A stretch of DNA of 64,000 bases from Synechococcus sp. PCC 7502. Lineage in GTDB: Bacteria > Cyanobacteriota > Cyanobacteriia > Pseudanabaenales > Pseudanabaenaceae. The translations under genes were made by a program, and so were the position numbers. Below are positions 1 to 64,000 of the stretch, one piece after another; positions within the stretch are counted from its first letter, which is position 1; every line of letters starts with the position of its first letter. The stretch spans positions 1,456,394-1,520,393 of the forward strand of contig NC_019702.1 in the NCBI RefSeq assembly GCF_000317085.1. Direction: 5' to 3'. The notes beneath the pieces are model-generated. The model saw only the letters and a list, made by a program, of their open reading frames with translations. It made no database searches and had not been told where the DNA came from.

Positions 1-190
1 CTCGCATGGATATACGTTCTAGCAGCAGATTATCGACTAATTTAATTGTGGATTCAGCTATTGGCTGGTTTTTGGGATTAATCACAAATTGACGATTACA
101 CTTTTTACATTTGTAGTTTTGTTTTTTGTGACGGGTTATGCCATTCTTAACTATCTGGTCACTTTCACAGTAAGGACATTTTACTTCCAT
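1..190 (-). CDS. IS1-type transposase InsA-like, N-terminal part (cut by window edge)
   Basis: The reading frame starts at 190 and runs off the left edge. Its first 40 residues form a zinc ribbon (CPYC at residues 5-8, then CKKC), followed by an NRQF segment and the start of a helix-turn-helix. This is the layout of the InsA DNA-binding half of IS1-family transposases, which binds the terminal repeats. Only about 63 residues are visible, so whether the element is intact cannot be judged, and no terminal repeat is seen to the right of the start. An isolated zinc-ribbon gene is possible but less likely. Confidence 0.7.
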   Translation of the reverse strand, partial: MEVKCPYCESDQIVKNGITRHKKQNYKCKKCNRQFVINPKNQPIAESTIKLVDNLLLERISMR

Positions 191-312
191 AGTTACTTCT
201 ATTTTGTTTTACCCCTTTTTTTATCTATCATGCCCTCTTGATCACTACCAAATTTACTTATCGATCCCAACCATATCCATGCCAAAATTCTAACTGAATG
301 GCAAAAAAGCCT

Positions 313-782
313 ATGACCTACCTTATCCTCGACACCGAAGGTAAAGAATATCTGTACGAAATTGCTCTTATCGACCAAGCAGGTAACCTCATCTACGAAG
401 CCTTCACCACCCTAAAACCGCAGACACCCGACTTAAACTCAAACCCCTAGAACAAATCCTACAAGAAGTCACTGCGATCGCCACAGGTAAAACCCTCTGT
501 CATTACTCCAAACATGATCGCCAAGTCATTGAAAACAGCAACCGCTATGCCAACCTTACCATCTCCAAATTTTCCTACGCCTGCACCTGTGAACTAGCAA
601 AGCAGATATTCCTCACCCTTCTCAGCTACTCCGTCCCTAATCTCAGCAGGCACTTTAACCTTAAATTTGAACCAATCCTAGTAGCTGCAAAATTTCAAAT
701 ACTCCATCATTACTATCGACCAACTGGAATGCCCATCGAAGAATGCTCGTGGCTAGTCATGGTGGCTCATAAAGCTAGCTAA
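313..782 (+). pseudogene. DEDDh-type 3'-5' exonuclease (RNase T/DnaQ fold), frameshifted
   Basis: The first frame (ATG at 313, stop at 448-450) encodes LILDTEGK...YEIALIDQAG, the first metal-binding DxE motif of RNase T/DnaQ exonucleases. The next frame continues without a start from about 436 to the stop at 780-782 with HYSKHDRQVI and CELAKQ...SVPNLSRHF, the middle motifs of the same fold. The closing HxAxxD motif is not found where expected, so an internal deletion probably accompanies the frameshift. These exonucleases trim DNA or RNA ends in repair and are common accessory genes. The gene is judged inactive. Confidence 0.6.
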
Positions 783-857
783 TGGGAAATATCCCTTCAC
801 TTTCTTTCTGGGCGGCGATCGCACTCCATAAACATAAAAACTCTTTCAGAGTAATAC

Positions 858-1866
858 TCAAATTGTGGGGGACGTGAGAAGAGTTAGCAGGATTATCCAC
901 CAAGGCACTCTAATATCTGGAATAAACTTAGCTTTAAGCATTGGCAAACCTTGGGGCAGTATAAATCTGATTGAGCTTAAAGAAGCTGGGCGACAATCGT
1001 ATTCATCAACAATTCCATAACGAGCCGCCAATTCCGCCACAATATGTACTTTACCAGTTCGACGCATCAGATCAGGAGTATTAAATAAGGCAGCAATTAC
1101 TCTACCCACAAATAAATGAGTTTCCCAATTAAACTTATCTAGGATTCTTACAGATGAGTTTCCCTTCTCGGCAACGCCAAGATTACTCTCAGTATTTTGA
1201 AGGTTGTCATCAACTAGCCTATGAAAATGCTCAGTGCCAATAATACCGGGATAAAGTGAAATCGAAACAACATTAAATGGCTTAAGTTCGACTGCCATAT
1301 CTGCCGCAAGGCGATCGCAAGCAGATTTACCAGTTAGTTCCATAGGCTACTCCAAAGATAGGAGCTAATCCGCCCCAAGAAGATATGGTCACGATTAATC
1401 CTTGCTTGCGTTGGGTCATCATCTTCGCTGCCCAATGACTTGACACATAGTGACTGCTCAACCCAACTTGATTGCAAGCATCCCAAAGACTAATATCCGA
1501 TTCCCAAAATGGCTTGCCTTTGCTCTCTATCAGCGATCGCACTCCGCCATAGGCATTGTTTACCAATAGATCTAATTGTCCATTTTGTTCCCTATCAATT
1601 TGCTCAAATAGAGATTTAATCTGTATATCATCACTGTGATCGGTGGGTATAGCAATACAAATTCCACCCGCCTTTTCTACTGCATTCTTAGTATCTAATA
1701 AGTCATTCGATAACAGTTCTGGAGAATTACTACCATCAAAACTGCGCCCCGTAATATAAACCAACGCACCTGCTTCACCCAAAGCGATCTCAATACCCTT
1801 GCCAATTCCCCGTGATGCCCCCGTTACAAGTGCGACTTTACCATTCAAATTTCTTGGCACGAACAA
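858..1866 (-). pseudogene. Short-chain dehydrogenase/reductase (DHRS1-like), broken by a 4-bp duplication
   Basis: The first part shows the NAD(P)-binding TGASRGIGKG motif, LLVNNAY and VTISSWGG (catalytic Ser) and reaches AYGT; the second part resumes with GKSACDRLAADMAVEL. Together they form the YxxxK active site and C-terminal half of a DHRS1-like SDR of about 330 residues. The break is a tandem duplication of AACT (plus strand AGTTAGTT, 1332-1339). Removing one unit restores AYGTGKSACDRL exactly. The start is uncertain (TTG at 1866 or GTG at 1860). This looks like a recent inactivation, though a sequencing error cannot be excluded. Substrate unknown. Confidence 0.8.
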
Positions 1867-1924
1867 TAACCTCCATTTTACGAACTACCTTACAAGTATC
1901 ACTCAAAGAATAGAAAATTACATC

Positions 1925-1947
1925 AGTCCTTTGGTAAAAGCGAAGTG
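1925..1947 (+). promoter_or_regulatory. Recurrent gene-junction motif (AGTCCTTTGGT...GCGAAGT)
   Basis: The sequence ahead of the SLOG gene contains AGTCCTTTGGT, four A residues and GCGAAGT. Close variants sit at the junctions beginning at 2288, 2732, 3783, 6073 and 31504, several of them overlapping the stop codon of the preceding gene. Here CTTTG and CGAAG can pair into a small hairpin. The function is unknown; an mRNA-processing or translation-related element is possible. Confidence 0.4.
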
Positions 1948-1964
1948 ATAAATAAAGTGATAAA

Positions 1965-2300
1965 ATGAAAATAGCAATAGTCGGTTCCAGAGAATATCCA
2001 AATCTATCCAAAGTTAGAGCATACATTCAAACCTTACCCATAGATACAGTAATCGTAAGCGGTGGGGCTAGAGGAGTAGATAAATGTGCTGAGAAAGTAG
2101 CAGAATCCATCGGACTCCAAACAGAAATCCACCCCGCAGATTGGCATAAGTTTGGCAAAGCAGCAGGAATGAAACGCAACCAGCAAATAGTCGAAACATC
2201 AGACCGAATCGTGGCATTTTGGGATGGAGAGAGCAGAGGAACTAAGAACACCATCGACACAGCAAAAAAACTAGGCAAGGGAGTTACAGTCTTTCAGTAA
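1965..2300 (+). CDS. SLOG-superfamily (DUF2493) nucleotide-binding protein
   Basis: A 111-residue Rossmann-like protein. It opens with MKIAIVGSREY, has VSGGARGVDKCAE near residue 33 (the G-rich loop shared with DprA/LOG-like folds) and closes with DRIVAFWDGESRGT (residues 80-93), the second DUF2493 signature. SLOG proteins bind nucleotide-derived ligands, and many sit in mobile elements or conflict systems. A frameshifted SWIM-domain gene follows 24 bp downstream, and the same SLOG-plus-SWIM pairing recurs at 52.7-53.7 kb. The ligand is not known. The recurrent junction motif lies just upstream. Confidence 0.8.
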   Translation: MKIAIVGSREYPNLSKVRAYIQTLPIDTVIVSGGARGVDKCAEKVAESIGLQTEIHPADWHKFGKAAGMKRNQQIVETSDRIVAFWDGESRGTKNTIDTAKKLGKGVTVFQ

Positions 2301-2324
2301 AAGCGAAGTCAAGAGGATAAAACA

Positions 2325-2733
2325 ATGACAAATCGTGAAAAACTAATCTATTCCAAAACCGCAGCCAGTAGAATGCTGAACTGCCTACCCCATCAAGTCA
2401 GCAGATAAAATCATCCTAGCTAAAGCCAAGGGTAGAAGACCCAAATTCATGAGCAAAAGAGCATTTCAGAAACACTTTGTGGAAATCCACAAGCAGAAAG
2501 CTCTGGAAGTAAATCTTTATCAACAATCAGCTACAGAATGGCTTGCCCACAGCCCCGATAGTAAAACCTATCATAACATTGAAATAGCTAATAACCGCAT
2601 CACTTGCACCTGTGAAGATTATCGAAACCAGCAACAAATACTGAGAAATGCCTGTTGTAAGCATATCTACTCCCTACTATTCCAAAATGGATTTAACTCC
2701 TTGAGAGATTATCAAGCCAAACAAGCAGCATAG
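2325..2733 (+). pseudogene. SWIM zinc-finger protein, frameshifted
   Basis: ATG at 2325 opens a 28-codon frame ending at 2406-2408. The following frame (about 2404 to 2733) continues with GRRPKFMSKRAFQKHF and the SWIM ligands CTCEDYRN...CCKH (CxC-xn-CxH). The intact relative at 52751-53197 aligns across both pieces (GKRPTFISKKAFKQHF, CECEDYRN, CKH), which shows that this copy was one gene before a single indel near 2404. An internal ATG at 2449 could give a 94-residue protein that keeps the SWIM finger. SWIM fingers bind DNA or protein; the role here is unknown. Confidence 0.7.
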
Positions 2734-2761
2734 TCCTTTGAGGTTTGGTGATTTTCATATA

Positions 2762-3652
2762 GAGCCTGTTTCATATCTCATGAGTAGCAATTCTTTTTAG
2801 CATCAAGCGAATAAAGCAAAGATTGAGTTTAGCTGTAGCATTAACGAGAGTTCTCTCAAAGTTCTTAACTAAGATTTTGCATCTTTCAACCCAATTACCC
2901 ACCTTGTCGGCACAACTACAAACCCAGACAGACCTTTTTCTGCCTTCTGTTGCTTTGATACCTTAGGAGAAATTTCAAACCTAATCTTAGTCATAATCTC
3001 AGGATAAACCTTCTGTAAATCAGTCGTCAATTTTTCGATATGATAACCACTATCCAGCAATATCGTAGTTAGCGTAATGTCATCTGGCTTCGATTTGAAG
3101 TAATCAATGTTAAACGTTAACATCTCAATCAGTCCTTGGTCATCTGATACATTTGCTCTTGTTAAATAGGTAAAGAAAGGAAATCCCAGAGTGTCAACGG
3201 CTAAATGTCTTTTGATCCCGTTAGTTGCTTTGTAGGAGCAGAAGCCCTTGGATTCTATACTTGCATTACAAGTATTTTTCACTGCTTGTGAGTCAATGAT
3301 GATTAAAGTTGTCCATTTTGATTTTTTTTTGACTGTTCACGGGCTGTTGAATGCAAAGCTTCCATAATCGCAGTAAATGTACCTGTATCTTTCCACTCCT
3401 TGTAGTATCGATACACTGTAGAGAATGGTGGTAAGTCTCGGGGCATATCTCGCCAATTACAACCGTTTTTGAGTTGGTAGAGTATGCCGTCTAAAATTTG
3501 TCTTTTTGTCCAAGTTGGCGGTCTAGTTTGCTTTTTCTTTGGGAGCAATGGTTCTATAATTTCCCATTCTTTATCTGTTAGGCTACTTGAGTATGGATTT
3601 AGCATTTTCTAAGCATCATACATCTTGCTCATAATAGATATGAAACAGGCTC
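2762..3652 (-). mobile_element. IS5-like insertion sequence, copy 1 (891 bp)
   Basis: Ends are 17-bp perfect inverted repeats, GAGCCTGTTTCATATCT, flanked by TATA on both sides (2758-2761 and 3653-3656). The transposase is on the minus strand. Two further copies lie at 3965-4852 (same strand) and 7801-8706 (opposite strand). This copy lacks 16 bp near 2892 that copy 3 has at 8561-8576. It is transposition-defective by itself but could be moved in trans because both ends are intact. Confidence 0.9.
2771..3605 (-). pseudogene. IS5-family transposase, copy 1: orfA intact, orfB lacks the catalytic Glu
   Basis: OrfA (3605 down to 3303) is a 100-residue DUF4096-type DNA-binding half beginning MLNPYSSSLTDKEWEIIEPL. 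The catalytic half (about 3308 down to 2869) has the two Asp motifs (IIDSQAV and LLDSGYHIE). The 16-bp deletion turns RWVIERSNAWVERCK into RWVIGLKDAKS-stop and so removes the Glu of the DDE triad. The halves meet at a run of nine T (3322-3330), where a -1 shift would fuse them. The same deletion in copy 2 shows that both descend from one defective parent. Confidence 0.85.
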
Positions 3653-3964
3653 TATAAGGAAAGAATCAGGCTAACCAATCAGCTAAAACTGTCCTAAATT
3701 GTCTGGACATTTGGGACTTGTAATCCATATCAAATCCATATTAGTGCCCTATCAAATCCTGAGTTAAGCTATGAGTAGACTTAGTCTTTCAGTACGAGTG
3801 AAATTAAAGAAAGGGCTAAATAGTTTGAAGTAGGCAATGGAAAAGTAATTGGCTGGATTGGTGAAGATAAGCACTACATAGGCAGAACGGGAAACGATAT
3901 GAAAGGTTCGGCATTAGCAAATATATTTGTAATTGGTAAAGATGGCACCAGAGCAGAAGTTATA

Positions 3965-4852
3965 GAGCCTGTTTCATATCTCATGAGTAGCAATTCTTTT
4001 AGCATCAAGCGAATAAAGCAAAGATTGAGTTTAGCTGTAGCATTAACGAGAGTTCTCTCAAAGTTCTTAACTAAGATTTTGCATCTTTCAACCCAATTAC
4101 CCACCTTGTCGGCACAACTACAAACCCAGACAGACCTTTTTCTGCCTTCTGTTGCTTTGATACCTTAGGAGAAATTTCAAACCTAATCTTAGTCATAATC
4201 TCAGGATAAACCTTCTGTAAATCAGTCGTCAATTTTTCGATATGATAACCACTATCCAGCAATATCGTAGTTAGCGTAATGTCATCTGGCTTCGATTTGA
4301 AGTAATCAATGTTAAACGTTAACATCTCAATCAGTCCTTGGTCATCTGATACATTTGCTCTTGTTAAATAGGTAAAGAAAGGAAATCCCAGAGTGTCAAC
4401 GGCTAAATGTCTTTTGATCCCGTTAGTTGCTTTGTAGGAGCAGAAGCCCTTGGATTCTATACTTGCATTACAAGTATTTTTCACTGCTTGTGAGTCAATG
4501 ATGATTAAAGTTGTCCATTTTGATTTTTTGACTGTTCACGGGCTGTTGAATGCAAAGCTTCCATAATCGCAGTAAATGTACCTGTATCTTTCCACTCCTT
4601 GTAGTATCGATAGACTGTAGAGAATGGTGGTAAGTCTCGGGGCATATCTCGCCAATTACAACCGTTTTTTGAGTTGGTAGAGTATGCCGTCTAAAATTTG
4701 TCTTTTTGTCCAAGTTGGCGGTCTAGTTTGCTTTTTCTTTGGGAGCAATGGTTCTATAATTTCCCATTCTTTATCTGTTAGGCTACTTGAGTATGGATTT
4801 AGCATTTTCTAAGTATCATACATCTTGCTCATAATAGATATGAAACAGGCTC
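3965..4852 (-). mobile_element. IS5-like insertion sequence, copy 2 (888 bp)
   Basis: It has the same GAGCCTGTTTCATATCT ends as copies 1 and 3, with TATA duplications at 3961-3964 and 4853-4856. It interrupts the DUF4326 gene. It shares the 16-bp deletion of copy 1 and carries further single-base changes: a shorter T run at 4524-4529, one extra T near 4665 and one fewer T near 4000. It is the most decayed of the three copies. Confidence 0.9.
3974..4805 (-). pseudogene. IS5-family transposase, copy 2, multiply frameshifted
   Basis: This is the transposase of copy 2. OrfA is frameshifted by an added T in the run near 4665, so only its C-terminal region remains open in another frame. The catalytic half (4484 down to 4071) keeps both Asp motifs but carries the same Glu-removing 16-bp deletion as copy 1 (junction near 4094). 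The orfA/orfB slippery tract has only six T. No functional enzyme can be produced. Confidence 0.85.
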
Positions 4853-5037
4853 TATAGTTAAATATCGGATTTGGTTAGAAGGGATAGTGAAAAAAGGTAA
4901 AGGTGCTGCATGGCATGAATTACAAGGATTGAGGGAAAGATATATAAAGGGCGAAAAAGTAATATTGCTATGCTATTGTCACCCATTGAGATGTCATGGT
5001 GATGTTTTGATGGAATACATAAAAAAGGAGTAAAAAA

Positions 5038-5166
5038 GTGAATAGGTTGAAAAGGCACGAAAGTCCCCGTTTAGAAGGGCGAAATAACAACGGTAAGGGT
5101 GGAACTGCCCGAAAACGCCAAATAGACAAACGCAATCGCCAAATCGCCAGCTCAGGGAGAAAATGA
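5038..5166 (+). CDS. Small basic protein, translationally coupled to the next gene
   Basis: A GTG-started 42-residue frame just after the DUF4326 stop, rich in Arg, Lys and Asn (for example RLEGRNNNGKGGTARKR). Its TGA overlaps the ATG of the next gene as ATGA, which suggests coupled translation. No family is recognised. The composition suggests nucleic-acid contact, but this is inference. It is too short to be certain. Confidence 0.4.
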   Translation: MNRLKRHESPRLEGRNNNGKGGTARKRQIDKRNRQIASSGRK

Positions 5167-5396
5167 AAAATGGATATTTAGCAAGTGATTCAAATAAAGC
5201 TGAATTTGGTAAAGACCCTAGATATGGATTGCTCTGTTCACTTGAAGTGAATGGTAGGAAAGCCCCAATTTTTACCCAGCGAACCACCAGAGGTTACACC
5301 GTGCCGGGCAAATGTGCCAGTGCCAAAGATGCTCTAGTCCATTGTTTGAATGTTAAAGGAAAAGTAGATTTAGATTGGATAGTTGAAAGATGTTGA
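5163..5396 (+). CDS. Hypothetical 77-residue protein
   Basis: I do not recognise the family. The protein starts MKNGYLASDSNKAEFGKD, has a basic central stretch (RKAPIFTQRTTRGYTV) and ends DLDWIVERC. No membrane segment or signal peptide is seen. It is coupled to the small basic ORF upstream by an ATGA overlap and lies 61 bp ahead of the toxin-antitoxin pair. It belongs to the accessory block that also holds the SLOG, SWIM and DUF4326 genes, whose products often travel on plasmids or phages. Confidence 0.55.
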   Translation: MKNGYLASDSNKAEFGKDPRYGLLCSLEVNGRKAPIFTQRTTRGYTVPGKCASAKDALVHCLNVKGKVDLDWIVERC

Positions 5397-5415
5397 TGTG
5401 TCAGAAATATTAACA

Positions 5416-5443
5416 AGTGGCATAATATAGATAAGATGACACT
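5416..5443 (+). promoter_or_regulatory. Palindromic operator/promoter of the AbrB-PIN module
   Basis: Half sites AGTGGCAT and ATGACACT (one mismatch as an inverted repeat) are separated by 12 bp that contain a TATA-like -10 region. They lie 15 bp before the antitoxin ATG. This is the usual layout of an autoregulated antitoxin operator. The assignment rests on position and symmetry only. Confidence 0.45.
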
Positions 5444-5457
5444 ATAAGCAAAAAATT

Positions 5458-5697
5458 ATGACAGGAATAATGCTACGGTTGGGCGAACAAGGCAGAATGG
5501 TCATACCAGTGGAACTACGAAAAGAGCTAGGGCTTGAAGTCGGAACGGAATTAGTCGCTACAATCGAAGGCGATCGCCTAATTTTAGAAACTCGTAAAGC
5601 AGTATTATCTAAACTTAAAAATCTTTTTGCGGTGGTGCCATCTGACATTAGTTTAGCTGATGAACTTATTGCTGATCGAAGAGCAGAGCATGAGTAA
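5458..5697 (+). CDS. AbrB/MazE-type antitoxin (VapB-like)
   Basis: A 79-residue protein whose first 45 residues form a SpoVT/AbrB swapped-hairpin DNA-binding domain (GEQGRMVIPVELRKELGL, then GDRLILETR). The C-terminal tail (KLKNLFAVVPSDISLADELI) is the usual toxin-binding region. It overlaps the PIN-domain gene by 8 bp, a typical antitoxin-toxin arrangement. The antitoxin should bind its own promoter (palindrome at 5416-5443) and neutralise the toxin. Confidence 0.85.
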   Translation: MTGIMLRLGEQGRMVIPVELRKELGLEVGTELVATIEGDRLILETRKAVLSKLKNLFAVVPSDISLADELIADRRAEHE

Positions 5698-6070
5698 ATA
5701 TGTTCTTGATGCTTCCGCACTTTTGGCTTCACTGCATTGCGAAAATGGCTATGAGATAGTTGATGAACTCCTACCTGAATGTGCAATCTCAACTGTCAAC
5801 CTATCAGAGGTGATTCAAAAAGCAAAGCAGAGAGGAATTGTAACAGACACAGTAGTAGATGGATTACAAGTAGTAGGAGTAGAAATAATAGATTTTACTA
5901 TTCAACAAGCAGAAATAGCAGCTAATCTCTGGTCAATAACTAAGCCTTTTGGTCTATCCCTAGGCGATCGCGCTTGTTTAGCATTAGCTCAATCCCTAGA
6001 TGCCATAGCCGTAACTGCGGATAAAGCTTGGGAAAATATACCAAATATTCAAGTACAAGTAATTAGGTAA
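5690..6070 (+). CDS. PIN-domain ribonuclease toxin (VapC family)
   Basis: A 126-residue protein with the PIN acidic residues in order: DASALLA (Asp near residue 6), STVNLSEV (Glu near 43), LGDRACLALA (Asp near 95) and AVTADKAW (Asp near 113). VapC toxins are magnesium-dependent RNases, usually cutting tRNA or rRNA. The start at 5690 overlaps the antitoxin stop and gives the natural MSKYVLDASALLA opening; the frame could extend upstream to 5660 but would then lie inside the antitoxin. The module appears intact amid decayed neighbours. Confidence 0.85.
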   Translation: MSKYVLDASALLASLHCENGYEIVDELLPECAISTVNLSEVIQKAKQRGIVTDTVVDGLQVVGVEIIDFTIQQAEIAANLWSITKPFGLSLGDRACLALAQSLDAIAVTADKAWENIPNIQVQVIR

Positions 6071-6103
6071 ATAAGTCCTTCGGTATTTGCGTAGTAAGCG
6101 TGA

Positions 6104-6673
6104 ATGCAAATGGAACATATAGCTGAAGAACTATCCCGATTAGGACTAATATTCTATGACCCCGAAATACAAGAATGGGTAATTACTGAAAGGTATCTTT
6201 CTGGTGATGTAAAGGCAAAACTGAAAGTTGCCAAAACCGATCTTAATCTCCCAGATTGGATAAACAAAACTCTAACCCGAAACATCGCAGCCTTACAAAA
6301 AGTCCAACCCTTACCCTGCGTTCCACCCGCCAGCCCAAATACCAAAGCCGCCTGTGCCAGTGCGATGGGCATCGAAGAAATTACACCCGAACTTTTAGAC
6401 AATACCATATTCATGAATCTACCTTTAAATTACAATTCTCATCAGTTTAGTCAAATATATTCCAGAGAGAAAAATCATACTTTTTCTAGGGGTATAACGG
6501 TATTATTGAGTGGCAAATGCTCCCCCTCAACTAAAAACCAAAATATCACAATATTGCCCCCTCCAATGATATGTGTCCCGATCTCTTTTCAAGTATTTTT
6601 CTTTGGGGAAAGCATCCTGAAGGGAATCGCCAAAAAACACTCAGAACTCACTAAAGAAGTAAATCATTTTTGA
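6104..6673 (+). pseudogene. Fragment of a large plasmid/phage-type DNA methylase-helicase
   Basis: The first 75 residues (IFYDPEIQEWVITERYLSG, KAKLKVAK, NIAALQKVQPLP) match a short segment found inside the very large N6-adenine methylase/helicase proteins of phages and plasmids, just before their methylase motifs. No methylase or helicase motif follows. Beyond about 6350 the translation looks low-complexity and unlike any family, and it crosses one of the 25-bp repeats (6492-6516). I read it as an internal remnant of a gene of more than 1000 codons. Inactive. Confidence 0.5.
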
Positions 6674-6757
6674 GTGCTAAATCTTTGCTCGAAACAGACA
6701 ATTTCAACGAACGTATCAGTTTGGTATAACGTGTATAACGTTATTTTTGAGCGGCAA
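6492..6757. repeat. Pair of 25-bp imperfect direct repeats
   Basis: The segments 6492-6516 and 6733-6757 match at 22 of 25 positions. Both run GTATAACG, then TATT, TTGAG and GGCAA. They lie 241 bp apart, the first inside the methylase remnant and the second ahead of the transporter gene. They could mark a small mobile element or be remnants of a duplicated end. I found no transposase between them. Confidence 0.4.
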
Positions 6758-7847
6758 GGGTTGATTGACCTTTTTGCATGTTTGTATTTATTTATAGCTC
6801 ATTTTTAGAGGTTCCCTTTGATTTTTTCATTAATTCTGAACAGAATCTCTGCATGTACCTCGCGGGTAATCGGATAGAGAGCCGCAAATGCAATTCCTAA
6901 AATCAAACATAAAGCTGGCAGGGGAGCAATCATAATCCGCAGGGTTTGGAGGACTAAATCTGGTTGTTGTAAAACTAATTGACCATGTTCGGGTTTAACG
7001 AATCCAGACCGATCTAAAGCAACCCCAACGCCTAGCAGGGCGATCGCCAAACCAACTTTTTGAAGCAACACCATAAACCCATAAAATACGCCTTCTCTTC
7101 TCTGCCCTGTCTTGAGTTCATCCAATTCAATTACATCGGCAATCATCGACCACGGAATCATATAGGCAGTAGAAACTCCTACCCCCGCGAGCATCGCCAG
7201 TACAAACATTAATGCAACTTGATTGGGCTGAAGAAAATATAAGCCAGTCTGAGCAAAAATCCAAACCGACATTCCAATTACATACACTGCCTTTTTGCCA
7301 ATTTTCGCGCTTACCTTTGCCCACACAAAAAGCATAACCAATGCAGTACCCTGAACTGCCAGGATCGTAAACCCTACAAATTCAGTTTTTAACTTCATCC
7401 AGTAGGTGACATAGTAAGGGATTATAGTGGCTGTATTTTGAAATGCTAACCAAGAGCAAAGATAAATCCCAATTACATACAGATAGGGCTTATTGGTGAA
7501 AGCAATTTTTAACTGAGCGATGATTGGGATTTCAATGGTTTCCAGATGATATTTTTCCCATGTTCCCCATACACACCAAAATATAGGCAAAACTGAGAGA
7601 ATACCCCAAATCAATCCAGCTATAAAATATCCTGTAGCTTGATTCTGGAAATATCCTACGATAAATGGATGCAAAACTCCAGAAAGGATGCTACCAATAA
7701 TCGAGAAGGCAAAGCGAAAGCTGTTTAAACTCGTCCGTTCGTCATAATCTTGGGTAAGTTCGGGCGTTAGTGCCGTGTATGGTAAATTGACACAAGTATA
7801 GAGCCTGTTTCATATCTATTATGAGCAAGATGTATGATACTTAGAAA

Positions 7848-8159
7848 ATGCTAAATCCATACTCAAGTAGCCTAACAGATAAAGAATGGGAAATTATAGA
7901 ACCATTGCTCCCAAAGAAAAAGCAAACTAGACCGCCAACATGGACAAAAAGACAAATTTTAGACGGCATACTCTACCAACTCAAAAACGGTTGTAATTGG
8001 CGAGATATGCCCCGAGACTTACCACCATTCTCTACAGTGTATCGATACTACAAGGAGTGGAAAGATACAGGTACATTTACTGCGATTATGGAAGCTTTGC
8101 ATTCAACAGCCCGTGAACAGTCAAAAAAAATCAAAATGGACAACTTTAATCATCATTGA
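7848..8159 (+). CDS. IS5-family transposase orfA (DUF4096 DNA-binding half), copy 3
   Basis: A 103-residue protein beginning MLNPYSSSLTDKEWEIIEPL with RQILDGILYQLKNGCNWRDMP, the conserved N-terminal half of two-ORF IS5-type transposases. It starts 47 bp inside the left end. Its 3' end overlaps orfB by 47 bp around a run of eight A (8124-8131). With seven A the two frames would be one continuous ORF; eight requires a +1 ribosomal shift or polymerase slippage to make the fused enzyme. Confidence 0.9.
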   Translation: MLNPYSSSLTDKEWEIIEPLLPKKKQTRPPTWTKRQILDGILYQLKNGCNWRDMPRDLPPFSTVYRYYKEWKDTGTFTAIMEALHSTAREQSKKIKMDNFNHH

Positions 8160-8697
8160 CTCACAAGCAGTGAAAAATACCTGTAATGCAAGTATAGAAT
8201 CCAAGGGCTTCTGCTCCTACAAAGCAACTAACGGGATCAAAAGACATTTAGCCGTTGACATACTGGGATTTCCTTTTTTCACCTATTTAACAAGAGCAAA
8301 TGTATCAGATGACCAAGGACTGATTGAGATGTTAACGTTTAACATTGATTACTTCAAATCGAAGCCAGATGACATTACCCTAACTACGATATTGCTGGAT
8401 AGTGGTTATCATATCGAAAAATTGACGACTGATTTACAGAAGGTTTATCCTGAGATTATGACTAAGATTAGGTTTGAAATTTCTCCTAAGGTATCAAAGC
8501 AACAGAAGGCAGAAAAAGGTCTGTCTGGGTTTGTAGTTGTGCCGACAAGGTGGGTAATTGAAAGGTCAAATGCTTGGGTTGAAAGATGCAAAATCTTAGT
8601 TAAGAACTTTGAGAGAACTCTCGTTAATGCTACAGCTAAACTCAATCTTTGCTTTATTCGTTTGATGCTAAAAAGAATTGCTACTCATGAGATATGA
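8113..8697 (+). CDS. IS5-family transposase orfB (DDE catalytic half), copy 3
   Basis: This frame carries the catalytic triad: IIIDSQAVKNT (first Asp), LLDSGYHIE (second Asp) and ERSNAWVERCK (Glu), followed by FERTLVNATAKLNLCFIRLMLK, the conserved end of IS5-family enzymes. It is probably made as a fusion with orfA through the A-rich overlap rather than from the GTG at 8113. It ends 9 bp before the right terminal repeat end. Confidence 0.88.
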   Translation: MNSQKKSKWTTLIIIDSQAVKNTCNASIESKGFCSYKATNGIKRHLAVDILGFPFFTYLTRANVSDDQGLIEMLTFNIDYFKSKPDDITLTTILLDSGYHIEKLTTDLQKVYPEIMTKIRFEISPKVSKQQKAEKGLSGFVVVPTRWVIERSNAWVERCKILVKNFERTLVNATAKLNLCFIRLMLKRIATHEI

Positions 8698-9407
8698 AAC
8701 AGGCTCTATAGAAGGTATTAAATAAAATGGCGATCGCCCCGTAATAAATCAACAAAGCAGTTTCGTTTCCGGGGAAAGGAACCCACCATTGGGCTATAAA
8801 AGATAGACCAAAAGGAATCGCCGCCCAAAACATCCACGGTCTTCTTCTCCCCCATCTCGTTCGAGTTTTATCCGTTAATACACCAACTATGGGATCGTTA
8901 ACAGCATCCCAGATTTTACTTACAGCTAAAATAGCTCCTGCAATGCCCGGTCTAATGCCAGCGACATCGGTAAAAAAGGGCAAAAGAAAAAATATTAGAA
9001 TGTTGGCTGTTATTGAAGTGCCAAAATCGCCTGCCCCATAGGCAAGCTTGGTAGTAAAACTTAGTTTTTCAGAATTTTCCTCTGTTATTATTCGCTTTGT
9101 CATTATAAGATGCTCCAAATTTCAATAAAAAGGTATTAGAGTTAAAAATATAAATTTGGTGATGTAGAAAAATGAACTTAATTCAATATTTTTCAATATG
9201 CACACTGTCTGGTGATTTATAGTCAAGTGAATGATAATCTTTCTCCTGATTTCAGAGCATTAGGTAGATATTAATTCTTTTTCAAAACGAGTGATCGCTT
9301 TTAACATAATGTCGAGGATATCGACTGCGAATAGCATTTTAACGAACTCAGCGGTTGCTGGTAACACATGTGGAATAGGGGGAAGTGGAAATTGATGATT
9401 TTAAGAG

Positions 9408-10457
9408 TCAATTATCCTTCGGTAATAGTTGAAGCAACGATTCAGGAAGTACACGATTTAAGAAAACTGCAATTGAATTGGAATTTTTCTGGTACTGCAT
9501 CCCAGCCAAAATTATTAAAACGCCGACAAAGGAAGTTGCAATCGGAAACAATAGTGAATCGCGAAATACTGAATAGGAAAGATGTCCGAGATAACCGATA
9601 GTTCCCATAGCCCCGAAGATGACAAATATGCGCCGTCTGAGTAAGATAGAGAGAATAATCAAAAACAGATTGATTAGAAAGTAAAGGAAGCGTTCCCATT
9701 CGCCACCGCTATTCATAAACGTTAAACCTCCCCAAAAAGCCATCATTCCAGACAGGTAGAGCCAAAAGGCAAAGTCTCCCTGACTTCGGCGGATGCGCCT
9801 ATCGATGAGAAAAGCAATAATGATATTGGCAATACCAAACCAGAAAGAAACAAGGCACCGTTCATTCCAAGTGAAATAATCCTTCCCAAAAAGCAGAGGC
9901 GTTAAATCCATTGACATGTACCACAGCGAGTATGCAATCGGTAGCGTCAGGAATGCAAAACGAATCCACCAGAGAGCAAATAATCCTGCGAGAATTGTAC
10001 CCATTTCCATGTAAAACCAACTAGCTTTTACCCAGATATGGTAGTTTTCATAGCTGCCTGGATCGCCGTTGGGCCAAATACCTGTCATCCGCTGAAAGCC
10101 ATAAATCGCAAGCGGTACCATGAACACGGCAATAGTGGTTAACAATCCACCTGGAATTTTTAAACCCCGAGCAAACCACATACGAAAACCCGCAAGAGCA
10201 AAAATTAGCAAATAGACACAAGCCAGGGTCAAAATACCCTGACCACCAAGTTTTTCCCAGGCGGAAGTGAGGCAGAAAAACATCCCAAAGATGACGACCA
10301 AAGCTCCGAAGTAGTAAGCCACATTGGCAAAATTAAATTGCGGTATGTGCCTTTTCCGTTCTTGCCAACCTTGCCAGAGTTGTTCAGCTATATCCGCATC
10401 GATCAAATCATCGTTAATTGCCCAATCCAGATCCTCTCGTTCAATTTTCATAGCCAT
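9408..10457 (-). CDS. DUF2157-like multi-pass membrane protein
   Basis: A 349-residue protein. A soluble N-terminal helical stretch (EREDLDWAINDDLIDADIAE, residues 5-24) precedes about ten hydrophobic segments starting near residue 45 (ANVAYYFGALVVIFGMFF). This layout resembles DUF2157 membrane proteins of unknown function. It lies 80 bp downstream of the secreted protein gene at 10538-11158, probably in the operon led by the 53-residue peptide gene. The 289 bp between its end and the transporter start at 9118 hold no recognisable gene. Confidence 0.65.
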   Translation of the reverse strand: MAMKIEREDLDWAINDDLIDADIAEQLWQGWQERKRHIPQFNFANVAYYFGALVVIFGMFFCLTSAWEKLGGQGILTLACVYLLIFALAGFRMWFARGLKIPGGLLTTIAVFMVPLAIYGFQRMTGIWPNGDPGSYENYHIWVKASWFYMEMGTILAGLFALWWIRFAFLTLPIAYSLWYMSMDLTPLLFGKDYFTWNERCLVSFWFGIANIIIAFLIDRRIRRSQGDFAFWLYLSGMMAFWGGLTFMNSGGEWERFLYFLINLFLIILSILLRRRIFVIFGAMGTIGYLGHLSYSVFRDSLLFPIATSFVGVLIILAGMQYQKNSNSIAVFLNRVLPESLLQLLPKDN

Positions 10458-10522
10458 ACAATTATTCTCATTCCAAAATAAATTAACAAAGAAAAACGGT
10501 CATTTTGAGATCGATATTAACA

Positions 10523-10544
10523 AAAGTGATATAAAGCTCACTTT
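10523..10544 (-). terminator. Hairpin between two minus-strand genes
   Basis: AAAGTGA (10523-10529) and TCACTTT (10538-10544) form a 7-bp perfect stem with an 8-nt loop, covering the stop codon of the upstream gene. It may attenuate transcription into the DUF2157-like gene. There is no clear U tract on the minus strand, so a protein-binding palindrome is an alternative. Confidence 0.35.
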
Positions 10545-11158
10545 ATCGAATTGAGTAAATGAGGAATTTGCTGAATGATGGATTCAAGAACTTTAGGATC
10601 CGTTGAAGAAATACGCACGTTGATGTACTTACCTTGCTTAGCGGTTGTCAGAATTACTGAATTAAAATCTGCTCCGTTAAAAGAGTATCGTAATGGTATA
10701 TAGAGAAATGTTTGATTCCCAATTTTCCTCGTGGTTAGGGAATCAAATTGCACATTTTGGTATCTGCCATTCTGTTCAGAAATCTGAATATTAGAAATTT
10801 GCCTTTTTATTTCCGCATAGACATTATCATCAATGGCACCGGAGATGTCACTTCTTCCCAAAGTAAAAAAATAGACATCCATTAGAGACAAATCAAAATA
10901 ATCGCGATACCATTTTGCGCTATACCCTAAACCGGTAGAGGTTGTTTCCCAGTCAGTAAATTTTATAAACTTCAGTCCTGCCACTTCTGGATTTAACCTA
11001 GCTATTGTCTCTAATTCTTGTTTGAGACCACCATTTGCAACCAAATCAAGGTTATTAATTTTAGGCTTCATTTCCTCTATTGCCAGAGTGGATGAAGTGA
11101 GAGAAAGAGAACAAGAAATTAGCAATAGTAGAGTAATTAAACTCAGTTTATTTTTCAT
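10538..11158 (-). CDS. Exported protein of unknown function
   Basis: A 206-residue protein with a Sec-type signal peptide (KNKLSLITLLLLISCSLSL, probable cleavage after SSTLA near residue 26). The mature part is polar with alternating beta-like stretches and no cysteines. No family is recognised. The 53-residue exported peptide gene ends 30 bp upstream (11189), so the two are probably co-transcribed from the promoter region holding the FNR-type boxes at 11418-11458. Confidence 0.6.
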   Translation of the reverse strand: MKNKLSLITLLLLISCSLSLTSSTLAIEEMKPKINNLDLVANGGLKQELETIARLNPEVAGLKFIKFTDWETTSTGLGYSAKWYRDYFDLSLMDVYFFTLGRSDISGAIDDNVYAEIKRQISNIQISEQNGRYQNVQFDSLTTRKIGNQTFLYIPLRYSFNGADFNSVILTTAKQGKYINVRISSTDPKVLESIIQQIPHLLNSIK

Positions 11159-11188
11159 AATAAATACCTCATGAATATATTTAATGAA

Positions 11189-11350
11189 TTATCGGTAAAC
11201 TTCCATCATTCTGGCGAAATCTGCCCAAGAATATGAATATTGAGGCAGATAATTACGATCAATTTTTTGCTTGCTTTCAAACACTTTAGCGGCGATCGTC
11301 CCCCCCGCCAAACCAAAGAACAATAATAAAATTAAAACTTTAACTTTCAT
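11189..11350 (-). CDS. Small exported/membrane peptide (53 residues), first gene of operon
   Basis: The frame starts MKVKVLILLLFFGLAGG, an N-terminal hydrophobic signal or anchor, followed by a 33-residue tail containing KQKIDRNYLPQYSYSWADFARMM. Its shape (signal plus short Ser/Asp/Phe/Arg tail) resembles the 60-residue peptides at 13373-13555 and 24592-24774, though sequence identity is low. It heads an operon with the exported protein at 10538. Two FNR-type palindromes lie 68-108 bp upstream. Function unknown. Confidence 0.5.
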   Translation of the reverse strand: MKVKVLILLLFFGLAGGTIAAKVFESKQKIDRNYLPQYSYSWADFARMMEVYR

Positions 11351-11417
11351 AGTTGACATCTCTAACTCGTTGACATCATCCTAAAGTTATTAACTATGAA
11401 GAGTAAATTAGGTAATT

Positions 11418-11458
11418 TTGATATAGATCAAAAAAACGATATTTTTGACTTAAATCAA
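11418..11458 (-). promoter_or_regulatory. Two Crp/Fnr-type binding sites
   Basis: TTGATATAGATCAA (11418-11431) is a perfect FNR box (TTGAT-N4-ATCAA). TTGACTTAAATCAA (11445-11458) differs at one position. They lie upstream of the 53-residue peptide operon, with centres 27 bp apart, and the second overlaps the 3' end of the adjacent Crp/Fnr regulator gene. That regulator carries the E..SR recognition residues expected to read TTGAT, so local regulation is a strong inference. Confidence 0.65.
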
Positions 11459-12039
11459 ACTTTATTCCTTCTCCTTTTCTTAGCACGCAGGCGACTTAAT
11501 GTTTCTTGACTAATTCCCAAATAGGAAGCCAAATACCCTAGATTTACTCTCTCTGCAATGTCTGGATGTTCTAGTAAGATAGATTCATATCGCTCTTTCG
11601 CAGATTGAACTTGAAATGATGTGACTCGATTTTGCAAGGATGTGTAATACTCTTCTAAAAGACGGCGATTTATATCTATCCAAATTGAATCTTTATCTAA
11701 TAAGTATTGCAATCCTCCATAACTTAGCGATAAAAGTTGGCTATCGCTGAGAGTAATCATGCTTATATCACTTGGCTGACGATAGGAAAAGCTAAAATAG
11801 GGAACTGCGAAGTGATTAGGAAAACTAAACCACTGGGTTACTTCCTTATCATCATTTTTCTTAAAGGAACGAATCACTCCTTCTAATACAAAATAAATTT
11901 GGTCAGAAACCTCTCCTTCTCTAAGGAGATATACATCTTTGGGTAATATTTCATGTTTTAGTACTTGTTTCAAATCTCTCTGTTGAGCTAGGCTAAGCAT
12001 CGCTAAGGAATTAAGTCTTTGAATTAGCGTTTCGTGCAT
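11455..12039 (-). CDS. Crp/Fnr-family transcription regulator without Fe-S cysteines
   Basis: A 194-residue protein. Residues about 20-115 form the cyclic-nucleotide-binding-like beta barrel (LREGEVSDQIYFVLEGVIRSF). The C-terminal helix-turn-helix is YLASYLGISQETLSRLRAKKRR. The recognition helix carries E..SR as in FNR, which contacts TTGAT half sites. There is no N-terminal Cys cluster, so it is not an oxygen sensor of the FNR type, and the cAMP-contacting residues of CRP are not evident. It probably controls the neighbouring peptide-led operon through the 11418-11458 sites. The 217 bp upstream hold no gene. Confidence 0.8.
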   Translation of the reverse strand: MHETLIQRLNSLAMLSLAQQRDLKQVLKHEILPKDVYLLREGEVSDQIYFVLEGVIRSFKKNDDKEVTQWFSFPNHFAVPYFSFSYRQPSDISMITLSDSQLLSLSYGGLQYLLDKDSIWIDINRRLLEEYYTSLQNRVTSFQVQSAKERYESILLEHPDIAERVNLGYLASYLGISQETLSRLRAKKRRRNKV

Positions 12040-12256
12040 AGGGTTTTAAGGTATATCTATAGCAAGCCTAACTAATTTAATAATTTAACTTATTTTTTTA
12101 ATTAAATCACTGAGTTTTCAGAATTCTGAATCGAAAAAACTTCCATTCTCGTGTCTTTAAAGATGTGCAGATAAGGGCTTATAAGATCGGCAAAAACTTT
12201 TTCTCTAAGGAGATATATTAAATCTCATTTCGCTCGCATGATTTCTTATGTCTCTC

Positions 12257-13162
12257 CTATTTTAAGCTTCGATTAAAGAAATCAGTAACCTTAGCGATAT
12301 AAGCTTGTGGGTTAGTGTTAAAGCTTTCAGGGTGTACTTTGGCATTGGTCTCCCAGTATTCTGCTTGGGGGTATGCAGCTTTGAGGTTGTATGCATTTTC
12401 TATTGGAGTATAGGGGTCAATCTTGCTATGTATGATCAAAACAGGTCGTGGGGAAATGCGACTGATTTCTTGCACAGGTTTAGATAAAGTGGGATCGTAT
12501 CCAGTAAATAAGTGTCCAAACATCATCGTAGAGGGCAGAAATATCTCTGGTAAGCCACCCGAAGCTGATTGCCAATGTTTTTGCATAATTGGATAAACTT
12601 CAGCGTAGCCACTGTCTGTAACAATTGCAGCAATGTCTTTATCTTCCACAGCAGCTCCGATGACACTGGCAGAACCCAATGATACTCCCAAAGCTCCGAT
12701 CTTTTGCGGTTTGAAGCCCTTTTGCTTGAGCCAGTTTACGGCGGCAATAACATCCCTTCGTTCTGTGATACCAAAGGTAATCCGTGAATCGGAGCTTTGC
12801 CCGTGTCCGCGCAAATCTATCATCAGAATAGAAAACCCTTGACGGTTCATTTCTGCCCCAAACTCGGAAAATTTATCCGCAAATTCATGGGTGCGGCTAG
12901 AATTTAAACCATGTACTAAGATTACGACTTTATCTGATTTTTGAGATTTGATATACCACCCTACAATCTCTTTCCCATCAGATGTCATTATCTTTACATC
13001 TTCAGGATTAGAGTTAAAAACAGAAATTTTCTTAGGGTCAAATACTCTTACTGCTGTAGAAAGTTTATCACCTGCGATCGCAGAAATTCCTAAATACCCA
13101 ATAACTAAAACAGATGAGATAATAGCAACTACTTTAACAAGAACTTTAATATTTCTATTCAT
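12257..13162 (-). CDS. Alpha/beta hydrolase, membrane-anchored or exported
   Basis: A 301-residue protein with an N-terminal hydrophobic segment (VVAIISSVLVIGYLGISAI) and an alpha/beta hydrolase core: HGLNSSR oxyanion region, MIDLRGHGQS, nucleophile elbow GVSLGSAS, Asp in HSKIDPYTP and a C-terminal His in KVHPESF. It resembles serine hydrolases and peptidases of the YfhR/BAAT-like group. Substrate unknown. It is the second gene after the 60-residue exported peptide at 13373-13555 (210-bp gap), matching the pattern of a peptide gene leading hydrolase or peptidase genes at 24.7-21.1 kb. Confidence 0.75.
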   Translation of the reverse strand: MNRNIKVLVKVVAIISSVLVIGYLGISAIAGDKLSTAVRVFDPKKISVFNSNPEDVKIMTSDGKEIVGWYIKSQKSDKVVILVHGLNSSRTHEFADKFSEFGAEMNRQGFSILMIDLRGHGQSSDSRITFGITERRDVIAAVNWLKQKGFKPQKIGALGVSLGSASVIGAAVEDKDIAAIVTDSGYAEVYPIMQKHWQSASGGLPEIFLPSTMMFGHLFTGYDPTLSKPVQEISRISPRPVLIIHSKIDPYTPIENAYNLKAAYPQAEYWETNAKVHPESFNTNPQAYIAKVTDFFNRSLK

Positions 13163-13372
13163 AGATTATAACTAAAAAATATTTCTGGAATTTTGATATT
13201 TTATTGAATATATTCACTTGGGTGCTTTACAGACATTTAAGACATTTAAAAGAGAGTAATTTCTGTAATAGGGAAGTTAGAAACGCTGTTGAATATTGTG
13301 ATCAAGTCGGACTGTATACTCTAGTTTCTGCCCATATTAGCTTTTTATTGCGATCCCCCACTGGGAAATACC

Positions 13373-13555
13373 TTAAAAACTACTTAAAGCTCTACCCAAA
13401 TCGCTTAATGAGAATGAATTTCTCCCTTCCCAAGTACTTAAGCTATTATCATCTCGAACATTTTGTTGGCTGCCATAGGCATTAATTCCAAAATACATTG
13501 ATGTTGAGGTTATCATTAATAACATCACCACATTAAATACTAAATTCCTGTGCAT
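13373..13555 (-). CDS. 60-residue exported peptide (paralogue of 24592-24774)
   Basis: The ATG is set by a GGAGG six bases upstream. A signal or anchor segment (residues 5-29, ending near INAYGSQQ) is followed by a 30-residue polar tail ending SLSDLGRALSSF. The paralogue at 24592 has the same length and nearly the same tail (NSLSTWE, RNSFSLSD, GRA). Both are preceded by an almost identical leader of about 100 bp. The conserved tail suggests a secreted or periplasmic peptide. It heads the transcription unit of the hydrolase at 12257. Function unknown. Confidence 0.65.
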   Translation of the reverse strand: MHRNLVFNVVMLLMITSTSMYFGINAYGSQQNVRDDNSLSTWEGRNSFSLSDLGRALSSF

Positions 13556-13561
13556 ATATAT

Positions 13562-13660
13562 CCTCCACTATGTGAAGTAACTTTGATGTCATTACAATCT
13601 CAGAGTTTCTTCGTAGGATAGGCTCAGATTTAAGTTCACTTTTGTGCTCACTTTTACGCA
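13562..13660 (-). promoter_or_regulatory. Conserved promoter leader of exported-peptide gene 1
   Basis: This segment is nearly identical to 24786-24880, upstream of the paralogous peptide gene. The distal part (13622-13656), read on the minus strand, contains tandem 12-bp units: AAAAGTGAGCAC, AAAAGTGAACTT, AAATCTGAGCCT. The same array precedes the TPR gene at 20874-20907. Tandem direct repeats of this kind are typical sites for OmpR- or NarL-type regulators. Confidence 0.6.
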
Positions 13661-13675
13661 CTGTCGCTATGTTAT

Positions 13676-14320
13676 TTACATTTTGGCGAGAGATCCGATC
13701 GAGGTAGCTAAGATGGCAATTTGAGTGCGGTTGCGCAAATTTAACTGGCTTAAAATGCTAGTAATATGATTTTTAACCGTTCTAGGGGAGATGTGGAGCT
13801 TATTAGCAATCTCCTCATTGTTGACACCCGTAGCTATGAGTTTTACTATTTCTTGTTCTCTGGGCGTAAGCTTATCCAAGTCGCTTGTCGCTACCTCTGA
13901 AATATCAGGAATTCGGGCAATTACCTTCCTACCCAAATTCAAATCCAGATGCATATACCCTCGATAAACAGCCTGAATTGCAAACGTTAACTCTTCAGGT
14001 GGGGTATTTTTTAAAATATAACCTGATGCCCCATATTTTAGTGCCTGTGAGATATATTCATCCGTCTCATCAATTGTGAGAATTAAGACTTTGATCGGAC
14101 CTGAGAGATTGCAAATCCGTCTTGTCGCTTCTACCCCATCCATATGCGGCATTTGAATATCCATTAGTATGATATCTGGTTGGAGGAGTTCTGCTTGGGT
14201 AATAGCTAACATGCCATTTTCTGCCTCGCCCACAATTTCTAAAGAAGATTCATCTCCAAGGGAAATTCTCAAAGCGCGACGAATGAAAGCATGATCGTCT
14301 ACAAGTAAAATGCGAATCAT
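13676..14320 (-). CDS. NarL/FixJ-type response regulator
   Basis: A 214-residue protein. The receiver domain (1-120) has LLVDDHAFIR, the phospho-acceptor Asp in ILMDIQMPHMDG, and the conserved Thr and Lys (LILT; ILKNTPPEEL). The C-terminal LuxR-type HTH has LTPREQEIVKLIATGVNNEEIANKL and SPRTVKNHI. No cognate histidine kinase is adjacent. The region upstream (14395-14450) holds several AGTCC/GGACT half sites that may be autoregulatory. It could control the nearby peptide operons, but this is only positional inference. Confidence 0.85.
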   Translation of the reverse strand: MIRILLVDDHAFIRRALRISLGDESSLEIVGEAENGMLAITQAELLQPDIILMDIQMPHMDGVEATRRICNLSGPIKVLILTIDETDEYISQALKYGASGYILKNTPPEELTFAIQAVYRGYMHLDLNLGRKVIARIPDISEVATSDLDKLTPREQEIVKLIATGVNNEEIANKLHISPRTVKNHITSILSQLNLRNRTQIAILATSIGSLAKM

Positions 14321-14394
14321 CGGAGTTACCTATCCAGTTATGAGATATCACCTAAGTTGCCTAAGCATAGCTGTTGCTAAAAAATCAAACAAGT

Positions 14395-14450
14395 AGCAAT
14401 AGTCCTAAATGCACCTAGGACTTTAGTCCCATTTTATTAAGGACTCAGGC
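14395..14450. promoter_or_regulatory. Repeated AGTCC/GGACT half sites
   Basis: AGTCC and GGACT occur four times within about 50 bp (AGTCCTAAATGCACCTAGGACT, interrupted by a central spacer, then TTAGTCCC and AAGGACT) between the divergent NarL- and CheY-type regulator genes. A related pair (GGACTTAA and TTAGTCCTAG) lies at 20949-20990, upstream of the TPR gene. They are candidate regulator sites, with no direct proof. Confidence 0.35.
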
Positions 14451-14512
14451 TTCATGTTTTATCAGGTTTTCAACTATAGGATTGGCAGGTAAAAAGTAAG
14501 AGGTGTAATTCT

Positions 14513-14914
14513 ATGTCCAAGATTTTAGTGGTTGAAGATAGTCAAGCTCAAAGAGAAACTATTATAAATATCCTTAAAAGTCATAAATTTGAGATTGCCA
14601 CGGCTAAAAATGGGGTGGAGGCGATCGCTCAAGCTAAATCTATCCAACCAGATGTGATCATTTTAGATATCGTAATGCCAGGGATGAATGGTTATGAAAT
14701 CTGTCGACAACTTAGGGATAATCCTTTAACCAGTCATATTAGGATTGCGATCTGCTCTACTAAGTCAACAAAAGTTGATCGCTATTGGGGATTCAAGCAA
14801 GGGGCAAATGCCTATATCATTAAGCCTTTTTCAACTAAAGATTTAGTTGACACTGTACATGAGCTACTTCCTTCCCAATCAAGGAATAGGCAAAAAGTCG
14901 ATCCCTATAATTAA
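14513..14914 (+). CDS. CheY-like single-domain response regulator
   Basis: A 133-residue receiver domain: KILVVEDSQAQRE, phospho-acceptor Asp in VIILDIVMPGMNGYEICRQLR (near residue 51), Ser in CSTKST and Lys in YIIKPFSTKDL. There is no output domain. It is of the kind (PilH/PatA-partner-like) that acts in phosphorelays or motility. It is divergent from the NarL-type regulator and 328 bp upstream of the cyclase-STAND gene, so a joint signalling role is plausible but unproven. Confidence 0.85.
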   Translation: MSKILVVEDSQAQRETIINILKSHKFEIATAKNGVEAIAQAKSIQPDVIILDIVMPGMNGYEICRQLRDNPLTSHIRIAICSTKSTKVDRYWGFKQGANAYIIKPFSTKDLVDTVHELLPSQSRNRQKVDPYN

Positions 14915-15242
14915 GCTAGATATTATAAATACAAGCTCATTTAATGTTTAATATCGCACTGGGAACGGAGCAAGGTAAAATTGCGTTAGTCGAAAATTTC
15001 TTTAATAGATTGCTAATGTCATAATTTATTGCAGCTCCATTTTGAAATACCCAGTTAGCTGAATTAGGCGATAGTCCTGCCTCAAATCCTAATAATTGGG
15101 GTAAAATTCTTTCGAGGTTGGTTATTATTCTTTTAAGATAAAAGAGGCTTTAAGGAAATTCAAAAATGCCAAAACTCCTATCTACTGGGGCATACCAAAT
15201 AGAAAGGCTTGGGAAAAGTTGAGAATAAATTAAGTAACAGCT
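14915..15242. other. Intergenic region without an intact gene
   Basis: No credible ORF is seen on either strand. Short stretches such as LAELGDSPASNPNNWGK (plus strand, near 15055-15110) look like protein-coding remnants, but I cannot assign a family. The promoter of the cyclase-STAND gene should lie near the 3' end of this region. Confidence 0.3.
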
Positions 15243-18200
15243 ATGTCAAACTCTTTAAAGGCATCGTTAGAAGGATTAGAGATTATCAATCGAGCGCGTC
15301 TGAGACATGGTTGGACTAAAACCAGAAGTGCGGCTTGGTGGATGAAAGCCGATGTTTCACAGATCACATTGAGAAGATTTTGGAGTGGTGAGAAGGTAAG
15401 GCGTGATAATTTTATCGCCATCTGTGATGCGGTAGGTATTAAAGATTGGCAGGCGATCGCAGTGCCTGTTGAAGAGCTGATTGCAGAAATCTATGAATCC
15501 ACAATTTCAGCAAAAGTAAGTATGGCTAAGGAAATAAGTCTAACTGAGACAAAAAGAAATTTAGCAGCAATTGTGTTTACGGATATTCAAGGATTTACTG
15601 CGCATTTAGAAAATCATGAAGAGCAAGCATTAACAGCAATTGCCCGCGATTTTCAAATGATGACCGATATTTGTCAAAGCTTTGAAGGGCAAGTCTTAAA
15701 GTCCACAGGTGATGGTTTACTGCTCTATTTTACGAGTGCGATCGCTGCCGTTGCCTGCGCCTTAGAAATTCAAGAATCACTGGTGAAATTCTCTGAAACT
15801 ATTTCAGATTCCATATCAGAACTTATCCTCGCGCATCGCATAGGCATCCATCTAGGGGATGTATTTTTTAGCGATGGTGATGTGATGGGGAATGGGGTAA
15901 ATATTGCTTCTAGGATTCAAAATGAAGCAGAACCCGGCGGCATCTGCATATCGCAAACAGTCTATGATGTTGTTAAGCATACCCTATCCTTAAAAGCAAA
16001 TTATCTGGGGGCAAGGGAATTAAAGAATATCTCAGAAGCAGTACCCATCTACGAAATTCTCCTTGTTTCCCAAGAGGCAAGAGCGAGAAATAGAGAACAA
16101 GTTAAGTTATCTACAACTAAGCTGCGAGCAGATATAAAGCAAGTTTTTCATCAAAGCCAAGATTGGGGAGAAGCTCCTGATGTTTCAGATTTTTATGGGC
16201 GCGATCGCGAAATATCACAATTAGAAAGTTGGATAATTAATGATCGCCACAAATTAATTGCTATCCTAGGTATGGGCGGAATTGGCAAAACTACTATAGC
16301 CGTGGCAGTTGCCGATCAGGTATCCACTCACTTTGACTGTTTAATCTGGCGCAGTTTGCGAAATGCACCACCTGTGGATCAATTATTAAGCGATTTATTG
16401 TTATCGCTTTCCACCGAGCAATTAAACGAAACTGAAGGCTTCGATCAAAAATTGTCGCGCGTGACAAGATATATTCAAGATCGTCGCTGCTTATTGGTCT
16501 TAGATAACCTAGAGTCGATTTTGAGCGAGGATGAAAGAGGGAGATATCGAAGCGGATATGAAGGCTATGCCGAATTGGTGAGATGTTTCGCCGAGACCAG
16601 ACATCAGGGTTGTTTAGTCTTTACTGGTCGGGAGCCACCGTTGGAGTTATCTAGGTTTAATAGTGCGCGATCTCTTCTGCTGTCTGGAGTGTCAGATGCT
16701 GATGGGAAGAGAATCTGCAATCAAATCGCCGCTCTGGATGCTTCCGAACGAGAATGGCATCAGATTATAACCCACTACGGCGGTAATCCATTAGCATTAA
16801 AGATAGTGGTAGCAGGAATTCGAGATTTATTGGGTGGCGATGTAAGGCAATTTCTAGAATTATTATCCCAAGGCATTTTAGGTTTCCGAGATATTCAAGA
16901 TGTGCTGTCCCGACAATTTGACAGGATTTCTATATATGAACGCGAAGCTATGTATTGGCTAGCGATCGCTAGAGAACCAATTAGCTTTAAGGAATTACAC
17001 GAAGATTTAGTATCTTTAGGATCAAGACAAAAGTTACTAGATACTTTAGAGTCGTTACAGAGGCGATCTTTGTTAGAAACCTCTCATAACTGCTTTAACC
17101 TACAGCCAGTTGTGATGGAATATGTGACAAATTATTTGGTAGAAGAGGTTAGCCAAGAATTATCCCAAGGATTTAAAGCATGGGTGCTGTTTCGGAGTCA
17201 CGCTCTAATTAAAGCTTCTGCGCCAGATTACATTCGTGAAATTCAGGTGCGCTTTATATTAAATCCAATTATTGATCGGATTGGGAACGATTATTTGGGC
17301 GAACTACTTTTACAATTAAAGGCGGGAAGTAAAAAAGACTATGCCGCGGGAAATCTCCTCAACTTACTTGTCCAAGCAGGTACGGATTTGACTAATTATG
17401 ACTTTTCCGATTTGACGATTTGGCAAGCATATTTGCGTGATGTAAATCTTCATTCCACCAACTTCCGTAACTCTAACCTCACTCAATCCACATTCAGAGA
17501 AACTTTTCTCAATATCATTTCTTTATTATTTAGTGCCAATGGAGAATTTCTCGCCACAGGGGATAGCCACGGACAGATCGGACTCTGGCAGGTAAGCAAT
17601 GGTAAGCGCATCTTAGAAATAGACGGACATACAGATATTGTGTTTGCCCTAGCTCTAGCGACGGATGGGAAATACCTAGTCAGTGGTAGCTTAGATCAAA
17701 CTGTGAAATTATGGAATCTCCAAACTGGTAATTGTGAATCTACCTTACTTGATCAGACTGGTGGAATTTCTATGCTGGTACTGAGTCCAGATAATCACTA
17801 TCTTGCCTGTAGTTGCGGCGATCGCTATATTCGTGTGCTTGATTTACTCGAACGACGGGTGATCCACACTTTATCAGGGCATACAAATATTCCTAGAGCG
17901 ATCGCCTTCGATCCCCACAGACCGATCCTTGCCAGTTGTGGGTTAGACAGCACAATTCGAGTTTGGGACTTAAAAACTGGGGTGTGTTTGCAGGTTATAG
18001 CCGATGAAAGCGAACTCTATACCCTTGCCTTCAGTGCCGATGGTAAGTTGCTTGCCACAGGTGGCGAAAATGGGGTCATTAAATTTTGGTCAACTCACAC
18101 TTGGACTTGTCTAAATACCCTAACTGGGCATAGCGATCGGCTTTGGTCAATTAGCTTTAGCCTCGATGGCAGGTTTCTGGCTAGTGCTGGCGATGACCTA

Positions 18201-19370
18201 TCAGTACGGATCTGGGATGTAGAAACTGGAGTTTGTTTAAGAAATTGGTTGGCACATCAATCGCGGATTTGGTCGTTGGCATTTAGTCCAAATAGCTTGA
18301 TTTTAGCCAGTGGTAGTGAAGATAAGAGTATAAAATTTTGGCACCCAGAAACTGGTCATTGCTTGCGCAAGTTACAAGGATGCTCAAATGAGATATCTCC
18401 CTTTGCCTTTAAAGGAAATAATTTGTATTTGTTAAGTGGAGTTGACGGACAAAATATTCAAGTTTGGAATATAAATACTGGAAAATGTGAAAAACGCATA
18501 CCAACTCATAACGCCTTCCAAGCTAGTCTGAGTCCAGATTGCCGACTTTTAGCTTCTGCTAGTTTGGATAATTTAATTCGGATTTTTGCTGTAGAGACTG
18601 GTAATTTAATTAAAACTCTTACAGGGCATACGATTTGGGTCAGAGAAACTGTGTTTAACCCAAATGGCGACCTAGTTGCCAGCGCTAGTGGCGATAAAAC
18701 CGCTAAACTTTGGGATGTGCAGACAGGTCAATGCCTGCATACTTTAATCGGACATTCGGCACCGTTGCAAGCGATCGCCTTTAGCCCTAATGGAAATATC
18801 CTAGCAACTGGGGCTTGGGATGCAGCGATCGGCATCTGGGATGCCCAGTCAGGTGAATGCCTGAGAATGCTTAGAGGACATAACGATCGCATTGCGGTTG
18901 TATCTTTTCACCCTAATAGTAATATTCTTGCCAGTGGCAGCCGAGATTCCACAATTCGTCTATGGAATATCCACACAGGCGAATGTATCCTGATCGTTCC
19001 TCACTTAAGCGTCAAACTTCATGCTCTAGCGATTCATCCTAGCGGCAATATACTCGCAAGTTCCGGATTAGATACTGCGGTAAGACTTTGGGATGTGCAA
19101 ACAGGTAAGCTGTTGCATAGCTTAGATTGCAGCACTAAAATTAAGTGGATTTGGTCGGTGGTATTTAGCGAAGATGGACGACTTCTTGCCACTGGCAGTG
19201 AAGATGGCTTATGTCAGATTTGGGATGTGAATACTGCAACTTGTATTCAAACTATAAAGATTTCTCGCCCCTATGAAGGTATGAATATTTATGGAGTGCG
19301 AGGTGTGACCGAAGCTCAAATTTCCGTGCTTAGAGAGTTAGGAGCGATCGAAGATTATTTCAAAGGATGA
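15243..19370 (+). CDS. HTH-adenylate cyclase-NB-ARC-WD40 signalling protein (STAND family)
   Basis: A 1375-residue protein. Residues 12-72 form an HTH-like domain (RHGWTKTRSAAWWMKADVSQ). Residues 105-275 form a class III cyclase: metal-binding Asp114 (FTDIQGFT) and Asp157 (STGDGLLLYF), Lys153 for adenine selection, and Asn220 with Arg224 (NIASR). Residues 318-650 form an NB-ARC ATPase with P-loop GMGGIGKTT (342-350) and Walker B CLLVLDNLES. After a linker containing DFSDLTIWQAYLRDVNL there are about 13-14 WD40 repeats. All key cyclase residues are present, so it may make cAMP under NTPase control. Such STAND proteins are signal sensors, and some take part in defence or cell death. The WD repeats probably bind the trigger. 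Confidence 0.9.
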   Translation: MSNSLKASLEGLEIINRARLRHGWTKTRSAAWWMKADVSQITLRRFWSGEKVRRDNFIAICDAVGIKDWQAIAVPVEELIAEIYESTISAKVSMAKEISLTETKRNLAAIVFTDIQGFTAHLENHEEQALTAIARDFQMMTDICQSFEGQVLKSTGDGLLLYFTSAIAAVACALEIQESLVKFSETISDSISELILAHRIGIHLGDVFFSDGDVMGNGVNIASRIQNEAEPGGICISQTVYDVVKHTLSLKANYLGARELKNISEAVPIYEILLVSQEARARNREQVKLSTTKLRADIKQVFHQSQDWGEAPDVSDFYGRDREISQLESWIINDRHKLIAILGMGGIGKTTIAVAVADQVSTHFDCLIWRSLRNAPPVDQLLSDLLLSLSTEQLNETEGFDQKLSRVTRYIQDRRCLLVLDNLESILSEDERGRYRSGYEGYAELVRCFAETRHQGCLVFTGREPPLELSRFNSARSLLLSGVSDADGKRICNQIAALDASEREWHQIITHYGGNPLALKIVVAGIRDLLGGDVRQFLELLSQGILGFRDIQDVLSRQFDRISIYEREAMYWLAIAREPISFKELHEDLVSLGSRQKLLDTLESLQRRSLLETSHNCFNLQPVVMEYVTNYLVEEVSQELSQGFKAWVLFRSHALIKASAPDYIREIQVRFILNPIIDRIGNDYLGELLLQLKAGSKKDYAAGNLLNLLVQAGTDLTNYDFSDLTIWQAYLRDVNLHSTNFRNSNLTQSTFRETFLNIISLLFSANGEFLATGDSHGQIGLWQVSNGKRILEIDGHTDIVFALALATDGKYLVSGSLDQTVKLWNLQTGNCESTLLDQTGGISMLVLSPDNHYLACSCGDRYIRVLDLLERRVIHTLSGHTNIPRAIAFDPHRPILASCGLDSTIRVWDLKTGVCLQVIADESELYTLAFSADGKLLATGGENGVIKFWSTHTWTCLNTLTGHSDRLWSISFSLDGRFLASAGDDLSVRIWDVETGVCLRNWLAHQSRIWSLAFSPNSLILASGSEDKSIKFWHPETGHCLRKLQGCSNEISPFAFKGNNLYLLSGVDGQNIQVWNINTGKCEKRIPTHNAFQASLSPDCRLLASASLDNLIRIFAVETGNLIKTLTGHTIWVRETVFNPNGDLVASASGDKTAKLWDVQTGQCLHTLIGHSAPLQAIAFSPNGNILATGAWDAAIGIWDAQSGECLRMLRGHNDRIAVVSFHPNSNILASGSRDSTIRLWNIHTGECILIVPHLSVKLHALAIHPSGNILASSGLDTAVRLWDVQTGKLLHSLDCSTKIKWIWSVVFSEDGRLLATGSEDGLCQIWDVNTATCIQTIKISRPYEGMNIYGVRGVTEAQISVLRELGAIEDYFKG

Positions 19371-19645
19371 TGTTCAGCAAGAATTTTCTCAACTCTAGCT
19401 TCATCAATTCTTGCCATAGTTTTTACAGCTTCGTGATTATCTCGAACAGTCTTGGCAAGTGTAAAAGTGGAACTCACTGTAAATAAAAAAGTGGTGGTAA
19501 GCTGCCATTTCATCCAATTGTCGATAGGGCGATCGTTTGGCAAGTAGAAAATGCTGGCTCCCATTGCCCCCATAGATATGATAAAGGAAGCCCATACTTG
19601 AAAAATCCATGCGGCTGTATCTTTTTGCTTTAAAGGTTGTTGCAT
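19355..19645 (-). CDS. YiaA/YiaB-type two-helix membrane protein
   Basis: A 96-residue protein with two hydrophobic segments (AAWIFQVWASFIISMGAMGA at 11-30 and LTTTFLFTVSSTFTLAKTV at about 49-67) and RDNHE after the second. This is the YiaAB two-helix domain, whose function is unknown; it occurs in the inner membrane. Its 3' end overlaps the convergent cyclase gene by 16 bp, so both stops lie in shared sequence. It is 39 bp from the TPR gene and could be read through from it. Confidence 0.8.
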   Translation of the reverse strand: MQQPLKQKDTAAWIFQVWASFIISMGAMGASIFYLPNDRPIDNWMKWQLTTTFLFTVSSTFTLAKTVRDNHEAVKTMARIDEARVEKILAEHHPLK

Positions 19646-19684
19646 TGTTTTTTTCCATAAATCATTTTTTCTAAATCGCTTATT

Positions 19685-20785
19685 TTAGGAGGATATTGGC
19701 GAAATTGCAGGTTTAGAGGGCATTCCTAAAGTTCTTCTGATCTCATTAATTACTTCTTGAACTTTTACGGTTTGTTGAATATCTTTAGCCTTACGAAATA
19801 CTGTTAAAGATTCCTCGTAGAACCTTAAAGCTTTTTCGCTATTCCCAAGACCGAGATAGGAATATCCAATCCCGCTTAGTAATCTTGCTTCCGTTATTAA
19901 ATCCTTCTCAGAACGAGCAATCTTAATGGCACTCATCGCAAGATTAAATGATTTATCATATTCACCTAAACTCCAATAGACATTACTGAGACTGGCTAGA
20001 GCCATAATCTGAATATCTGGAAATTTATTCTTTTCGGCGATCGCTACTAATCTTTGATAGGTTTCAATCGCCTTAGCGTGTTCTCCTTTTTCAGAGTAAA
20101 GGTCCGCCATATTACCCGTAGCATCAAGTTCATAGTTTATATCTTTCAACGTGCGAGCAATTTCAATTACTTTTTGATAAGTGACGATTGCGAGGGCGGT
20201 ATTTTTTTGTAATTTATAAATCTGAGCAAGATTTGCAATGATAATCAATTCTGTTGGGCGATCATCTGCTTTACTTGCCAGGGATACAGCCATACTGTAG
20301 TAATTTGCAGCACTATCATATTTTTCTTGATCTAGATCAATATTAGCTAACCCATTCAAGCCCTGTGCTTCGATTGAAGCATTTTTTGTAGCTCTACCAA
20401 GTTCTATGGCAATTTGAAAAAACTCTGCCGCCTTCAGAAAGCTAGCTAGTTTCTCATAGGTATATCCCAAACTTAAATAAGCTTCTGATTCGCCTTTGCG
20501 ATCGCCAATTTGCCTATAGATAGTTAGTGCCTGCTGAAATGATTTGATTGCTGCTTCATATTTAACTTTATCAAACTGAACATCACCCCGATCCATTAGC
20601 TTCTTAGCCTCTATCTGTTGGGCTGATACTGCTTGGGCTACTAATGAAGAACTAGCTATAGATTCAGGATTAATAGATTTGGATGCTTCAACGCTAGTAC
20701 AAGCGATCGTGGTTAAAAAAGTTAAGGATGCGACTCCGATGGATATTTTTTGTATTGTCTTTTGGGTTGTGATTCGTAATGTCAT
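19685..20785 (-). CDS. Exported TPR-repeat protein (lipoprotein-like)
   Basis: A 366-residue protein with a signal peptide (ISIGVASLTFLTTIACTS; Cys near residue 29 in a weak lipobox) and about seven tetratricopeptide repeats from residue 60 (DRKGESEAYLSLGYTYEKLA and similar). TPR arrays scaffold protein or peptide binding. The repeats resemble the eukaryote-like or Rap-like TPRs that bind peptides, but this is not diagnostic. Its promoter shares the tandem 12-bp repeat array with the two exported-peptide genes, the main clue to a common regulon. Confidence 0.8.
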   Translation of the reverse strand: MTLRITTQKTIQKISIGVASLTFLTTIACTSVEASKSINPESIASSSLVAQAVSAQQIEAKKLMDRGDVQFDKVKYEAAIKSFQQALTIYRQIGDRKGESEAYLSLGYTYEKLASFLKAAEFFQIAIELGRATKNASIEAQGLNGLANIDLDQEKYDSAANYYSMAVSLASKADDRPTELIIIANLAQIYKLQKNTALAIVTYQKVIEIARTLKDINYELDATGNMADLYSEKGEHAKAIETYQRLVAIAEKNKFPDIQIMALASLSNVYWSLGEYDKSFNLAMSAIKIARSEKDLITEARLLSGIGYSYLGLGNSEKALRFYEESLTVFRKAKDIQQTVKVQEVINEIRRTLGMPSKPAISPISS

Positions 20786-20873
20786 GGCTCTTTCCTTATG
20801 TGTTAGTTTTTTGGTTTGAATTTAATTGAGTTCTGATTTAGGTTAATTGTGAATCAGGATTTAGTAGATAAAA

Positions 20874-20907
20874 GCTCAGTTTTAAGTTCACTTTTAAGCT
20901 CATTTTT
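20874..20907 (-). promoter_or_regulatory. Tandem 12-bp repeat array upstream of the TPR gene
   Basis: On the plus strand GCTCAGTTTTAAGTTCACTT leads into TTAAGCTCATTTTT. It matches about 30 of 34 positions in 13622-13656 and 24841-24875, and lies 89 bp before the TPR start. The rest of the 321-bp gap (20786-21106) holds AGTCCTA/GGACT half sites near 20949-20990 and no gene. Confidence 0.6.
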
Positions 20908-21106
20908 GTGTTATAAGATTATTCTGGACTATTTAGTTCAAATTCACTAGGGACTTAAATCTCAAATCAGAATAGTAATTTAGTCCTAGTTTTGACTTAC
21001 TGCTTCTGGGCAATTCGATAACTCGCACGCTTTCTGAATATCTGAAATCTAAGGCACTCAAAGCTGGAATGTTTGAGGTCAAAGCTTAATTACTCCTGCT
21101 TAAAGC

Positions 21107-22180
21107 TCAACTATAAATGCTTAAAGCTTGATTTGCCATTTGGATTATTTCTAAACCTTGAGTTACACATACATCCCGCCAAGTGCGATCGCTAGGAGCG
21201 AATATCTCCTTAAACCAATCCTTAAGATTAGTATTTGTACTTGGCGAATACCAAAAAGCTCTATTTTCGGCACGTAGAGCTTTTACAACTTTAAGTGTGG
21301 GATAAGTTCCAAACTCGGCAGTGAGAAAATCATAATCGCATTGTGGGAATTTTGTTTTACACCATTTACCTAAGCCACCACGAATCGGATAGGAGATTCC
21401 TTGAGGAGTCCAAGTTTCGATTTTATCGACTCCAAACTGGGCGGTTAACGACTGAATTTTTTGAGGGTTATCAACTTCTCCCGCAAATAGTTTATAGGTT
21501 CCCCAAGCTCCCAGTCCTGTATGAAAGTCTATATGAATCACTTTTTGAGCATCACCGATCCAATTTTGGATATTTTCCTCTAGAATATTTGCAGTTTGGG
21601 AAGGCTCCTTCCCGCCAAAAAATAAACCCTGAGGATAATCATACTGCCCCACTGGTAAAGTCTCTTTCATAGCTTTGATGCCGTATCTGGCAATTATGGC
21701 GATCGCTTTTAATAGATAAGGTTCAAATCGTGGAGGAGGAGATGCAGGATTAAAAAATTGATTTAACTTGGCGTAGAGTGGAGGACTACCAGCATACAGA
21801 TCGCCCTCTAAGAGAAAGTTCCGATTGAGGTCGATATTATCTTCATTAGTGCGACGTAAATACTTAAAACCATAGGGATTGAGGGCGTGAATTAAAATAA
21901 GTGTTGTTCTGGGATTGATCGCCGACTTTAGTAAACTCAGTTGTACTGCCGAACCTAAAAACCCCTCTGCTCCATGTAAACCGCTAGAAACCACCAATGC
22001 CTTTTGCGATGTCCCCCAACGAATAGCAACATCAATCGTTAGATCGTCATCGGTTTTAGTCTTGATTGGATAGGCGTAAATCTCACAATTAATCGATTTT
22101 GCTGCCTCTAAGAAACGCGATCGTGCCGTTATATAATCAGGTGAAAATGCGCTAGAAATACTATCATGGTTGGGTTTCAT
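21107..22180 (-). CDS. DUF2817 (M14-like) metallopeptidase
   Basis: A 357-residue protein: SSGLHGAEGFLGSAVQ (zinc ligands His and Glu), HALNPYGFKYLRRTNEDNID (substrate Arg/Asn region) and HIDFHTGLG (third zinc His). This is the DUF2817 branch of carboxypeptidase-like enzymes. No signal peptide is seen, so it is cytoplasmic. It follows the M28 peptidase by 9 bp in one operon after the GPH transporter, suggesting uptake and breakdown of a peptide-like compound. Confidence 0.8.
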   Translation of the reverse strand: MKPNHDSISSAFSPDYITARSRFLEAAKSINCEIYAYPIKTKTDDDLTIDVAIRWGTSQKALVVSSGLHGAEGFLGSAVQLSLLKSAINPRTTLILIHALNPYGFKYLRRTNEDNIDLNRNFLLEGDLYAGSPPLYAKLNQFFNPASPPPRFEPYLLKAIAIIARYGIKAMKETLPVGQYDYPQGLFFGGKEPSQTANILEENIQNWIGDAQKVIHIDFHTGLGAWGTYKLFAGEVDNPQKIQSLTAQFGVDKIETWTPQGISYPIRGGLGKWCKTKFPQCDYDFLTAEFGTYPTLKVVKALRAENRAFWYSPSTNTNLKDWFKEIFAPSDRTWRDVCVTQGLEIIQMANQALSIYS

Positions 22181-22189
22181 AGATATCTT

Positions 22190-23140
22190 TTAACTCACTA
22201 AATTATTAATTACTTTCTCTAGTCCGCTTACAACTCTGGCAAACTCACCATAACAAACGCGATCGGGTGTATCTTCGGGTCGGTGATAGTAAGGATAACG
22301 AAAGGGCGCAGTATCTGTAACCATCAATGCTGGATAACCGTTTTGCCAAAAAGACCAATGATCTGACATGCCAATGGCTGACATGAGTTCGCTTAATGCC
22401 GCTCCTTCCGAAGGAAATTGAGTATGCTGGCGAAATGAATCAACTACAGTCTCCACTAGCTTTTTAGAAGCAGCATTGCCAATAAAAGCGATGTAGTTGC
22501 CTGTGGAAGGATAAAAGGCTCCGAGGGGAAACGGAAACTTCTGACTACCAAGTTCGTTAGTGTAATAGCCAATAGTTTCAATACTTAGCATCCCCACAAT
22601 TTTTTCCTTTCTCTGTTTACAGGCTTTGGCATAAACTAGACTTCCCATCATTTCGGTATGATAAAAAGGTGGCTCTTCATTCACAAATTGTACAAAGCGT
22701 AATGTCTTTTTAGGACTACTTCCACTAATTAATTTTTTACTAAAAAGTCTAGCTAGTTCTAAAACTCCCACTGCTCCAGAGCCATTATCATTAGCACCCG
22801 GACATCCAGCTACAGAGTCATAATGAGCACCAATGACAACAATCTCTTCAGCGCGATCGCTACCTAAGATTTCAATTTCCAAATTTGTGAATGCCTGTCC
22901 GTTAACTTCATAGATTTGTTTCTTTACCTCAAAGCCATAGCTTTTCCATGAATTACTAAGAAAATCCTCAGCAGCCTTGAGATTGGCATAGTTCAAATAG
23001 TTGCGATCGCCGATCTCTCCCGCTAAAATTTCTAAGTTTTGTTTTAGCGCATCTCGCAAACTTTCTTCTTCTCGATCCAAAGGAGGTAATTCTCCCTTAT
23101 AGCTTTCTCTGGGCATATTCACGTACATAATTAACCTCAT
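22190..23140 (-). CDS. M28-family zinc aminopeptidase
   Basis: A 316-residue protein with the M28 zinc site: GAHYDSVAGCPGANDNGSGA (His, Asp), NEEPPF (Glu pair), IETIGYY and SDHWSFW (His). No clear signal peptide. Its start directly abuts the transporter stop (23140/23141), so translation is probably coupled. Members release N-terminal amino acids from peptides. Together with the DUF2817 enzyme it could process a transported peptide or conjugate. The start could be at MYVNMP, three residues downstream. Confidence 0.85.
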   Translation of the reverse strand: MRLIMYVNMPRESYKGELPPLDREEESLRDALKQNLEILAGEIGDRNYLNYANLKAAEDFLSNSWKSYGFEVKKQIYEVNGQAFTNLEIEILGSDRAEEIVVIGAHYDSVAGCPGANDNGSGAVGVLELARLFSKKLISGSSPKKTLRFVQFVNEEPPFYHTEMMGSLVYAKACKQRKEKIVGMLSIETIGYYTNELGSQKFPFPLGAFYPSTGNYIAFIGNAASKKLVETVVDSFRQHTQFPSEGAALSELMSAIGMSDHWSFWQNGYPALMVTDTAPFRYPYYHRPEDTPDRVCYGEFARVVSGLEKVINNLVS

Positions 23141-24580
23141 TTAATGGGGATTGAGGGGAATTTGAGGACGAAGCCCCAACTCCCTTAATTTCAGTAAAAT
23201 CTCTTCATGTCTCAGCCGCGAGATGGGATATACGAAGGCAAAAAATATGCCACCTAATAATGCCAAAATTGGAACTAGACTTATCATCAGGCGGATTGCC
23301 CAAAGTGCAGATTCTGGTTGAATTGGCGGCGAGTTCTCCGCGATAGTTGGGATAAAATTGCTCCAATCTAGAGTTTTTCCTACTAAAAAGAGAGCGATCG
23401 CAATGCCAATCTTGAGTAACTGAGTCACAAATCCATAAAATACCCCTTCTTGTCGCTGTCCCGTTCGCAACTCCTCATAGTCAATAACATCAGGCAACAT
23501 GGCACCCGGAATCAGATAGACTACAGAAATCCCTGCTCCGGCTAATACCGCTAAACCATACATCAAGACAACTTGCCCCGGCTGCACTAAAAATAAACCA
23601 ATTTGAGCGATCGCCCACAGGGGAATACCAAGAAAGTAGACCGCCTTTTTCCCTAGTCTTTGACTGAGAATGCTCCAAGGAATCATCATGATTAAAGCCG
23701 TTCCTTGCACTGCGATCGCGGCTTGGGCAAAGTGTTGATCGGGCAATCCCATCCAATTTACGACAAAGTAAGGTAAAATCGCTGAATTAGTTTGGACGGC
23801 AATCCAAGAACAGAGATAAATACCCATCAAGATCAGAAATGGAATATTGCTTAGCACAATCCGCATCTGGGCAATGAGATTAGGCGAATTATCGTTATGA
23901 TCATTTATACTGATGTGCTTATTCATCAGGCGCAATTGGGGGCGCGTTCCCCAGATGCAAACAAATATTGTCAATGTCGATAGAATTGCGAAGGCGATCG
24001 CCATCATCAAATATTTATCCTGCGGATTAGATATCTTAGCGAAGATGATCTGTGCCACGATTAAAGCGAAGATTCCCGCTCCTAGTCCAAAAGCGGCTTT
24101 AAACCCGTTTAAACCAGTACGTTCGTGATAGTCTTGGGTTAAATCGGGAATCAATGCCAAGTATGGCAAAAACACAGCCGAAAAGGCGGTATCTGCTAAC
24201 AAAGAGATCGCTGCATAGTACCAAAAGAGGAATATTTGGTTGAGTTGAAGTTCGCTGCTAAAATTTGGTACAATCCATTGCATTACGGACAGGCTTGCAA
24301 AAGGAATACTGCCCCAGAGCATCCATGAGTGCCGCTTTCCCCATTTAGAGACCGTGCGATCGCTCAACCAGCCAATGACTGGATCGTTAACTGCATCCCA
24401 GATTCTGCCTATCAATAACACCGTACCGGCAAGGCTAGGATTTAACCCAGCCACATTCGTCAGAAAGAATAACTGAAAGAAGGCGCGAATAGTCACAAAG
24501 ATAGAAGCACCAATTTCGCCAATTCCATAGGAAAGTTTGGTTTTGAAATTCAGCTTAGTTCCTAAATAATCTGATTGCAT
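23141..24580 (-). CDS. GPH-family transporter (MelB-like), intact paralogue
   Basis: A 479-residue, 12-segment transporter: LSYGIGEIGASIFVTI, RIWDAVNDPVIGWLSDRT, KWGKRHSWMLWGSIP and LTQDYHERTGLNGFKAAFG. Family members move glycosides or other small solutes with a cation. It is the second gene of an operon: 60-residue exported peptide, this transporter, M28 peptidase, DUF2817 peptidase. Its relative at 6805-9118 is split by an IS. The peptidase neighbours make a peptide-like substrate conceivable, although the family is best known for sugars. Confidence 0.9.
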   Translation of the reverse strand: MQSDYLGTKLNFKTKLSYGIGEIGASIFVTIRAFFQLFFLTNVAGLNPSLAGTVLLIGRIWDAVNDPVIGWLSDRTVSKWGKRHSWMLWGSIPFASLSVMQWIVPNFSSELQLNQIFLFWYYAAISLLADTAFSAVFLPYLALIPDLTQDYHERTGLNGFKAAFGLGAGIFALIVAQIIFAKISNPQDKYLMMAIAFAILSTLTIFVCIWGTRPQLRLMNKHISINDHNDNSPNLIAQMRIVLSNIPFLILMGIYLCSWIAVQTNSAILPYFVVNWMGLPDQHFAQAAIAVQGTALIMMIPWSILSQRLGKKAVYFLGIPLWAIAQIGLFLVQPGQVVLMYGLAVLAGAGISVVYLIPGAMLPDVIDYEELRTGQRQEGVFYGFVTQLLKIGIAIALFLVGKTLDWSNFIPTIAENSPPIQPESALWAIRLMISLVPILALLGGIFFAFVYPISRLRHEEILLKLRELGLRPQIPLNPH

Positions 24581-24591
24581 AACATCCTTCC

Positions 24592-24774
24592 TTAAAAACT
24601 TCTAAATGCTCTACCAAAATCGCTTAATGAGAATGAATTTCTAACTTCCCAAGTGCTTAAGCTATTGCCATCCCGAATCTTCTGTTGGCTTCCATAGGCG
24701 TTAATTCCAAAATATAATGATGCTGAAATCATGATTGATAACATCGCAGCTTTAAATACTAAGTTTTTGCGCAT
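24592..24774 (-). CDS. 60-residue exported peptide heading the transporter/peptidase operon
   Basis: I chose the ATG at 24774 because GGAGG lies six bases upstream; a TTG two codons earlier is less likely. The sequence starts MRKNLVFKAAMLSIMISASL, passes INAYGSQQ and ends SLSDFGRAFRSF. It is the same length as the peptide at 13373-13555 and about 75% identical. It is 11 bp from the transporter start. Signal-like N-terminus plus conserved short tail suggests a secreted signal or envelope microprotein. Confidence 0.65.
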   Translation of the reverse strand: MRKNLVFKAAMLSIMISASLYFGINAYGSQQKIRDGNSLSTWEVRNSFSLSDFGRAFRSF

Positions 24775-24785
24775 ATCCAACCTCC

Positions 24786-24880
24786 AAAATGTGAAATAAC
24801 TTTGATGTCATTACAATCTCAGAGTTTCTTGGTAGGATAGGCTCAGATTTAAGTTCACTTTTGCGCTCACTTTTAAGCAA
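24786..24880 (-). promoter_or_regulatory. Conserved promoter leader of exported-peptide gene 2
   Basis: Nearly identical to 13562-13660, including the stretch TTTGATGTCATTACAATCTC. The distal part (24841-24875) carries the tandem 12-bp array shared with 13622-13656 and 20874-20907. Conservation of a non-coding leader over about 95 bp points to shared regulation or recent duplication. Confidence 0.6.
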
Positions 24881-25025
24881 TGCCGTTATGAGTTTCCTGT
24901 TCTTCTCCGAATATAATCTCTTCAACAACTTTGTAACACCACCGATTTGTTGGACTGTCAGCTAATCTGTCCGCCTACAGACTTGGCTAATTCTTCGACT
25001 TAGTCATCTACGGTAATGTATATCA

Positions 25026-25828
25026 TCACACCACTTCCGGTTCTACTAATAAACAAAATACTGAATCATCCTTGATTAATCCTGGAATCTCCAGCCAAAC
25101 ATCAATATGCCACAAAATAAAATAGAACCGGATATAATTTTCAATCCGAATTGTGGAAACGCCAGCAGATGGAATGTCAATGAACCATTCTTGCTCAATT
25201 CGGGAAACGCCGGGTAATATCGTTAGGGGTGGTAAATCATAATACTAAAAATATTTACCGTCGAAGTTTGTATCATTGGCAACGGCATACAGATAAACTT
25301 CTAAACAGATTAATCTTCCCCACACCTTACCGCCTGTCTTCGCTTCATACCCACTTAGTAAATGACGGCGGAAGGTCACAACCATAGTTTCACCTAAACG
25401 TAGTGAATAACTCTGGGGGATCAATTCACTAGGATTAGCCCGATTGAGAGTTTTTAGCTTCCTAGGGATTGCCCACAAAGTACGAATACCAAATAATATT
25501 TGCAATAAGCCGATAAGGAACATGAACAGAAAGAACAGATCCCTCAGACTAATAATCCCCCCAATAATGAAGACCCAAATATCCCAAGACTGGAGATTCC
25601 TGAAATCAGCATAAATATCCCAGTAAACAATTGAGCTTTAATTCCTGCTCCTTGACGCGTATTTTCCAAATCCGTAAACACAAATCCCCTTAGTTGTTTT
25701 GCGGGTTTATTATCCATGCGTCTATATAGTTTTTCTGCTAAAGTCTTGACGCGATTTTCTAATTTAGGAGGCTCTTGTGAAACAGACATCTGTATTTTTT
25801 CATCGCTACACACAAAATCTTTAGGCAT
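25026..25828 (-). pseudogene. Two-segment membrane protein gene with frameshift and in-frame stop
   Basis: Three collinear pieces form one gene. 25828-25544 starts MPKDFVCSDEKIQMSV and ends in a hydrophobic segment. After a frameshift near 25540, 25523-25245 continues with MFLIGLLQILFGIRTLWAIP and RRHLLSGYEAKTGGKVWG. After a TAG at 25245-25247 the same frame continues to 25026 (LPGVSRIEQEWFIDIPSAG...LLVEPEVV). Total about 265 residues. The family is unknown. Two lesions mean it is inactive unless TAG is read through. Confidence 0.55.
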
Positions 25829-26870
25829 AAAGCTGCTGGAACTAGATAAATGGTAGGGCTTTTAAAGCTCAGAAAGCTAAGGAATTATTCCTACTAACGT
25901 ACCCTAATTTGCTGCTACCCTAGCTAGGATTGTGCCGCCTAACTGGGTATTATAAATAAACTATACGCATAAACACCTTGATTGTGCTAATTATACGGAA
26001 ACCTTCTGGGTAGAATGACTTTCCGGTGTGTGATCAAGAAAAATGCTCGATTTTGCCGTTTTCTGGATCAAATACTGGAAAAGAGAATACTTTATGTGAT
26101 CGCCCCCAAAGTAATGTTTATAGCGATCGCACATAAATCTAGGAGATATTTCTAAGAATCTCTGCGATCGCCCACCCCAACCAACGGCTTGCCCACCACA
26201 TTACGCTATTCGCTCCTCATGACCCGCTCCATTCCCACCGCGCCGCAGACTCCCAAGCACAAAGGATGGTCATAACCCCAGATTGATTGGATCGTGGCAG
26301 ACAGAAGACTGGGCAAATCTCAGCAAGGCTTCCAAATTCTAGCCAGTCATTACCGCAAATCCCCACTTCAAACCGTGGACTAAGACAAATACCTCATCAT
26401 CTCAGTATTACAACTCTCAGCACTGGTAACAACTCTGAAATCATCAACCATCGACTAAACGCACGACTAGAACACATCAGATAGAAACAGGAGGGCAACT
26501 GCTCAAACTCAAACAACTCAGCAGTTCAGAAGATACCTTTGGGCATCCCAGAAAGAGATACAGATAGCGTAGACAAGCTAAACCATTACAGCAGTCAGAT
26601 AGCTCTAAATCCCGTTCTTCAGTTAGGGGCGTTGGTCGAAGCGGTGTCTCTGTCATAAAAAAGTTGAACTACCTATACTTAAATCTTGCATCCTGCGCGT
26701 CTCTTCACTCCAACGGGTGAAATGTATCTGGATAAATTCACAGTTTCTAAGCGATTCCCTTTCAGCCCCGCAAGCGTGGATCACCAAGAACCAGTAAACG
26801 ATTTTCCCCAGACCCCTTTCCGTGCTTCGGCTTGAATGCTGGCGACTTGTATAGAGTTCAACTAAATTTC
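25829..26870. other. About 1 kb without an intact gene; degenerate coding remnants
   Basis: No frame is convincingly open. Between 26220 and 26580 the plus strand contains protein-like pieces in shifting frames (for example NHRLNARLEHIR near 26450, then GGQLLKLKQLSSSEDTFG near 26490-26540), each cut by stops, consistent with a decayed gene of unknown family. Several GCGATCGC octamers occur. The last 200 bp before 26871 should contain the promoter of the next gene. Confidence 0.4.
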
Positions 26871-27258
26871 ATGACTATCAACAAATCCGCTTTATCTTCC
26901 AACTTCAAGCCCCTAACTCGCAAAGAACGTGATGAGCAAATCGCCTTCCGCAAATGGCATCGCGGAAGATGCGACCTTTAGAGTCTTCCGCGATGCCATT
27001 GAGTTTGGAGTGATCGAGGCAGTAGCTCCACCTGTCAAACTACCCGATGGTTCTCTCAGTCGTGCCGAGTTCGATGGTGATGACATCAAGGAGTTGTACG
27101 CAGAGGCTTGGGAGAAGTTCAATGCTGAGTTCGATGAAGCCTTTGTCAAAGCCACGGTAGATGAGATGGTGGACTTCGCAGGTAAGCACTTCGGCTACAA
27201 GCTAAAAGACCTGCAAGAGATGAATGCCCAGCGTTCTGCTGTCCGCCACAATCGCTAA
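26871..27258 (+). pseudogene. Acidic protein of unknown family, broken by a 40-bp palindrome-forming insertion
   Basis: ATG at 26871 opens MTINKSALSSNFKPLTRKER and DEQIAFR, then hits a stop. Removing 40 bp between the two CTTCCGC repeats (26945-26951 and 26985-26991) restores one continuous frame: DEQIAFRDAIEFGVIEAVAP, onward to QRSAVRHNR, about 115 residues. A downstream ATG (26929) gives an alternative 109-residue protein. Family not recognised; it is helical and acidic in the middle (FDGDDIKELYAEAWEKF). A terminator follows. Confidence 0.55.
26953..27000. repeat. Perfect 16-bp inverted repeat created by an insertion
   Basis: The arms 26953-26968 (AATGGCATCGCGGAAG) and 26985-27000 (its exact complement) are separated by 16 nt. 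One arm is normal coding sequence of the gene and the other is inserted in reverse orientation between 7-bp CTTCCGC repeats. This looks like a templated, strand-switch type insertion. Confidence 0.8.
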
Positions 27259-27265
27259 TCACTCT

Positions 27266-27300
27266 AGGGGGTTCTGCCCCCTTTCTCTCTTTTTTCCTTT
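27266..27300 (+). terminator. Rho-independent terminator
   Basis: AGGGGG (27266-27271) pairs with CCCCCT (27277-27282) around a TTCTG loop and is followed by a pyrimidine/T-rich tail to 27300. It lies just after the stop at 27258. Confidence 0.7.
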
Positions 27301-27321
27301 GCCCACCCCCCACCCGTAAGA

Positions 27322-27561
27322 ATGGATTCAGCCGTGTTCCCACCGCTTCAGTTAATATCTACACCACTTCCAAGCATTCAGTCGTGTCTTGAAAGTGATG
27401 AGGTAGTGATCACACTCACCAAAATCCACAACGAGAAATTTAACAACTTAGTGGACAGACATTATGCCAGAGTTCCCCATTACCTCCCCTATAAAGTTGG
27501 CTATGGTAAAACCTTCACGATGGTAGCCAAACAATATTCAATCGAACGCTTGCAGGCTTGA
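27322..27561 (+). CDS. Hypothetical 79-residue protein
   Basis: Family not recognised. The C-terminal half is convincing as protein (KIHNEKFNNLVDRHYARVPHY, then KVGYGKTFTMVAKQYSIERL), while the N-terminus is proline- and leucine-rich, so the true start may lie within the frame (for example the ATT- or GTG-started region near 27400). No membrane segments. It may be the remnant of a larger gene. Confidence 0.35.
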   Translation: MDSAVFPPLQLISTPLPSIQSCLESDEVVITLTKIHNEKFNNLVDRHYARVPHYLPYKVGYGKTFTMVAKQYSIERLQA

Positions 27562-27565
27562 ATAA

Positions 27566-27802
27566 TTATAATAGTTGTAGTATTATGCAACTATTAGTAT
27601 TAATGTAAGGAATGGTATCACTGCTGGTATGACACTTACAAATATTAGCAGAATCAAAAATTATATAAAAACTGCAGCCATTCCCAGTGCCTAGCATTTG
27701 GATATCTCCTAATTTATGTATTGGGAGATTAAGAGGGAACTTCTGATCAGTTTCGACTATAAATATTTCCTCACCACATTCAATTTTGTATTTGTATTTC
27801 AT
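27566..27802 (-). CDS. Hypothetical 78-residue protein
   Basis: Starts MKYKYKIECGEEIFIVETDQ and contains IHKLGDIQMLGTGNGCSFYI, suggesting a small beta-rich fold. No family is recognised and the C-terminal 20 residues look unstructured. The region is very AT-rich. The start is plausible, but there is no strong ribosome-binding site. Confidence 0.35.
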   Translation of the reverse strand: MKYKYKIECGEEIFIVETDQKFPLNLPIHKLGDIQMLGTGNGCSFYIIFDSANICKCHTSSDTIPYINTNSCIILQLL

Positions 27803-28335
27803 CTTATCTAAATCATTAGATTGCCTTTAACATAAACAGAAAGATATAGATGCTTTGGAAAGACTAAGTTACTCGACCTCCTACTAGTAGGAATTATCGG
27901 GAAATTTTGGCTTAAGCATTTCTAGCTCTTTAAAAACAAAACTTTTTTATTCGTTGACTATATCATAGTGTCCAGATAGTTGGAAGAAAAGCCAGAATAT
28001 GGAGCACAAATACAAAACCTACAAATTGTAATATTTCTGTTGGCTATATAGTTTCTACTTGCAAAAACATAAGATTTCCACAATTACAGACGGAAGAATA
28101 GAAATAAAAAAATATGGAGGCAAGAACTGGAGTATCTTTAATACCTTTATCTTTTGCTAAGTATCGACAGTATGGAAAATAAATTGTGGAAAAGCTACCA
28201 ATTAATAAACTAAATACACTAATTGCAATATAAATCAATTGGTAAAAGGTAAATAATTAAAGGATAATAGCTGCAAAAGCTGAGATGTCAAACGGAAAAA
28301 TGCTTGGAGCTTTAGATATAGTTCTCAAATGAGTT
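27803..28335. other. AT-rich region, at most one tiny membrane ORF
   Basis: The only candidate is a 64-residue minus-strand frame (28238 down to 28044) with hydrophobic ends (MIYIAISVFSLLIGSFSTIY) and several Cys. It has no known relative and no clear ribosome-binding site, so I do not call it a gene. The remainder shows no feature. Confidence 0.3.
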
Positions 28336-29343
28336 TCAAAGTAAGAATTTACGAAGTGCCAAAGCAAAATGTTCAGTAACTCTAATGATAATCTCTTTAG
28401 GTCTATAGAGATTAATTACTTTAGAATGAAGCCAACCCAATTGATCTTGGTCATTTGAATCCCATGTAGAACGATTTGACCATTGAAATGATGGTTGATC
28501 AAAGTTGTAAACATAAATGACTAAATTTTCTTGTGGTGGAGTTAATTCCCATATCGAGGATATACCGCATTCCGCAGATAAAACAGGGTAGTTGTAATCA
28601 CAATCTCTAGCAACTGTAATAATTAAGCTATATGAGGAGGAAGGTCCCTGCTTCTTATTAGTCTCTAGATACCATACATTAACAAAATTATCTCCAATAG
28701 CAGCATTACGCTCTAGAAACTGGACTTCATAATGCCAAATCTCAGGATTATTTTCATAATCAGCAGATATAATTGCATTATTTATTGCAATAGATTCTAA
28801 GGCAATATCTGTATAAATTTCTGGAAACTCAGAAATATTAAGTTGATTTAATGCATAATTGTAGGACTTTATAGCCAATATTTTTCTTTCTTTATTTAGA
28901 TAATTAATAGAATTTAGAAAAGCAATCTCTAGTGCATTATTTCCAAAGAGGCTCTTACTTTGATCAATTCCACCAACTATTGGGTTGAAGACGAAATTTC
29001 CATTTTTGTAGCCGCTTAGAAAAATTTTATATGCCGAAATTGATTCTTCGTTCATACCAGCTTCAATGTATGAACTAGCGAGGGAAAGGGATGCTTTTGT
29101 ATATTTTGGAAATAATTGGGTAAGATTTGTGTAAACTTGCAAAGCTTCTGATAATCTACCAACTCTTTTAAGAGTAGAAGCATAATTGTTGTAATACGTT
29201 GGCTCATTCCTATCAAGTGCAATGGCTTGAGAGTAATAACTTAAAGCACGGGTAAAATCACCTAATGATACGCAGACGTTAGCTTGATTGTACAAATTGC
29301 TAGCTTCAGCTTTATTTGTTGAATCAAAACCTTTCTCATCCAT
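28336..29343 (-). CDS. TPR-repeat protein with unknown C-terminal domain
   Basis: A 335-residue protein. Residues 12-115 contain about three TPR units (NQANVCVSLGDFTRALSYYS, NNYASTLKRVGRLSEALQVY). From about residue 150 there is an unrecognised domain with aromatic-rich beta-like motifs (IWHYEVQFLERN, NVWYLETNKKQ, FDQPSFQWSNRSTWDSNDQD). No signal peptide. Base composition is more AT-rich than the chromosomal operons, consistent with acquired DNA. It sits at the outer edge of the left element arm. Confidence 0.6.
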   Translation of the reverse strand: MDEKGFDSTNKAEASNLYNQANVCVSLGDFTRALSYYSQAIALDRNEPTYYNNYASTLKRVGRLSEALQVYTNLTQLFPKYTKASLSLASSYIEAGMNEESISAYKIFLSGYKNGNFVFNPIVGGIDQSKSLFGNNALEIAFLNSINYLNKERKILAIKSYNYALNQLNISEFPEIYTDIALESIAINNAIISADYENNPEIWHYEVQFLERNAAIGDNFVNVWYLETNKKQGPSSSYSLIITVARDCDYNYPVLSAECGISSIWELTPPQENLVIYVYNFDQPSFQWSNRSTWDSNDQDQLGWLHSKVINLYRPKEIIIRVTEHFALALRKFLL

Positions 29344-29478
29344 ACGGTTGCTCCTAACATTGTTATCATTATTCAGGAAATTCTTATGCTCGATTATATC
29401 TTCGTTACGACCAAAAATATCTGAGTTTATTAGTTCATTTAATTCAAATCAAGAACCAGAGAATTTGTTAATTAACTG

Positions 29479-30060
29479 ATTATCTTCCCGAGGACATCGA
29501 CTTGATCTTGGAAGAATTGAACCACTGCCGAACCCAAAGTTAAAGTTGAAACTGTAGGAACTAGCTTCAGTAATGGGTTTGACAATTATGAAATCAACGG
29601 TATCACCTTCACTGGCAAACCCCGTCAATATCGTGCCGACTGTCAATCTGGTCAGTTCAAAATCGGTGGAGCCAAGATGCTTGGTAAAACTTTGAATCTG
29701 GAAATTCTTGCATTCCGTAAAATCCAAGATGAACTCTTTGCCTATGAATTCCAAACTTGGTTAGAGATTATCTTCATTGATGCTCAAAATATCATCAGCC
29801 ACATCCTGTTTAAGACCGAGAGTTTAGATAACTTTGATGAATTGGTACTTGAGCTTTCCGAACGTAAAGTGGCGATCGCTTGCGGAACTGTAACTGCCCA
29901 AATGCAATCTCGATCCAGTCGCACCAACGGCACTAATTACTATGCTGTGGAATTTACTTGGCAACCCAACCCCCCCGAGCGCATTGAGGAAATTAAGGCA
30001 TTTGCTAAAACTATTCCATACGAAGCTCTAACCGTTTATGCCTTACCAGAGGCAGCTTAG
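29479..30060 (+). pseudogene. Truncated relative of the 51405-51959 element protein
   Basis: The open part from about 29520 encodes KVKVETVGTSFSNGFDNYEI, RADCQSGQFKIGG and a C-terminal PPERIEEIKAFAKTIPYEAL. The right-arm protein at 51405 has the same order (LNCQAGQVAIGDDEFLGNSM, TPEEKKQLTQIIGF), so the two are related. Upstream, TDYLPEDIDLILEELN lies in another frame, indicating an indel near 29516, and the 5' end is missing. An internal ATG (29677) could still give a 127-residue product. Position next to DUF932 and Gp157 genes suggests a DNA-metabolism role, possibly ssDNA binding, but unproven. Confidence 0.5.
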
Positions 30061-30145
30061 TTAACTGGATAAACAAAACCTTCGGATTGGGTGGGATTAG
30101 AAATAGTCTCGCCCATTTATTTTATGAATATTCAAGGAGAAGCAA

Positions 30146-30841
30146 ATGTCTTTACTACTTCATGTCAACGGACTATCGGCAACCAGAAACGAAGTTTATA
30201 ATATCCCCACCCCCGACCATACAAGCACTTGGCAACCAGTGCCGCACCGAGACTTTATCGAAACTATCCTAGAAAATGCTGATAAAGCGGGGTTAACCAT
30301 TCGTTCAGAAGCATACGGACTGGCAAATAAAGGTAAACGGCTATTTGGTGTAATCGCCTTTGACCAAGGTAACGAACATGGCTGGAGCATCGGCATCAGA
30401 AATTCCCACGATAAATCATTAAAAGCTGGCATCGTCGGTGGAGCCAGAATCTTTGTCTGCGACAACCTTTGCTTTTCTGGAGAGTTCAAGGCACAACGCA
30501 AACATACTCCCAAGATCGACATTAACTCTATGATTGGCGATGCCTTTAGCCAACTACCCGACCAGATTGATAACCTCTACAAGAATCTGGAACGGTTGAA
30601 GATGGAAGGTCTAACCGAAGATGAAGCAAAGCTGGCAATCTTCAAAGCCGCAGAGGATCGTATCGTTGCGCCCAGTGAAGTCTTGAATATTTGGCACGAG
30701 TTTCAAAAGCCAACCTATTCCGAGTTTCAAGAGCCAACTAAATTCAACTTATTGATGGCTTTTACCGAACAGGCGAAGACATACTCAGCAGGAAAACTGG
30801 ATAAATTACATCAGAAATTGCCAGCACTGCTAGGTTACTAA
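30146..30841 (+). CDS. DUF932 phage/plasmid-like protein
   Basis: A 231-residue protein matching the DUF932 layout: WQPVPHRDFIETI at residues 29-41, GLTIRSEAYGLANKGKRLFG, WSIGIRNSHDKSLKAGIVGG and VCDNLCFSGEF, ending in a helical part. DUF932 proteins are widespread on phages and plasmids and poorly characterised; they often neighbour recombination or replication genes. It precedes the Phd-PIN module and the Gp157 gene on the same strand. The right arm lacks a copy. Confidence 0.8.
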   Translation: MSLLLHVNGLSATRNEVYNIPTPDHTSTWQPVPHRDFIETILENADKAGLTIRSEAYGLANKGKRLFGVIAFDQGNEHGWSIGIRNSHDKSLKAGIVGGARIFVCDNLCFSGEFKAQRKHTPKIDINSMIGDAFSQLPDQIDNLYKNLERLKMEGLTEDEAKLAIFKAAEDRIVAPSEVLNIWHEFQKPTYSEFQEPTKFNLLMAFTEQAKTYSAGKLDKLHQKLPALLGY

Positions 30842-30875
30842 GTCCGACAATTTAACTTTGAGTTAAAATTAATCC

Positions 30876-31112
30876 ATGACCATAACAGTAACCATTCCCG
30901 AAGCCAGCCAACAATTCTCCCAACTAATGGGACAAGTCATGCTGGGCGAAGAAATTATCATCTGTGAAAACGGCGAAGCGATCGCCATAATCAAACCTAG
31001 TCCTAAAAAGCGACAACCCCGCATAGCAGGTCAAGATAAAGGGAAAATCTTCATTGCCACAAACTTCAACGATCCTTTGCCAGACGATATTTTGGATAGC
31101 TTCACAAATTAA
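30876..31112 (+). CDS. Phd/YefM-family antitoxin
   Basis: A 78-residue protein with VTIPEASQQFSQLMGQVMLG and EEIIICENGEAIAIIKPSP, the Phd-type N-terminal DNA-binding fold, and an acidic tail (FNDPLPDDILDSF) that would wrap the toxin. Six bases before the PIN-domain toxin gene. It should repress its own promoter in the 34-bp gap after DUF932. Confidence 0.85.
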   Translation: MTITVTIPEASQQFSQLMGQVMLGEEIIICENGEAIAIIKPSPKKRQPRIAGQDKGKIFIATNFNDPLPDDILDSFTN

Positions 31113-31118
31113 TTAGCA

Positions 31119-31505
31119 ATGAGAATACTCCTTGATACCCATACCTTCCTGTGGTGGGTTGCTGACGACCCAAAACTATCTGTAAATGCCAAAGCTATTA
31201 TTGCTAACCCAGATAACGATGTGTACTTCAGTGTTGTCAGTGCATGGGAAATTATTATCAAAGTGGGGACTGGAAAGCTTACTTTATCTGAAGCACCCGA
31301 AACTTATATTCCCAGTCGAGTCGCCTCAAACCAATTTGAGATACTACCCGTGCAGATGTCGCACATTTTGAGGGTTAATAGTTTACCCAATTTTCACAAA
31401 GACCCCTTTGACAGATTATTAATCGCCCAAAGTATGGAAGAGAACTTATTAATTGTGACAATAGATAACCTAATAATCCAGTACCCAGTTAAATCCATCT
31501 GGTAG
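31119..31505 (+). CDS. PIN-domain ribonuclease toxin (VapC family)
   Basis: A 128-residue protein. LLDTHTFLWWVADDPKLS (Asp near 5), SVVSAWEIIIKVGTGKL (Glu near 43), KDPFDRLLIAQSM (Asp near 94-97) and VTIDNLI are the acidic motifs of this PIN subgroup, which pairs with Phd-type antitoxins. It would stabilise the element. Its stop codon overlaps the recurrent junction motif that leads into the Gp157 gene. Confidence 0.88.
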   Translation: MRILLDTHTFLWWVADDPKLSVNAKAIIANPDNDVYFSVVSAWEIIIKVGTGKLTLSEAPETYIPSRVASNQFEILPVQMSHILRVNSLPNFHKDPFDRLLIAQSMEENLLIVTIDNLIIQYPVKSIW

Positions 31506-31539
31506 TCCTTTGGTTTGGTTGAAATTAAGGACAAATAAT

Positions 31540-32061
31540 ATGAGTACCCTGTACCAAATCAACCACGATCTAAACGAACTAGAAAATCAACTAGAAGAAC
31601 TTGACCTAAACAATGCCAGTCAAGACGAGCATAATGCTTTCATCGAACAATGGTTGTGCCTTGAAGGTGAACTGCATTCAAAGCTCGACAACTATGGTAT
31701 TTTCATCCGAGAACTGGAAGCAAGGGCAGAAGTAAGAAAAGCTGAAGCAAAGCGATTGGATGAACTAGCTACAGTAGATGAGAATAAAGTAAAGGCATTG
31801 AAAGCATCATTGCTCTATGTATTTACAGCCCGTGAAATCAAGAAACTGGAAACCAAGCGATTTTCATTTTCTAGGGTAAAGAATGGTGGTAAAGCACCTC
31901 TAGTCCTAAATGAATTAACTCCTATTTCTGAAATACCTAAAGAGTTTCAAACTGTGATCGTCCAAGTCAGTAAAGAAACCGTGAGAATAGCTCTGGAATC
32001 TGGACGAGAATTACCTTTTGCCAAACTTGGTGAACGAGGGGAGAACATCAGAATCAAGTAA
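31540..32061 (+). CDS. Gp157-like phage protein (left arm)
   Basis: A 173-residue protein. A long coiled coil (residues 5-100: ELENQLEELDL, RKAEAKRLDELATVDENKVK) is followed by a compact C-terminal domain with RFSFSRVKNGGKAPLVL. This is the Siphovirus Gp157 family, linked in some phages to resistance or recombination functions. The right arm carries a homologue at 50683-51198. Start chosen at ATG 31540; an upstream in-frame start at 31510 lies inside the junction motif. Confidence 0.8.
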   Translation: MSTLYQINHDLNELENQLEELDLNNASQDEHNAFIEQWLCLEGELHSKLDNYGIFIRELEARAEVRKAEAKRLDELATVDENKVKALKASLLYVFTAREIKKLETKRFSFSRVKNGGKAPLVLNELTPISEIPKEFQTVIVQVSKETVRIALESGRELPFAKLGERGENIRIK

Positions 32062-32105
32062 CAAAAGTCTTACAGCGATATTGAAATCAAATTAGCAAGA
32101 AAACT

Positions 32106-32453
32106 ATGACCAAAACTAAAATCGCATTAACTATCGTTAAATTACTAGGAATTACTGCATTGTTGGCGATCGCCCTAGCAACCATAATCCTAATTGAAAC
32201 ATTACAGCTAATTGCCCATCTAATCCATGCTCTAACCGAAAAACCAGAGATAACTCTGTCCATTCAACCACTTCTCAAACCTATAGTTCCCATCAAATTT
32301 CCCAACACCAAACCCCAATGGATGATCGACCTATTACCCAGAGAATACCTCACCATCAAATACCTGAAAGCATGGGCAAAACAACGGCGAATCAAAAACT
32401 ATTCCAAACTCAGTAAATCCAACCTAATCCTTGCCCTCAGTCCTGCGGGTTAA
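32106..32453 (+). CDS. Small membrane-anchored protein with basic tail
   Basis: A 115-residue protein. One long N-terminal membrane segment (VKLLGITALLAIALATIILI, residues about 12-40) is followed by a basic C-terminal tail (LKAWAKQRRIKNYSKLSKS) that resembles a SAP-like or DNA-contacting helix pair. Its organisation recalls the AT-hook membrane protein at 40362-40697 in the middle element. Function unknown; a membrane-tethered nucleic-acid-binding role is possible. Confidence 0.55.
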   Translation: MTKTKIALTIVKLLGITALLAIALATIILIETLQLIAHLIHALTEKPEITLSIQPLLKPIVPIKFPNTKPQWMIDLLPREYLTIKYLKAWAKQRRIKNYSKLSKSNLILALSPAG

Positions 32454-32474
32454 GCAAAACTAAAAAGAAGTCAA

Positions 32475-32819
32475 ATGATTACCCAATCGGATTTACAACA
32501 ATTCTACGGCACAGAACAACATTACCGATACCTCAACATCCTAATCACCGATGGAGTCAAATATCTGGCTGACGAAGGAGAATGCCATTGGCTTCTAGGC
32601 ATCATTGCCAGCTTCCATCATCAAATCAAGCGAAACGGCAGGCTCTATGAGTTTTGTCTATGGCAAGCCGAACGGAAAGGCGATGGAGCCATAATCACAG
32701 CCAGAGGAGATACAAATGAACCAGCATTCCTAGAACAACATCTCGACTATGCCGAACTTACCTTTAACATCAAACTCTATCAATGTGGAAAAGTGGTAAT
32801 GCTACCCAGCGAATATTAA
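32475..32819 (+). CDS. DUF6876 family protein
   Basis: A 114-residue protein: LQQFYGTEQHYRYLNILITD, GVKYLADEGECHWLLGIIAS and a C-terminal FNIKLYQCGKVVMLPSEY. This matches the DUF6876 family of phage and plasmid proteins with unknown role. It ends just before the inverted repeat at 32825-32879 that precedes the XRE repressor. The corresponding slot in the right arm holds a DUF3768 protein. Confidence 0.7.
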   Translation: MITQSDLQQFYGTEQHYRYLNILITDGVKYLADEGECHWLLGIIASFHHQIKRNGRLYEFCLWQAERKGDGAIITARGDTNEPAFLEQHLDYAELTFNIKLYQCGKVVMLPSEY

Positions 32820-32824
32820 ATATG

Positions 32825-32879
32825 CTCTACATCTAGTATGATGAGCCATAATAACAAATGGTACCCGCTAGATGTAGAG
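32825..32879. promoter_or_regulatory. 12-bp inverted repeat upstream of the XRE gene
   Basis: CTCTACATCTAG (32825-32836) and its exact complement (32868-32879) are 31 bp apart and end 5 bp before the XRE start codon. A pair of operator half sites for the repressor, or a hairpin in the mRNA leader, are both possible. Confidence 0.5.
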
Positions 32880-32884
32880 GCATT

Positions 32885-33067
32885 ATGCAAACCACTCAAC
32901 CCACATCTAAATTTATTAAAGAACTCCGCTTTCGTCTTGGCATGACCCAAGAACAGTTTGCTGCGGAGTTGGGGGTGACAGTTGCATCAGTAAGACGCTG
33001 GGAAAATAATAAAGCTACCCCTTCACCATTAGCTTTAAAAGTAATGGAATCTCTTAACAACCAGTAG
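32885..33067 (+). CDS. XRE/Cro-type repressor (left arm)
   Basis: A 60-residue single helix-turn-helix protein: FIKELRFRLGMTQEQFAAEL and VTVASVRRWENNKATPSPLA. It is related over its whole length to the right-arm repressor at 49462-49638. It lies directly upstream of the conserved leader of gene A, where 11-bp direct repeats (CTGAGTAGTCA near 33068 and 33101) may be its operators. The start at 32885 follows the inverted repeat; an upstream start at 32858 would run through that repeat. Confidence 0.8.
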   Translation: MQTTQPTSKFIKELRFRLGMTQEQFAAELGVTVASVRRWENNKATPSPLALKVMESLNNQ

Positions 33068-33191
33068 TCTGAGTAGTCAGATGAGTACTCAAGTGAGCGG
33101 TCAACTGAGTAGTCATTTGCAGTGGTAATCCATAGCAAATCCAGAGATGATTCTGATCAAATCCAGATCAGTCCCATATCAACTCCATATC
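33068..33191 (+). promoter_or_regulatory. Gene A leader with operator-like repeats (left arm)
   Basis: The first half contains CTGAGTAGTCA twice and related GAGTACTCA/GTGAGCGGTCA units. The second half (33124-33191) is shared with the right arm (TAATCCATAGCAAATCCAGA, GATGATT, ATCAGTCCCATATCA). CAAATCC/CAACTCC units recur at about 20-bp spacing. A degenerate version (ATATCAAATCC repeated) lies at 3726-3770 in the left-end block. Confidence 0.55.
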
Positions 33192-33923
33192 ATGGCAAAA
33201 GTAACCAGCTTAATCAAATACCAAGGAACCCTTGATGGCGTAACGATTGACAAGGACGGCAACGCTAAAATGGCAGCCAAGTCTCGTACCATCACTTCCA
33301 ATCGCACCAAAGAAAACAACTCCGAATTCGCAGTAGCCGCCAAACAAGGCAAAGTTATTCGTGATGCCCTTCGGGTATTGGATATAGGCGATAGATTCCT
33401 ATCCTCTCGGATGCTAAAAGTAGTTCGTTCTGGCATTGCCCTCGATGATACTAACGAACGGGGTAAGCGCATCCTATCCAATAATGAGGCAAAGACCGTC
33501 CTCAAAGGCTTTGAGCTAAATGGTAATGCCAACTTTCTAGCCGTTGCTCCCATTAAGGTTAACTTCAATGCAGGTGCTACTGAAACCACCATTGACATCA
33601 AGAATCTCTTGGATGGTGATGTCACCCTGAAGGACTTAAATGCTCCTGATGGTACTACCCATGCCGCTGCAATTGGTATGGCAGCAATTATTGATATTAG
33701 CCCAGAAGTCCTACAGGTCAAGGATATTATCGTAGTCCAATCCGATGTTGCAACTGGAACTGAGCCTATCGTTTTAGCTCCCTTAGTTTACGAAGCTCCA
33801 ACTACCGAAATAGTAATTATTACTCTAGCTATCAAGTTCTACCAACAGGTAAGTGGTGAGTTCTACGACTTACAGAATGGAGCTTATGACGTAGCTCGTA
33901 TTCTCGATATTTATACTGCCTAA
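33192..33923 (+). CDS. Module protein A (243 residues), unknown, highly conserved between arms
   Basis: Starts MAKVTSLIKYQGTLDGVTID. A basic Ser/Thr-rich stretch (KSRTITSNRTKENNSEF) is followed by helical KQGKVIRDALRVL, RSGIALDDTNERGKR and GFELNGNANF, then a beta-rich C-terminal half ending in a repeated Ala/Ile pattern. No signal peptide. The right-arm copy (48596-49327) is about 80% identical, by far the most conserved part of the module. From memory it resembles a family common in Bacteroidota (GTIGGITFYK, RTRENGSEF); this needs a search. A structural or particle-forming role is inference. Confidence 0.6.
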   Translation: MAKVTSLIKYQGTLDGVTIDKDGNAKMAAKSRTITSNRTKENNSEFAVAAKQGKVIRDALRVLDIGDRFLSSRMLKVVRSGIALDDTNERGKRILSNNEAKTVLKGFELNGNANFLAVAPIKVNFNAGATETTIDIKNLLDGDVTLKDLNAPDGTTHAAAIGMAAIIDISPEVLQVKDIIVVQSDVATGTEPIVLAPLVYEAPTTEIVIITLAIKFYQQVSGEFYDLQNGAYDVARILDIYTA

Positions 33924-33972
33924 GCCAGTTCCCTAAATTAGTTCGATTCATTCACCCATACTCAAAAAGATA

Positions 33973-35022
33973 ATGCCAGACCAAATAATTGAGATACCTC
34001 CTAATACTGAGGTTGTAATTTCCATCACCATAAATCCTTGCCATTGCGATCCATCAGTACTCACAGAATCTTCTCCAATCGAAGAAATTCCCTTTAGCCC
34101 AGAAGTACCTTCAATAGATGAGTCTGAAACTATTGTGGTTATCGATCCGCCCCTAGAGCAGCCCATAGAGGAAACATTAACTCTAGTTCTGGATAATCCT
34201 TTGGAACCTGAAGTTTTACTGCCTTTCAACGAGGAACCTACAATAATTCCAACCGTGGAAACACCTAGTTTTGAAATTGAATCAGTTATTGAAGTAATTT
34301 CGACTATTCCAGAGGTTACACCAATAGCTGAGCTAGTACCAGAAGTTCAACCAGTAGTTGAACCTACCCCATCTTCCTCAGAAGCTTTACCAATTGAAGC
34401 AACTTTACTAGAAGTAGAACCTACACCTGTAGAAACTCCTATAACGGTAACGATTGAAGAAACCTTACCAGAAGTTCAACCAGTAGTTGAAACTCCTTCA
34501 ACTTCCCCAGTTACTTTACCGATTGAATTACCCAATGCTGAAGTTTTTCCAGTATCAATAACTCCTATCCTAGTTACCGATTCTCCTGTGGAATTATCAA
34601 ATCCAATTCCCATAGCAGTAGCTCCAAGTCTTGAAGTTCATAACTGTAAACTATCCTCTAGTCTGACCCTAGCAGAGTTCACCAAGCGGCTAATCGCAGC
34701 CACTAAAGACTTACTCTACCCCTCTGAGTCTGACTTCCCCATCGAAGTCCTATCCAAAGGACTCAGTACTAAAATACCGCCAATTAAAGGTATCGAAGTA
34801 CGCAACCTTGAGCGAGTCTTCCCTGAATTTTTGAGATTGAGCGATGAAATTGGGACGCAAGCAGCTAGATGGCAAGCCCTGTATCAGCTAATCAAAGCTA
34901 ATACCGTCACCACAGTTTGGCATTACCCAGTCAAACAAAAACGCTATACCCATGAGGAGTTAGTAATCATGCTCCACCCCCAAGGCACAGTCGGACTTCG
35001 CATTAAACTCGTGGAAACCTAA
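33973..35022 (+). CDS. Module protein B: Pro/Glu-rich tether with C-terminal NuiA-like domain (left arm)
   Basis: A 349-residue protein. Residues 1-20 (IIEIPPNTEVVISITI) are conserved in the right-arm copy, and about 200 residues of Pro/Glu/Thr-rich low complexity follow. The C-terminal 120 residues (LLYPSESDFPIEVLSKG... QALYQLIKAN...YPVKQKRYTHEELVIMLHPQ, ending KLVET) follow the pattern of NuiA, the Anabaena inhibitor of nuclease NucA (LLFMSESEYPFEVF...KVVET). That similarity is recalled, not computed. It ends 3 bp before the C39 gene. It could tether an inhibitor or immunity-like domain to another module protein. Confidence 0.65.
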   Translation: MPDQIIEIPPNTEVVISITINPCHCDPSVLTESSPIEEIPFSPEVPSIDESETIVVIDPPLEQPIEETLTLVLDNPLEPEVLLPFNEEPTIIPTVETPSFEIESVIEVISTIPEVTPIAELVPEVQPVVEPTPSSSEALPIEATLLEVEPTPVETPITVTIEETLPEVQPVVETPSTSPVTLPIELPNAEVFPVSITPILVTDSPVELSNPIPIAVAPSLEVHNCKLSSSLTLAEFTKRLIAATKDLLYPSESDFPIEVLSKGLSTKIPPIKGIEVRNLERVFPEFLRLSDEIGTQAARWQALYQLIKANTVTTVWHYPVKQKRYTHEELVIMLHPQGTVGLRIKLVET

Positions 35023-35025
35023 GCC

Positions 35026-35526
35026 ATGATCGATCTTAATATCCCCTACTTCAGCCAGCTTGACAATGCTTTAAATCCATACGGTTCCTGCAACGTCACC
35101 AGTATCGCCATGTGCCTTTATTTCCTGGGCATTCGTGGTAATGGACAGGGACAGCTAGAAGATCAACTCTACCGTCAGATGGAATCTATGGGATTGAGTC
35201 GTCATTCTCCTTACGATCTCGCTCAGTTGGTAAGACAGTATCGGCGCAAGGATAACTTCGATCCAACTGCCACTTGGCAAAGCGTTAAAGACTGGCTCAT
35301 GCAAAAGAAGCCCATAGTAGTTCACGGCTACTTTACCAACTTTGGACATATCATCGTCATTCGTGGATTCAACGACAAAGGGTTTATCGTCAACGACCCA
35401 TACGGAGAGTTTTGGGCAAGTGGCTACGACAATAATGCCAGTGGGGCTGGATTGACCTACAGCTATGACCTAATGCGAGATCGTTGCGGTCATGATGGCG
35501 ACTTATGGATTCACTTTATCTCTTGA
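35026..35526 (+). CDS. C39-like cysteine peptidase (left-arm hydrolase slot)
   Basis: A 166-residue protein with the papain-like C39 core: YFSQLDNALNPYGSCNVTSI (catalytic Cys about 22), GHIIVIRGF (His about 106) and VNDPYGEFW (Asp/Asn). No signal peptide. It overlaps nothing but sits 3 bp after gene B and 4 bp before the tiny holin-like gene. In the right arm the same slot holds a lambda-R-type lysozyme, which suggests a wall-directed or processing hydrolase. It could cleave peptide crosslinks or mature protein A or B. Confidence 0.8.
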   Translation: MIDLNIPYFSQLDNALNPYGSCNVTSIAMCLYFLGIRGNGQGQLEDQLYRQMESMGLSRHSPYDLAQLVRQYRRKDNFDPTATWQSVKDWLMQKKPIVVHGYFTNFGHIIVIRGFNDKGFIVNDPYGEFWASGYDNNASGAGLTYSYDLMRDRCGHDGDLWIHFIS

Positions 35527-35530
35527 AACT

Positions 35531-35692
35531 ATGGATAACCGCTTTTGGCTACAGGCGATTTTGAGTTTAATCGTTGTTGGCTTTTGCCTCGTTCAAATAA
35601 GCAAAGGTAATACCGATGGCGGATATTGGGCAACCGTCTCAGCCATTCTTGGTTATTGGTTGCCCTCGCCCGTGGAGAATAAAAAATTATGA
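35531..35692 (+). CDS. Tiny holin-like membrane protein D (left arm)
   Basis: A 53-residue protein with a membrane segment (QAILSLIVVGFCLVQISKG) and a second hydrophobic stretch (YWATVSAILGYWLPSP), short charged tail. Its stop overlaps the next ATG as ATGA. The right-arm copy at 47056-47220 shares LSLI, YW, SAILGYWLP/SGILGYWLP. Two hydrophobic segments right after a cytoplasmic wall hydrolase is the usual holin layout. Function inferred. Confidence 0.7.
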   Translation: MDNRFWLQAILSLIVVGFCLVQISKGNTDGGYWATVSAILGYWLPSPVENKKL

Positions 35693-35937
35693 AAATTGAC
35701 AACAACCTAAGAATTGATCCCAGCACCATTGCACAGACTTTTCTAATTGCGACTTTGCTTGCTCTCACCACCACTGTTTTACAGCTACGTCAGGATGTGG
35801 CTCTACTCCGTGACCAAATGCAGAACTTCATCTTGGCAAAGGAATTTGCTGCTTTCAAGGTGATCGCTGAGCAACATGACGAACAGTACGAAAAACGCTT
35901 AGTACAAATCGAGAGAAAGCTGGAGCAGCATAAATGA
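35689..35937 (+). CDS. Membrane protein E with coiled-coil tail (left arm)
   Basis: An 82-residue protein. After a short soluble start (NNLRIDPSTIAQTFLIATLL), one membrane segment is followed by a heptad-rich region (LRQDVALLRDQMQNF, KEFAAFKVIAEQHDEQYEKR). The right-arm copy at 46808-47059 is about 70% identical. Coupled on both sides by ATGA overlaps. A spanin-like, anti-holin or membrane-tether role is conceivable. Confidence 0.7.
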   Translation: MKIDNNLRIDPSTIAQTFLIATLLALTTTVLQLRQDVALLRDQMQNFILAKEFAAFKVIAEQHDEQYEKRLVQIERKLEQHK

Positions 35938-36686
35938 CCGAACCAAAATCTAAAGAATCCAAAGAAGTTACCGTACCTCCCTATACCCGTAAGGATGGGA
36001 CTAAAGTTAATGGCTATACCTATACCAGAAACTCTGGCATCCTTGCTGGTTCCCGACCAGTCATTGAAGCGGGTGAAGATTTAATCCGTGAGTTATTAAA
36101 ACCTGCGGATGTGAGAAATCCTACCGATCTGCTCAGGTATCTTAATGGCGATGCGATCAAGAAATATGGTTTATCGACACCCGAACGGGAAATGTTATTG
36201 AAATATGGCTTTAAGAAGTTTGGCAATACTTGGGTGCGCCCGAGCTTTGACGATCTGAGTAATGGGCAAGCGTTACGCAAACTTAATGGCATGAAGATCA
36301 AGCCAACTAATTTGCGCTCTGAAGATTTACAGGCTTTAGCTGTAAAGGGGATTAAATATTCAGACAAGGTTGGTAAGTTTGCCCGTGTTGCTACCACTGC
36401 GACTAAAGCGGCGACTAAGGTATTACCAGCCGTGGGTGCAGGTTTAGACTTTGCCACTGGGTTGGCTGAAGGTGAGGACGTGCAACGGGCAGCAACGGGA
36501 GCGGCTGGTTCTACCTTGGGTTCGATTGTTGGTGGAATCGGCATGGGTGCGGCAGCAGGATCGATTTTTCCTGGTATCGGTACTTTTGCTGGGGCAGTAG
36601 TCGGACTGGGTGGGGCAGTTATCGGCGGACTGGCGGGTGGCTATGCTGCTGATCGGGTTGATGAGGCGGTAAGGGGGAAGAAGTGA
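35934..36686 (+). CDS. Module protein F: RKDGT-motif protein with glycine-zipper C-terminus (left arm)
   Basis: A 250-residue protein. The N-terminal motif PPYTRKDGTKVNGYTYTRNS is shared with the shorter right-arm protein at 46623-46811. A middle helical region follows (LRYLNGDAIKKYGLSTPERE), then residues 165-245 form a glycine-zipper, membrane-active-looking segment (TGAAGSTLGSIVGGIGMGAA, GTFAGAVVGLGGAVIGGLAG). Such zippers occur in pore-forming and injected phage proteins and in colicin-like effectors. It ends the module, and a strong terminator follows. Confidence 0.65.
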   Translation: MTEPKSKESKEVTVPPYTRKDGTKVNGYTYTRNSGILAGSRPVIEAGEDLIRELLKPADVRNPTDLLRYLNGDAIKKYGLSTPEREMLLKYGFKKFGNTWVRPSFDDLSNGQALRKLNGMKIKPTNLRSEDLQALAVKGIKYSDKVGKFARVATTATKAATKVLPAVGAGLDFATGLAEGEDVQRAATGAAGSTLGSIVGGIGMGAAAGSIFPGIGTFAGAVVGLGGAVIGGLAGGYAADRVDEAVRGKK

Positions 36687-36688
36687 CT

Positions 36689-36777
36689 CCTTCTCGGAGA
36701 TTATTAGGATTAGACTGGCTTACACCTATGGCTCATGCCCCACTCGCAAAAGTGGGTTTTAATAAATGCCGAGAAGG
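36689..36777. terminator. Bidirectional terminator region between module F and integrase 1
   Basis: CCCACT (36739-36744) pairs with AGTGGG (36751-36756), followed by TTTT: a good plus-strand terminator. An outer 9-bp inverted repeat (CCTTCTCGG at 36689-36697, complement at 36769-36777) encloses it. It separates the convergent module genes and integrase 1. Confidence 0.75.
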
Positions 36778-36842
36778 TAGCGATCGCCAATAAGTATGGA
36801 AATAACTGGACAACAACAACCTTGTGAATACGAAGAATCCAA

Positions 36843-37964
36843 TCAAAGAACATTACTACCTTTCTTACTAACTCCAAATAAATTAGGAGTTCTAGGGCTA
36901 GAGTCAATTACGCCAGCATAATGCTGATAAAGAATTGCCAGATCGTGACCAGTAATCTGTGCCACAGTCATTGGATTCATACCACTAGAAAGAGCATGAG
37001 AGATAAAAGTCGATCTGGTGCTGTAGGGCTTGCGATAAGTTATCTCAATAGATTCTAAAATCGAAACCCATGCACGGTTGCGGAAATTATGATCGTCGAT
37101 CGCAAGCCCAGTTAAAGAAGGAAAAACCAAATCTTCAGGATTAAAATTCTCAGGACGACGCTTAATCAACATCTCAGCCACATCTGATGACAAACGAAAT
37201 TGCCTAGATCGATTAGTCTTAGGCGGTTTACGCACCCCACGGGAAATTGTTTGGATAATCTCAACATTAGTACAATCCGATGACAAATATTTCCAACGCA
37301 ACCCAATTGCCTCAGCCAGTCTTACCCCAGTACCAAACAAAAAGAATACATAATCGTAAAGATAACTGTAATAACGATTATCAGCAAACGCTGTAAGTAT
37401 TTTTTCTACCTCATCCGATGTAAACGGTCTGGGAGCTTCTTGAGGAGGCACACGTAAATAACTGGGTAACTTCTCCCAAGGATTGCTACTAACCAACTGC
37501 TGCTCCATGCCCCATTTGTAACAGGAAGATAGCATTTGCATTTTAGATTTAATCAACCGCTTACCATTACCCTGCTTTTCCAAATAAGTTAAAAACGCCT
37601 CTGGATCGGGAGCAACCACATTACCGTAAACCTCAGAAAGCTGGATCTGCACCGAAATATACTTTTCTAGCGTCCTTGCGTCCACCTGCTTTTCCTTAAA
37701 TCCCTTAAATCGATCAAATAACTCAGTAAGGGTTAACTGCTTAATTTCTTGTATTGCTGGAGAAGGCTTATATTTAGCCAGTGTCAAATCAAAATTATCT
37801 GATAAAATATCCAGCTGAATTTGCGTAGCCCGACTTTGAGCAACCTTAAGATTAGTTTTATTGTCAGGCAGCCCCAACGTCAAAAAGTACCGCTTAGATT
37901 GATACGTCCATACCAGTCGTAACCACCCCTTATCGGAGTTAACTTTTACATCACCCTTAGCCAT
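36843..37964 (-). CDS. Tyrosine recombinase (integrase 1, left arm)
   Basis: A 373-residue integrase. The N-terminal arm-binding domain is DKGWLRLVWTYQSKRYFLTL. Catalytic residues: Arg in GTGVRLAEAIGLRW, YSTRSTFISHAL (box II Tyr replacing the usual His, then Arg), ITGHDLAILYQHYAG (His and nucleophile Tyr). I chose the ATG at 37964 because translation further upstream runs through the tRNA-derived att sequence. att1 lies 131 bp upstream of the start. Related to integrases 2 and 3. It would catalyse integration at the 3' half of tRNA-Pro. Confidence 0.88.
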   Translation of the reverse strand: MAKGDVKVNSDKGWLRLVWTYQSKRYFLTLGLPDNKTNLKVAQSRATQIQLDILSDNFDLTLAKYKPSPAIQEIKQLTLTELFDRFKGFKEKQVDARTLEKYISVQIQLSEVYGNVVAPDPEAFLTYLEKQGNGKRLIKSKMQMLSSCYKWGMEQQLVSSNPWEKLPSYLRVPPQEAPRPFTSDEVEKILTAFADNRYYSYLYDYVFFLFGTGVRLAEAIGLRWKYLSSDCTNVEIIQTISRGVRKPPKTNRSRQFRLSSDVAEMLIKRRPENFNPEDLVFPSLTGLAIDDHNFRNRAWVSILESIEITYRKPYSTRSTFISHALSSGMNPMTVAQITGHDLAILYQHYAGVIDSSPRTPNLFGVSKKGSNVL

Positions 37965-38065
37965 ATTTGTCTCACAGTTATCTAACAAAAACGCCCTGAA
38001 ATTTCGTGAAAAATCGGGTAATTCCCAGTTAGACGTATTTTGACAGATATGATCCAGTAAATGCA

Positions 38066-38088
38066 AAACCCTCTCATAGAAAGGGTTT
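38066..38088 (-). terminator. Hairpin downstream of the tRNA-Pro 3' half
   Basis: AAACCCT (38066-38072) and AGGGTTT (38082-38088) form a 7-bp stem, just past the acceptor end of the tRNA remnant when read on the minus strand. It is the likely terminator of the original tRNA gene or of its copied 3' flank. Confidence 0.5.
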
Positions 38089-38094
38089 AAGACT

Positions 38095-38137
38095 ATCGGA
38101 ATGTTGGGATTTGAACCCAAGACCCCCACTACCCCAA
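38095..38137 (-). other. att1: 43-bp 3' half of tRNA-Pro(GGG)
   Basis: On the minus strand this reads from the anticodon loop TTGGGGT (anticodon GGG) through AGTGG, the variable loop, the T-arm TTGGGTTCAAATCCCAA and acceptor strand ATTCCGAT. The identical 43 bp occur at 44951-44993 in the same orientation. The 5' half of the tRNA is absent at both sites, so each is an integration-generated remnant. Core from anticodon loop to 3' end is typical for tyrosine-integrase att sites. Confidence 0.9.
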
Positions 38138-38279
38138 GGTAGGGGCATCAAAGGCTAGAAATATTACTGTGTATAGCTTCTGGGTACTGTCAATAAATGA
38201 ACGGGGTAGATTTCGGGGTAGTCGGACAAGCCAAACAGCTAAGTAGCGCACCACTTTAGGAAGTTGTGCTTGAGTGAAA

Positions 38280-38474
38280 TTATTGGGTTTGCTGAGTAGG
38301 CGATCGCTCTAAAAGTTTAGATAAATTAGATGCTTCTTCAGGTGGGTAAAATTTTTGGTCTGGTTCGGAGTTAACTTTATCCATTAGGGCTTCAAAAGCT
38401 TCTATGTCGTTGCGATGCTCTAGCAAATATGATTTAAGTTCGGGCTTAGTCATTGCTTTAAGGTTTGGTTTCAT
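38280..38474 (-). CDS. DUF6887-like small protein
   Basis: A 64-residue protein: LKAMTKPELKSYLLEHRNDI, EAFEALMDKV and a C-terminal YPPEEASNLSKLLER. This follows the small cyanobacterial DUF6887 pattern, commonly encoded beside toxin-antitoxin-like or mobile genes. Role unknown. It lies 31 bp downstream of the coiled-coil gene on the same strand. Confidence 0.6.
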   Translation of the reverse strand: MKPNLKAMTKPELKSYLLEHRNDIEAFEALMDKVNSEPDQKFYPPEEASNLSKLLERSPTQQTQ

Positions 38475-38505
38475 GATTCATATCTCTAATAACCTTTAGG
38501 AAGGT

Positions 38506-38790
38506 TTACCGATTTTCTAAACCAGTTAGCCTTGTATTAGTTGCTTCAACAAACTGAGAAACAACCTGTACTAGCTCAGTTAATTGTCTTTGGGTATTTT
38601 GGGCTAGTCGTCTATTTTCTGCCCCTTCATTAGCAGCAGCTTCAATGGCTCTAGCATTACTATTAGCGATCGCTTCAGTTTTAGTTAAATTTAGCCTTAG
38701 TTCTGCCATCTCTTGCATTACTTGAGCTTCATGATCGGCTTGTCTGGTTACTAAGCTTGATAGTATTTCTTGCATTTGTTCATAGGTCAT
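38506..38790 (-). CDS. Small coiled-coil protein
   Basis: A 94-residue all-helical protein (LVTRQADHEAQVMQEMAELR, AANEGAENRRLAQNTQRQLT) with heptad spacing through most of its length and no membrane segment. Its start overlaps the end of the upstream gene by 11 bp. It probably oligomerises; function unknown. Confidence 0.55.
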   Translation of the reverse strand: MTYEQMQEILSSLVTRQADHEAQVMQEMAELRLNLTKTEAIANSNARAIEAAANEGAENRRLAQNTQRQLTELVQVVSQFVEATNTRLTGLENR

Positions 38791-39001
38791 TGCAGGTATC
38801 CTCTTGATTAATTAATTCTCGCTTTGCTGCTTCAGTGATTACCCTACGCAACCATGCTGACCGATTGGGTAGCGATCGCACTAAAGTATCAATATCAACA
38901 GTCAGTCTTGTAGCTGTGGCTAAATCAGCTAGTTTTTCAGTTGTGTCATCTTGTCTTGGTATATGAATCCCTTTAAGACAATCGTTGCGTTTTATTCCCA
39001 T
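38780..39001 (-). CDS. Small RHH-like (CopG-type) protein
   Basis: A 73-residue protein with a C-terminal LPNRSAWLRRVITEAAKREL stretch, the pattern of ribbon-helix-helix proteins (RSAWLRxxI), and an N-terminal part of unknown structure. It may regulate this minus-strand operon or be part of a partition or antitoxin system. It overlaps the coiled-coil gene by 11 bp. Confidence 0.5.
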   Translation of the reverse strand: MGIKRNDCLKGIHIPRQDDTTEKLADLATATRLTVDIDTLVRSLPNRSAWLRRVITEAAKRELINQEDTCNDL

Positions 39002-39104
39002 AAATTTACGTTGTTAACAACATTAAATATAGTCTATAGAACTATCTAAAGTCAAATAAAAAACCCTGTATTTCTACAGGGCTATCTAAGCGGTAAATTA
39101 GGGC

Positions 39105-39803
39105 TTAGTTCTTAAGTGATTGACAATATAGGTGATCGGCATTGATGCAAACTTTATGGACTAGGGAAAATAGCAACTCCAAACTCCCGCCTATCCCCTG
39201 AGTTTCTATATCTGTCAGGTAGTCAAATAACTCTGATTTGTTTAGCAGGATCGCCAATGAGTCAGCCTGCAATGTCAACTCATAGTGTTCTTTCAGTGGG
39301 ATAGATTCAGTCTCTAGGCTTTTTAATTCCATACTGGTTATGTTAGGCAGACTAGCGATCGCATTATGCAATTCTTGAAACTGACTAAGAATACTCTCAA
39401 ATATGGCATTGCTGTAGATATACCCAACCTCAATACCATCCTCTTCAAGTTGCTTAGTCCTCTCTGGTTTACGGCTTAATTGCTGTAACCTTTGGTGAAA
39501 GTTTTCAGATAGTTCTTTCACTAGGTTAGATTCATTCTCCACACTGGGTTTAGCGGCTTCGACTGGGTTAATCTTAACCTCTAACTCTGACAATGCTTTA
39601 TGGAGACTGGCAACATCATTAATTAGCGTCTCGACTAGGTAGCTATCCCCGCCATCTCCCAGATTTTGGTTAAACAGACTGTCATCGTTGCCAGTGTCAT
39701 CTATGGAGAGCGATCGCCATAAGGTTTTTAACTTTCCTGCTATTGAAGCTGTCTGAGTCTTAAGTTTGGCTATTTCTAACTCTCTGTTTAATTCGATATT
39801 CAT
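39105..39803 (-). CDS. Coiled-coil protein of unknown function
   Basis: A 232-residue acidic protein with helical segments (LNRELEIAKLKTQTASIAGK, LVKELSENFHQRLQQLSRKP) and a C-terminal helix-rich part (LLNKSELFDYLTDIETQGIG, HKVCINADHLYC). No known domain or membrane segment is seen. Single gene between two short non-coding stretches in the middle element. Confidence 0.55.
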   Translation of the reverse strand: MNIELNRELEIAKLKTQTASIAGKLKTLWRSLSIDDTGNDDSLFNQNLGDGGDSYLVETLINDVASLHKALSELEVKINPVEAAKPSVENESNLVKELSENFHQRLQQLSRKPERTKQLEEDGIEVGYIYSNAIFESILSQFQELHNAIASLPNITSMELKSLETESIPLKEHYELTLQADSLAILLNKSELFDYLTDIETQGIGGSLELLFSLVHKVCINADHLYCQSLKN

Positions 39804-39902
39804 TGCTAATTCTCCTAATTGATTTTATGTTTTGGTTAATTTGAGTGTTGCGATCGCATTGTTGAGTAAGTCTTATTTATGCGATCGCTCTTGGGGTAAA
39901 AG

Positions 39903-40031
39903 TTATAACTGGCAGTCCCATTTAGTGCGGACAACCTTATCTAGTAATTTGCAGACTAGGCGATCGCCACCTAGCGATCGTGCATTTGGGCAGTTCCCAC
40001 AGGTTTTAGTTTTGGTTTCAGTGGTAATCAT
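39903..40031 (-). CDS. 42-residue Cys-rich (zinc-ribbon-like) protein
   Basis: The frame MITTETKTKTCGNCPNARSL, GGDRLVCKLLDKVVRTKWDC, QL has Cys at 11, 14, 27 and 40, a CxxC plus two single Cys arrangement suited to one zinc. Its ATG overlaps the stop of the upstream 61-residue gene as ATGA, which supports it as real and co-translated. Nucleic-acid or protein binding is possible. Confidence 0.55.
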   Translation of the reverse strand: MITTETKTKTCGNCPNARSLGGDRLVCKLLDKVVRTKWDCQL

Positions 40032-40213
40032 GATTCACCACCATCAAGGCGATCAAAGTATTGACTTCTTAACTGGGTGCGCTGATTGCTGGTTAAAGAT
40101 TGCCAATATTGCTTAGTGAATCCCATACGGGCATAGAGGGGAGATTCTTGATTGCTTGGACTCCAAGAGCCACAATCTTTGTAATGGTGTTTTAGGACTG
40201 TTCTTGATAGCAT
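40028..40213 (-). CDS. Small hypothetical protein (61 residues)
   Basis: Starts MLSRTVLKHHYKDCGSW and contains MGFTKQYWQSLTSNQRTQLR and YFDRLDGGES. Basic and aromatic-rich with no membrane segment. Coupled by ATGA overlap to the Cys-rich microprotein downstream, so the two may work together. Family not recognised. Confidence 0.5.
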   Translation of the reverse strand: MLSRTVLKHHYKDCGSWSPSNQESPLYARMGFTKQYWQSLTSNQRTQLRSQYFDRLDGGES

Positions 40214-40286
40214 TGGATTAATTCCTTAATTGGGTTTTGTAGAAGAAGCGATCGCCGTGGTAAGTGAGTCGCTTTTTCTATATCTA

Positions 40287-40364
40287 AATAGTACTTTATT
40301 TATCAAATACTTGTCAAATACTTGTCAAGTAGTTTATAAAGTATTTTATTTGTAAATTACTTTA
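40287..40364. repeat. Palindromic repeat cluster 1 (TACTTGTCAAGTA family)
   Basis: Contains TACTTGTCAAGTA (40319-40331), a 13-bp palindrome around a central T, plus overlapping half sites (AAATACTTGTCAA) and inverted TACTTTATTT/AAAGTATTTTA units. A second cluster with the same palindrome lies at 40763-40880. They flank the AT-hook membrane protein gene and precede the regulator at 40887, so they are probably its operators. Confidence 0.65.
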
Positions 40365-40697
40365 AGCAATTACAAGCTTTTTAGGTCTGCCCCGTTTCCT
40401 TTGAGTCATTGGTACTATGACAACTCCAGAACTAGGCAAAACAGGCGGGGTTATTAGCGTTCTAGGCTGCGTACCTGAGAGTAACCCAATTACAGTAGAT
40501 GCACTTAGAGTAAGGGTTTTAGGATGCGTACTTGATTGATCATCACACCATTTATTAAGTGACTTTATCACCAATGCGATCGCCTTAATAGTTATTGAAA
40601 GTAGTTGGATTACGCTAGAGATTAGAACTATTGTAAGCAGAGCAAAACCAGTAAAAATGAGCTTTGTAGCGGTTAAAGTTAATTTAGTATTGTTCAT
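40362..40697 (-). CDS. Membrane protein with C-terminal AT-hook-like tail
   Basis: A 111-residue protein. Residues about 13-45 are a long hydrophobic segment (LIFTGFALLTIVLISSVIQL), followed by a linker and a C-terminal RKRGRPKK, the AT-hook consensus that binds the minor groove of AT-rich DNA. A membrane-tethered DNA-binding protein is the simplest reading. Compare 32106-32453 in the left arm (membrane segment plus basic tail). Flanked by palindromic repeat clusters on both sides. Confidence 0.55.
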   Translation of the reverse strand: MNNTKLTLTATKLIFTGFALLTIVLISSVIQLLSITIKAIALVIKSLNKWCDDQSSTHPKTLTLSASTVIGLLSGTQPRTLITPPVLPSSGVVIVPMTQRKRGRPKKLVIA

Positions 40698-40762
40698 TGT
40701 TGGTTCCTGTGTAGAGGTTAGGAGTAGCTATCAGCGTGTAGAGATTGCTGAACTTTTTGTAT

Positions 40763-40880
40763 AGTACTTTATTTATAAACTACTTGTCAAGTACTAAACA
40801 AATAAAATACTTTAGATATACTTTATATTGTACTTTTATTTAAGGTACTTGGTATATACTTTATAAGTACCTTATAAATA
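40763..40880. repeat. Palindromic repeat cluster 2 (operator/promoter region)
   Basis: Holds TACTTGTCAAGTA (40781-40793), GGTACTT...AAGTACC inverted halves (about 40843-40871) and several TACTTTATTTA/TATACTTTA units. It lies between the divergent genes at 40362-40697 and 40887-41525, covering both promoters. It resembles an iteron-like regulatory array. Confidence 0.65.
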
Positions 40881-40886
40881 ATTGAT

Positions 40887-41525
40887 ATGGCAAAACCTCT
40901 AAATATCAAGCCTGTGCAGATTTACCCTAGTCCAGAGCTTTATGATGCTATTAAAGAAACTGTCGATAATGGTACTTATAGAAGCATGAATGCTGCTGTG
41001 ATTGCCTTGGTAGAAAATGCTCTATTAGGGAGTAACAAAGCTGAAAATAATCAATCCCCTGTCGATATTGGGACTGTAAAGCAGTTAATTAAAAATGAAA
41101 TTGCAGGGCTAAAACAGCAATTATTAGATGAGTTATCAATTCTGATCGCTAATTTTGGCAGTGGTCAGGCTGATAATGTGATCGCTATCCCTGAAACTCA
41201 ACAGAACAAAGTTGATTTAACGGATATTCCTGCTACTCAGGCGATTCCTACGGATGCGGTTCCCGCCGCAGTTAGTCCAGAAATTACCCCAGATAATCCA
41301 AAACCCGCTCAAGTTAGTTCAGAGCATCCTTACCCCATTGGCACTGAGATAAGGCTTAAAGAGTTATCAGAGCATCTAGGGTTCAACCTAATTAATTACT
41401 CAACCTATGCCAAAAAGCAGGGTATTACCCCTGATGAGTACGTTAACCAACGGGCGATCACTAAAGGGGAATTATGGGAAATTGCCACGGTAGGTAACAA
41501 GAAAATTGCTACTAGAGTTGGTTGA
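40887..41525 (+). CDS. Ribbon-helix-helix-type regulator with extended C-terminus
   Basis: A 212-residue protein. Residues 8-45 (KPVQIYPSPELYDAIKETVD, YRSMNAAVIALVENAL) fit a ribbon-helix-helix DNA-binding domain. A helical linker, a Pro/Thr-rich spacer (about 100-150) and a C-terminal domain follow (LKELSEHLGFNLINYSTYAK, QGITPDEYV), possibly a second HTH. It probably binds the palindromic clusters directly upstream and controls both directions. Confidence 0.65.
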   Translation: MAKPLNIKPVQIYPSPELYDAIKETVDNGTYRSMNAAVIALVENALLGSNKAENNQSPVDIGTVKQLIKNEIAGLKQQLLDELSILIANFGSGQADNVIAIPETQQNKVDLTDIPATQAIPTDAVPAAVSPEITPDNPKPAQVSSEHPYPIGTEIRLKELSEHLGFNLINYSTYAKKQGITPDEYVNQRAITKGELWEIATVGNKKIATRVG

Positions 41526-41567
41526 AATGTTAGGTTTTGTTAGGTTTTACACTAAGCGATCGCAACC

Positions 41568-41843
41568 ATGAACCAAACCCTTAGATCGTTGCATTTACTC
41601 TGGGAAGTTGACTCGAATAACTATCCTATAGCCCGTGCTTATTTGAGTAAGTTAGGGGTACAGCTACCAAAGAATCCTAGTCCTGAAAGAGTTAGATGTG
41701 CAATGGTAGAGGTGCTTAGTAAATCGGGTTTGACTAAGGTTAGTAAAAACGAGTTGAGGGTTTTAAGAAAAAATGCAACTGAGGCAGATAAGGAAGCTAA
41801 ACATTTAGCTCCATACCCAATCAACCCCAGTAAGAGAGGATAA
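41568..41843 (+). CDS. Hypothetical helical protein (91 residues)
   Basis: Basic, helix-rich sequence (LRSLHLLWEVDSNNYPIARA, VLSKSGLTKVSKNELRVLRK) without membrane segments or recognised motif. Part of the plus-strand run 40887-42616 leading to the terminase-like gene; 42 bp after the regulator. Confidence 0.5.
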   Translation: MNQTLRSLHLLWEVDSNNYPIARAYLSKLGVQLPKNPSPERVRCAMVEVLSKSGLTKVSKNELRVLRKNATEADKEAKHLAPYPINPSKRG

Positions 41844-41869
41844 TTTAGTAAATAAAGGAGGGACAAAAA

Positions 41870-42082
41870 ATGAACCAAAAAGTGACTCAAATAAATCAAC
41901 CGATGCGGGGCAAAGCTAAACAGACACTTAGCGACCTAGAAATGATCGATTCAGCTATCCAAATATGCTACGAAGCTATTCAGAAGCTTGAGTTTCAAAG
42001 TAAAGAGGGGGCGGTAGAGGCTTTCGTTAGAATGTCAGAGCTGCGATTGAAATATATAGATTGGCTAGATAACCAGAAATAA
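41870..42082 (+). CDS. Hypothetical helical protein (70 residues)
   Basis: A short protein with two predicted helices (LEMIDSAIQICYEAIQKLEF, EGAVEAFVRMSELRLKYIDW). Good ribosome-binding site (GGAGG nine bases upstream of the ATG). It lies 12 bp ahead of the terminase-like gene, so the two are probably co-translated. Family not recognised. Confidence 0.55.
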   Translation: MNQKVTQINQPMRGKAKQTLSDLEMIDSAIQICYEAIQKLEFQSKEGAVEAFVRMSELRLKYIDWLDNQK

Positions 42083-42094
42083 GCTGAGGTAATA

Positions 42095-42616
42095 ATGGCT
42101 AAATATGACTGGACAAAAATTAAAGCTGAGTATGTCGAGGTAGTCAGTGAGTCTGAACGCCCTACACTAGATGCCCTTGCTAAAAAGTACGGTTGTAATC
42201 CAGATTATTTAAGGGCTAAAGCGAGCAAAGATAATTGGTTAGAAGACTCGAACAAATTTCTAACATTAACCTCACAGAAACGGCGGGTTAAAAAGTCAGA
42301 CTTAATGGCAGAGGCACAGTCACAGTTTGATACAGAGTGCTTAAGACTCGCTAAAGCGGGTTTAAGCTATGTTGCCCGTGAGATGGAAGATTTACAAAAT
42401 AATCCAGATAATCGCCGTTTTATAAGTGTTATGAAAGTTTTAGAGATGTCTCAAAAGGTCGGGAAAACTGCAATAGGCGATATTAATTGGGCAGTCGGTC
42501 AAATCCTGAACTGGGGATATATAGTTTCAGCCCCTACAGAAGAACAGACAGAGGAATATTTTGGGTTTACTGATGTGATCGATCCAGAACCTAGAGAGCC
42601 TAATTACCTAAAATAA
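42095..42616 (+). CDS. Terminase-small-subunit-like protein
   Basis: A 173-residue protein. The N-terminal HTH (YDWTKIKAEYVEVV, PTLDALAKKYGCNPDYLRAK, ASKDNWLED) is the pattern seen in phage small terminases, which recognise packaging sites. A helical bundle follows (LRLAKAGLSYVAREMEDLQN, RRFISVMKVLEMSQKVGKT). No ATPase motor is encoded nearby. In phage-inducible satellites an own small subunit redirects helper packaging, which would fit this 6.9-kb element. Alternative: a generic HTH regulator. Confidence 0.5.
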   Translation: MAKYDWTKIKAEYVEVVSESERPTLDALAKKYGCNPDYLRAKASKDNWLEDSNKFLTLTSQKRRVKKSDLMAEAQSQFDTECLRLAKAGLSYVAREMEDLQNNPDNRRFISVMKVLEMSQKVGKTAIGDINWAVGQILNWGYIVSAPTEEQTEEYFGFTDVIDPEPREPNYLK

Positions 42617-42737
42617 TACTATTGGAGCAAGCGATCGCAAAGTAAGGGTGCTGACATACGGGAATGTTTGAGGCATGATAGGTTTAACTGCCATAGGTTA
42701 ATAAACTCCTAAGTTATTAATTTGTGGTTTGGTTAGT

Positions 42738-42772
42738 CCAATAGCTTGCGGGTGAGATCGTTGGGCTATTGG
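42738..42772. terminator. Convergent-gene terminator hairpin
   Basis: CCAATAGC (42738-42745) and GCTATTGG (42765-42772) form an 8-bp perfect stem between the convergent genes ending at 42616 and 42840. CTTTTA follows on the plus strand. Confidence 0.6.
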
Positions 42773-42839
42773 GCTTTTACTGGGGAATAAGGCTTTTTGG
42801 AAGCTGTAAATTAGGATATTAGAGACAGAAAACCCATAG

Positions 42840-43706
42840 TTATTCTGCGGACAAAATCCATCCTTTGTAATCTTTCTTAATAATAGATAGTGCTTGAAAC
42901 TCTTTGGATCGTTCAATGGTTCGAGCCATTGCATTTTCTGCCCTGTGGAAATCTTTCCAAGCGTCAATAACAGATTGGTCTTTTTGGCAATTTCCAAGCT
43001 TCAATATAAAGTCCTTAATAGATATGAATTCCTCTAAAGTCTCAAATGTAATTTCACGGGGAATCCTTACAGATTCAATTGGAGCAATTTCAATCTTATT
43101 AAGGTTAATTCCAGTAATGTCTTTAATACGGGTTAGATTTCCTTTGCTATCTTTTTTATAAAAAGTATTGCCAATCGGGTCTTGAGCGTATTCAGACATC
43201 AATTGGGTAGCTTTATACATCGCTTGCTTTGTCATTCCTTTTCTTAAAGGTTCATTCCCTAGGATTCCATTATTTCTAAGTTCTTGTTCGCATTGCTGCA
43301 AAATATGATTACAAAATAAGCTATCGATTGTCCACACCTTAAAAAGATTGGGGCATCTAGTTTCCACCTCATTTGATACAGCCATTTTCTTTAATAACGT
43401 GAATAGACTAATGTCAACCTGTGCAAAACTTTCATATTTTTTCGCTTCTTTAGAGTGTTTAATTTCAAGTCTTTGAGATATATCGTTGAGAACAAGATAC
43501 CTAAACCATAAAGATTTTGCTTTATAAATTTTTTTAACAGCATTGAAGTTCTTTCTGTGGAGATCGGATGGGAAGTCCTCATAGTTAGTGCAAGCAGATG
43601 TTGGAAACCAATACTGGATTAATTTGTTTGGGACTTCCTGATAATGCAAAAGGAATTGGTTTATATATCCTTCTGGGGTATTGTTCGGTATGTAGATTTT
43701 CTTCAT
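42840..43706 (-). CDS. Integrase-associated hypothetical protein (288 residues)
   Basis: Starts 3 bp after the stop of integrase 2, so the two form one operon. It is mostly helical (KNFNAVKKIYKAKSLWFRYL, LLKKMAVSNEVETRCPNLFK, LRKGMTKQAMYKATQLMSEY), basic, with no recognised domain or membrane segment. Close coupling to the integrase suggests a role in excision, target choice or element maintenance. Confidence 0.6.
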   Translation of the reverse strand: MKKIYIPNNTPEGYINQFLLHYQEVPNKLIQYWFPTSACTNYEDFPSDLHRKNFNAVKKIYKAKSLWFRYLVLNDISQRLEIKHSKEAKKYESFAQVDISLFTLLKKMAVSNEVETRCPNLFKVWTIDSLFCNHILQQCEQELRNNGILGNEPLRKGMTKQAMYKATQLMSEYAQDPIGNTFYKKDSKGNLTRIKDITGINLNKIEIAPIESVRIPREITFETLEEFISIKDFILKLGNCQKDQSVIDAWKDFHRAENAMARTIERSKEFQALSIIKKDYKGWILSAE

Positions 43707-43709
43707 GCT

Positions 43710-44813
43710 CTAAAACTCCACAAATATAGATTTTTGGTTTATTGAACTAGCGTAATTCTGAAACATCACCTTGGGATTATGCCCAGATGCCTCCGCAACA
43801 TCAAGATAATTTGCTCCATTGGCTAAAGCATGAGATATAGCAGAATGTCTTGTACAGTATGGTTTACGGTATTCAATTCCAATCTGATTAATTATCGTTT
43901 TCCATGCCCTGCGATTGAAGTTATGGTCATCTATCGGATTTCCTTTAGGAGAGGTGAATACTAAATCATCTGGTTTGTGGGGATGTTCAGAATGCAGTTT
44001 AAGCATTGCCGATACCCTAGGACTAAGAACCACTGTCCTAGCTTTACCCGTCTTGGTAGTATTCCTATGCTCTCCCCTGCTTATCGTTTCGCAAAAGATA
44101 ATGTGACTAAAATCATCAGCTACATTTCTCCATCGCAAACCTACAGCCTCACCAAATCGGCAACCCGTGCCAAACAGGAAAGATACTAAGGGGTAATAGT
44201 GGGAATAGTAGCGATCGCACTTAAACGCATTCAGGATTAATTGAATCTCATTAGCAGTGAAAGGTTTAACTCGTTTGGATTCACTTACTTTAATCTTGGG
44301 TATATGGGCAGTCCAAGGGTTAGCATCGGCAATCTGATATTTCCCCCTTGCCCACTCCCAACAACTTTGTAGTAACCAGAGCCTAGCTTTTGCTGTGCCA
44401 TTGGTTACTTGCTCTAATTGCAATGCCACAAAATTACCTGCCAGAGTTTCCGTAACCCTATTAGCGGGAATATTTAGCGATCGCTCTAAATGTCTCTGGA
44501 GTGGTTTATATCTTGCCTCAACAGAGCGTGGGGATAAACATTTCTGCTTTGCCTGATACTGAGTAAATTTCTGGAATAACTCAACCGTACTAATTTCTGT
44601 AGCAGTTTTACCCCTTGTTCGAGGTTTGTACTTTAGTAATGTCGGATCAAAATATCCTGCTTGAATATCTAGCTCAATCTGGGCTGCTTTCTGTTTTGCT
44701 ACGGCTCTACCAGTTGGATCGTCATTAACACCACAAGACATTTGAAGTCGTTTGCCTTGGTATATCCAACGTAGCCTTAGTCTGCCATCGTGATTTTCTA
44801 TGGTAATTTTCAT
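43710..44813 (-). CDS. Tyrosine recombinase (integrase 2, middle element)
   Basis: About 367 residues, starting MKITIENHDGRLRLRWIYQG in line with its relatives; a start at 44846 would add an 11-residue unrelated stretch. Catalytic motifs: GTGCRFGEAVGLRW (Arg), KPYCTRHSAISHAL (Tyr in the usual His position, then Arg), SGHNPKVMFQNYASS (His, nucleophile Tyr). att2 lies about 140 bp upstream of the start. It should integrate and excise the middle element between att1 and att2. Confidence 0.88.
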   Translation of the reverse strand: MKITIENHDGRLRLRWIYQGKRLQMSCGVNDDPTGRAVAKQKAAQIELDIQAGYFDPTLLKYKPRTRGKTATEISTVELFQKFTQYQAKQKCLSPRSVEARYKPLQRHLERSLNIPANRVTETLAGNFVALQLEQVTNGTAKARLWLLQSCWEWARGKYQIADANPWTAHIPKIKVSESKRVKPFTANEIQLILNAFKCDRYYSHYYPLVSFLFGTGCRFGEAVGLRWRNVADDFSHIIFCETISRGEHRNTTKTGKARTVVLSPRVSAMLKLHSEHPHKPDDLVFTSPKGNPIDDHNFNRRAWKTIINQIGIEYRKPYCTRHSAISHALANGANYLDVAEASGHNPKVMFQNYASSINQKSIFVEF

Positions 44814-44950
44814 CGGGGTAAAAATCGGGGTAGTTTTACAACCCAAATAACCCTTAAAAGCCCATATTTAACTCTCTTAATGAGAATGAATGATCTTTTA
44901 GAAGTTACTTGGAACTCCCAAAAGCCTTACCAGTTATGGCTCCCCAGCCA

Positions 44951-44993
44951 ATCGGAATGTTGGGATTTGAACCCAAGACCCCCACTACCCCAA
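44951..44993 (-). other. att2: second 43-bp 3' half of tRNA-Pro(GGG)
   Basis: Identical to att1 at 38095-38137 and in the same orientation. The bases on either side differ (5' half of the tRNA absent). Integrase 2 starts to its left and integrase 3 to its right, so this one site could serve two elements. Confidence 0.9.
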
Positions 44994-45055
44994 TGAGAGG
45001 TACAACCTAGCAATAGCTTGATTTTATTAAGTCTCCGACAAGATTCTGTCGAAAA

Positions 45056-45085
45056 CCTGTCATAATTTATCATGACTTATACAGG
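45056..45085. promoter_or_regulatory. Nested inverted repeats upstream of integrase 3
   Basis: CCTGT (45056-45060) pairs with ACAGG (45081-45085), and GTCAT (45059-45063) pairs with ATGAC (45072-45076). The pair lies 11 bp before the integrase ATG. A likely operator or recombinase arm site; no direct proof. Confidence 0.4.
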
Positions 45086-45095
45086 AAATTGGTAG

Positions 45096-46196
45096 ATGAA
45101 TGGTAGACAAATAATCAAGATTGGAGAAGATAAGGGATGGCTCCGATTGCGATGGACTTTTCAAGGTAAACGGTATGCTCTAACCCTTGGGCTGCCTGAC
45201 TCTAAAACAAATCGTGTGGTGGCAAGCAGACGTGCTAATGAGATCGAGATTGATATCATCTCTGGGCATTTCGATTCTAGTCTGAATAAATATCGCTCCA
45301 ATTGGCAGAAAGTGGAAACGATGCAGAAAACACGGGTTTTCTTGTCGGGTGCTGTAGCACAGTTTGTCCAATACAAATGCGATCGTGTGGATGTGAGAAC
45401 AAAGGAAAGGTACGGACTATTTCAGAGACAGTTTGTAGAGTTCTTTGGTGATATTGATTTACTGCTGTTCTCACAGGTAGAGTGCGAACGATATACTAAG
45501 GAACTATTCAGCAATCTATCTCACAGTACAGCTTCAGAGAAAGTAACTATCGCTAGGTCTTTTTTTGATTGGGCTATCAAGAATGACCATGCTACGGTCA
45601 ATGTCTTCAGCGATTTACCTATACCACGCCGACCACAAAAAGAGAGTGCCAGACCTTTTAGCCAAAGTGAAGTAAAGACGATCATTTCAGCTTTTGAAAC
45701 TAACCGATATTATGCTTGGTACTATCCGTTTGTCTCGGTTCTATTTGGAACAGGTATGCGCTTGGGAGAAGCCTCGGGTTTGGAGTGGTCAAAGATTAGT
45801 AGCGATCGCACTCAAATTGAAGTTAGTCAGTCCTATAGCGATAGCAGGATGAAACCCACAAAAACTAACCGTAGTCGCATTTTTAAGGTATCAGCTAGTG
45901 TTACTAAGATTCTTGAATCTCTGCCAGTAAGGGATGGTTTTATCTTCCAGTCAGCTAAAGGAAATCCAATAGATCTTCGTAATTTTAGAAATCGGGCATG
46001 GGCGGCGATTATGGAACAGACGGGAATTGAGTATCGTAAGCCTTACATAACTCGTAGCACTTTCATCTCTCATGCCTTGGCTTCTGGGATGCACCCGCTT
46101 ATGGTTGCTCAAATTACTGGACACGATCCAGAGACTATGTTTGCTAACTATGCAGGATTTATCAATTCAATTCCAACTACTCCCGATCTATTCTAA
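45096..46196 (+). CDS. Tyrosine recombinase (integrase 3, right arm)
   Basis: A 366-residue protein, closest to integrase 1 (EDKGWLRLRWTFQGKRYALT; KPYITRSTFISHALASGMHP; ITGHDPETMFANYAG). Catalytic set: Arg in GTGMRLGEASGLEW, Tyr/Arg in YITR, His in GHD, Tyr in NYAG. The box II His is again Tyr. It reads away from att2, and its end overlaps the convergent nuclease gene by 20 bp. Mirror of integrase 1, as the whole right arm is of the left. Confidence 0.88.
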   Translation: MNGRQIIKIGEDKGWLRLRWTFQGKRYALTLGLPDSKTNRVVASRRANEIEIDIISGHFDSSLNKYRSNWQKVETMQKTRVFLSGAVAQFVQYKCDRVDVRTKERYGLFQRQFVEFFGDIDLLLFSQVECERYTKELFSNLSHSTASEKVTIARSFFDWAIKNDHATVNVFSDLPIPRRPQKESARPFSQSEVKTIISAFETNRYYAWYYPFVSVLFGTGMRLGEASGLEWSKISSDRTQIEVSQSYSDSRMKPTKTNRSRIFKVSASVTKILESLPVRDGFIFQSAKGNPIDLRNFRNRAWAAIMEQTGIEYRKPYITRSTFISHALASGMHPLMVAQITGHDPETMFANYAGFINSIPTTPDLF

Positions 46197-46626
46197 TTTT
46201 TGATTGGGTTCTTCGATATTCCCAAGGGCGTTGTTGTCCACTTACGCCAGATTGCCAAACTCCAAATTTATTGGCGATCGCACTTTTCTCAGCATTTCCT
46301 AAAACTGTCTTTTGCGTGGGGCAGGTGCCATAGGTGTAAGCAAGTCCAGACCTGATAAGCTCGGCATTGAGTAGTCGATTATCTAACCAAACTTCCGCAA
46401 GGATTCTGTGGTAAATATCGATGCCATTACTGACAAGACGGACATTTTTGTTTAGTGCCAGTTGGGTCAGCTTGGCGGTGGCGGCTTTACCAAACGGTTG
46501 TAATTTTTCAGGAGCGTCCGCGCCACAGAGCCTGATTTTCAGTTTGTCGCACTCAAGGGTATCTCCATCAATCACGCGCTTAACGTGGCATATTCCAATG
46601 TTCGGGGGTACAAAGTAGGGTGTCAT
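46177..46626 (-). CDS. Staphylococcal-nuclease-like (thermonuclease) protein
   Basis: A 149-residue SNase fold: VIDGDTLECDKLKIRLCGAD with APE (Arg and Glu of the active site), DIYHRILAEVW (second Arg) and ELIRSGLAYTYG. No signal peptide. It closes the right-arm module (no counterpart in the left arm) and is coupled to the 62-residue RKDGT protein by an ATGA overlap. SNases cut DNA and RNA with Ca2+. The NuiA-like domain of protein B in the same operon raises the question of a nuclease/inhibitor pair, though NuiA is known for a different nuclease fold (NucA). Confidence 0.85.
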   Translation of the reverse strand: MTPYFVPPNIGICHVKRVIDGDTLECDKLKIRLCGADAPEKLQPFGKAATAKLTQLALNKNVRLVSNGIDIYHRILAEVWLDNRLLNAELIRSGLAYTYGTCPTQKTVLGNAEKSAIANKFGVWQSGVSGQQRPWEYRRTQSKIRIDRE

Positions 46627-46811
46627 CCGCCCTCAGTTGATTTGGCATCATCTAAGGGTTCTTTGGTGCCTTTTTCATCTGTATAAGGATTGACGTTGCC
46701 CTTGGCGGTGTAGTTGTCGGTATCGGTATGATTGGCTTCGGTGCGGAAGTGGTTTTTAACCTCAGTGCCATCTTTACGGATGTACTTTTTGACGTAGGTA
46801 TCGTTGTTCAT
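46623..46811 (-). CDS. RKDGT-motif protein F, short form (right arm)
   Basis: A 62-residue protein: YVKKYIRKDGTEVKNHFRTE, then DNYTAKGNVNPYTDEKGT. This motif string is found on bacterial proteins that accompany SNase-type nucleases. Its N-terminal part equals the start of the 250-residue F protein of the left arm, which has a glycine-zipper extension instead. Coupled at both ends by 4-bp overlaps. Confidence 0.65.
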   Translation of the reverse strand: MNNDTYVKKYIRKDGTEVKNHFRTEANHTDTDNYTAKGNVNPYTDEKGTKEPLDDAKSTEGG

Positions 46812-47059
46812 TTTTTAGTCTCCAGTTGTCGTTCAATGTTGCTAAGTCGGCGTTCTAGCTGCATATCATGCTGTTCAGCTATGGCTTTGAAGGCAGCGAA
46901 TTCTTTTGAGACTACTAAGTTGCTCATCTGATCGCGGAGTAGGGCTACATCCTGCCTGAGTTGTAACACTGTTCCAGTTAGAGCTATCAGTAAGGCGATC
47001 ATGCAAGCTTGGGCGATCGCACTTGGGTCTATTCTGAGATTGTTGGGTGCGTTGTTCAT
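46808..47059 (-). CDS. Membrane protein E with coiled-coil tail (right arm)
   Basis: An 83-residue protein, MNNAPNNLRIDPSAIAQACM, one membrane segment and a coiled coil (LRQDVALLRDQMSNLVVSKE). About 70% identical to 35689-35937. Start at 47059 is set by that alignment and by the overlap with the upstream gene; the open frame extends further upstream without homology. Confidence 0.7.
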   Translation of the reverse strand: MNNAPNNLRIDPSAIAQACMIALLIALTGTVLQLRQDVALLRDQMSNLVVSKEFAAFKAIAEQHDMQLERRLSNIERQLETKK

Positions 47060-47220
47060 TTTGCTCGTGAGGTATCGGTGGGTGTGGGCAACCAGTAACC
47101 TAAAATGCCTGATAGGGTTGACCAGTATGCAGCTTCTGTTCTGCCAGACATGATGCTGACAATACAAAAGCTGATAATAATCAGGCTTAGTAAAACTTGA
47201 ATGCGAAAGCGTTTGTCCAT
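47056..47220 (-). CDS. Tiny holin-like membrane protein D (right arm)
   Basis: A 54-residue protein: QVLLSLIIISFCIVSIMSG membrane segment, then YWSTLSGILGYWLPTP. Homologue of 35531-35692. Its ATG overlaps the lysozyme gene end by one base, and its stop overlaps the next ATG. Lysozyme followed by a two-segment small membrane protein is a typical lysis-cassette layout. Confidence 0.7.
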   Translation of the reverse strand: MDKRFRIQVLLSLIIISFCIVSIMSGRTEAAYWSTLSGILGYWLPTPTDTSRAK

Positions 47221-47792
47221 TACTGCAACTTGCCTCCAAACTTTACAAATAGTGCCTCGCACTCTATATAACTAATTGAGGGCTGCCCATAGCGACCAGG
47301 GGGCAGACTTGCCCATTCCCATGAGCATTTATCCAAGGCAGTTCTGATATTGCCATCTAGGATGTTTTGATAAGCGAACCGCCTTTTGATTAGTTCTATT
47401 GCCCCTCTATCTTGATTCTCTGGGGAGAAGTCTGGCAAATTAAGAGAATCCCAAGTGGTACTGAGAAACTGATAGGCACCTGCGGCATCAGAGCAAAGTT
47501 CTCCTGCACATTGGATGATTCTAGGATGGTCGGCAAAGGATGAAAATCGCTTGCCTGTGAACATGATGCGATAACCGTCTATTCCAGTGGTACCTTCAGG
47601 AACTCGGATGAGGTTTAGGAAAGCTTTGATTTGGCTGTTTTCCTGATCTGGGGAAACTGGTTCAGGAGTACGCCAAATATATGCAAACTTGTCTATGACT
47701 GGCTTGGAAATGTTGTTTTGCAGGTAGGCGATCGCTTTCTTCTGGTGGTCTAGTCCTTTGTAGAAAGCGATGACATCAAGTAGTTGAATCAT
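47220..47792 (-). CDS. Lambda-R-type lysozyme (GH104-like), right-arm hydrolase slot
   Basis: A 190-residue protein. The C-terminal 140 residues follow the lambda R transglycosylase pattern: AFLNLIRVPEGTTGIDGY (catalytic Glu in EGT), FADHPRI, AAGAYQFLSTTWDSL, DFSPENQDRGAIELI and CSWEWASLPPGRYGQP. About 50 extra N-terminal residues (LDHQKKAIAYLQNNISKPVI) may bind substrate. No signal peptide, so release through a holin is expected. It occupies the place of the C39 peptidase of the left arm. Confidence 0.85.
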   Translation of the reverse strand: MIQLLDVIAFYKGLDHQKKAIAYLQNNISKPVIDKFAYIWRTPEPVSPDQENSQIKAFLNLIRVPEGTTGIDGYRIMFTGKRFSSFADHPRIIQCAGELCSDAAGAYQFLSTTWDSLNLPDFSPENQDRGAIELIKRRFAYQNILDGNIRTALDKCSWEWASLPPGRYGQPSISYIECEALFVKFGGKLQ

Positions 47793-47796
47793 AGAT

Positions 47797-48543
47797 TTAG
47801 GTTTCTACAAGTTTGGTTTTCAATGCTACGGTGCCTTGGGGGTGAAGCAACAGCACTATTAGCTCGTGGGTATATTTCTTCTGTTTGACGGGATAGTGCC
47901 ATGCAGTGACAGAAGCATTGTTTTTGATAAAGCTATACAAGGCTTGCCATCTGTTAGCTAAACTTGCCCTTTCGACATTGCCAGATTGTTGATCATCGGG
48001 ATCAATATTGCGTAGAAAGTTGGGAATTACCCGATCTAGGCTGCGAACTTCAATCCCCTTGATGGGTGGCATTTTGCTGCTAAATCCTTTTGATAGAATT
48101 TCGATGGGGAAGTCGGACTCGCTAGGATAGAGTAATCCTTTGGTAAGAGTGGTTAGCTGTTTTTCGAAGTCAGCTAGGTTTAGCTTGGAATCAAGATCGC
48201 AGTAGCAATGTTCGGTCGGTGCTGGTGGCACTGGCTCCACTACTAGGATAGATACTGGTGGTGAAGGCTCAGTCACAGGTATCGGTTCAACTACTGGGGG
48301 GAGTGGCTCGGGTACAGGTGGAGTTATTGGAGAATCTATGATTACAGGTGGTATAGGTTCTGGTTGTACTGAGATAGGAGGAGCAGGATCGATTACTAAA
48401 ATTATCTCAACTACAGGCTCAGGAGTTGGTTCAATAACTGGTGGTAATTCAATTATTGGAACTGGTTCCATAGCTACTTCTTTGCAAGAGACTCTGATTA
48501 CAACCTCAGTGTTGCAGGGGATTTCGATATTATGTTCGGTCAT
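47797..48543 (-). CDS. Module protein B: Pro-rich tether with NuiA-like domain (right arm)
   Basis: A 248-residue protein. N-terminal IEIPCNTEVVIRVS matches the left-arm copy, and a Pro/Val/Glu-rich tether (residues 25-110) is shorter than there. The C-terminal domain (LLYPSESDFPIEILSKGFSS, KMPPIKGIEVRSLDRVIPNF, ending KLVET) is strongly conserved between arms and shows the NuiA-like pattern. Different tether length with conserved ends argues that the two ends carry the function. Confidence 0.65.
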   Translation of the reverse strand: MTEHNIEIPCNTEVVIRVSCKEVAMEPVPIIELPPVIEPTPEPVVEIILVIDPAPPISVQPEPIPPVIIDSPITPPVPEPLPPVVEPIPVTEPSPPVSILVVEPVPPAPTEHCYCDLDSKLNLADFEKQLTTLTKGLLYPSESDFPIEILSKGFSSKMPPIKGIEVRSLDRVIPNFLRNIDPDDQQSGNVERASLANRWQALYSFIKNNASVTAWHYPVKQKKYTHELIVLLLHPQGTVALKTKLVET

Positions 48544-48595
48544 TTTCTTTTATTGGAATAAGTGATTTAAGGATTAATTGAGAACTAAATACGAG

Positions 48596-49327
48596 TTAGG
48601 CGAAGTAAATATCAAGAATTTGAGCTACGTTATACGCTCCATTTTGGAGGTCATAGAACTCACCGCTTACCTGTTGGTAGAACTTGATTGCTATGGCAAT
48701 GATCACCAGTTCGGTAGTTGGGGCTTCGTAGATAAGTGGAGGTAAGGAAATAGGTTCGCTCTTAGTGGCGATTTCGGATTGGGCTACGATAATATCCTTA
48801 ACCTGTAGGACTTCAGGCGAGATGTCGATTATGGCTGCTATGGCGATCGCTGCGGCGTGAGTGGTGCCATCGGGGCTGTATAAATCCTTCAAGGTGACAT
48901 CTCCATCAGTGAGGCTTTTTATCTCAATCGCGGTTTCAGTTGCTCCAGTATTGAAGTTGATTTTGATCGGGGCGACAGATAACAGATTAGCATTGCCGTT
49001 TAGCTCAAAGCCCTTGAGGACGGTCTTTGCTTCGTTGTTACTGAGAATACGCTTGCCGCGTTCGTTGGTTTCGTCTAGGGCGATTCCACTGCGAACTGCT
49101 TTGACCATTCGAGAAGAAAGATATTTGTCGCCTACATCTAGAACTCGTAAGGCATCACGAATGACTTTGCCTTGTTTGGAGGCGATCGCAAATTCGGAAT
49201 TGTTTTCTTTGGTACGGCTAGAGGTGATGGTACGAGACTTGGCTGCCATTTTAGCTACGCCGTCCTTGTCAATCGTTACGCCATCAAGGGTTCCTTGGAA
49301 TTTGATTAAACTGGTTACTTTTGCCAT
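48596..49327 (-). CDS. Module protein A (right arm)
   Basis: A 243-residue protein, same length as the left-arm copy and about 80% identical, with differences spread evenly (for example MVKAVRSGIALDETNERGKR). Conserved RTKENNSEF, GFELNGNAN and KFYQQVSGEFYDLQNGAY. No signal peptide or membrane segment. It is preceded by the same 70-bp leader as the left copy. Strong conservation against fast-changing neighbours suggests a structural or interaction-constrained role. Confidence 0.6.
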   Translation of the reverse strand: MAKVTSLIKFQGTLDGVTIDKDGVAKMAAKSRTITSSRTKENNSEFAIASKQGKVIRDALRVLDVGDKYLSSRMVKAVRSGIALDETNERGKRILSNNEAKTVLKGFELNGNANLLSVAPIKINFNTGATETAIEIKSLTDGDVTLKDLYSPDGTTHAAAIAIAAIIDISPEVLQVKDIIVAQSEIATKSEPISLPPLIYEAPTTELVIIAIAIKFYQQVSGEFYDLQNGAYNVAQILDIYFA

Positions 49328-49461
49328 TGATCTGGGGGTGATATGGGACTGATCTGAACTATCCCTGAATCATCTCTGGATTTGCTATGGATTACAACCA
49401 CAAGTGATACCCCAGATAACGCATCACTTGTTGAATTACTTGGGGTATTACTTGTTGAATT
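49328..49461 (-). promoter_or_regulatory. Gene A leader with operator-like repeats (right arm)
   Basis: The proximal part (49328-49396) is collinear with 33124-33191. The distal part holds ACTTGTTGAAT twice and CAAGTGATACCCC with inverted ATCACTTG and GGGGTATTACTTG units, which differ from the left-arm repeats. The arrangement (conserved leader plus arm-specific repeats next to arm-specific repressor) suggests repressor-specific operators. Confidence 0.55.
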
Positions 49462-49638
49462 TTAATGCTTACTGAGTTGGGTAATCTTCTCTAAAGCTAA
49501 GGGTGAAGGATGGGATTTACCATTTTCCCAACGGTTGATCGTGTTGAGGGTTACTCCCAATTCCATAGCAAACTGTTCTTGGGTCATTCCCAAGCGATAA
49601 CGCAGTTCTTTAACAAATTTGGCGGTGTGAGTAATCAC
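49462..49638 (-). CDS. XRE/Cro-type repressor (right arm), GTG start
   Basis: A 58-residue protein: KFVKELRYRLGMTQEQFAME, LGVTLNTINRWENGKSHPSP, LALEKITQLSKH. It aligns end to end with the left-arm repressor (32885-33067). The start is GTG at 49638. Recognition-helix residues differ (NTIN versus ASVR), in line with the different repeat arrays. Upstream, TATTTAGTGTATTTTAGCTT-type motifs may be its promoter. Confidence 0.75.
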   Translation of the reverse strand: MITHTAKFVKELRYRLGMTQEQFAMELGVTLNTINRWENGKSHPSPLALEKITQLSKH

Positions 49639-49798
49639 GATTAATTATAGAAGTCTACCTATATTTAGTGTATTTTAGCTTTATTTCACTAATTATCATA
49701 CTAAATATGAAGAGCTTAAGTAATATGGATAATTGTCACATTACTAAAAAAAGGAGTAATTGGGAATAAGGAACCGATATTTCCCTAATCTGAAACTC

Positions 49799-50086
49799 TT
49801 AAAACTTTTTAACTTCTGGCTCTGCGTAGCAAACCATCTGGAATTCACAATTTACTGACATCATTAGTGCATTCATGCTGTCTAAATTGGGAGCATTTTC
49901 ACCCTTAAAGTATCGCTGAACTTGAGCAAATTTACCTCGCTCATTAGTCTCTGTTATCCTTGCATATTCTTTGACAATCTTAGCCAGCCACTTATCTCCC
50001 CATAAGGCGATCGCTCTTTCTTTAATGGCTTGTATCTGCTTTTCAGTTAGCTCCTTATACTTTAGTTTTTCCGACATATTACACAA
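49799..50086 (-). CDS. Hypothetical HTH-like protein (95 residues)
   Basis: Starts M-C-N-M or at the second Met (50077): SEKLKYKELTEKQIQAIKER. KWLAKIVKEYARITETNERG, VQRYFKGENAPNLDSMNALM resembles the N-terminal half of Cro-like regulators with a target-binding loop. Function unknown. The 160 bp to the repressor hold AT-rich promoter-like sequence. Confidence 0.5.
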   Translation of the reverse strand: MCNMSEKLKYKELTEKQIQAIKERAIALWGDKWLAKIVKEYARITETNERGKFAQVQRYFKGENAPNLDSMNALMMSVNCEFQMVCYAEPEVKKF

Positions 50087-50361
50087 TTTGATTGTTATTC
50101 AGCTAACAGCATAGCCTAAAGTTTTAACTAATTGTTTTCATTAAAGGTAACTATTGTTGATAGATTTTTACCAGTTTAGTTCAGGTCAAGGCGGCTCTGC
50201 CGACTAAAACAATTTAGAACAAGGCAGCTATGCTGCACAGGATAAATAAATCGGCTCTGCCGTCTGCTTTGAGGGTGGGCGGGTTGGGTAAGAAAAATCG
50301 GGCTTGTCCCGTCAACATCTCGATCCGTTTGACTAGGGTTAGTATCTTCCCCTAGTAATAA
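50087..50361. repeat. Non-coding stretch with CGGCTCTGCCG-type hairpins
   Basis: Contains GGCGGCTCTGCCGAC, GGCAGCTATGCTGC and AAATCGGCTCTGCCGTC, small GC-rich palindromes around a TCT or TAT loop. A near copy (ATAAATCGGCTTTGCCGTC) lies at about 53790-53810. They may be transcription or processing hairpins spread by the element. No ORF. Confidence 0.45.
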
Positions 50362-50682
50362 TTAATATTCGCTGCTGTGCATGATGGTCATAACTCTACG
50401 GGTGAGTTCTGGATCGCTTGGGTCTTCGCTTCCGTATTCTAAATCTAGGTCAAAGTAATCTATCTTCCAGAAATATCTCTCTCCTTGGATTTCAATACTT
50501 CCGAAGTCATGCTCTCTGTATGGATCGTTGTCTTCGGTAAAGGTGTCAAATGTAGCGATCGCTTTCAAAAGTTCTACCGCTTCTTCTCTAGCTCCTTGTG
50601 TAAATCTCCAATCCTGATTAGGCGGTAATTTACGAAACCGATCGTTTAATTCGGCAATTGGGTTTTTAGTCGTGGTTTTCAT
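50362..50682 (-). CDS. DUF3768 family protein
   Basis: A 106-residue protein: IAELNDRFRKLPPNQDWRFT, FDTFTEDNDPYREHDFGSIE and FWKIDYFDLDLEYGSEDPSD, the DUF3768 signature common in plasmid and phage genomes. Acidic, probably a small regulatory protein; role unknown. It directly follows the Gp157 gene (stop 50683). Confidence 0.8.
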   Translation of the reverse strand: MKTTTKNPIAELNDRFRKLPPNQDWRFTQGAREEAVELLKAIATFDTFTEDNDPYREHDFGSIEIQGERYFWKIDYFDLDLEYGSEDPSDPELTRRVMTIMHSSEY

Positions 50683-51198
50683 TTATTTAATTCTCATTGA
50701 GTAACTGCGATCGCCCAGTCGGGCAAATTCTAAAACTTCACCTTTTTCCAAGGCTTTACGGATTGCTTCACGGTCTGGCTCACGGCTTGTTAACCGATCT
50801 GGGATGTTGGTAGTTGGGTAGTTTTCGTCAAGAATCATAGGAGCTTTGCCGCCGTTCTTGGCTAGGGTCAATCTATATCGATCTGTTTCGATGGTCTTGA
50901 GTTCGTGGGCTTGAAAGAATCGCTGTAAATTGGCTTTGAGAGCTTTTATTTTGTTCTCGTCAATCTGTGATCGCTTGCTAAGTCTATTAGCTTCTGCCTT
51001 TCTTGCATCTGCTCTAGCCTGTAATTCTTGGATCAAGGCTGCATAGTTGTCTAGCTTTTGGTCTCGTTGGGCTTCAATATTTTCAAGCCAAAACCATCGG
51101 TCTATCAATCGATCCTGTGCTTCAGGATTATCGAATAACTCCTCTAGCTGTTCTTCAAGTTCGATTAAATCTCTGGAAATTTGGATAAGTGTAGTCAT
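50683..51198 (-). CDS. Gp157-like phage protein (right arm)
   Basis: A 171-residue coiled-coil protein (IELEEQLEELFDNPEAQDRL, RADARKAEANRLSKRSQIDE) with C-terminal YRLTLAKNGGKAPMILDENY. Homologue of 31540-32061. Start at 51198 chosen because it lies 1 bp after the upstream acidic microprotein and gives the conserved MTTLIQISRDL opening. Confidence 0.8.
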   Translation of the reverse strand: MTTLIQISRDLIELEEQLEELFDNPEAQDRLIDRWFWLENIEAQRDQKLDNYAALIQELQARADARKAEANRLSKRSQIDENKIKALKANLQRFFQAHELKTIETDRYRLTLAKNGGKAPMILDENYPTTNIPDRLTSREPDREAIRKALEKGEVLEFARLGDRSYSMRIK

Positions 51199-51199
51199 T

Positions 51200-51337
51200 T
51201 TATTGGTTCCCATATCGTAAATAGTCATCCATAAGCTCGTTTTCCTCTTCTTTTAGAAATGCTTCTTTCTCTTCATCGTTTAGCTTTAAGCTCTCTAAAT
51301 CTTCATTTTCGATCTCAAAATCATCAATTATCTGCAT
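51200..51337 (-). CDS. Acidic 45-residue protein
   Basis: MQIIDDFEIENEDLESLKLN then DEEKEAFLKEEENELMDDYL: nearly half Asp/Glu. Immediately precedes the Gp157 gene with 1-bp spacing, so translation is coupled. Strongly acidic microproteins in phage-like operons can act as DNA mimics or antitoxins, but this is only suggested by composition. Confidence 0.5.
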   Translation of the reverse strand: MQIIDDFEIENEDLESLKLNDEEKEAFLKEEENELMDDYLRYGNQ

Positions 51338-51404
51338 AATGGTTAAATCCTTAATTAGGTGATGCCCTAGCCGCTCTGATAAATTGACTAGGGCTTAATT
51401 GTTT

Positions 51405-51959
51405 CTAAGCTGCGATTAAGGCTGGTTGCTCTCTGACTGGCAACATCTCACGGGTTCCGTTTGAGTCTCCCAAGATTGGGTTAGTCTGCATGAATCCGAT
51501 GATCTGGGTTAACTGCTTCTTTTCTTCTGGAGTTTTACGCTGTCTCCAATCAAACTTTACAGATTTGTATGGATCGCCTTTGCCGTTTTGGTGACTCAGG
51601 AAAGAAAGGATAAAAATACCTTCGGCGGGTTCGCCATTTTCCATCAATCGGGTAATGGTCTGGGTAAATTGAGATAGAGAGCGAGTTTTGATGTAGCTGA
51701 CACAGACTGTATTAGCTGGTAAAAACTTGCAAGTTGGAGCAGGAATGTAGAAAATCTGTAGCCACTCGGTTTGCTTGGTTTTGCCCAAGTTCCCAAAAAG
51801 TTGCTTAACTCCGATTATGGAGATTTCCATTGAGTTACCAAGAAATTCATCATCACCGATCGCTACTTGTCCAGCTTGGCAATTTAGTCTCACTGCGTAT
51901 GGATTTTGTGGAAGAAAGATAGAATCTTTGGGTTTGGTTCCAAATACTGTTAATGACAT
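51405..51959 (-). CDS. Element protein of unknown family (right arm), possible ssDNA-binding role
   Basis: A 184-residue protein with beta-rich middle (YAVRLNCQAGQVAIGDDEFL, WLQIFYIPAPTCKFLPANTV) and a conserved end (KSVKFDWRQRKTPEEKKQLT). The left arm has a broken relative at 29479-30060. Its place beside Gp157 and small regulators is where phages encode SSB or recombination proteins. The fold cannot be confirmed from sequence alone. Confidence 0.5.
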   Translation of the reverse strand: MSLTVFGTKPKDSIFLPQNPYAVRLNCQAGQVAIGDDEFLGNSMEISIIGVKQLFGNLGKTKQTEWLQIFYIPAPTCKFLPANTVCVSYIKTRSLSQFTQTITRLMENGEPAEGIFILSFLSHQNGKGDPYKSVKFDWRQRKTPEEKKQLTQIIGFMQTNPILGDSNGTREMLPVREQPALIAA

Positions 51960-52040
51960 AGTTTTATTTGTTGTTATTGTGTTGAATTGGTTGAATTGAT
52001 ACCCTAGCTTTTAGAGACATCGAGGGCGTTGGTCATTTGG

Positions 52041-52346
52041 TTAGAGATTATTAGCTATCTCTTCGATTACTCCGTCCATCTTGATCGCTTGTCCAGTGGT
52101 GCATCTGCCCCACCAAGTACCGTAATCATTGTCTAGGATTGGCTGTTTATGCTCTCTTAGCTTCTCGGCTAACCAGTTAGAGATCGACCACCATTCAAAG
52201 ATTTCTCGATACTCGTCTGTCTCTTCATCGTTTAGATTTTCGATGTCTTCGATAGAGAATAAAGAACTCTCAAAACACTTTTCGATTAGTGAGCTTTGGC
52301 ATAGATAGACATCTTCACTTACGATCCTCTCGGTTACTGCACACAT
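52041..52346 (-). CDS. Hypothetical acidic protein (101 residues)
   Basis: Contains EDVYLCQSSLIEKCFESSLF, EYREIFEWWSISNWLAEKLR and LDNDYGTWWGRCTTGQAIKM. This aromatic pattern occurs in small phage and plasmid hypothetical proteins of unknown role. It follows the 99-residue gene by 11 bp in the same operon. Confidence 0.55.
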   Translation of the reverse strand: MCAVTERIVSEDVYLCQSSLIEKCFESSLFSIEDIENLNDEETDEYREIFEWWSISNWLAEKLREHKQPILDNDYGTWWGRCTTGQAIKMDGVIEEIANNL

Positions 52347-52357
52347 GGCTATTACCT

Positions 52358-52657
52358 CTAGGCTGCTAGGATTTGATCGAAGATATGCTGATCGTATTCA
52401 TCCTCTACGGTGTGATCTGGCTTGAGCCTAGCGATCGCATTATGGAAACTATAAGCAAACAATTCATGCTTATTGGTGCCTCCTGCTGCCCAAGGCATAC
52501 ATTCTTCTAAAAGATTTTCGATAGCAGTTTCGAGCCATGCTGTGTAAATCCCTTTCAACTTGTCTAGGTCGTGGGATTCTCCGAACTCTGCCCACATTTG
52601 CTGTCTGGCTTTGAATGCTGCTGCTGCGATCGCCTGTTCTATTTTTTCGTTAGTCAT
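52358..52657 (-). CDS. Hypothetical helical protein (99 residues)
   Basis: Helical sequence (IEQAIAAAAFKARQQMWAEF, LKGIYTAWLETAIENLLEEC) ending DEYDQHIFDQILAA. No motif recognised. First gene of the minus-strand right-arm early region; promoter presumably within 52658-52750. Confidence 0.55.
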   Translation of the reverse strand: MTNEKIEQAIAAAAFKARQQMWAEFGESHDLDKLKGIYTAWLETAIENLLEECMPWAAGGTNKHELFAYSFHNAIARLKPDHTVEDEYDQHIFDQILAA

Positions 52658-52750
52658 GGTATTTTTTAAGTTAAGTAATTTGGTTTACTGCCTCTCCGAC
52701 TCTGACCAGTCTTTGAGGCTCTTTTTTTGCTCATTTCTGAATTGATAAAA

Positions 52751-53197
52751 TTATATCAAATTAGAAGCTAAAATACAAGCATTATTAATATAATCTTTTA
52801 AACTTGAATAACCTAATTGGGCTAAAACTGCGTAACCATGCTTGCAGACTCCACGCCCAAAAAACTCGGTTTGATTGCGATAATCTTCACACTCACAAGC
52901 GATCGCTGCCGCTCCCAGAACAACTGTGTAAACACTTCTTTTAGCCTCATTTTTAACGCTATAAGAACAACTTTGATAAGCATTTCGAGTAACGACTAAT
53001 CCCCGTGCTTGAGCTTTGCGGCGATCTACAAAGTGCTGCTTAAATGCTTTTTTGCTGATAAATGTAGGGCGTTTACCTTTAATCCACACCCAGACAACTT
53101 TTGCGAACTCTTGAATTTTGACTAGGGTGCGATCGCCTAAGCCTAATAACCGCTTGACTGCGGAAACTGAGTAGAGAATGTTTGAAGAAGTAACCAT
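52751..53197 (-). CDS. SWIM zinc-finger protein (intact copy)
   Basis: A 148-residue protein: N-terminal VSAVKRLLGLGDRTLVKIQE, middle GKRPTFISKKAFKQHFVDRR, and the SWIM ligands CECEDYRNQ...GVCKHGYAV. Homologous to the frameshifted gene at 2325-2733. It is divergent from the SLOG gene at 53295. Imperfect 45-bp direct repeats around TAGAAGCTAAAATACA (52762-52777 and 53239-53254) flank it. Start at 53197 chosen because the frame further upstream is AT-rich and unrelated. Confidence 0.75.
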   Translation of the reverse strand: MVTSSNILYSVSAVKRLLGLGDRTLVKIQEFAKVVWVWIKGKRPTFISKKAFKQHFVDRRKAQARGLVVTRNAYQSCSYSVKNEAKRSVYTVVLGAAAIACECEDYRNQTEFFGRGVCKHGYAVLAQLGYSSLKDYINNACILASNLI

Positions 53198-53294
53198 GTG
53201 AATAACTTTGAATGAGTATATAGATATTATAGCAAAATAGAAGCTAAAATACAATCAATAATAATATAATATAGAAAAGAAAGTAAGGAAAAAG

Positions 53295-53720
53295 ATGCAA
53301 GTGATAGGCGTAACGGGGGCAAGAAAACTAACAGCCGTAGAAATAGAACAGGTAAAGTACGAACTATGGGAATTAGACCGTGATGGAACTCACTGGCACA
53401 TAGGAGACGCTGATGGAGTGGATAAAACTGCGAGAAACTGGGTAGCTGGTGAGCAAACCCACTACAACACTGAGGGAATGCAAAAATGGCAACTAGCAGC
53501 TAGAAGTACAAAACTGGTAAAAGCACTGGCGGCAAACGGGGGAATGCTCCACGCATGGGCTAATAAACCAGCACCCGTAGGGCTAAAACCCAGTAGATGC
53601 TGGAAGTGTGCAAGCGGGTCGGGAACTTGGGGAACTGTAGCTCTGGCGGTGGGACTGGGGGTAAAAGTAGAATTGCATTGGCTGGGGGAGGAACGGGTAA
53701 AACCTGACTGGTTGCTGTAG
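53295..53720 (+). CDS. SLOG-like protein with HIGDADGVDKTA motif
   Basis: A 141-residue Rossmann-like protein: MQVIGVTGARKL, HIGDADGVDKTARNW and LHAWANKPAPVGLKPSRCWK with SGTWGTVALAVGLGV, the three SLOG/DUF2493 landmarks (nucleotide loop and closing Gly motif). It is the partner of the divergent SWIM gene, as at 1965-2733. Probably binds a nucleotide-derived ligand. A hairpin (GAGGGCTTCGCCCCCTC, near 53735-53752) follows. Confidence 0.7.
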   Translation: MQVIGVTGARKLTAVEIEQVKYELWELDRDGTHWHIGDADGVDKTARNWVAGEQTHYNTEGMQKWQLAARSTKLVKALAANGGMLHAWANKPAPVGLKPSRCWKCASGSGTWGTVALAVGLGVKVELHWLGEERVKPDWLL

Positions 53721-54313
53721 ATCAAAATTTGGGATTGAGGGCTTCGCCCCCTCTACATATACGCACTCATATTCCACCACCACACAGTAAATAAATCGGC
53801 TTTGCCGTCAATATAAATAGCGAGCGAAACACACTACAAAATCATCTCCACAGGTACTCCTGTGATAAAATCGCCCATCCTGAGCAGCGAGCCAAAATTC
53901 CGAAATGCGTAGCAACAATAAATCTTTCTGCCGTGCCTCGCGGCGTTCGAGCGTAGGGATTTTATTATTGAGCAAGTGAGGTTTGAGTTAGGGGTTATTC
54001 TTATGCGATCGCGAGAATCTAAATGTTTGAAATGGGGTGGGCGATCGCAACCCACAAATAAGCCAAAATGCACGGCTGGGTTTCCCCTGAGGGCAGTGGT
54101 GCCAGAGAGTAAAATTGAAGTGGGCTTTAGCTGACTGAAGTCAATATAATTACCATGCCGATGCTGCACCGATTCGGCTCCCGTGAGTTGAGCGAAGGCA
54201 CAATAAACCGCTACTGTCAGCGCACGATAGGAGTAGGCAGACTGGCGGATAAGTTGAATGCAGTGAATCCTTATCATTTAATGGGGGTGGCAATGATTGT
54301 ATACACATAAATA
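53721..54313. other. Non-coding-looking region at the element/chromosome junction
   Basis: Holds a terminator-like hairpin (53735-53752), a copy of the AAATCGGCTTTGCCGTC hairpin (about 53791), several GCGATC cores and a GC-richer stretch (54070-54250). A 147-codon minus-strand frame spans 53834-54277, but its composition (many Arg/Ser/Cys, no domain) and lack of a start context make it doubtful. I see no clear gene. Possibly the right boundary of the integrated region. Confidence 0.35.
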
Positions 54314-55642
54314 TTATTTGTCATACAGCAGGACTATAAACTTACTACCTTTATCTGATTCGCTGCTTACTGTGATGTTTCCTTTGTGACTGAGAGCGAT
54401 CGCCTTGGCAATTGCTAAACCCAGACCAGAACCACCTGTAGTTCGAGAACGATCGCTACTAATACGATAAAAACGCTCAAAGATTTTTTCTTGTTCTTCT
54501 GGGGCTATGCCGATGCCTGTGTCTTGGACTTCGATGATGGCATAGTGATCTTTATGGGAGAGCGTGACTGTAACTTCTCCTCCTTCATGGTTATAGCGGA
54601 TGCCATTGGCGATCAGGTTGGCAAATAGACGATAGAGTTGGTCTTCGTTTCCTGTAATTTGGATTGGGGTAGTGGAAATACTAGATTTGAGGGCGATCGC
54701 TTCAGAAACTGCTAAGGGTGCTAATTCTTCTAATAAATCATTCAGGATGTCATTTAGACAACAAGGTTGTTTTTGGGCTTGGTGTATGTGTAAATCCATG
54801 CGGGACAGTAGCAGCAAATCTTTAACCAGTTGTGACAGTCTTTGATTTTGGCGATCAATGGTTTTAAGGGTGTCTTTTGCTTCAAGTTCAGAGAGAGTAT
54901 CTTGGCGCAGGACTGATTCTGTGGTGGCTTGAATTGCGGCTAAGGGAGTCCTCAATTCGTGGGCAGCATCGGCGGTAAATTGTTGAATTTGCTGATAAGA
55001 CCGATATATAGGCTGCATGGCTTTGGCAGAGAGCCACCAACTGGCAATACTAATCAGTGATAGGGCAATCGGTACGCCAATTAATAAGGCAAGTTTCGAT
55101 TCTCCTAAATGGCGGTCATAGTCGTTGAGAGATCGCCCTACTTGAACATATCCCCAGTCTTGTCCTTGAGCAGTTTTGAGTAAAAGCGATACTTGATGAT
55201 AGCGTTCTCCTGTTTCGTCAACTATAGTCTGCCAATTTTCTGTAGAGATAACTAGAGAACTATCTGCGGGTTGAGGCTTGAGTGTGGCTAATAATTTACC
55301 TGAGAGAGAAACTAGACGCAGATAATAGCCGTCTTGATGCACTCCTCCTAGGATATGCTGCTGAGTATTTGCAGAGCGATCGCATACTTTATCCACTATA
55401 CAAAGTTTGGGTAATATCTGTTTTGAGCGATCGCTCAGTTGATTGGGAACATTTAAGTTTGGTTCGAGAATGTCATGAAATGTACCTGCTACTGAGGCTA
55501 ATTCTCGATCTAAGGATTGCCAGTGGGCGTGTGCCATTACCAGATAGGAGCCAATGCCACTGAGACATAAAATTCCTCCCATGACCCCTGCATACCAAAT
55601 GGCTAGACGAGATCGCGCTGTTAGGAAAACTTTCTCTCTCAT
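54314..55642 (-). CDS. Sensor histidine kinase (RppB/NrsS-like)
   Basis: A 442-residue protein: first membrane segment about 10-33 (LAIWYAGVMGGILCLSGIGS), periplasmic sensor of about 150 residues with two Cys (PKLCIVDKVCD), second segment about 185-205, dimerisation/phospho-acceptor FTADAAHELRTPLAAIQ, N box LFANLIANGIRYN, G boxes DTGIGI and GGSGLGLAI. Its start overlaps the regulator stop by one base. The periplasmic CxxxxxC could sense metal or redox state, as suggested by the adjoining copper island. Confidence 0.9.
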   Translation of the reverse strand: MREKVFLTARSRLAIWYAGVMGGILCLSGIGSYLVMAHAHWQSLDRELASVAGTFHDILEPNLNVPNQLSDRSKQILPKLCIVDKVCDRSANTQQHILGGVHQDGYYLRLVSLSGKLLATLKPQPADSSLVISTENWQTIVDETGERYHQVSLLLKTAQGQDWGYVQVGRSLNDYDRHLGESKLALLIGVPIALSLISIASWWLSAKAMQPIYRSYQQIQQFTADAAHELRTPLAAIQATTESVLRQDTLSELEAKDTLKTIDRQNQRLSQLVKDLLLLSRMDLHIHQAQKQPCCLNDILNDLLEELAPLAVSEAIALKSSISTTPIQITGNEDQLYRLFANLIANGIRYNHEGGEVTVTLSHKDHYAIIEVQDTGIGIAPEEQEKIFERFYRISSDRSRTTGGSGLGLAIAKAIALSHKGNITVSSESDKGSKFIVLLYDK

Positions 55643-56322
55643 TATTGGGGTTTGAGCCTATACCCTAATCCGTACACTGTCTCTATTATATCGTTGCAGC
55701 TATATTCAGCAAATTTGCGCCTTAATAATCGCATCTGAGCAGCAACCACATTACTAGAAGGTTCAGAATTGATTTCCCAGATTTGTTCAATAATTTGATC
55801 ACGGGTGAGAATTTGATTTGGAGGATGTTGGAGGAAATATTCTAATATTTGAAACTCTTTGGCGGTAAGTGGCACGACTGTATTTTGAATGGAAATTGAG
55901 GAGGTGCTGTAGTCAAGGGTCAAATTGCCGACTTGCAGATTTTGAGTTTGAAATTGGGGCGATCGCCTAGCTAAAGCTCTTACTCTTGCCAGTAATTCGG
56001 GGGTGTTGAAGGGTTTGATTAAATAATCGTCGGCACCTGCATCTAGTCCTTGTACTTTGTCTTCGATCCCATCTTTAGCAGTCAACATCAAAATGGGGAG
56101 TGAACTAGATTGAGAACGCAAACGCCGACATAGCTCAATGCCTGTAAGTTTGGGTAGCATCCAATCAAAAATGCCCACTTGGTATTGTGTCCATTTATAT
56201 TCTAAATAATTCCATGCTTCCAGTCCATCTTGCGCCCAATCCACCACATATTTTTCTTGGTTGAGCGTATGCTGAATAGCTTTGCCTAAGTCGGGTTCAT
56301 CTTCTACTAGGAGGATTCTCAT
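55642..56322 (-). CDS. OmpR-family response regulator (RppA/NrsR-like)
   Basis: A 226-residue protein: MRILLVEDEPDLGKAIQHTL, phospho-acceptor in VGIFDWMLPKLTG, switch residues MLTAKDG and LIKPFNTPELLARVR, and a winged helix (PLTAKEFQILEYFLQHPPNQ, VVAAQMRLLRRKF). It is preceded by a coupled 51-residue ORF and followed by its kinase. Direct repeats ATGAAA-N5-ATGAAA at 56510 and at 57178-57223 are candidate binding sites, implying autoregulation and control of the metal genes. Confidence 0.9.
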   Translation of the reverse strand: MRILLVEDEPDLGKAIQHTLNQEKYVVDWAQDGLEAWNYLEYKWTQYQVGIFDWMLPKLTGIELCRRLRSQSSSLPILMLTAKDGIEDKVQGLDAGADDYLIKPFNTPELLARVRALARRSPQFQTQNLQVGNLTLDYSTSSISIQNTVVPLTAKEFQILEYFLQHPPNQILTRDQIIEQIWEINSEPSSNVVAAQMRLLRRKFAEYSCNDIIETVYGLGYRLKPQ

Positions 56323-56474
56323 ATTTCGACACGAATTAAGCTAATAAAAATAGGTTCTTGATTGCCTTGTAATTGGACTGAAATTGCCCCGTCCCAAATC
56401 CGCTCCGTTTTAGCTTTGATGCCGTGAATATAAAAGTTGAATTTTGTGTCCAAGTCATACTTTTGCTCCATCAT
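56319..56474 (-). CDS. 51-residue protein coupled to the response regulator
   Basis: MMEQKYDLDTKFNFYIHGIK, AKTERIWDGAISVQLQGNQE and PIFISLIRVEI. Its stop overlaps the regulator ATG as ATGA. The sequence looks like a small beta-hairpin protein. It is too short for simple gene calls but the overlap supports it. It could modulate the two-component pair. Confidence 0.5.
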   Translation of the reverse strand: MMEQKYDLDTKFNFYIHGIKAKTERIWDGAISVQLQGNQEPIFISLIRVEI

Positions 56475-56509
56475 TGCTAACACACCAAGTTTTAGATTAG
56501 AAGGTGAAT

Positions 56510-56526
56510 ATGAAATTAGGATGAAA
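56510..56526. promoter_or_regulatory. Response-regulator box 1 (ATGAAA-N5-ATGAAA)
   Basis: ATGAAATTAGGATGAAA, a direct repeat with 11-bp period, 36 bp upstream of the start of the coupled ORF leading the regulator-kinase operon. Two matching boxes lie at 57178-57194 and 57207-57223. OmpR-family regulators commonly bind such 11-bp-spaced repeats. Confidence 0.65.
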
Positions 56527-56553
56527 TGAGGAAGTTGATTTTTTTGCGATCGC

Positions 56554-57012
56554 CTATTTACTCTGATAGCCCAACATCTGATGTTTAGCCATGTACAAAA
56601 CTAAAGGCGGCAGGATTATCCATTGCAGGAGTGGCAGCCAGCTAATGTTAAACACTGGCACAAGTAGCACTGAAACGCCGTAAAGTTTGGCAATGTGAAC
56701 GCGATAAATTTCTGAAATGAAGGTATACATCCAACCTAGAGCCGTAAATAGAACTATTGATTTCCAAGTTGGGCTAAGCATCCATTGACGCGATCTATAT
56801 AATCCAGAGATCGCCCAGCCACTAATCACAGTGATTACTCCGTCTCCCACAGTGCAGTGGGTAATGTAGTTGACCTTGTCTGACAAAGAAGGCATGGCGT
56901 AGAAGTCAAAGTATGGAGATTGCCAAACTTCATAGACAAAGTGCATTAAAAAGGCGAATAAAAATAAGTTTGTTTCTGGGGCAGCCAGAATGTGGGCGAT
57001 TAACTTCTTCAT
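56554..57012 (-). CDS. Multi-pass membrane protein of the metal island
   Basis: A 152-residue protein with about four membrane segments (LFLFAFLMHFVYEVWQSPYF, VGDGVITVISGWAISGLY, SIVLFTALGWMYTFISEIYR, LQWIILPPLVLYMA). Family not recognised; similar proteins sit by metal-resistance genes. Its ATG overlaps the stop of the upstream 41-residue ORF. Probably driven by the promoter carrying boxes 2 and 3. Confidence 0.65.
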   Translation of the reverse strand: MKKLIAHILAAPETNLFLFAFLMHFVYEVWQSPYFDFYAMPSLSDKVNYITHCTVGDGVITVISGWAISGLYRSRQWMLSPTWKSIVLFTALGWMYTFISEIYRVHIAKLYGVSVLLVPVFNISWLPLLQWIILPPLVLYMAKHQMLGYQSK

Positions 57013-57134
57013 CTTTCTTTAGGATTTGAGATGGAGTTTGATGGTTGACTGGGCAGTGTTTTCATGTCACTTAGTCCCCAAGCGATGGTCAGGATGATCA
57101 CCAAACAGTAGCCAAGTATTTCGAGCCGAGTCAT
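57009..57134 (-). CDS. 41-residue single-pass membrane peptide
   Basis: MTRLEILGYCLVIILTIAWG then LSDMKTLPSQPSNSISNPKE. One membrane segment with a short polar tail. The TGA overlaps the next ATG (ATGA), supporting co-translation with the membrane protein downstream. Unknown role. Confidence 0.5.
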   Translation of the reverse strand: MTRLEILGYCLVIILTIAWGLSDMKTLPSQPSNSISNPKER

Positions 57135-57177
57135 AGAGCAGATTTTTAACTATTTAGCCACAAAATAACGCAACAAA

Positions 57178-57223
57178 ATGAAATCAGGATGAAAAGTCAT
57201 TTAGAATTTCATTCCCATTTCAT
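57178..57223. promoter_or_regulatory. Response-regulator boxes 2 and 3
   Basis: Box 2, ATGAAATCAGGATGAAA (57178-57194), is on the plus strand. Box 3 (57207-57223) is on the minus strand and reads ATGAAATGGGAATGAAA. Both match box 1 at all but a few central bases. They lie between the divergent 57134 peptide gene and the MerR promoter, so phosphorylated regulator could control both sides. Confidence 0.65.
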
Positions 57224-57244
57224 AATTGCCTGTAAAAATAGGGC

Positions 57245-57276
57245 TTGACTCTCCACTCAACCAGAGAGTGTATAAA
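57245..57276 (+). promoter_or_regulatory. MerR-type promoter (20-bp spacer with dyad)
   Basis: -35 TTGACT (57245-57250) and -10 TATAAA (57271-57276) are 20 bp apart, longer than normal, with dyad ACTCTC/GAGAGT (57248-57253 and 57264-57269) between them. This is the classical geometry of metal-activated MerR promoters and lies just before the MerR gene, implying autoregulation of the operon. Confidence 0.8.
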
Positions 57277-57317
57277 TTACTTACTTGAGAAATCGGGTGC
57301 TTTTAGGAGGTTTCAAT

Positions 57318-57755
57318 ATGCTCGCGATCGCTAAATCAGTACAAAGTTTGGATTTGCTGCAAATTGGTAGCGTTGCTGATCGCAGTAATGTGCCGATTAA
57401 AACCATTCGCTACTACGAAGAAATTGGCTTGCTAAAGTCATCAGGGCGGACGGAAGGAAAGTTTCGTTTATTTGCCCCAGATGTAATTAAGCGAATTGGC
57501 TTCATTAAAAGGTTGCAGAAACTGGGCTTGAGCCTCCAAGAGATTGCCGAGATTTTACAAGTTTACGATCAAGGGCTAACTCCCTGTGAGGAAATTGAGC
57601 AACGCCTGAAGGGGCAAATCCTTGAGATTGATCGCCATATTGCCGAACTAACAACTTTACGCGGTGAGATTAGCAATTTGCTCAAAGACTGGATACCTGT
57701 GCAAGGACTAGAGGCAGGAAAAATTTGTCCGATATTACAGAAAGATGATTTTTAG
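57318..57755 (+). CDS. MerR-family metal-responsive regulator
   Basis: A 145-residue protein. The start follows AGGAGG by seven bases; a TTG start at 57285 would be too close to the -10 box. HTH: IGSVADRSNVPIKTIRYYEE, FAPDVIKRIGFIKRLQKLGL. Dimer helix opens with LTPCEEIEQRL (Cys equivalent to the metal Cys of MerR/ZntR), and a second Cys is near the C-terminus (GKICPIL). Two separated Cys fit thiophilic or divalent metals; copper is suggested by the downstream genes, not proved. Confidence 0.85.
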   Translation: MLAIAKSVQSLDLLQIGSVADRSNVPIKTIRYYEEIGLLKSSGRTEGKFRLFAPDVIKRIGFIKRLQKLGLSLQEIAEILQVYDQGLTPCEEIEQRLKGQILEIDRHIAELTTLRGEISNLLKDWIPVQGLEAGKICPILQKDDF

Positions 57756-57760
57756 AAGTT

Positions 57761-58399
57761 ATGAACAAATCAAACAAAATATTGCGTAAACGTCCTTCTC
57801 ATTTTTGGGAAAAAGTTAGAGAACACATTTGGCTAGTTTTTCCATTTGGGATCGTGGCGATCGTGGTGATATTAGCAATTGTCAACAATAAACCACAGAT
57901 ATTTGAGCCATTTGAGATAACTACCCAAGGCAATCCCCTTCCACCTTTGAAAGCTGGGGTTATTCTTGCTGGTAAAACATTCCCAAACTTGGGGCAGAAG
58001 CACATTCCAGAAGGAGAACGAGTTACTTATAATTCCAATCCTCCCACATCTGGATCGCACTATCAGATACCTGCGGCTTGGGGAATTTATAGCTCAAACC
58101 CGCCTGTTGATGAGCGTTTAGTGCATAACCTTGAACATGGTGGCATTATTATTAGCTACAATCCTGACCTGATTAAGACTGAGGATTTAGAAAAGGTAAA
58201 AGCTCAGGCAAGAGAATTAAGAGCAGTCAATCCCCGCCTAATTGTGGTTCCGAGAACAAGTATTGATACGGCGATCGCTCTAACTGCTTGGGGATACTTG
58301 CAAAAGCTTCAAGGTTATGACTCTCAGGCTATAAAGACATTTTATGATGCTCATATTGCTCGCAGCCCTGAATGTCAGAACGGATTATGTCCGATTTAA
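57761..58399 (+). CDS. DUF3105 membrane-anchored protein
   Basis: A 212-residue protein: N-terminal membrane segment (LVFPFGIVAIVVILAIVNNK), then periplasmic DUF3105 with YNSNPPTSGSHYQIPAAWGI, DERLVHNLEHGGIIISYNPD and a C-terminal Cys pair (ARSPECQNGLCPI). The His-rich HNLEHGG motif could bind metal. Only 5 bp after the MerR gene, same operon. Function unknown in the family. Confidence 0.8.
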   Translation: MNKSNKILRKRPSHFWEKVREHIWLVFPFGIVAIVVILAIVNNKPQIFEPFEITTQGNPLPPLKAGVILAGKTFPNLGQKHIPEGERVTYNSNPPTSGSHYQIPAAWGIYSSNPPVDERLVHNLEHGGIIISYNPDLIKTEDLEKVKAQARELRAVNPRLIVVPRTSIDTAIALTAWGYLQKLQGYDSQAIKTFYDAHIARSPECQNGLCPI

Positions 58400-58415
58400 T
58401 CTTTATACCTAAAAA

Positions 58416-58455
58416 AGTTGGTCAACCCTCTATCTTACTAGAGAGTAGGTTGAAT
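58416..58455. promoter_or_regulatory. Second dyad with CTCT/AGAGAGT elements
   Basis: TCAACCCTCTATCTTACTAG and GAGAGTAGGTTGA form interrupted arms (TCAACC with GGTTGA, CTCTA with TAGAG). The AGAGAGT half equals that of the MerR promoter dyad at 57264. It could be a second regulator site ahead of the DUF305 gene, or a terminator of the MerR-DUF3105 unit. The spacing to a -10 is not clear. Confidence 0.4.
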
Positions 58456-58578
58456 ATTGGATGAAGATCATCACGTTTTGTTCTGAAATCAATCAATTCC
58501 GTTAAATCAAACCCGATATCAATCAGTAGCGTGAATTAATAGAAGTGAAAAAGCTTATAAATTACCCAATCTAAAATT

Positions 58579-59319
58579 ATGAATAAGAAGTTTTTAGTTT
58601 ACAGCCTAGTTGGGCTACTCAGTAGTGTTGCTGCCACTGGATTTGAGCTTGCTAATAGTATTCAGGCTCAGTCATTACCCCCATCAAAAAATCCTCAAAC
58701 CATGCGATCGGTTCAAGTTGATCAGCACTTTATCGAAATGATGATTCCTCATCATCAAGATGCGATCGCTATGGCTGACATTGCTTTAACCCGTACCAAA
58801 CGTCCTGAAGTGAAGAAATTAGCTGAAGCGATTAAAAAAGATCAAGCTCGTGAAGTTCAAGAGATGCGGACTTGGTACAAGCAATGGTATGGCAAAGAAG
58901 TTCCTCTAACTTCAATGAATATGGCTTCAATGAATATGGGCATGATGGGAAATTCTGCCATGCAAGGTACTCCGATGATGGGGATGGGTAAAGACATGAT
59001 GAACATGGGACAGGACATGATGAAACCAAACTCCATGATGGGAAGAGGGCAAGAGATGATGAATATGGGACAAAATATGATGAGCATGGGGCAGAACATG
59101 ATGACTATGGACATTGAAGCTCTCAAGACAGCCTCAGATTTTGACAAGGAATTTGTGCGTCAGATGGTTCCCCATCATCAAATGGCAGTAATGATGGCTC
59201 AAATGGCAATTAATCGGGCTACTCGTCCAGAGACTCGGACTTTGGCTCAGTCAATCATCAAATCTCAGAATGCTGAAATTGCTCAGATGCAAGGATGGCA
59301 AATTGCTTGGAATCGTTAG
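58579..59319 (+). CDS. DUF305 (ferritin-like) copper-binding protein with Met-rich insert
   Basis: A 246-residue exported protein (signal ends near SIQAQS). Two DUF305 halves: MMIPHHQDAIAMADIAL and MVPHHQMAVMMAQMA (His-His-Gln pairs) bracket a Met-rich region of about 65 residues (SMNMASMNMGMMGNS and MGRGQEMMNMGQNMM). Met-rich stretches bind Cu(I) in the periplasm. Part of the copper-handling set with CopZ- and CopA-like proteins. Confidence 0.85.
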   Translation: MNKKFLVYSLVGLLSSVAATGFELANSIQAQSLPPSKNPQTMRSVQVDQHFIEMMIPHHQDAIAMADIALTRTKRPEVKKLAEAIKKDQAREVQEMRTWYKQWYGKEVPLTSMNMASMNMGMMGNSAMQGTPMMGMGKDMMNMGQDMMKPNSMMGRGQEMMNMGQNMMSMGQNMMTMDIEALKTASDFDKEFVRQMVPHHQMAVMMAQMAINRATRPETRTLAQSIIKSQNAEIAQMQGWQIAWNR

Positions 59320-59364
59320 ATTAACCAATGAGATAGAAGAATGCAAACGTAAGGATTTAACATT

Positions 59365-59559
59365 ATGAAACTCGAATTAAAAGTTCCTGACATGACCTGT
59401 GGTGGCTGTGTGAACAACATCACTAATGCGGTTAAGACCATTGATGCTAATGCCACCGTGCAAGGCGATCCAAAGACCAAGATTGTTTTGGTGGAAACTC
59501 AAGCTTCTGAAGCTGCTATTAAGAGTGCGATTACTACGGCTGGCTACCAAGTGAATTAA
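59365..59559 (+). CDS. CopZ-like heavy-metal-associated (HMA) metallochaperone
   Basis: A 64-residue HMA domain: VPDMTCGGCVNNITNAVKTI (MxCxxC site) and AIKSAITTAGYQ. It carries Cu(I) between proteins in the cytoplasm and would deliver it to the ATPase at 59847, which has its own HMA domain. Confidence 0.88.
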   Translation: MKLELKVPDMTCGGCVNNITNAVKTIDANATVQGDPKTKIVLVETQASEAAIKSAITTAGYQVN

Positions 59560-59567
59560 TTTACAGG

Positions 59568-59798
59568 ATGAATTTAATGAATAGTAAAGAGCCAAATAAC
59601 CAGAGTAATGAATCGAAGGATTCCAATATGTCTGGAATGAAGATGATGATGGCAATGATGATTGCCTGTTGTGCTATTCCGATCGCTATTATCTTTTTTA
59701 CAGGAGGAGGTTTGGGCTGGTGGCTAGGACGATCTAACCAACCATCTAACACTCAACCAACCAATCAGCCCAGCAATTCCCCAAAACCTCAGAATTAG
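59568..59798 (+). CDS. Small Met/Cys-rich membrane protein
   Basis: A 76-residue protein: polar N-terminus, Met-rich SGMKMMMAMMIACCAIPIAI leading into one membrane segment with GGGLGWWLGR, then a Pro/Asn/Ser tail. The composition suggests copper handling. An alternative start at MNSKEPN is possible. No family assigned with certainty. Confidence 0.65.
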   Translation: MNLMNSKEPNNQSNESKDSNMSGMKMMMAMMIACCAIPIAIIFFTGGGLGWWLGRSNQPSNTQPTNQPSNSPKPQN

Positions 59799-59846
59799 TA
59801 ACAACGGGTTAGACCCAATAGATATTTAGCTAACAAGGATTTAAAG

Positions 59847-62081
59847 ATGAGTAAAGTCACGCTTAATTTAAAAGGAATGCACTGCGCTGGTTGTGCTAGT
59901 AGTATCGAAGCCAAAACTCAATCTGTAGTTGGTGTTGCTAGTAGTAATGTCAATTTTGCGACCGAAGAAGTAGCGATCGAATATGATGCTCAAAAGACCA
60001 GTCCTGCGGCAATTCAAAAAGTGATTAAGGATATAGGCTATGAGGCGGTCTTGCCAGAGCAAGTAAATGAAGACGCTGATAAAAAAGCCCGAATAACAGA
60101 AACTCAAGATTTAACCCGTAAAGTCTGGGTTGGTGGTGTAAGTGGCGTAATTTTAGTAATCGGTTCGGTTTCCATGATGACAGGATTATCTATTCGCATA
60201 ATTCCTGAATGGCTGCATAATCCTTGGCTCCAACTTGCTCTTGCCTTACCTGTGCAGGTATGGTGTGGGAGTTCATTTTACATTGGAGCTTGGAAGGCAT
60301 TTAAGAATCACACAGCCACAATGGATACGCTGATTGCCTTGGGAACACTTGCAGCATTCTCTTACTCGATTACCGTTACTCTCAATCCTAATTTCTTTAT
60401 TTCCCAAGGTCTACAACCTGAAGTTTATTATGAAGTTTCAGTAGTCGTGATTACCCTAATTCTTTTGGGTAAATTATTTGAGAATCGGGCAAAGGGAGAA
60501 ACATCGGAGGCAATTCGCCAGTTGATGGGATTACAAGCAAAAACTGCCAGAATACTTAAAGATGGTCAAGAGTTAGATATCCCCATAGAAGATGTGCAGA
60601 TTGGCGATGTAGTTTTAGTGCGCCCAGGAGAGAAAATTCCTGTGGATGGTGAAGCGATCACGGGGTTATCTACCGTAGATGAATCGATGGTGACGGGTGA
60701 AAGTATTCCCATTGAGAAAAAAGTGGGCGATCGCTTAATTGGCGCAACAATTAATAAAACTGGGAGCTTGCAAATTAAAGCCAGTCATATCGGTAAAGAC
60801 TCAGTGCTATCGCAAATCGTGCAACTGGTCAAGGATGCTCAGGGTTCTAAAGCTCCAATTCAAAGACTTGCCGATCAAGTTACGGGTTGGTTTGTGCCTG
60901 TAGTAATCTCCATTGCGATCGCCACATTTGTGATCTGGTTTGAGATTATGGGTAATGTCACTCTGGCAACCATTTCGGCTGTGGGTGTGCTGATTATTGC
61001 CTGTCCTTGCGCTTTAGGCTTAGCGGCTCCGACTTCGATTATGGTAGGGACTGGGAAGGGAGCCGAGAACGGGATTTTAATTAAAGATGCTGGCAGTTTG
61101 GAACTTGCCCATAAAATTCAAACGATTGTTTTGGATAAAACGGGGACTCTAACGGAAGGGAAGCCAGTTGTGACGGATATATTCTCTGTGAATAAGAATG
61201 ATGATGAATTATTAAAGCTAGTAGCAGGGATCGAGCGTAATTCTGAGCATCCTTTGGCTGAAGCAATCGTAAATCATGCCAAGCAAAAGAATATTACTAT
61301 TCCTGAAGTGTATGATTTTATAGCGATCGCTGGCAGCGGAGTTCAAGGAAAAGTCAATAATTCCTTAGTTCAAGTTGGAACAAGACGATGGATGAACGAG
61401 TTAAAGATTGATACCAGTGGATTACACCAATATCAGGATTCATGGGAAACAGGTGGAAAAACTGTGGTTTTAATTGCAGTTGATAATATTGCCCGTGGTT
61501 TAATTGGCATTGCTGATAAGCTTAAACCTTCATCTCAGTTAACAGTTGCGGCTTTACAAAAACTGAAAATAGAAGTGGTAATGCTGACAGGGGATAATCA
61601 ATCAACGGCGGAGGCGATCGCCCGTGAAGTTAGAATTAAGCGCGTATTTGCTGGGGTACGTCCCGATCAGAAAGTGGAAAAAATTAGAGAGTTACAAGCT
61701 GAAGGTAAAGTTGTGGCAATGGTTGGTGATGGGATTAATGATGCTCCAGCTTTGGCTCAGGCAGATGTCGGATTGGCAATTGGGACGGGAACTGATGTGG
61801 CGATCGCAGCAAGCGATATAACTTTAATCTCTGGCGATTTACAGGGTATTGTGACCGCAATTCAACTCAGTCGTGCCACGATTAGTAACATTCAACAAAA
61901 TCTCTTCTTTGCCTTTATCTATAATGTACTGGGGATTCCAATTGCGGCTGGGATTCTCTATCCGATTTGGGGTTGGCTGCTGAATCCAATTGTGGCGGGT
62001 GGAGCTATGGCACTTAGTTCTCTTTCGGTAGTCACAAATGCTTTAAGGCTGAGAGGGTTCCATCCTTCTGCAAGTAAATAG
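59847..62081 (+). CDS. copA: Cu(I) P1B-type ATPase (CopA-like)
   Basis: A 744-residue ATPase: N-terminal HMA ([13 protein letters not shown]), membrane-bound CPC motif ([13 protein letters not shown]), phosphorylation site [19 protein letters not shown] (HP motif), [12 protein letters not shown], hinge [12 protein letters not shown], and YN...[15 protein letters not shown] in the last helices, the Cu(I)-ATPase signature. It pumps copper out of the cytoplasm (or into internal membranes). Sits in the operon with CopZ-like and cupredoxin proteins. Confidence 0.92.
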
Positions 62082-62092
62082 GACAAATAATT

Positions 62093-62584
62093 ATGAAAAA
62101 ACTAACAAGTATTTTACTCAGTATGGGCTTATCCGTTGGGATCGCTTCTAGTATGTCAGCACAGGAGATGAAACACAATTCCGCTAAATTTCAACCAATT
62201 GAACAGCCTATTACTCTGAAAATTGCGATCGCTCTCGGTGGTTTATCTCTAATCGGTGCACAGCTTTGGTGGTTTCTGGGAAGTAAGCCTAAATCTCAAA
62301 AGGCAGAAATAAGTGATGGTGTTCAAGAGGTGACGATTACGGTTGATGGTGGTTATGTTCCATCTTTAGTAACGGTTAAGCGGGGTCAGCCTGTACGCTT
62401 GCAATTTAATCGCCGTGATCCTAGCAGTTGTTTAGAAAAGGTTCTTTTCCCTGACTTTCATGTTGCTCAGGATTTAACTCTCAATCAAACTACGCCTGTG
62501 GAATTTACGCCTGACAGCCTTGGGGTATTTCAGTTTAGTTGTGGGATGGGAATGTTTCACGGGGCGATCGCTGTGGAGGAGTAG
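62093..62584 (+). CDS. Membrane-anchored cupredoxin-domain protein
   Basis: A 163-residue protein: signal (SILLSMGLSVGIASSMS), then a membrane segment (IAIALGGLSLIGAQLWWFLG) and a cupredoxin-like domain (VTITVDGGYVPSLVTVKRGQ, CLEKVLFPDFHV, FQFSCGMGMFHGAIAV). Cys/His/Met residues in CGMGMFH resemble a copper ligand loop. Its stop lies 3 bp from the convergent MFS gene. Confidence 0.8.
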   Translation: MKKLTSILLSMGLSVGIASSMSAQEMKHNSAKFQPIEQPITLKIAIALGGLSLIGAQLWWFLGSKPKSQKAEISDGVQEVTITVDGGYVPSLVTVKRGQPVRLQFNRRDPSSCLEKVLFPDFHVAQDLTLNQTTPVEFTPDSLGVFQFSCGMGMFHGAIAVEE

Positions 62585-62587
62585 AAT

Positions 62588-63970
62588 TTAGTGGCTATGT
62601 AAATGATGAATGTCGGTGTAATGAGCATGACTATGGCGCACTGGAGAATGCTCGTGAGAATGAGTATGCGGCTCAGTTAGCAATGCACCTTCAGGATGAT
62701 CGTGTTGATGATGCTCATCGTGAGTATGCTCATGATCGTGCCAGAGATACTCGTGTTGATGTTTGTGAATTTTGGGAGATAGCAATACCTGGACTCCTGC
62801 TAGAAGGGTGAATCCAATCAAGCTGCCGTAAAGAAAAGAATTATTCCCCTGACTGCCTAACCACCCTGCAATGGGATAGGAAACAGCCCACCAGAGATGA
62901 CTCCATGCAAAATGTGCGCCATAAACTCGTCCTTGAAAGTTAGTCGGAATCTGTTCGGCAATTAGGGTTTGAGTTGGGAGATTTACTAAAACTTGCCCCA
63001 TTCCTGCGATCGCCCAAAGTAGCATTAATGGCACTAAGCCTACATAATTGGCGGGTAGAATTGCTGAAGTAATTAAAACTGCGCCAAATAGAACTACAGC
63101 CGTGCGTTCCCATTTCTTCCCAATCGCCCCTACCGTCACCGCCGCTATGGTTGCCCCAATCCCAAAAGCTGCCATTACCCAGCCGTATTCTAAGCTACTC
63201 AGTTTGAGAGTTCCTTTGATGTAGCCTACGGTATTTACTAAAATTTGCGCCCCAGAGATCGATGCTACGAGTTGCAGGAAAAGAGCATAGCGAATAAAAG
63301 CATTGGCAAATAAACGGGTTGTTCCTTCTTTAACATCACCGATAATTTTGCTTAAAACTCCTCGTTCCAAAGGCTCACTTTGCTTAACTTTAAGTTGATT
63401 TGGAAGTGTAAATATGAGAACTGCGGCGATCGCAAAAGAAATTGCATCTAGGAAAAATATCTGTCTCGATCCAATCCATGCCGAAACACTACCAGCAATG
63501 CCCGGACCTAAGACTCCCAAAAGTTGATAAGTTGCCGCTGAAAGAGCGATCGCACCTGCATATTCAGCTTTACCTATGACTAAGGGAATTGTGGCTTGAT
63601 AGGTTGGGGTAAAGAAGGCATTGAATACATTCAGCCCAAACACCAAAATATAAATTTGCCAAACTGCATTTACAAAAGGCATTGTGCCAATAATCAACAT
63701 CCGCGCAATGTGAGTGATAACTAGGATTAATTTTCGATCTAGGCGATCGGCGATCGCACCTGCTATTGGCGAAAGAATCACAAAAGCCGTTACCCGCAAA
63801 GTTAAAGCTACAGAAAGAACTACGGCACTATCTTTTCCTGCTAATTCAAAAGCAAGTAAAGCCAATCCCAACCAAGTCAGAGCATCGCCAAATAAGCTGA
63901 TAGTTTGAGCAAGATAGAGCCTAGTAAAAACTGGATTTCTTAAACTTTGAAATAAGGTGAAGTAATTCAT
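62588..63970 (-). CDS. MFS exporter with His-rich C-terminal tail
   Basis: A 460-residue, 12-segment MFS protein (LRNPVFTRLYLAQTISLFGD, IADRLDRKLILVITHIARML, QIPTNFQGRVYGAHFAWSHL) similar to macrolide- or enterobactin-type exporters. The last 60 residues are extremely His-rich (HKHQHEYLWHDHEH, HTHDEHHQHDHP), a metal-binding tail. Divalent-metal efflux (Ni, Co, Zn) is the likely role, next to the copper genes. Confidence 0.85.
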   Translation of the reverse strand: MNYFTLFQSLRNPVFTRLYLAQTISLFGDALTWLGLALLAFELAGKDSAVVLSVALTLRVTAFVILSPIAGAIADRLDRKLILVITHIARMLIIGTMPFVNAVWQIYILVFGLNVFNAFFTPTYQATIPLVIGKAEYAGAIALSAATYQLLGVLGPGIAGSVSAWIGSRQIFFLDAISFAIAAVLIFTLPNQLKVKQSEPLERGVLSKIIGDVKEGTTRLFANAFIRYALFLQLVASISGAQILVNTVGYIKGTLKLSSLEYGWVMAAFGIGATIAAVTVGAIGKKWERTAVVLFGAVLITSAILPANYVGLVPLMLLWAIAGMGQVLVNLPTQTLIAEQIPTNFQGRVYGAHFAWSHLWWAVSYPIAGWLGSQGNNSFLYGSLIGFTLLAGVQVLLSPKIHKHQHEYLWHDHEHTHDEHHQHDHPEGALLTEPHTHSHEHSPVRHSHAHYTDIHHLHSH

Positions 63971-64000
63971 AAAGAAAGTAGATTTTAATTACACAGCACG

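Follow-up and report, generated by a model that had tools for sequence, protein, structure and literature searches.

A putative STAND-gated adenylyl cyclase that joins a class III cyclase domain to an Apaf-1-like NB-ARC and WD40 body in a cyanobacterium

The window analyzed here, a stretch of 64,000 nucleotides from Synechococcus sp. PCC 7502, carries at 15243..19370 on the forward strand a gene that forms a single open frame, with an ATG at 15243 and a stop at 19370, and encodes a protein of 1375 amino acids (aa). The product combines an N-terminal HTH-like (XRE-related) domain (aa 1-80; 15243..15482), a class III nucleotidyl cyclase domain (aa 107-275; 15561..16067), an NB-ARC ATPase (aa 322-522; 16206..16808) and a WD40 region of about 14 blades (aa 745-1345; 17475..19277), all on the forward strand, as is a predicted long helix that links the cyclase to the NB-ARC domain (aa 277-304; 16071..16154; block pLDDT 56-74 in the AlphaFold2 model). 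Pfam searches detected the cyclase (Guanylate_cyc, PF00211, at aa 107-261 within aa 1-730, E 1.2e-14), NB-ARC (PF00931, E 7.7e-14, 52 bits against a cut-off of 23.5) and WD40 (E 1.6e-109), each above its curated cut-off, so that the presence of all three in one protein, as claimed in a preliminary description of this DNA, is borne out. Promoter-like and terminator-like sites show no excess over shuffled sequences.

In the alignment, all six canonical class III positions of the cyclase domain are intact: the first and second metal-binding aspartates, Asp114 (15582..15584) and Asp157 (15711..15713), the substrate-specifying Lys153 (15699..15701) and Asp213 (the adenine-specifying aspartate; 15879..15881), and the transition-state Asn220 (15900..15902) and Arg224 (15912..15914), all encoded on the forward strand. 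The preliminary description had placed Lys153, Asp157, Asn220 and Arg224 correctly but overlooked Asp114 and Asp213; the active site is therefore more complete than it stated. With the metal aspartates, the Lys-Asp pair, the transition-state residues and the cyclase fold, the domain has the features of a class III adenylyl cyclase. It matches the solved structure 3mr7 in sequence (E 1e-28), its model matches 3mr7 (Foldseek, E 1.5e-14, TM-score on target 0.86) as well as Ma1120, and the solved proteins nearest to it either are adenylyl cyclases or bear an adenylate/guanylate cyclase annotation. The Lys-Asp pair is described as the mark of ATP use in class III cyclases, the active form of which is a dimer (PMC4886424); at the sequence level, K153 and D213 thus predict ATP as the substrate and cAMP as the product.

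The NB-ARC domain retains Walker A (GMGGIGKT at aa 343), Walker B (LLVLDN at aa 417) and the GGNPLA motif (aa 513) and, with its score above the cut-off, both Walker motifs and a GxP motif, has the features of an NB-ARC (AP-ATPase) STAND protein. Further downstream, 13 WD40 blade-end motifs were identified by pattern at a spacing of about 42 aa, and the structural model has, from its residue 460 onward, 57 predicted strands, which suggests two seven-bladed propellers. When the model of aa 292-1375 was compared to solved structures with Foldseek, full-length murine Apaf-1 ranked second, and 2ymu was matched as well. The predicted body aligns to full-length Apaf-1 lengthwise, at low TM-scores (about 0.25), and because the NB-ARC part is poorly modelled (block pLDDT 36-75), the resemblance stems largely from the propellers. 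Motif spacing and structure prediction thus point to tandem propellers following NB-ARC, as in the Apaf-1 family; the 12 Pfam families that aa 1-730 match at E 0.05 do not include the N-terminal CARD of that family. The original label of an inflammasome-like sensor calls for correction: given the Foldseek match to full-length Apaf-1, "Apaf-1-like" fits better. The protein is best read as an Apaf-1-like body in which the cyclase would occupy the effector position.

The N-terminal domain is less readily classified. No Pfam model matches aa 1-106 at E 0.05 or aa 1-80 at E 0.1, and the best match among solved structures reaches only E 0.1. The model places helices at aa 9-63, and three of the eight aligned members of the domain family, the present domain not among them, match HTH_3. 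The designation "HTH-like" accordingly holds at the level of the family, whereas the domain itself lacks a Pfam match. phmmer connects it to other loci (L027, E 8e-26; L146, E 8e-23; L213, E 4e-22), and it is common to cyclase-free NB-ARC proteins, being present in 14 of 29 such loci (L013-L041), and to one HTH-cyclase-AAA_35 protein. It may be a protein-contact domain instead of a DNA binder.

An initial scan of genome contigs with aa 1-730 gave no match. In the searches made, cyclase and NB-ARC domains co-occur in two further proteins, L043, which has WD40 repeats, and L044, which does not. Trees of the NB-ARC domain reject a single clade for the three proteins (AU p 3.05e-6), whereas the cyclase-domain tree does not reject a clade of the window protein and L043 (AU p 0.34); a single origin of all three is thus rejected by the NB-ARC data, and the cyclase data do not reject a shared origin of the window protein and L043. 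Because the NB-ARC domains are not monophyletic, the fusion probably arose more than once. For the cyclase tree, the best 80 of 166 loci were taken, of which 72 entered after 8 repeats were dropped; the degenerate L097, L098 and L099 were excluded there and restored in the residue count given next.

Fusions of related cyclases extend to NACHT-TM, nSTAND1-WD40 and kinase modules and to AAA_35, the last with or without TIR or CHAT. Of 109 aligned cyclase rows, the present one among them, 100 retain the six canonical residues, or 97 of 106 when three loci that apparently were seen twice (L232, L233 and L234 as L140, L145 and L147) are counted once. Intact rows are found with NB-ARC (3/3), nSTAND1-WD40 (4/4), kinase-NACHT (5/5), TIR-AAA_35 (11/11) and NACHT (16/18) partners. 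The site is incomplete in two of the 18 NACHT rows and in two of the three double-AAA_35 rows, and joining to an NTPase is therefore no guarantee of its preservation. Because at most seven candidates were scored per genome in the phylum search, its counts are lower bounds; one further match list stops short of its weakest entries, and because some domain queries excluded nSTAND1, proteins with "no other detected domain" may include nSTAND1 cases. The conservation of the six residues, combined with the scores above curated cut-offs, indicates that the domain combination goes beyond chance. The original proposal is thus supported in part: an NB-ARC/WD40 STAND protein with an apparently competent cyclase in the effector position is best read as coupling a sensor to second-messenger synthesis, and this reading is strengthened by the fusion of the same cyclase subfamily to several other STAND-type NTPases.

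Mobile elements do lie on both sides of the gene, as had been noted, but they are not adjacent: transposase fragments (2869-3282 and 8113-8697) begin 6.5 kb to the left, and a phage-type gene (31510-32061) and an integrase (36843-38129) are 12-17 kb to the right. A 300-nt direct repeat (86%; 13371-13670 and 24590-24889) flanks the gene; it resembles a duplicated short gene and was rejected as a mobile-element boundary. A search of the two genomes of the genus for an empty site yielded only two short matches in the congener, with no readable insertion boundary. The check for a co-encoded cyclic-nucleotide effector was negative. The nearby cNMP-binding protein L122 (11455-12039) has no Pfam effector domain and was rejected as a local effector because the pattern used for the phosphate-binding cassette motif finds no match in it; the cyclase-STAND genes of six related genomes likewise have no listed cNMP-binding domain within 50 kb on their contig. 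Across the genome, on both strands, 3 of 13 cNMP-binding domains match the motif (L112, L113 and L114); a Crp-family protein and an MscS-cNBD protein account for two of the three. MoxR, vWA and VMAP are absent from the Pfam matches of the 28 window neighbours scanned, which comprise the ORFs up to about 40 kb apart from some short ones, so that membership in a VMAP ternary conflict system is not indicated.

Reasonably probable, in our view, is a STAND-gated adenylyl cyclase, a reading in which activity, oligomerization, gating, ligand, receptor and role are inferred. Under this mechanism, the WD40 propellers would, at rest, keep NB-ARC closed and hold the lone cyclase domain off from a partner; a ligand bound to the propellers would trigger nucleotide exchange in NB-ARC and oligomerization in the Apaf-1 fashion, and this ligand-driven assembly would pair the cyclase domains. 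The resulting cAMP would then act on receptors from other parts of the genome, for which a Crp-type regulator and an MscS-type channel that carries a cNMP-binding domain are candidates. The domain order, the intact cyclase and NB-ARC motifs and the fusion of the subfamily to varied STAND-type NTPases form the sequence-based part of this model, and the Apaf-1-like body its prediction-based part. Counting against it are the poor NB-ARC model and the low TM-scores of the Apaf-1 match, the lack of WD40 in L044, the compatibility of the cyclase tree with a clade of the window protein and L043, the incomplete sites of some NTPase-fused cyclases, and the lack of an intact co-encoded cNMP effector. 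Next to the eight other class III cyclase domains of the genome that exceed the Pfam cut-off, this protein may also contribute little to total cAMP.

Several known systems resemble the protein in part. Mycobacterial and proteobacterial cyclase-AAA-TPR/HTH proteins, such as Rv0386, likewise have a cyclase N-terminal to a P-loop NTPase, but their C-termini are TPR or LuxR-type, not WD40. Apaf-1 of the animal apoptosome shares the tandem propellers after NB-ARC and an N-terminal output domain; the protein described here is bacterial, a cyclase and an HTH-like domain replace CARD, its oligomer is putative, and the NB-ARC part of its model is of low confidence. In mammalian soluble adenylyl cyclase ADCY10, a putative NTPase, for which the review cites the STAND paper and which is probably auto-inhibitory, comes after class III cyclase domains, but these are two in tandem and only distantly similar to the present one (E ~0.02), and the passages of the source on this enzyme do not mention WD40 (PMC6023465). 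The VMAP/iSTAND2 conflict systems described by Kaur et al. in 2020 and 2021 (PMC7159879; PMC8195603) couple cNMP cyclases to NTP-dependent conflict switches in multicellular bacteria, including cyanobacteria, but are presented as multi-gene MoxR-vWA systems, whereas here the cyclase, NB-ARC and sensor form one chain. Antiviral Avs/AVAST STAND proteins share the tripartite plan of effector, NTPase and sensor, but the effectors named in the part of the source that covers them are nucleases and a Sir2 NADase, not cyclases (PMC12931631). PycC of Pycsar has class III-type cyclase motifs, but the system is described as a cyclase with a cyclic-pyrimidine receptor (PMC11224242), and the protein studied here has no adjacent receptor and an adenylyl-cyclase-like profile. 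PADLOC PycC models match its cyclase at E 2.7e-12, but other cyclases of the same genome reach 8.3e-27 and four of five score higher (the fifth, L001, is weaker); Pycsar membership was rejected on this ground and for the lack of an adjacent receptor. In the literature searched, mainly open-access and outside the survey of STAND proteins that Leipe et al. published in 2004, no cyclase-NB-ARC-WD40 protein came to light.

The foremost alternative, possible although short of an even chance, is an anti-phage or abortive-infection sensor, in which a burst of cAMP or another cNMP shuts the cell down. Phage sensing is proven for STAND proteins whose effector is N-terminal and whose sensor is C-terminal (Avs; PMC12931631), and cyclases are given as the commonest messenger-making domains of the predicted VMAP conflict systems (PMC7159879). 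Moreover, genes matching NsnA, NsnB and NsnC in PADLOC lie about 2 kb from the L043 homologue, and a kinase-ankyrin gene that matches PD-T4-6 models at E 4e-66, the kinase models being broad, lies about 3 kb from L044; on inspection, however, L044 also adjoins dsbD-like, glutamate-dehydrogenase and secA-like genes. Cyanobacterial plasmids carry NB-ARC relatives: none of 72,556 plasmid records covers 80% of aa 1-730, 488 records, mostly rhizobial, match it in part, and the 30 plasmid places among the matches listed are all cyanobacterial, with matches starting at aa 236-308. The phage collection yielded two weak matches at 27% identity. The absence of a co-encoded receptor, the weaker PycC match than in most other cyclases of the genome and the lack of PADLOC matches at E 1e-5 for the three neighbours tried (two PIN-domain genes and one NuiA-like gene) speak against this alternative. 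The indirect evidence makes a defence role plausible.

Slightly less likely is a housekeeping or environmental cyclase of the ordinary sort: its WD40/NB-ARC part would sense a metabolic or light-related state, and its cAMP would act through a Crp-type regulator to control motility or carbon responses. cAMP has physiological roles in cyanobacteria, the genome encodes a Crp-type regulator with the matching phosphate-binding motif, and its 3.58 Mb contain nine class III cyclase domains above the Pfam cut-off. However, among the 38 genomes of the family, the cyclase-NB-ARC combination is found only in the genome itself and in G004 (a match on contig C39 of G016 falls outside the architecture count), and the single congener genome (85% complete) has just one 33%-identical cyclase, with helical repeats. 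This patchy occurrence argues against a housekeeping role, for which a steadier presence would be expected.

Less credible still is the possibility that the cyclase, through ATP binding or weak activity, is a regulatory or nucleotide-sensing module that tunes the STAND switch, the true effector (DNA or a partner protein) being recruited via the HTH-like domain. The cyclase-free NB-ARC proteins that carry this domain must signal without a cyclase, nine of the 109 cyclase rows lack the complete set of residues (in one case only through truncation at the start), and several vWA-fused cyclases are reported inactive by Kaur et al. 2020 (PMC7159879). A pure scaffold, however, would be expected to decay like L099, a paralogue in the same genome without a Pfam match that retains none of the six residues, and they are intact here and in the great majority of rows. 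A Pycsar-style product, cUMP or cCMP, is highly improbable: although the PycC models match and K104 is listed among the active-site residues of the Anabaena cUMP cyclase, so that a lysine may suit UTP (PMC11224242), the Lys-Asp adenine pair is intact, the cyclase profile ranks 3mr7 (2.6e-36) and Ma1120 (3.8e-24) far above cytidylate cyclase (1.9e-4), and other cyclases of the genome match PycC better.

The STAND-gated adenylyl cyclase thus remains our preferred reading, with stress or conflict signalling as its most likely role. A bolder extension, which we regard as rather unlikely, is a bacterial "apoptosome" in which an Apaf-1-like wheel pairs cyclases and the ensuing cAMP burst opens cyclic-nucleotide-gated MscS-type channels, one cyclase subfamily having been joined repeatedly to NB-ARC, nSTAND1, NACHT and AAA_35 switches as an alarm output. 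The known effectors of characterized bacterial NLR-like proteins mostly cut or deplete something. If the preferred reading is correct, a STAND wheel would instead synthesize a diffusible messenger, so that a single polypeptide would combine the signalling logic of NLR-like proteins with that of cyclic nucleotides. The occurrence of one cyclase subfamily on several NTPase types would also make the question of whether STAND assembly activates by effector dimerization answerable through a simple, quantitative cAMP read-out. In the related cyanobacterial cyclase-switch fusions, cAMP may be the alarm output of such sensors, and it would then possibly have an alarm function in cyanobacteria besides its known physiological roles.

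The gene at 15243-19370 (+) is a single uninterrupted frame of 1375 amino acids in a genome of 3.58 Mb and three contigs. Pfam assigns to its product a class III cyclase (aa 107-261, E 1.2e-14) and an NB-ARC domain (aa 322-522, E 7.7e-14), and places WD40 repeats (E 1.6e-109) in the C-terminal half. The NB-ARC motifs are intact (GMGGIGKT at 343, LLVLDN at 417, GGNPLA at 513), and a pattern search detected 13 blade-end motifs between aa 779 and 1280, with a spacing of about 42 aa; the predicted model of aa 292-1375 contains 57 strands from model residue 460 onward, a count that would fit 14 four-stranded WD40 blades. At the N-terminus, helices are predicted at 9-21, 26-36, 40-47 and 54-63 of aa 1-80, a segment that by itself matched no Pfam model and that gave no convincing match in a profile search of this domain against solved structures. 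The preliminary description had proposed an HTH-like domain with possible DNA binding; HTH_3 is matched by three of the eight aligned members of this domain. It may bind DNA or, just as well, contact another protein.

The cyclase retains all six residues of the catalytic set (D114, K153, D157, D213, N220 and R224), as seen in an alignment with cyclases of this and other genomes. K153, D157, N220 and R224 had been identified correctly beforehand, with D157 aligning as the metal aspartate that comes second; the two further residues are D114 and D213. Passages of a paper on nucleotide cyclases (PMC4886424) state that the Lys and Asp set the preference for ATP, that the transition state is believed to be stabilised by the Asn and Arg, and that cyclases of this type must dimerise to be active. 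Among solved structures, 3mr7 (E 1e-28) and M. avium Ma1120 are nearest in sequence, and both remain at the top with a profile of seven subfamily members, the cytidylate cyclase 8jsf scoring far lower (1.9e-4). In Foldseek, the model of aa 1-319 (mean pLDDT 81) matches 3mr7_A with a TM-score on target of 0.86 and the Ma1120 chains with about 0.9. Given the six residues, the Lys-Asp pair, the nearest solved relatives and the Foldseek matches, adenylyl cyclase activity is the best prediction for the window protein.

Degeneration does occur in this genome, in which nine class III cyclase domains, the window's included, score above the Pfam cut-off. A further subfamily paralogue, located by protein search (L042, identical to L099; G000:C3:226065-226556), has lost all six residues in the alignment and has no Pfam match at E 0.001, and two other cyclases, L002 and L009, are altered at several of the positions; the window cyclase has thus been spared a loss that affects both its genome and its subfamily. 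The paralogue is a pseudo-cyclase, possibly with an adaptor role. Helical segments follow its cyclase-like part, and a similar protein (L212) is found in a congener. All six residues are kept in 100 of 109 aligned rows (97 of 106 when three repeated loci are counted once); the nine other rows comprise two kinase, two NACHT, three helical-repeat and two double-AAA_35 proteins, and one of them, L158, is merely truncated at its start.

When aa 1-730 were compared with 58 genomes, own included, cyclase and NB-ARC were both covered, among the matches listed, in this genome and in two others. The first of these proteins, L043, has 1382 aa, WD40 and 47% identity; the second, L044, has 750 aa and 44% identity and lacks WD40. 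A match at E 1e-20 is present in 51 of the 58 genomes, and nearly all listed rows begin near aa 300; NB-ARC thus commonly occurs without this cyclase. The N-terminal domain occupies the same place in 14 of 29 cyclase-free NB-ARC loci (L013-L041), with E-values of 8e-26 in L027, 4e-14 in L029 and 1e-6 to 2e-3 in the remaining loci. Because of this distribution, and because L146 from another cyanobacterium joins the same N-terminal domain and cyclase to an AAA_35 NTPase where the window protein has NB-ARC, the domain parts are, judged by sequence, exchangeable.

The NB-ARC domains of the three cyclase-NB-ARC proteins reject a single clade for them. In a 33-row NB-ARC tree, the window protein falls in one group with L027 and with cyclase-free proteins from its own family (SH-aLRT 99), L043 is nearest the cyclase-free L024, and L044 is placed elsewhere; forcing all three together is 50 log units worse (AU p 3.05e-6), and forcing only the window protein and L043 together gives p 0.0116. 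In a 99-row cyclase tree, the shortest paths lead from the window protein to NACHT-type cyclases and from L043 to a TIR-AAA_35 cyclase, but uniting these two proteins is not rejected (p 0.34). Both trees are quick ones that draw on a sample of top hits, and several long branches in them were flagged. Two or more joins, or a single join followed by several losses, are favoured by the NB-ARC result, the cyclase data alone being indecisive.

The cyclase subfamily is fused to several kinds of partner domain. Across the phylum (386 genomes, at most 7 candidates scored per genome), a close cyclase at E 1e-22 was found in at least 20 genomes. A scan of genome contigs with a seven-sequence alignment yielded 166 relatives, of which the best 80 were subjected to domain similarity searches with queries that did not include nSTAND1. 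Within that limit, 24 of the best 80 have no other detected domain; 18 carry a kinase, 13 NACHT and a TM-rich segment, 10 TIR plus AAA_35, and 6 helical repeats, three are kinase-cyclase-NACHT-TM and two AAA_35 then cyclase, with one each of NACHT (cut by a contig end), HTH-cyclase-AAA_35, cyclase-WD40 and CHAT-cyclase. NB-ARC does not appear in any of them at the search threshold. Pfam confirmed NACHT, TIR_2, AAA_35, CHAT and Pkinase in examples. Five loci (L080; L083, identical to L183; L084, identical to L160 of Planktothrix rubescens; L088; L171) encode Ser/Thr kinase, cyclase, NACHT and a TM-rich segment in a single chain. Cyclase, TIR and AAA_35 form one protein in L082, L087, L089 and ten of the 80 loci (two being L082 and L087), possibly placing two nucleotide-based outputs side by side. 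In L236 (5125-6492; 456 aa), from a genome of the same family, a CHAT protease domain is joined directly to this cyclase.

Among the 42 genomes of the G049 family, we detected four cyclase and WD40 proteins of 1371-1392 aa (L227, L228, L229, L230). nSTAND1 lies between cyclase and WD40 in all three that were scanned (E 1e-110 to 3e-109) and is assigned by sequence likeness in the fourth, L229. They occur one per genome in four genomes of another cyanobacterial family, with the window's plan and a different STAND clade. Together, the NB-ARC and nSTAND1 forms indicate at the sequence level that the cyclase-STAND-WD40 plan exists with two different STAND clades.

In Foldseek, the aa 292-1375 model, whose NB-ARC part has low prediction confidence, first matches 2ymu, a highly repetitive propeller structure, and then full-length murine Apaf-1 (E 2e-45, 1159 columns) with a TM-score of 0.26, a low value that reflects uncertain domain packing in the model. 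The window protein is like Apaf-1 in domain order and propellers, but has no CARD match and so falls outside the Apaf-1 family. A cyclase near a STAND NTPase is already a known arrangement, since earlier reports state that cNMP cyclases, some of them inactive, are the most frequent messenger-making domains in VMAP conflict systems (Kaur et al. 2020, PMC7159879) and that cyclases are infrequently linked to iSTAND2 (Kaur et al. 2021, PMC8195603), and a review on mammalian soluble adenylyl cyclase notes a putative NTPase beside the cyclases and cites the STAND paper (PMC6023465). In the literature searched, we found no report of a cyclase fused to NB-ARC-WD40 or nSTAND1-WD40.

To the left of the gene, a response regulator whose HTH is of the LuxR type (13676-14320, -) is accompanied by a single receiver protein (14513-14914, +), by the Crp-like L122 (11455-12039, -), which has 194 aa and a cNMP_binding match, and by transposase fragments (2869-3282, 8113-8697). 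To the right are genes for a TPR protein, a DUF2817 protein, an M28 peptidase and an MFS transporter, and beyond them a stretch in which a Gp157-like protein of siphovirus type (31510-32061) and an integrase (36843-38129) are encoded. The phage-type stretch 31510-38129 also has several unmatched ORFs, with a PIN-domain gene just ahead (31119-31505). Two MFS_2 sugar-transporter genes are present at 6805-7674 and 23141-24580 (-), the first being shortened, as is a direct repeat (13371-13670 and 24590-24889; 300 nt, 86% identical, 11.2 kb apart) in which visual inspection suggests a duplicated short ORF, about 60 aa long and on the - strand. On inspection of ORFs of at least 130 aa, none of the window's neighbours recur beside L043 or L044. 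The L043 gene lies about 2 kb from matches to NsnA, NsnB and NsnC (E 1e-144, 1e-124 and 2e-101; 11813-15140), which we take to be the Menshen antiphage system; by inspection, a RAYT-like transposase ORF separates them from the L043 gene. By inspection, the L044 gene is surrounded by genes of dsbD-like, glutamate-dehydrogenase and secA-like type, and a transposase-like ORF lies at its start. PD-T4-6 models match a kinase-ankyrin gene located about 3 kb from it.

The search for a co-encoded cyclic-nucleotide effector, suggested in the preliminary description, came out negative. The neighbouring L122 does not match the phosphate-binding motif used in the search, and in six related genomes, with 12 to 29 cNMP-binding domains each, none among the matches listed lies within 50 kb of the cyclase-STAND gene on the same contig (two of the six contigs are short). 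For these two reasons, the design is not a two-gene Pycsar unit, and cAMP would act via shared receptors. The genome itself has 13 cNMP-binding domains at E 0.001, 12 of them over the cut-off, and three match the motif (L112, L113, L114). L114 is a Pfam-confirmed Crp-type regulator, and L112 (G000:C3:2395586), an MscS-type channel with a C-terminal cNMP-binding domain, likewise Pfam-confirmed, is possibly a cAMP-gated channel.

The domain order and the integrity of the residues are observed, and assembly-driven pairing of cyclase domains is the most likely mode of action. Under this model, the WD40 part would sense a trigger, NB-ARC would exchange nucleotide and then oligomerise, the cyclases would dimerise through the linker helix, and the paired cyclases would produce cAMP. 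Phage, damage and physiology are all candidate triggers and roles, and indirect signs favour, though not decisively, a part for the window protein in conflict or stress.
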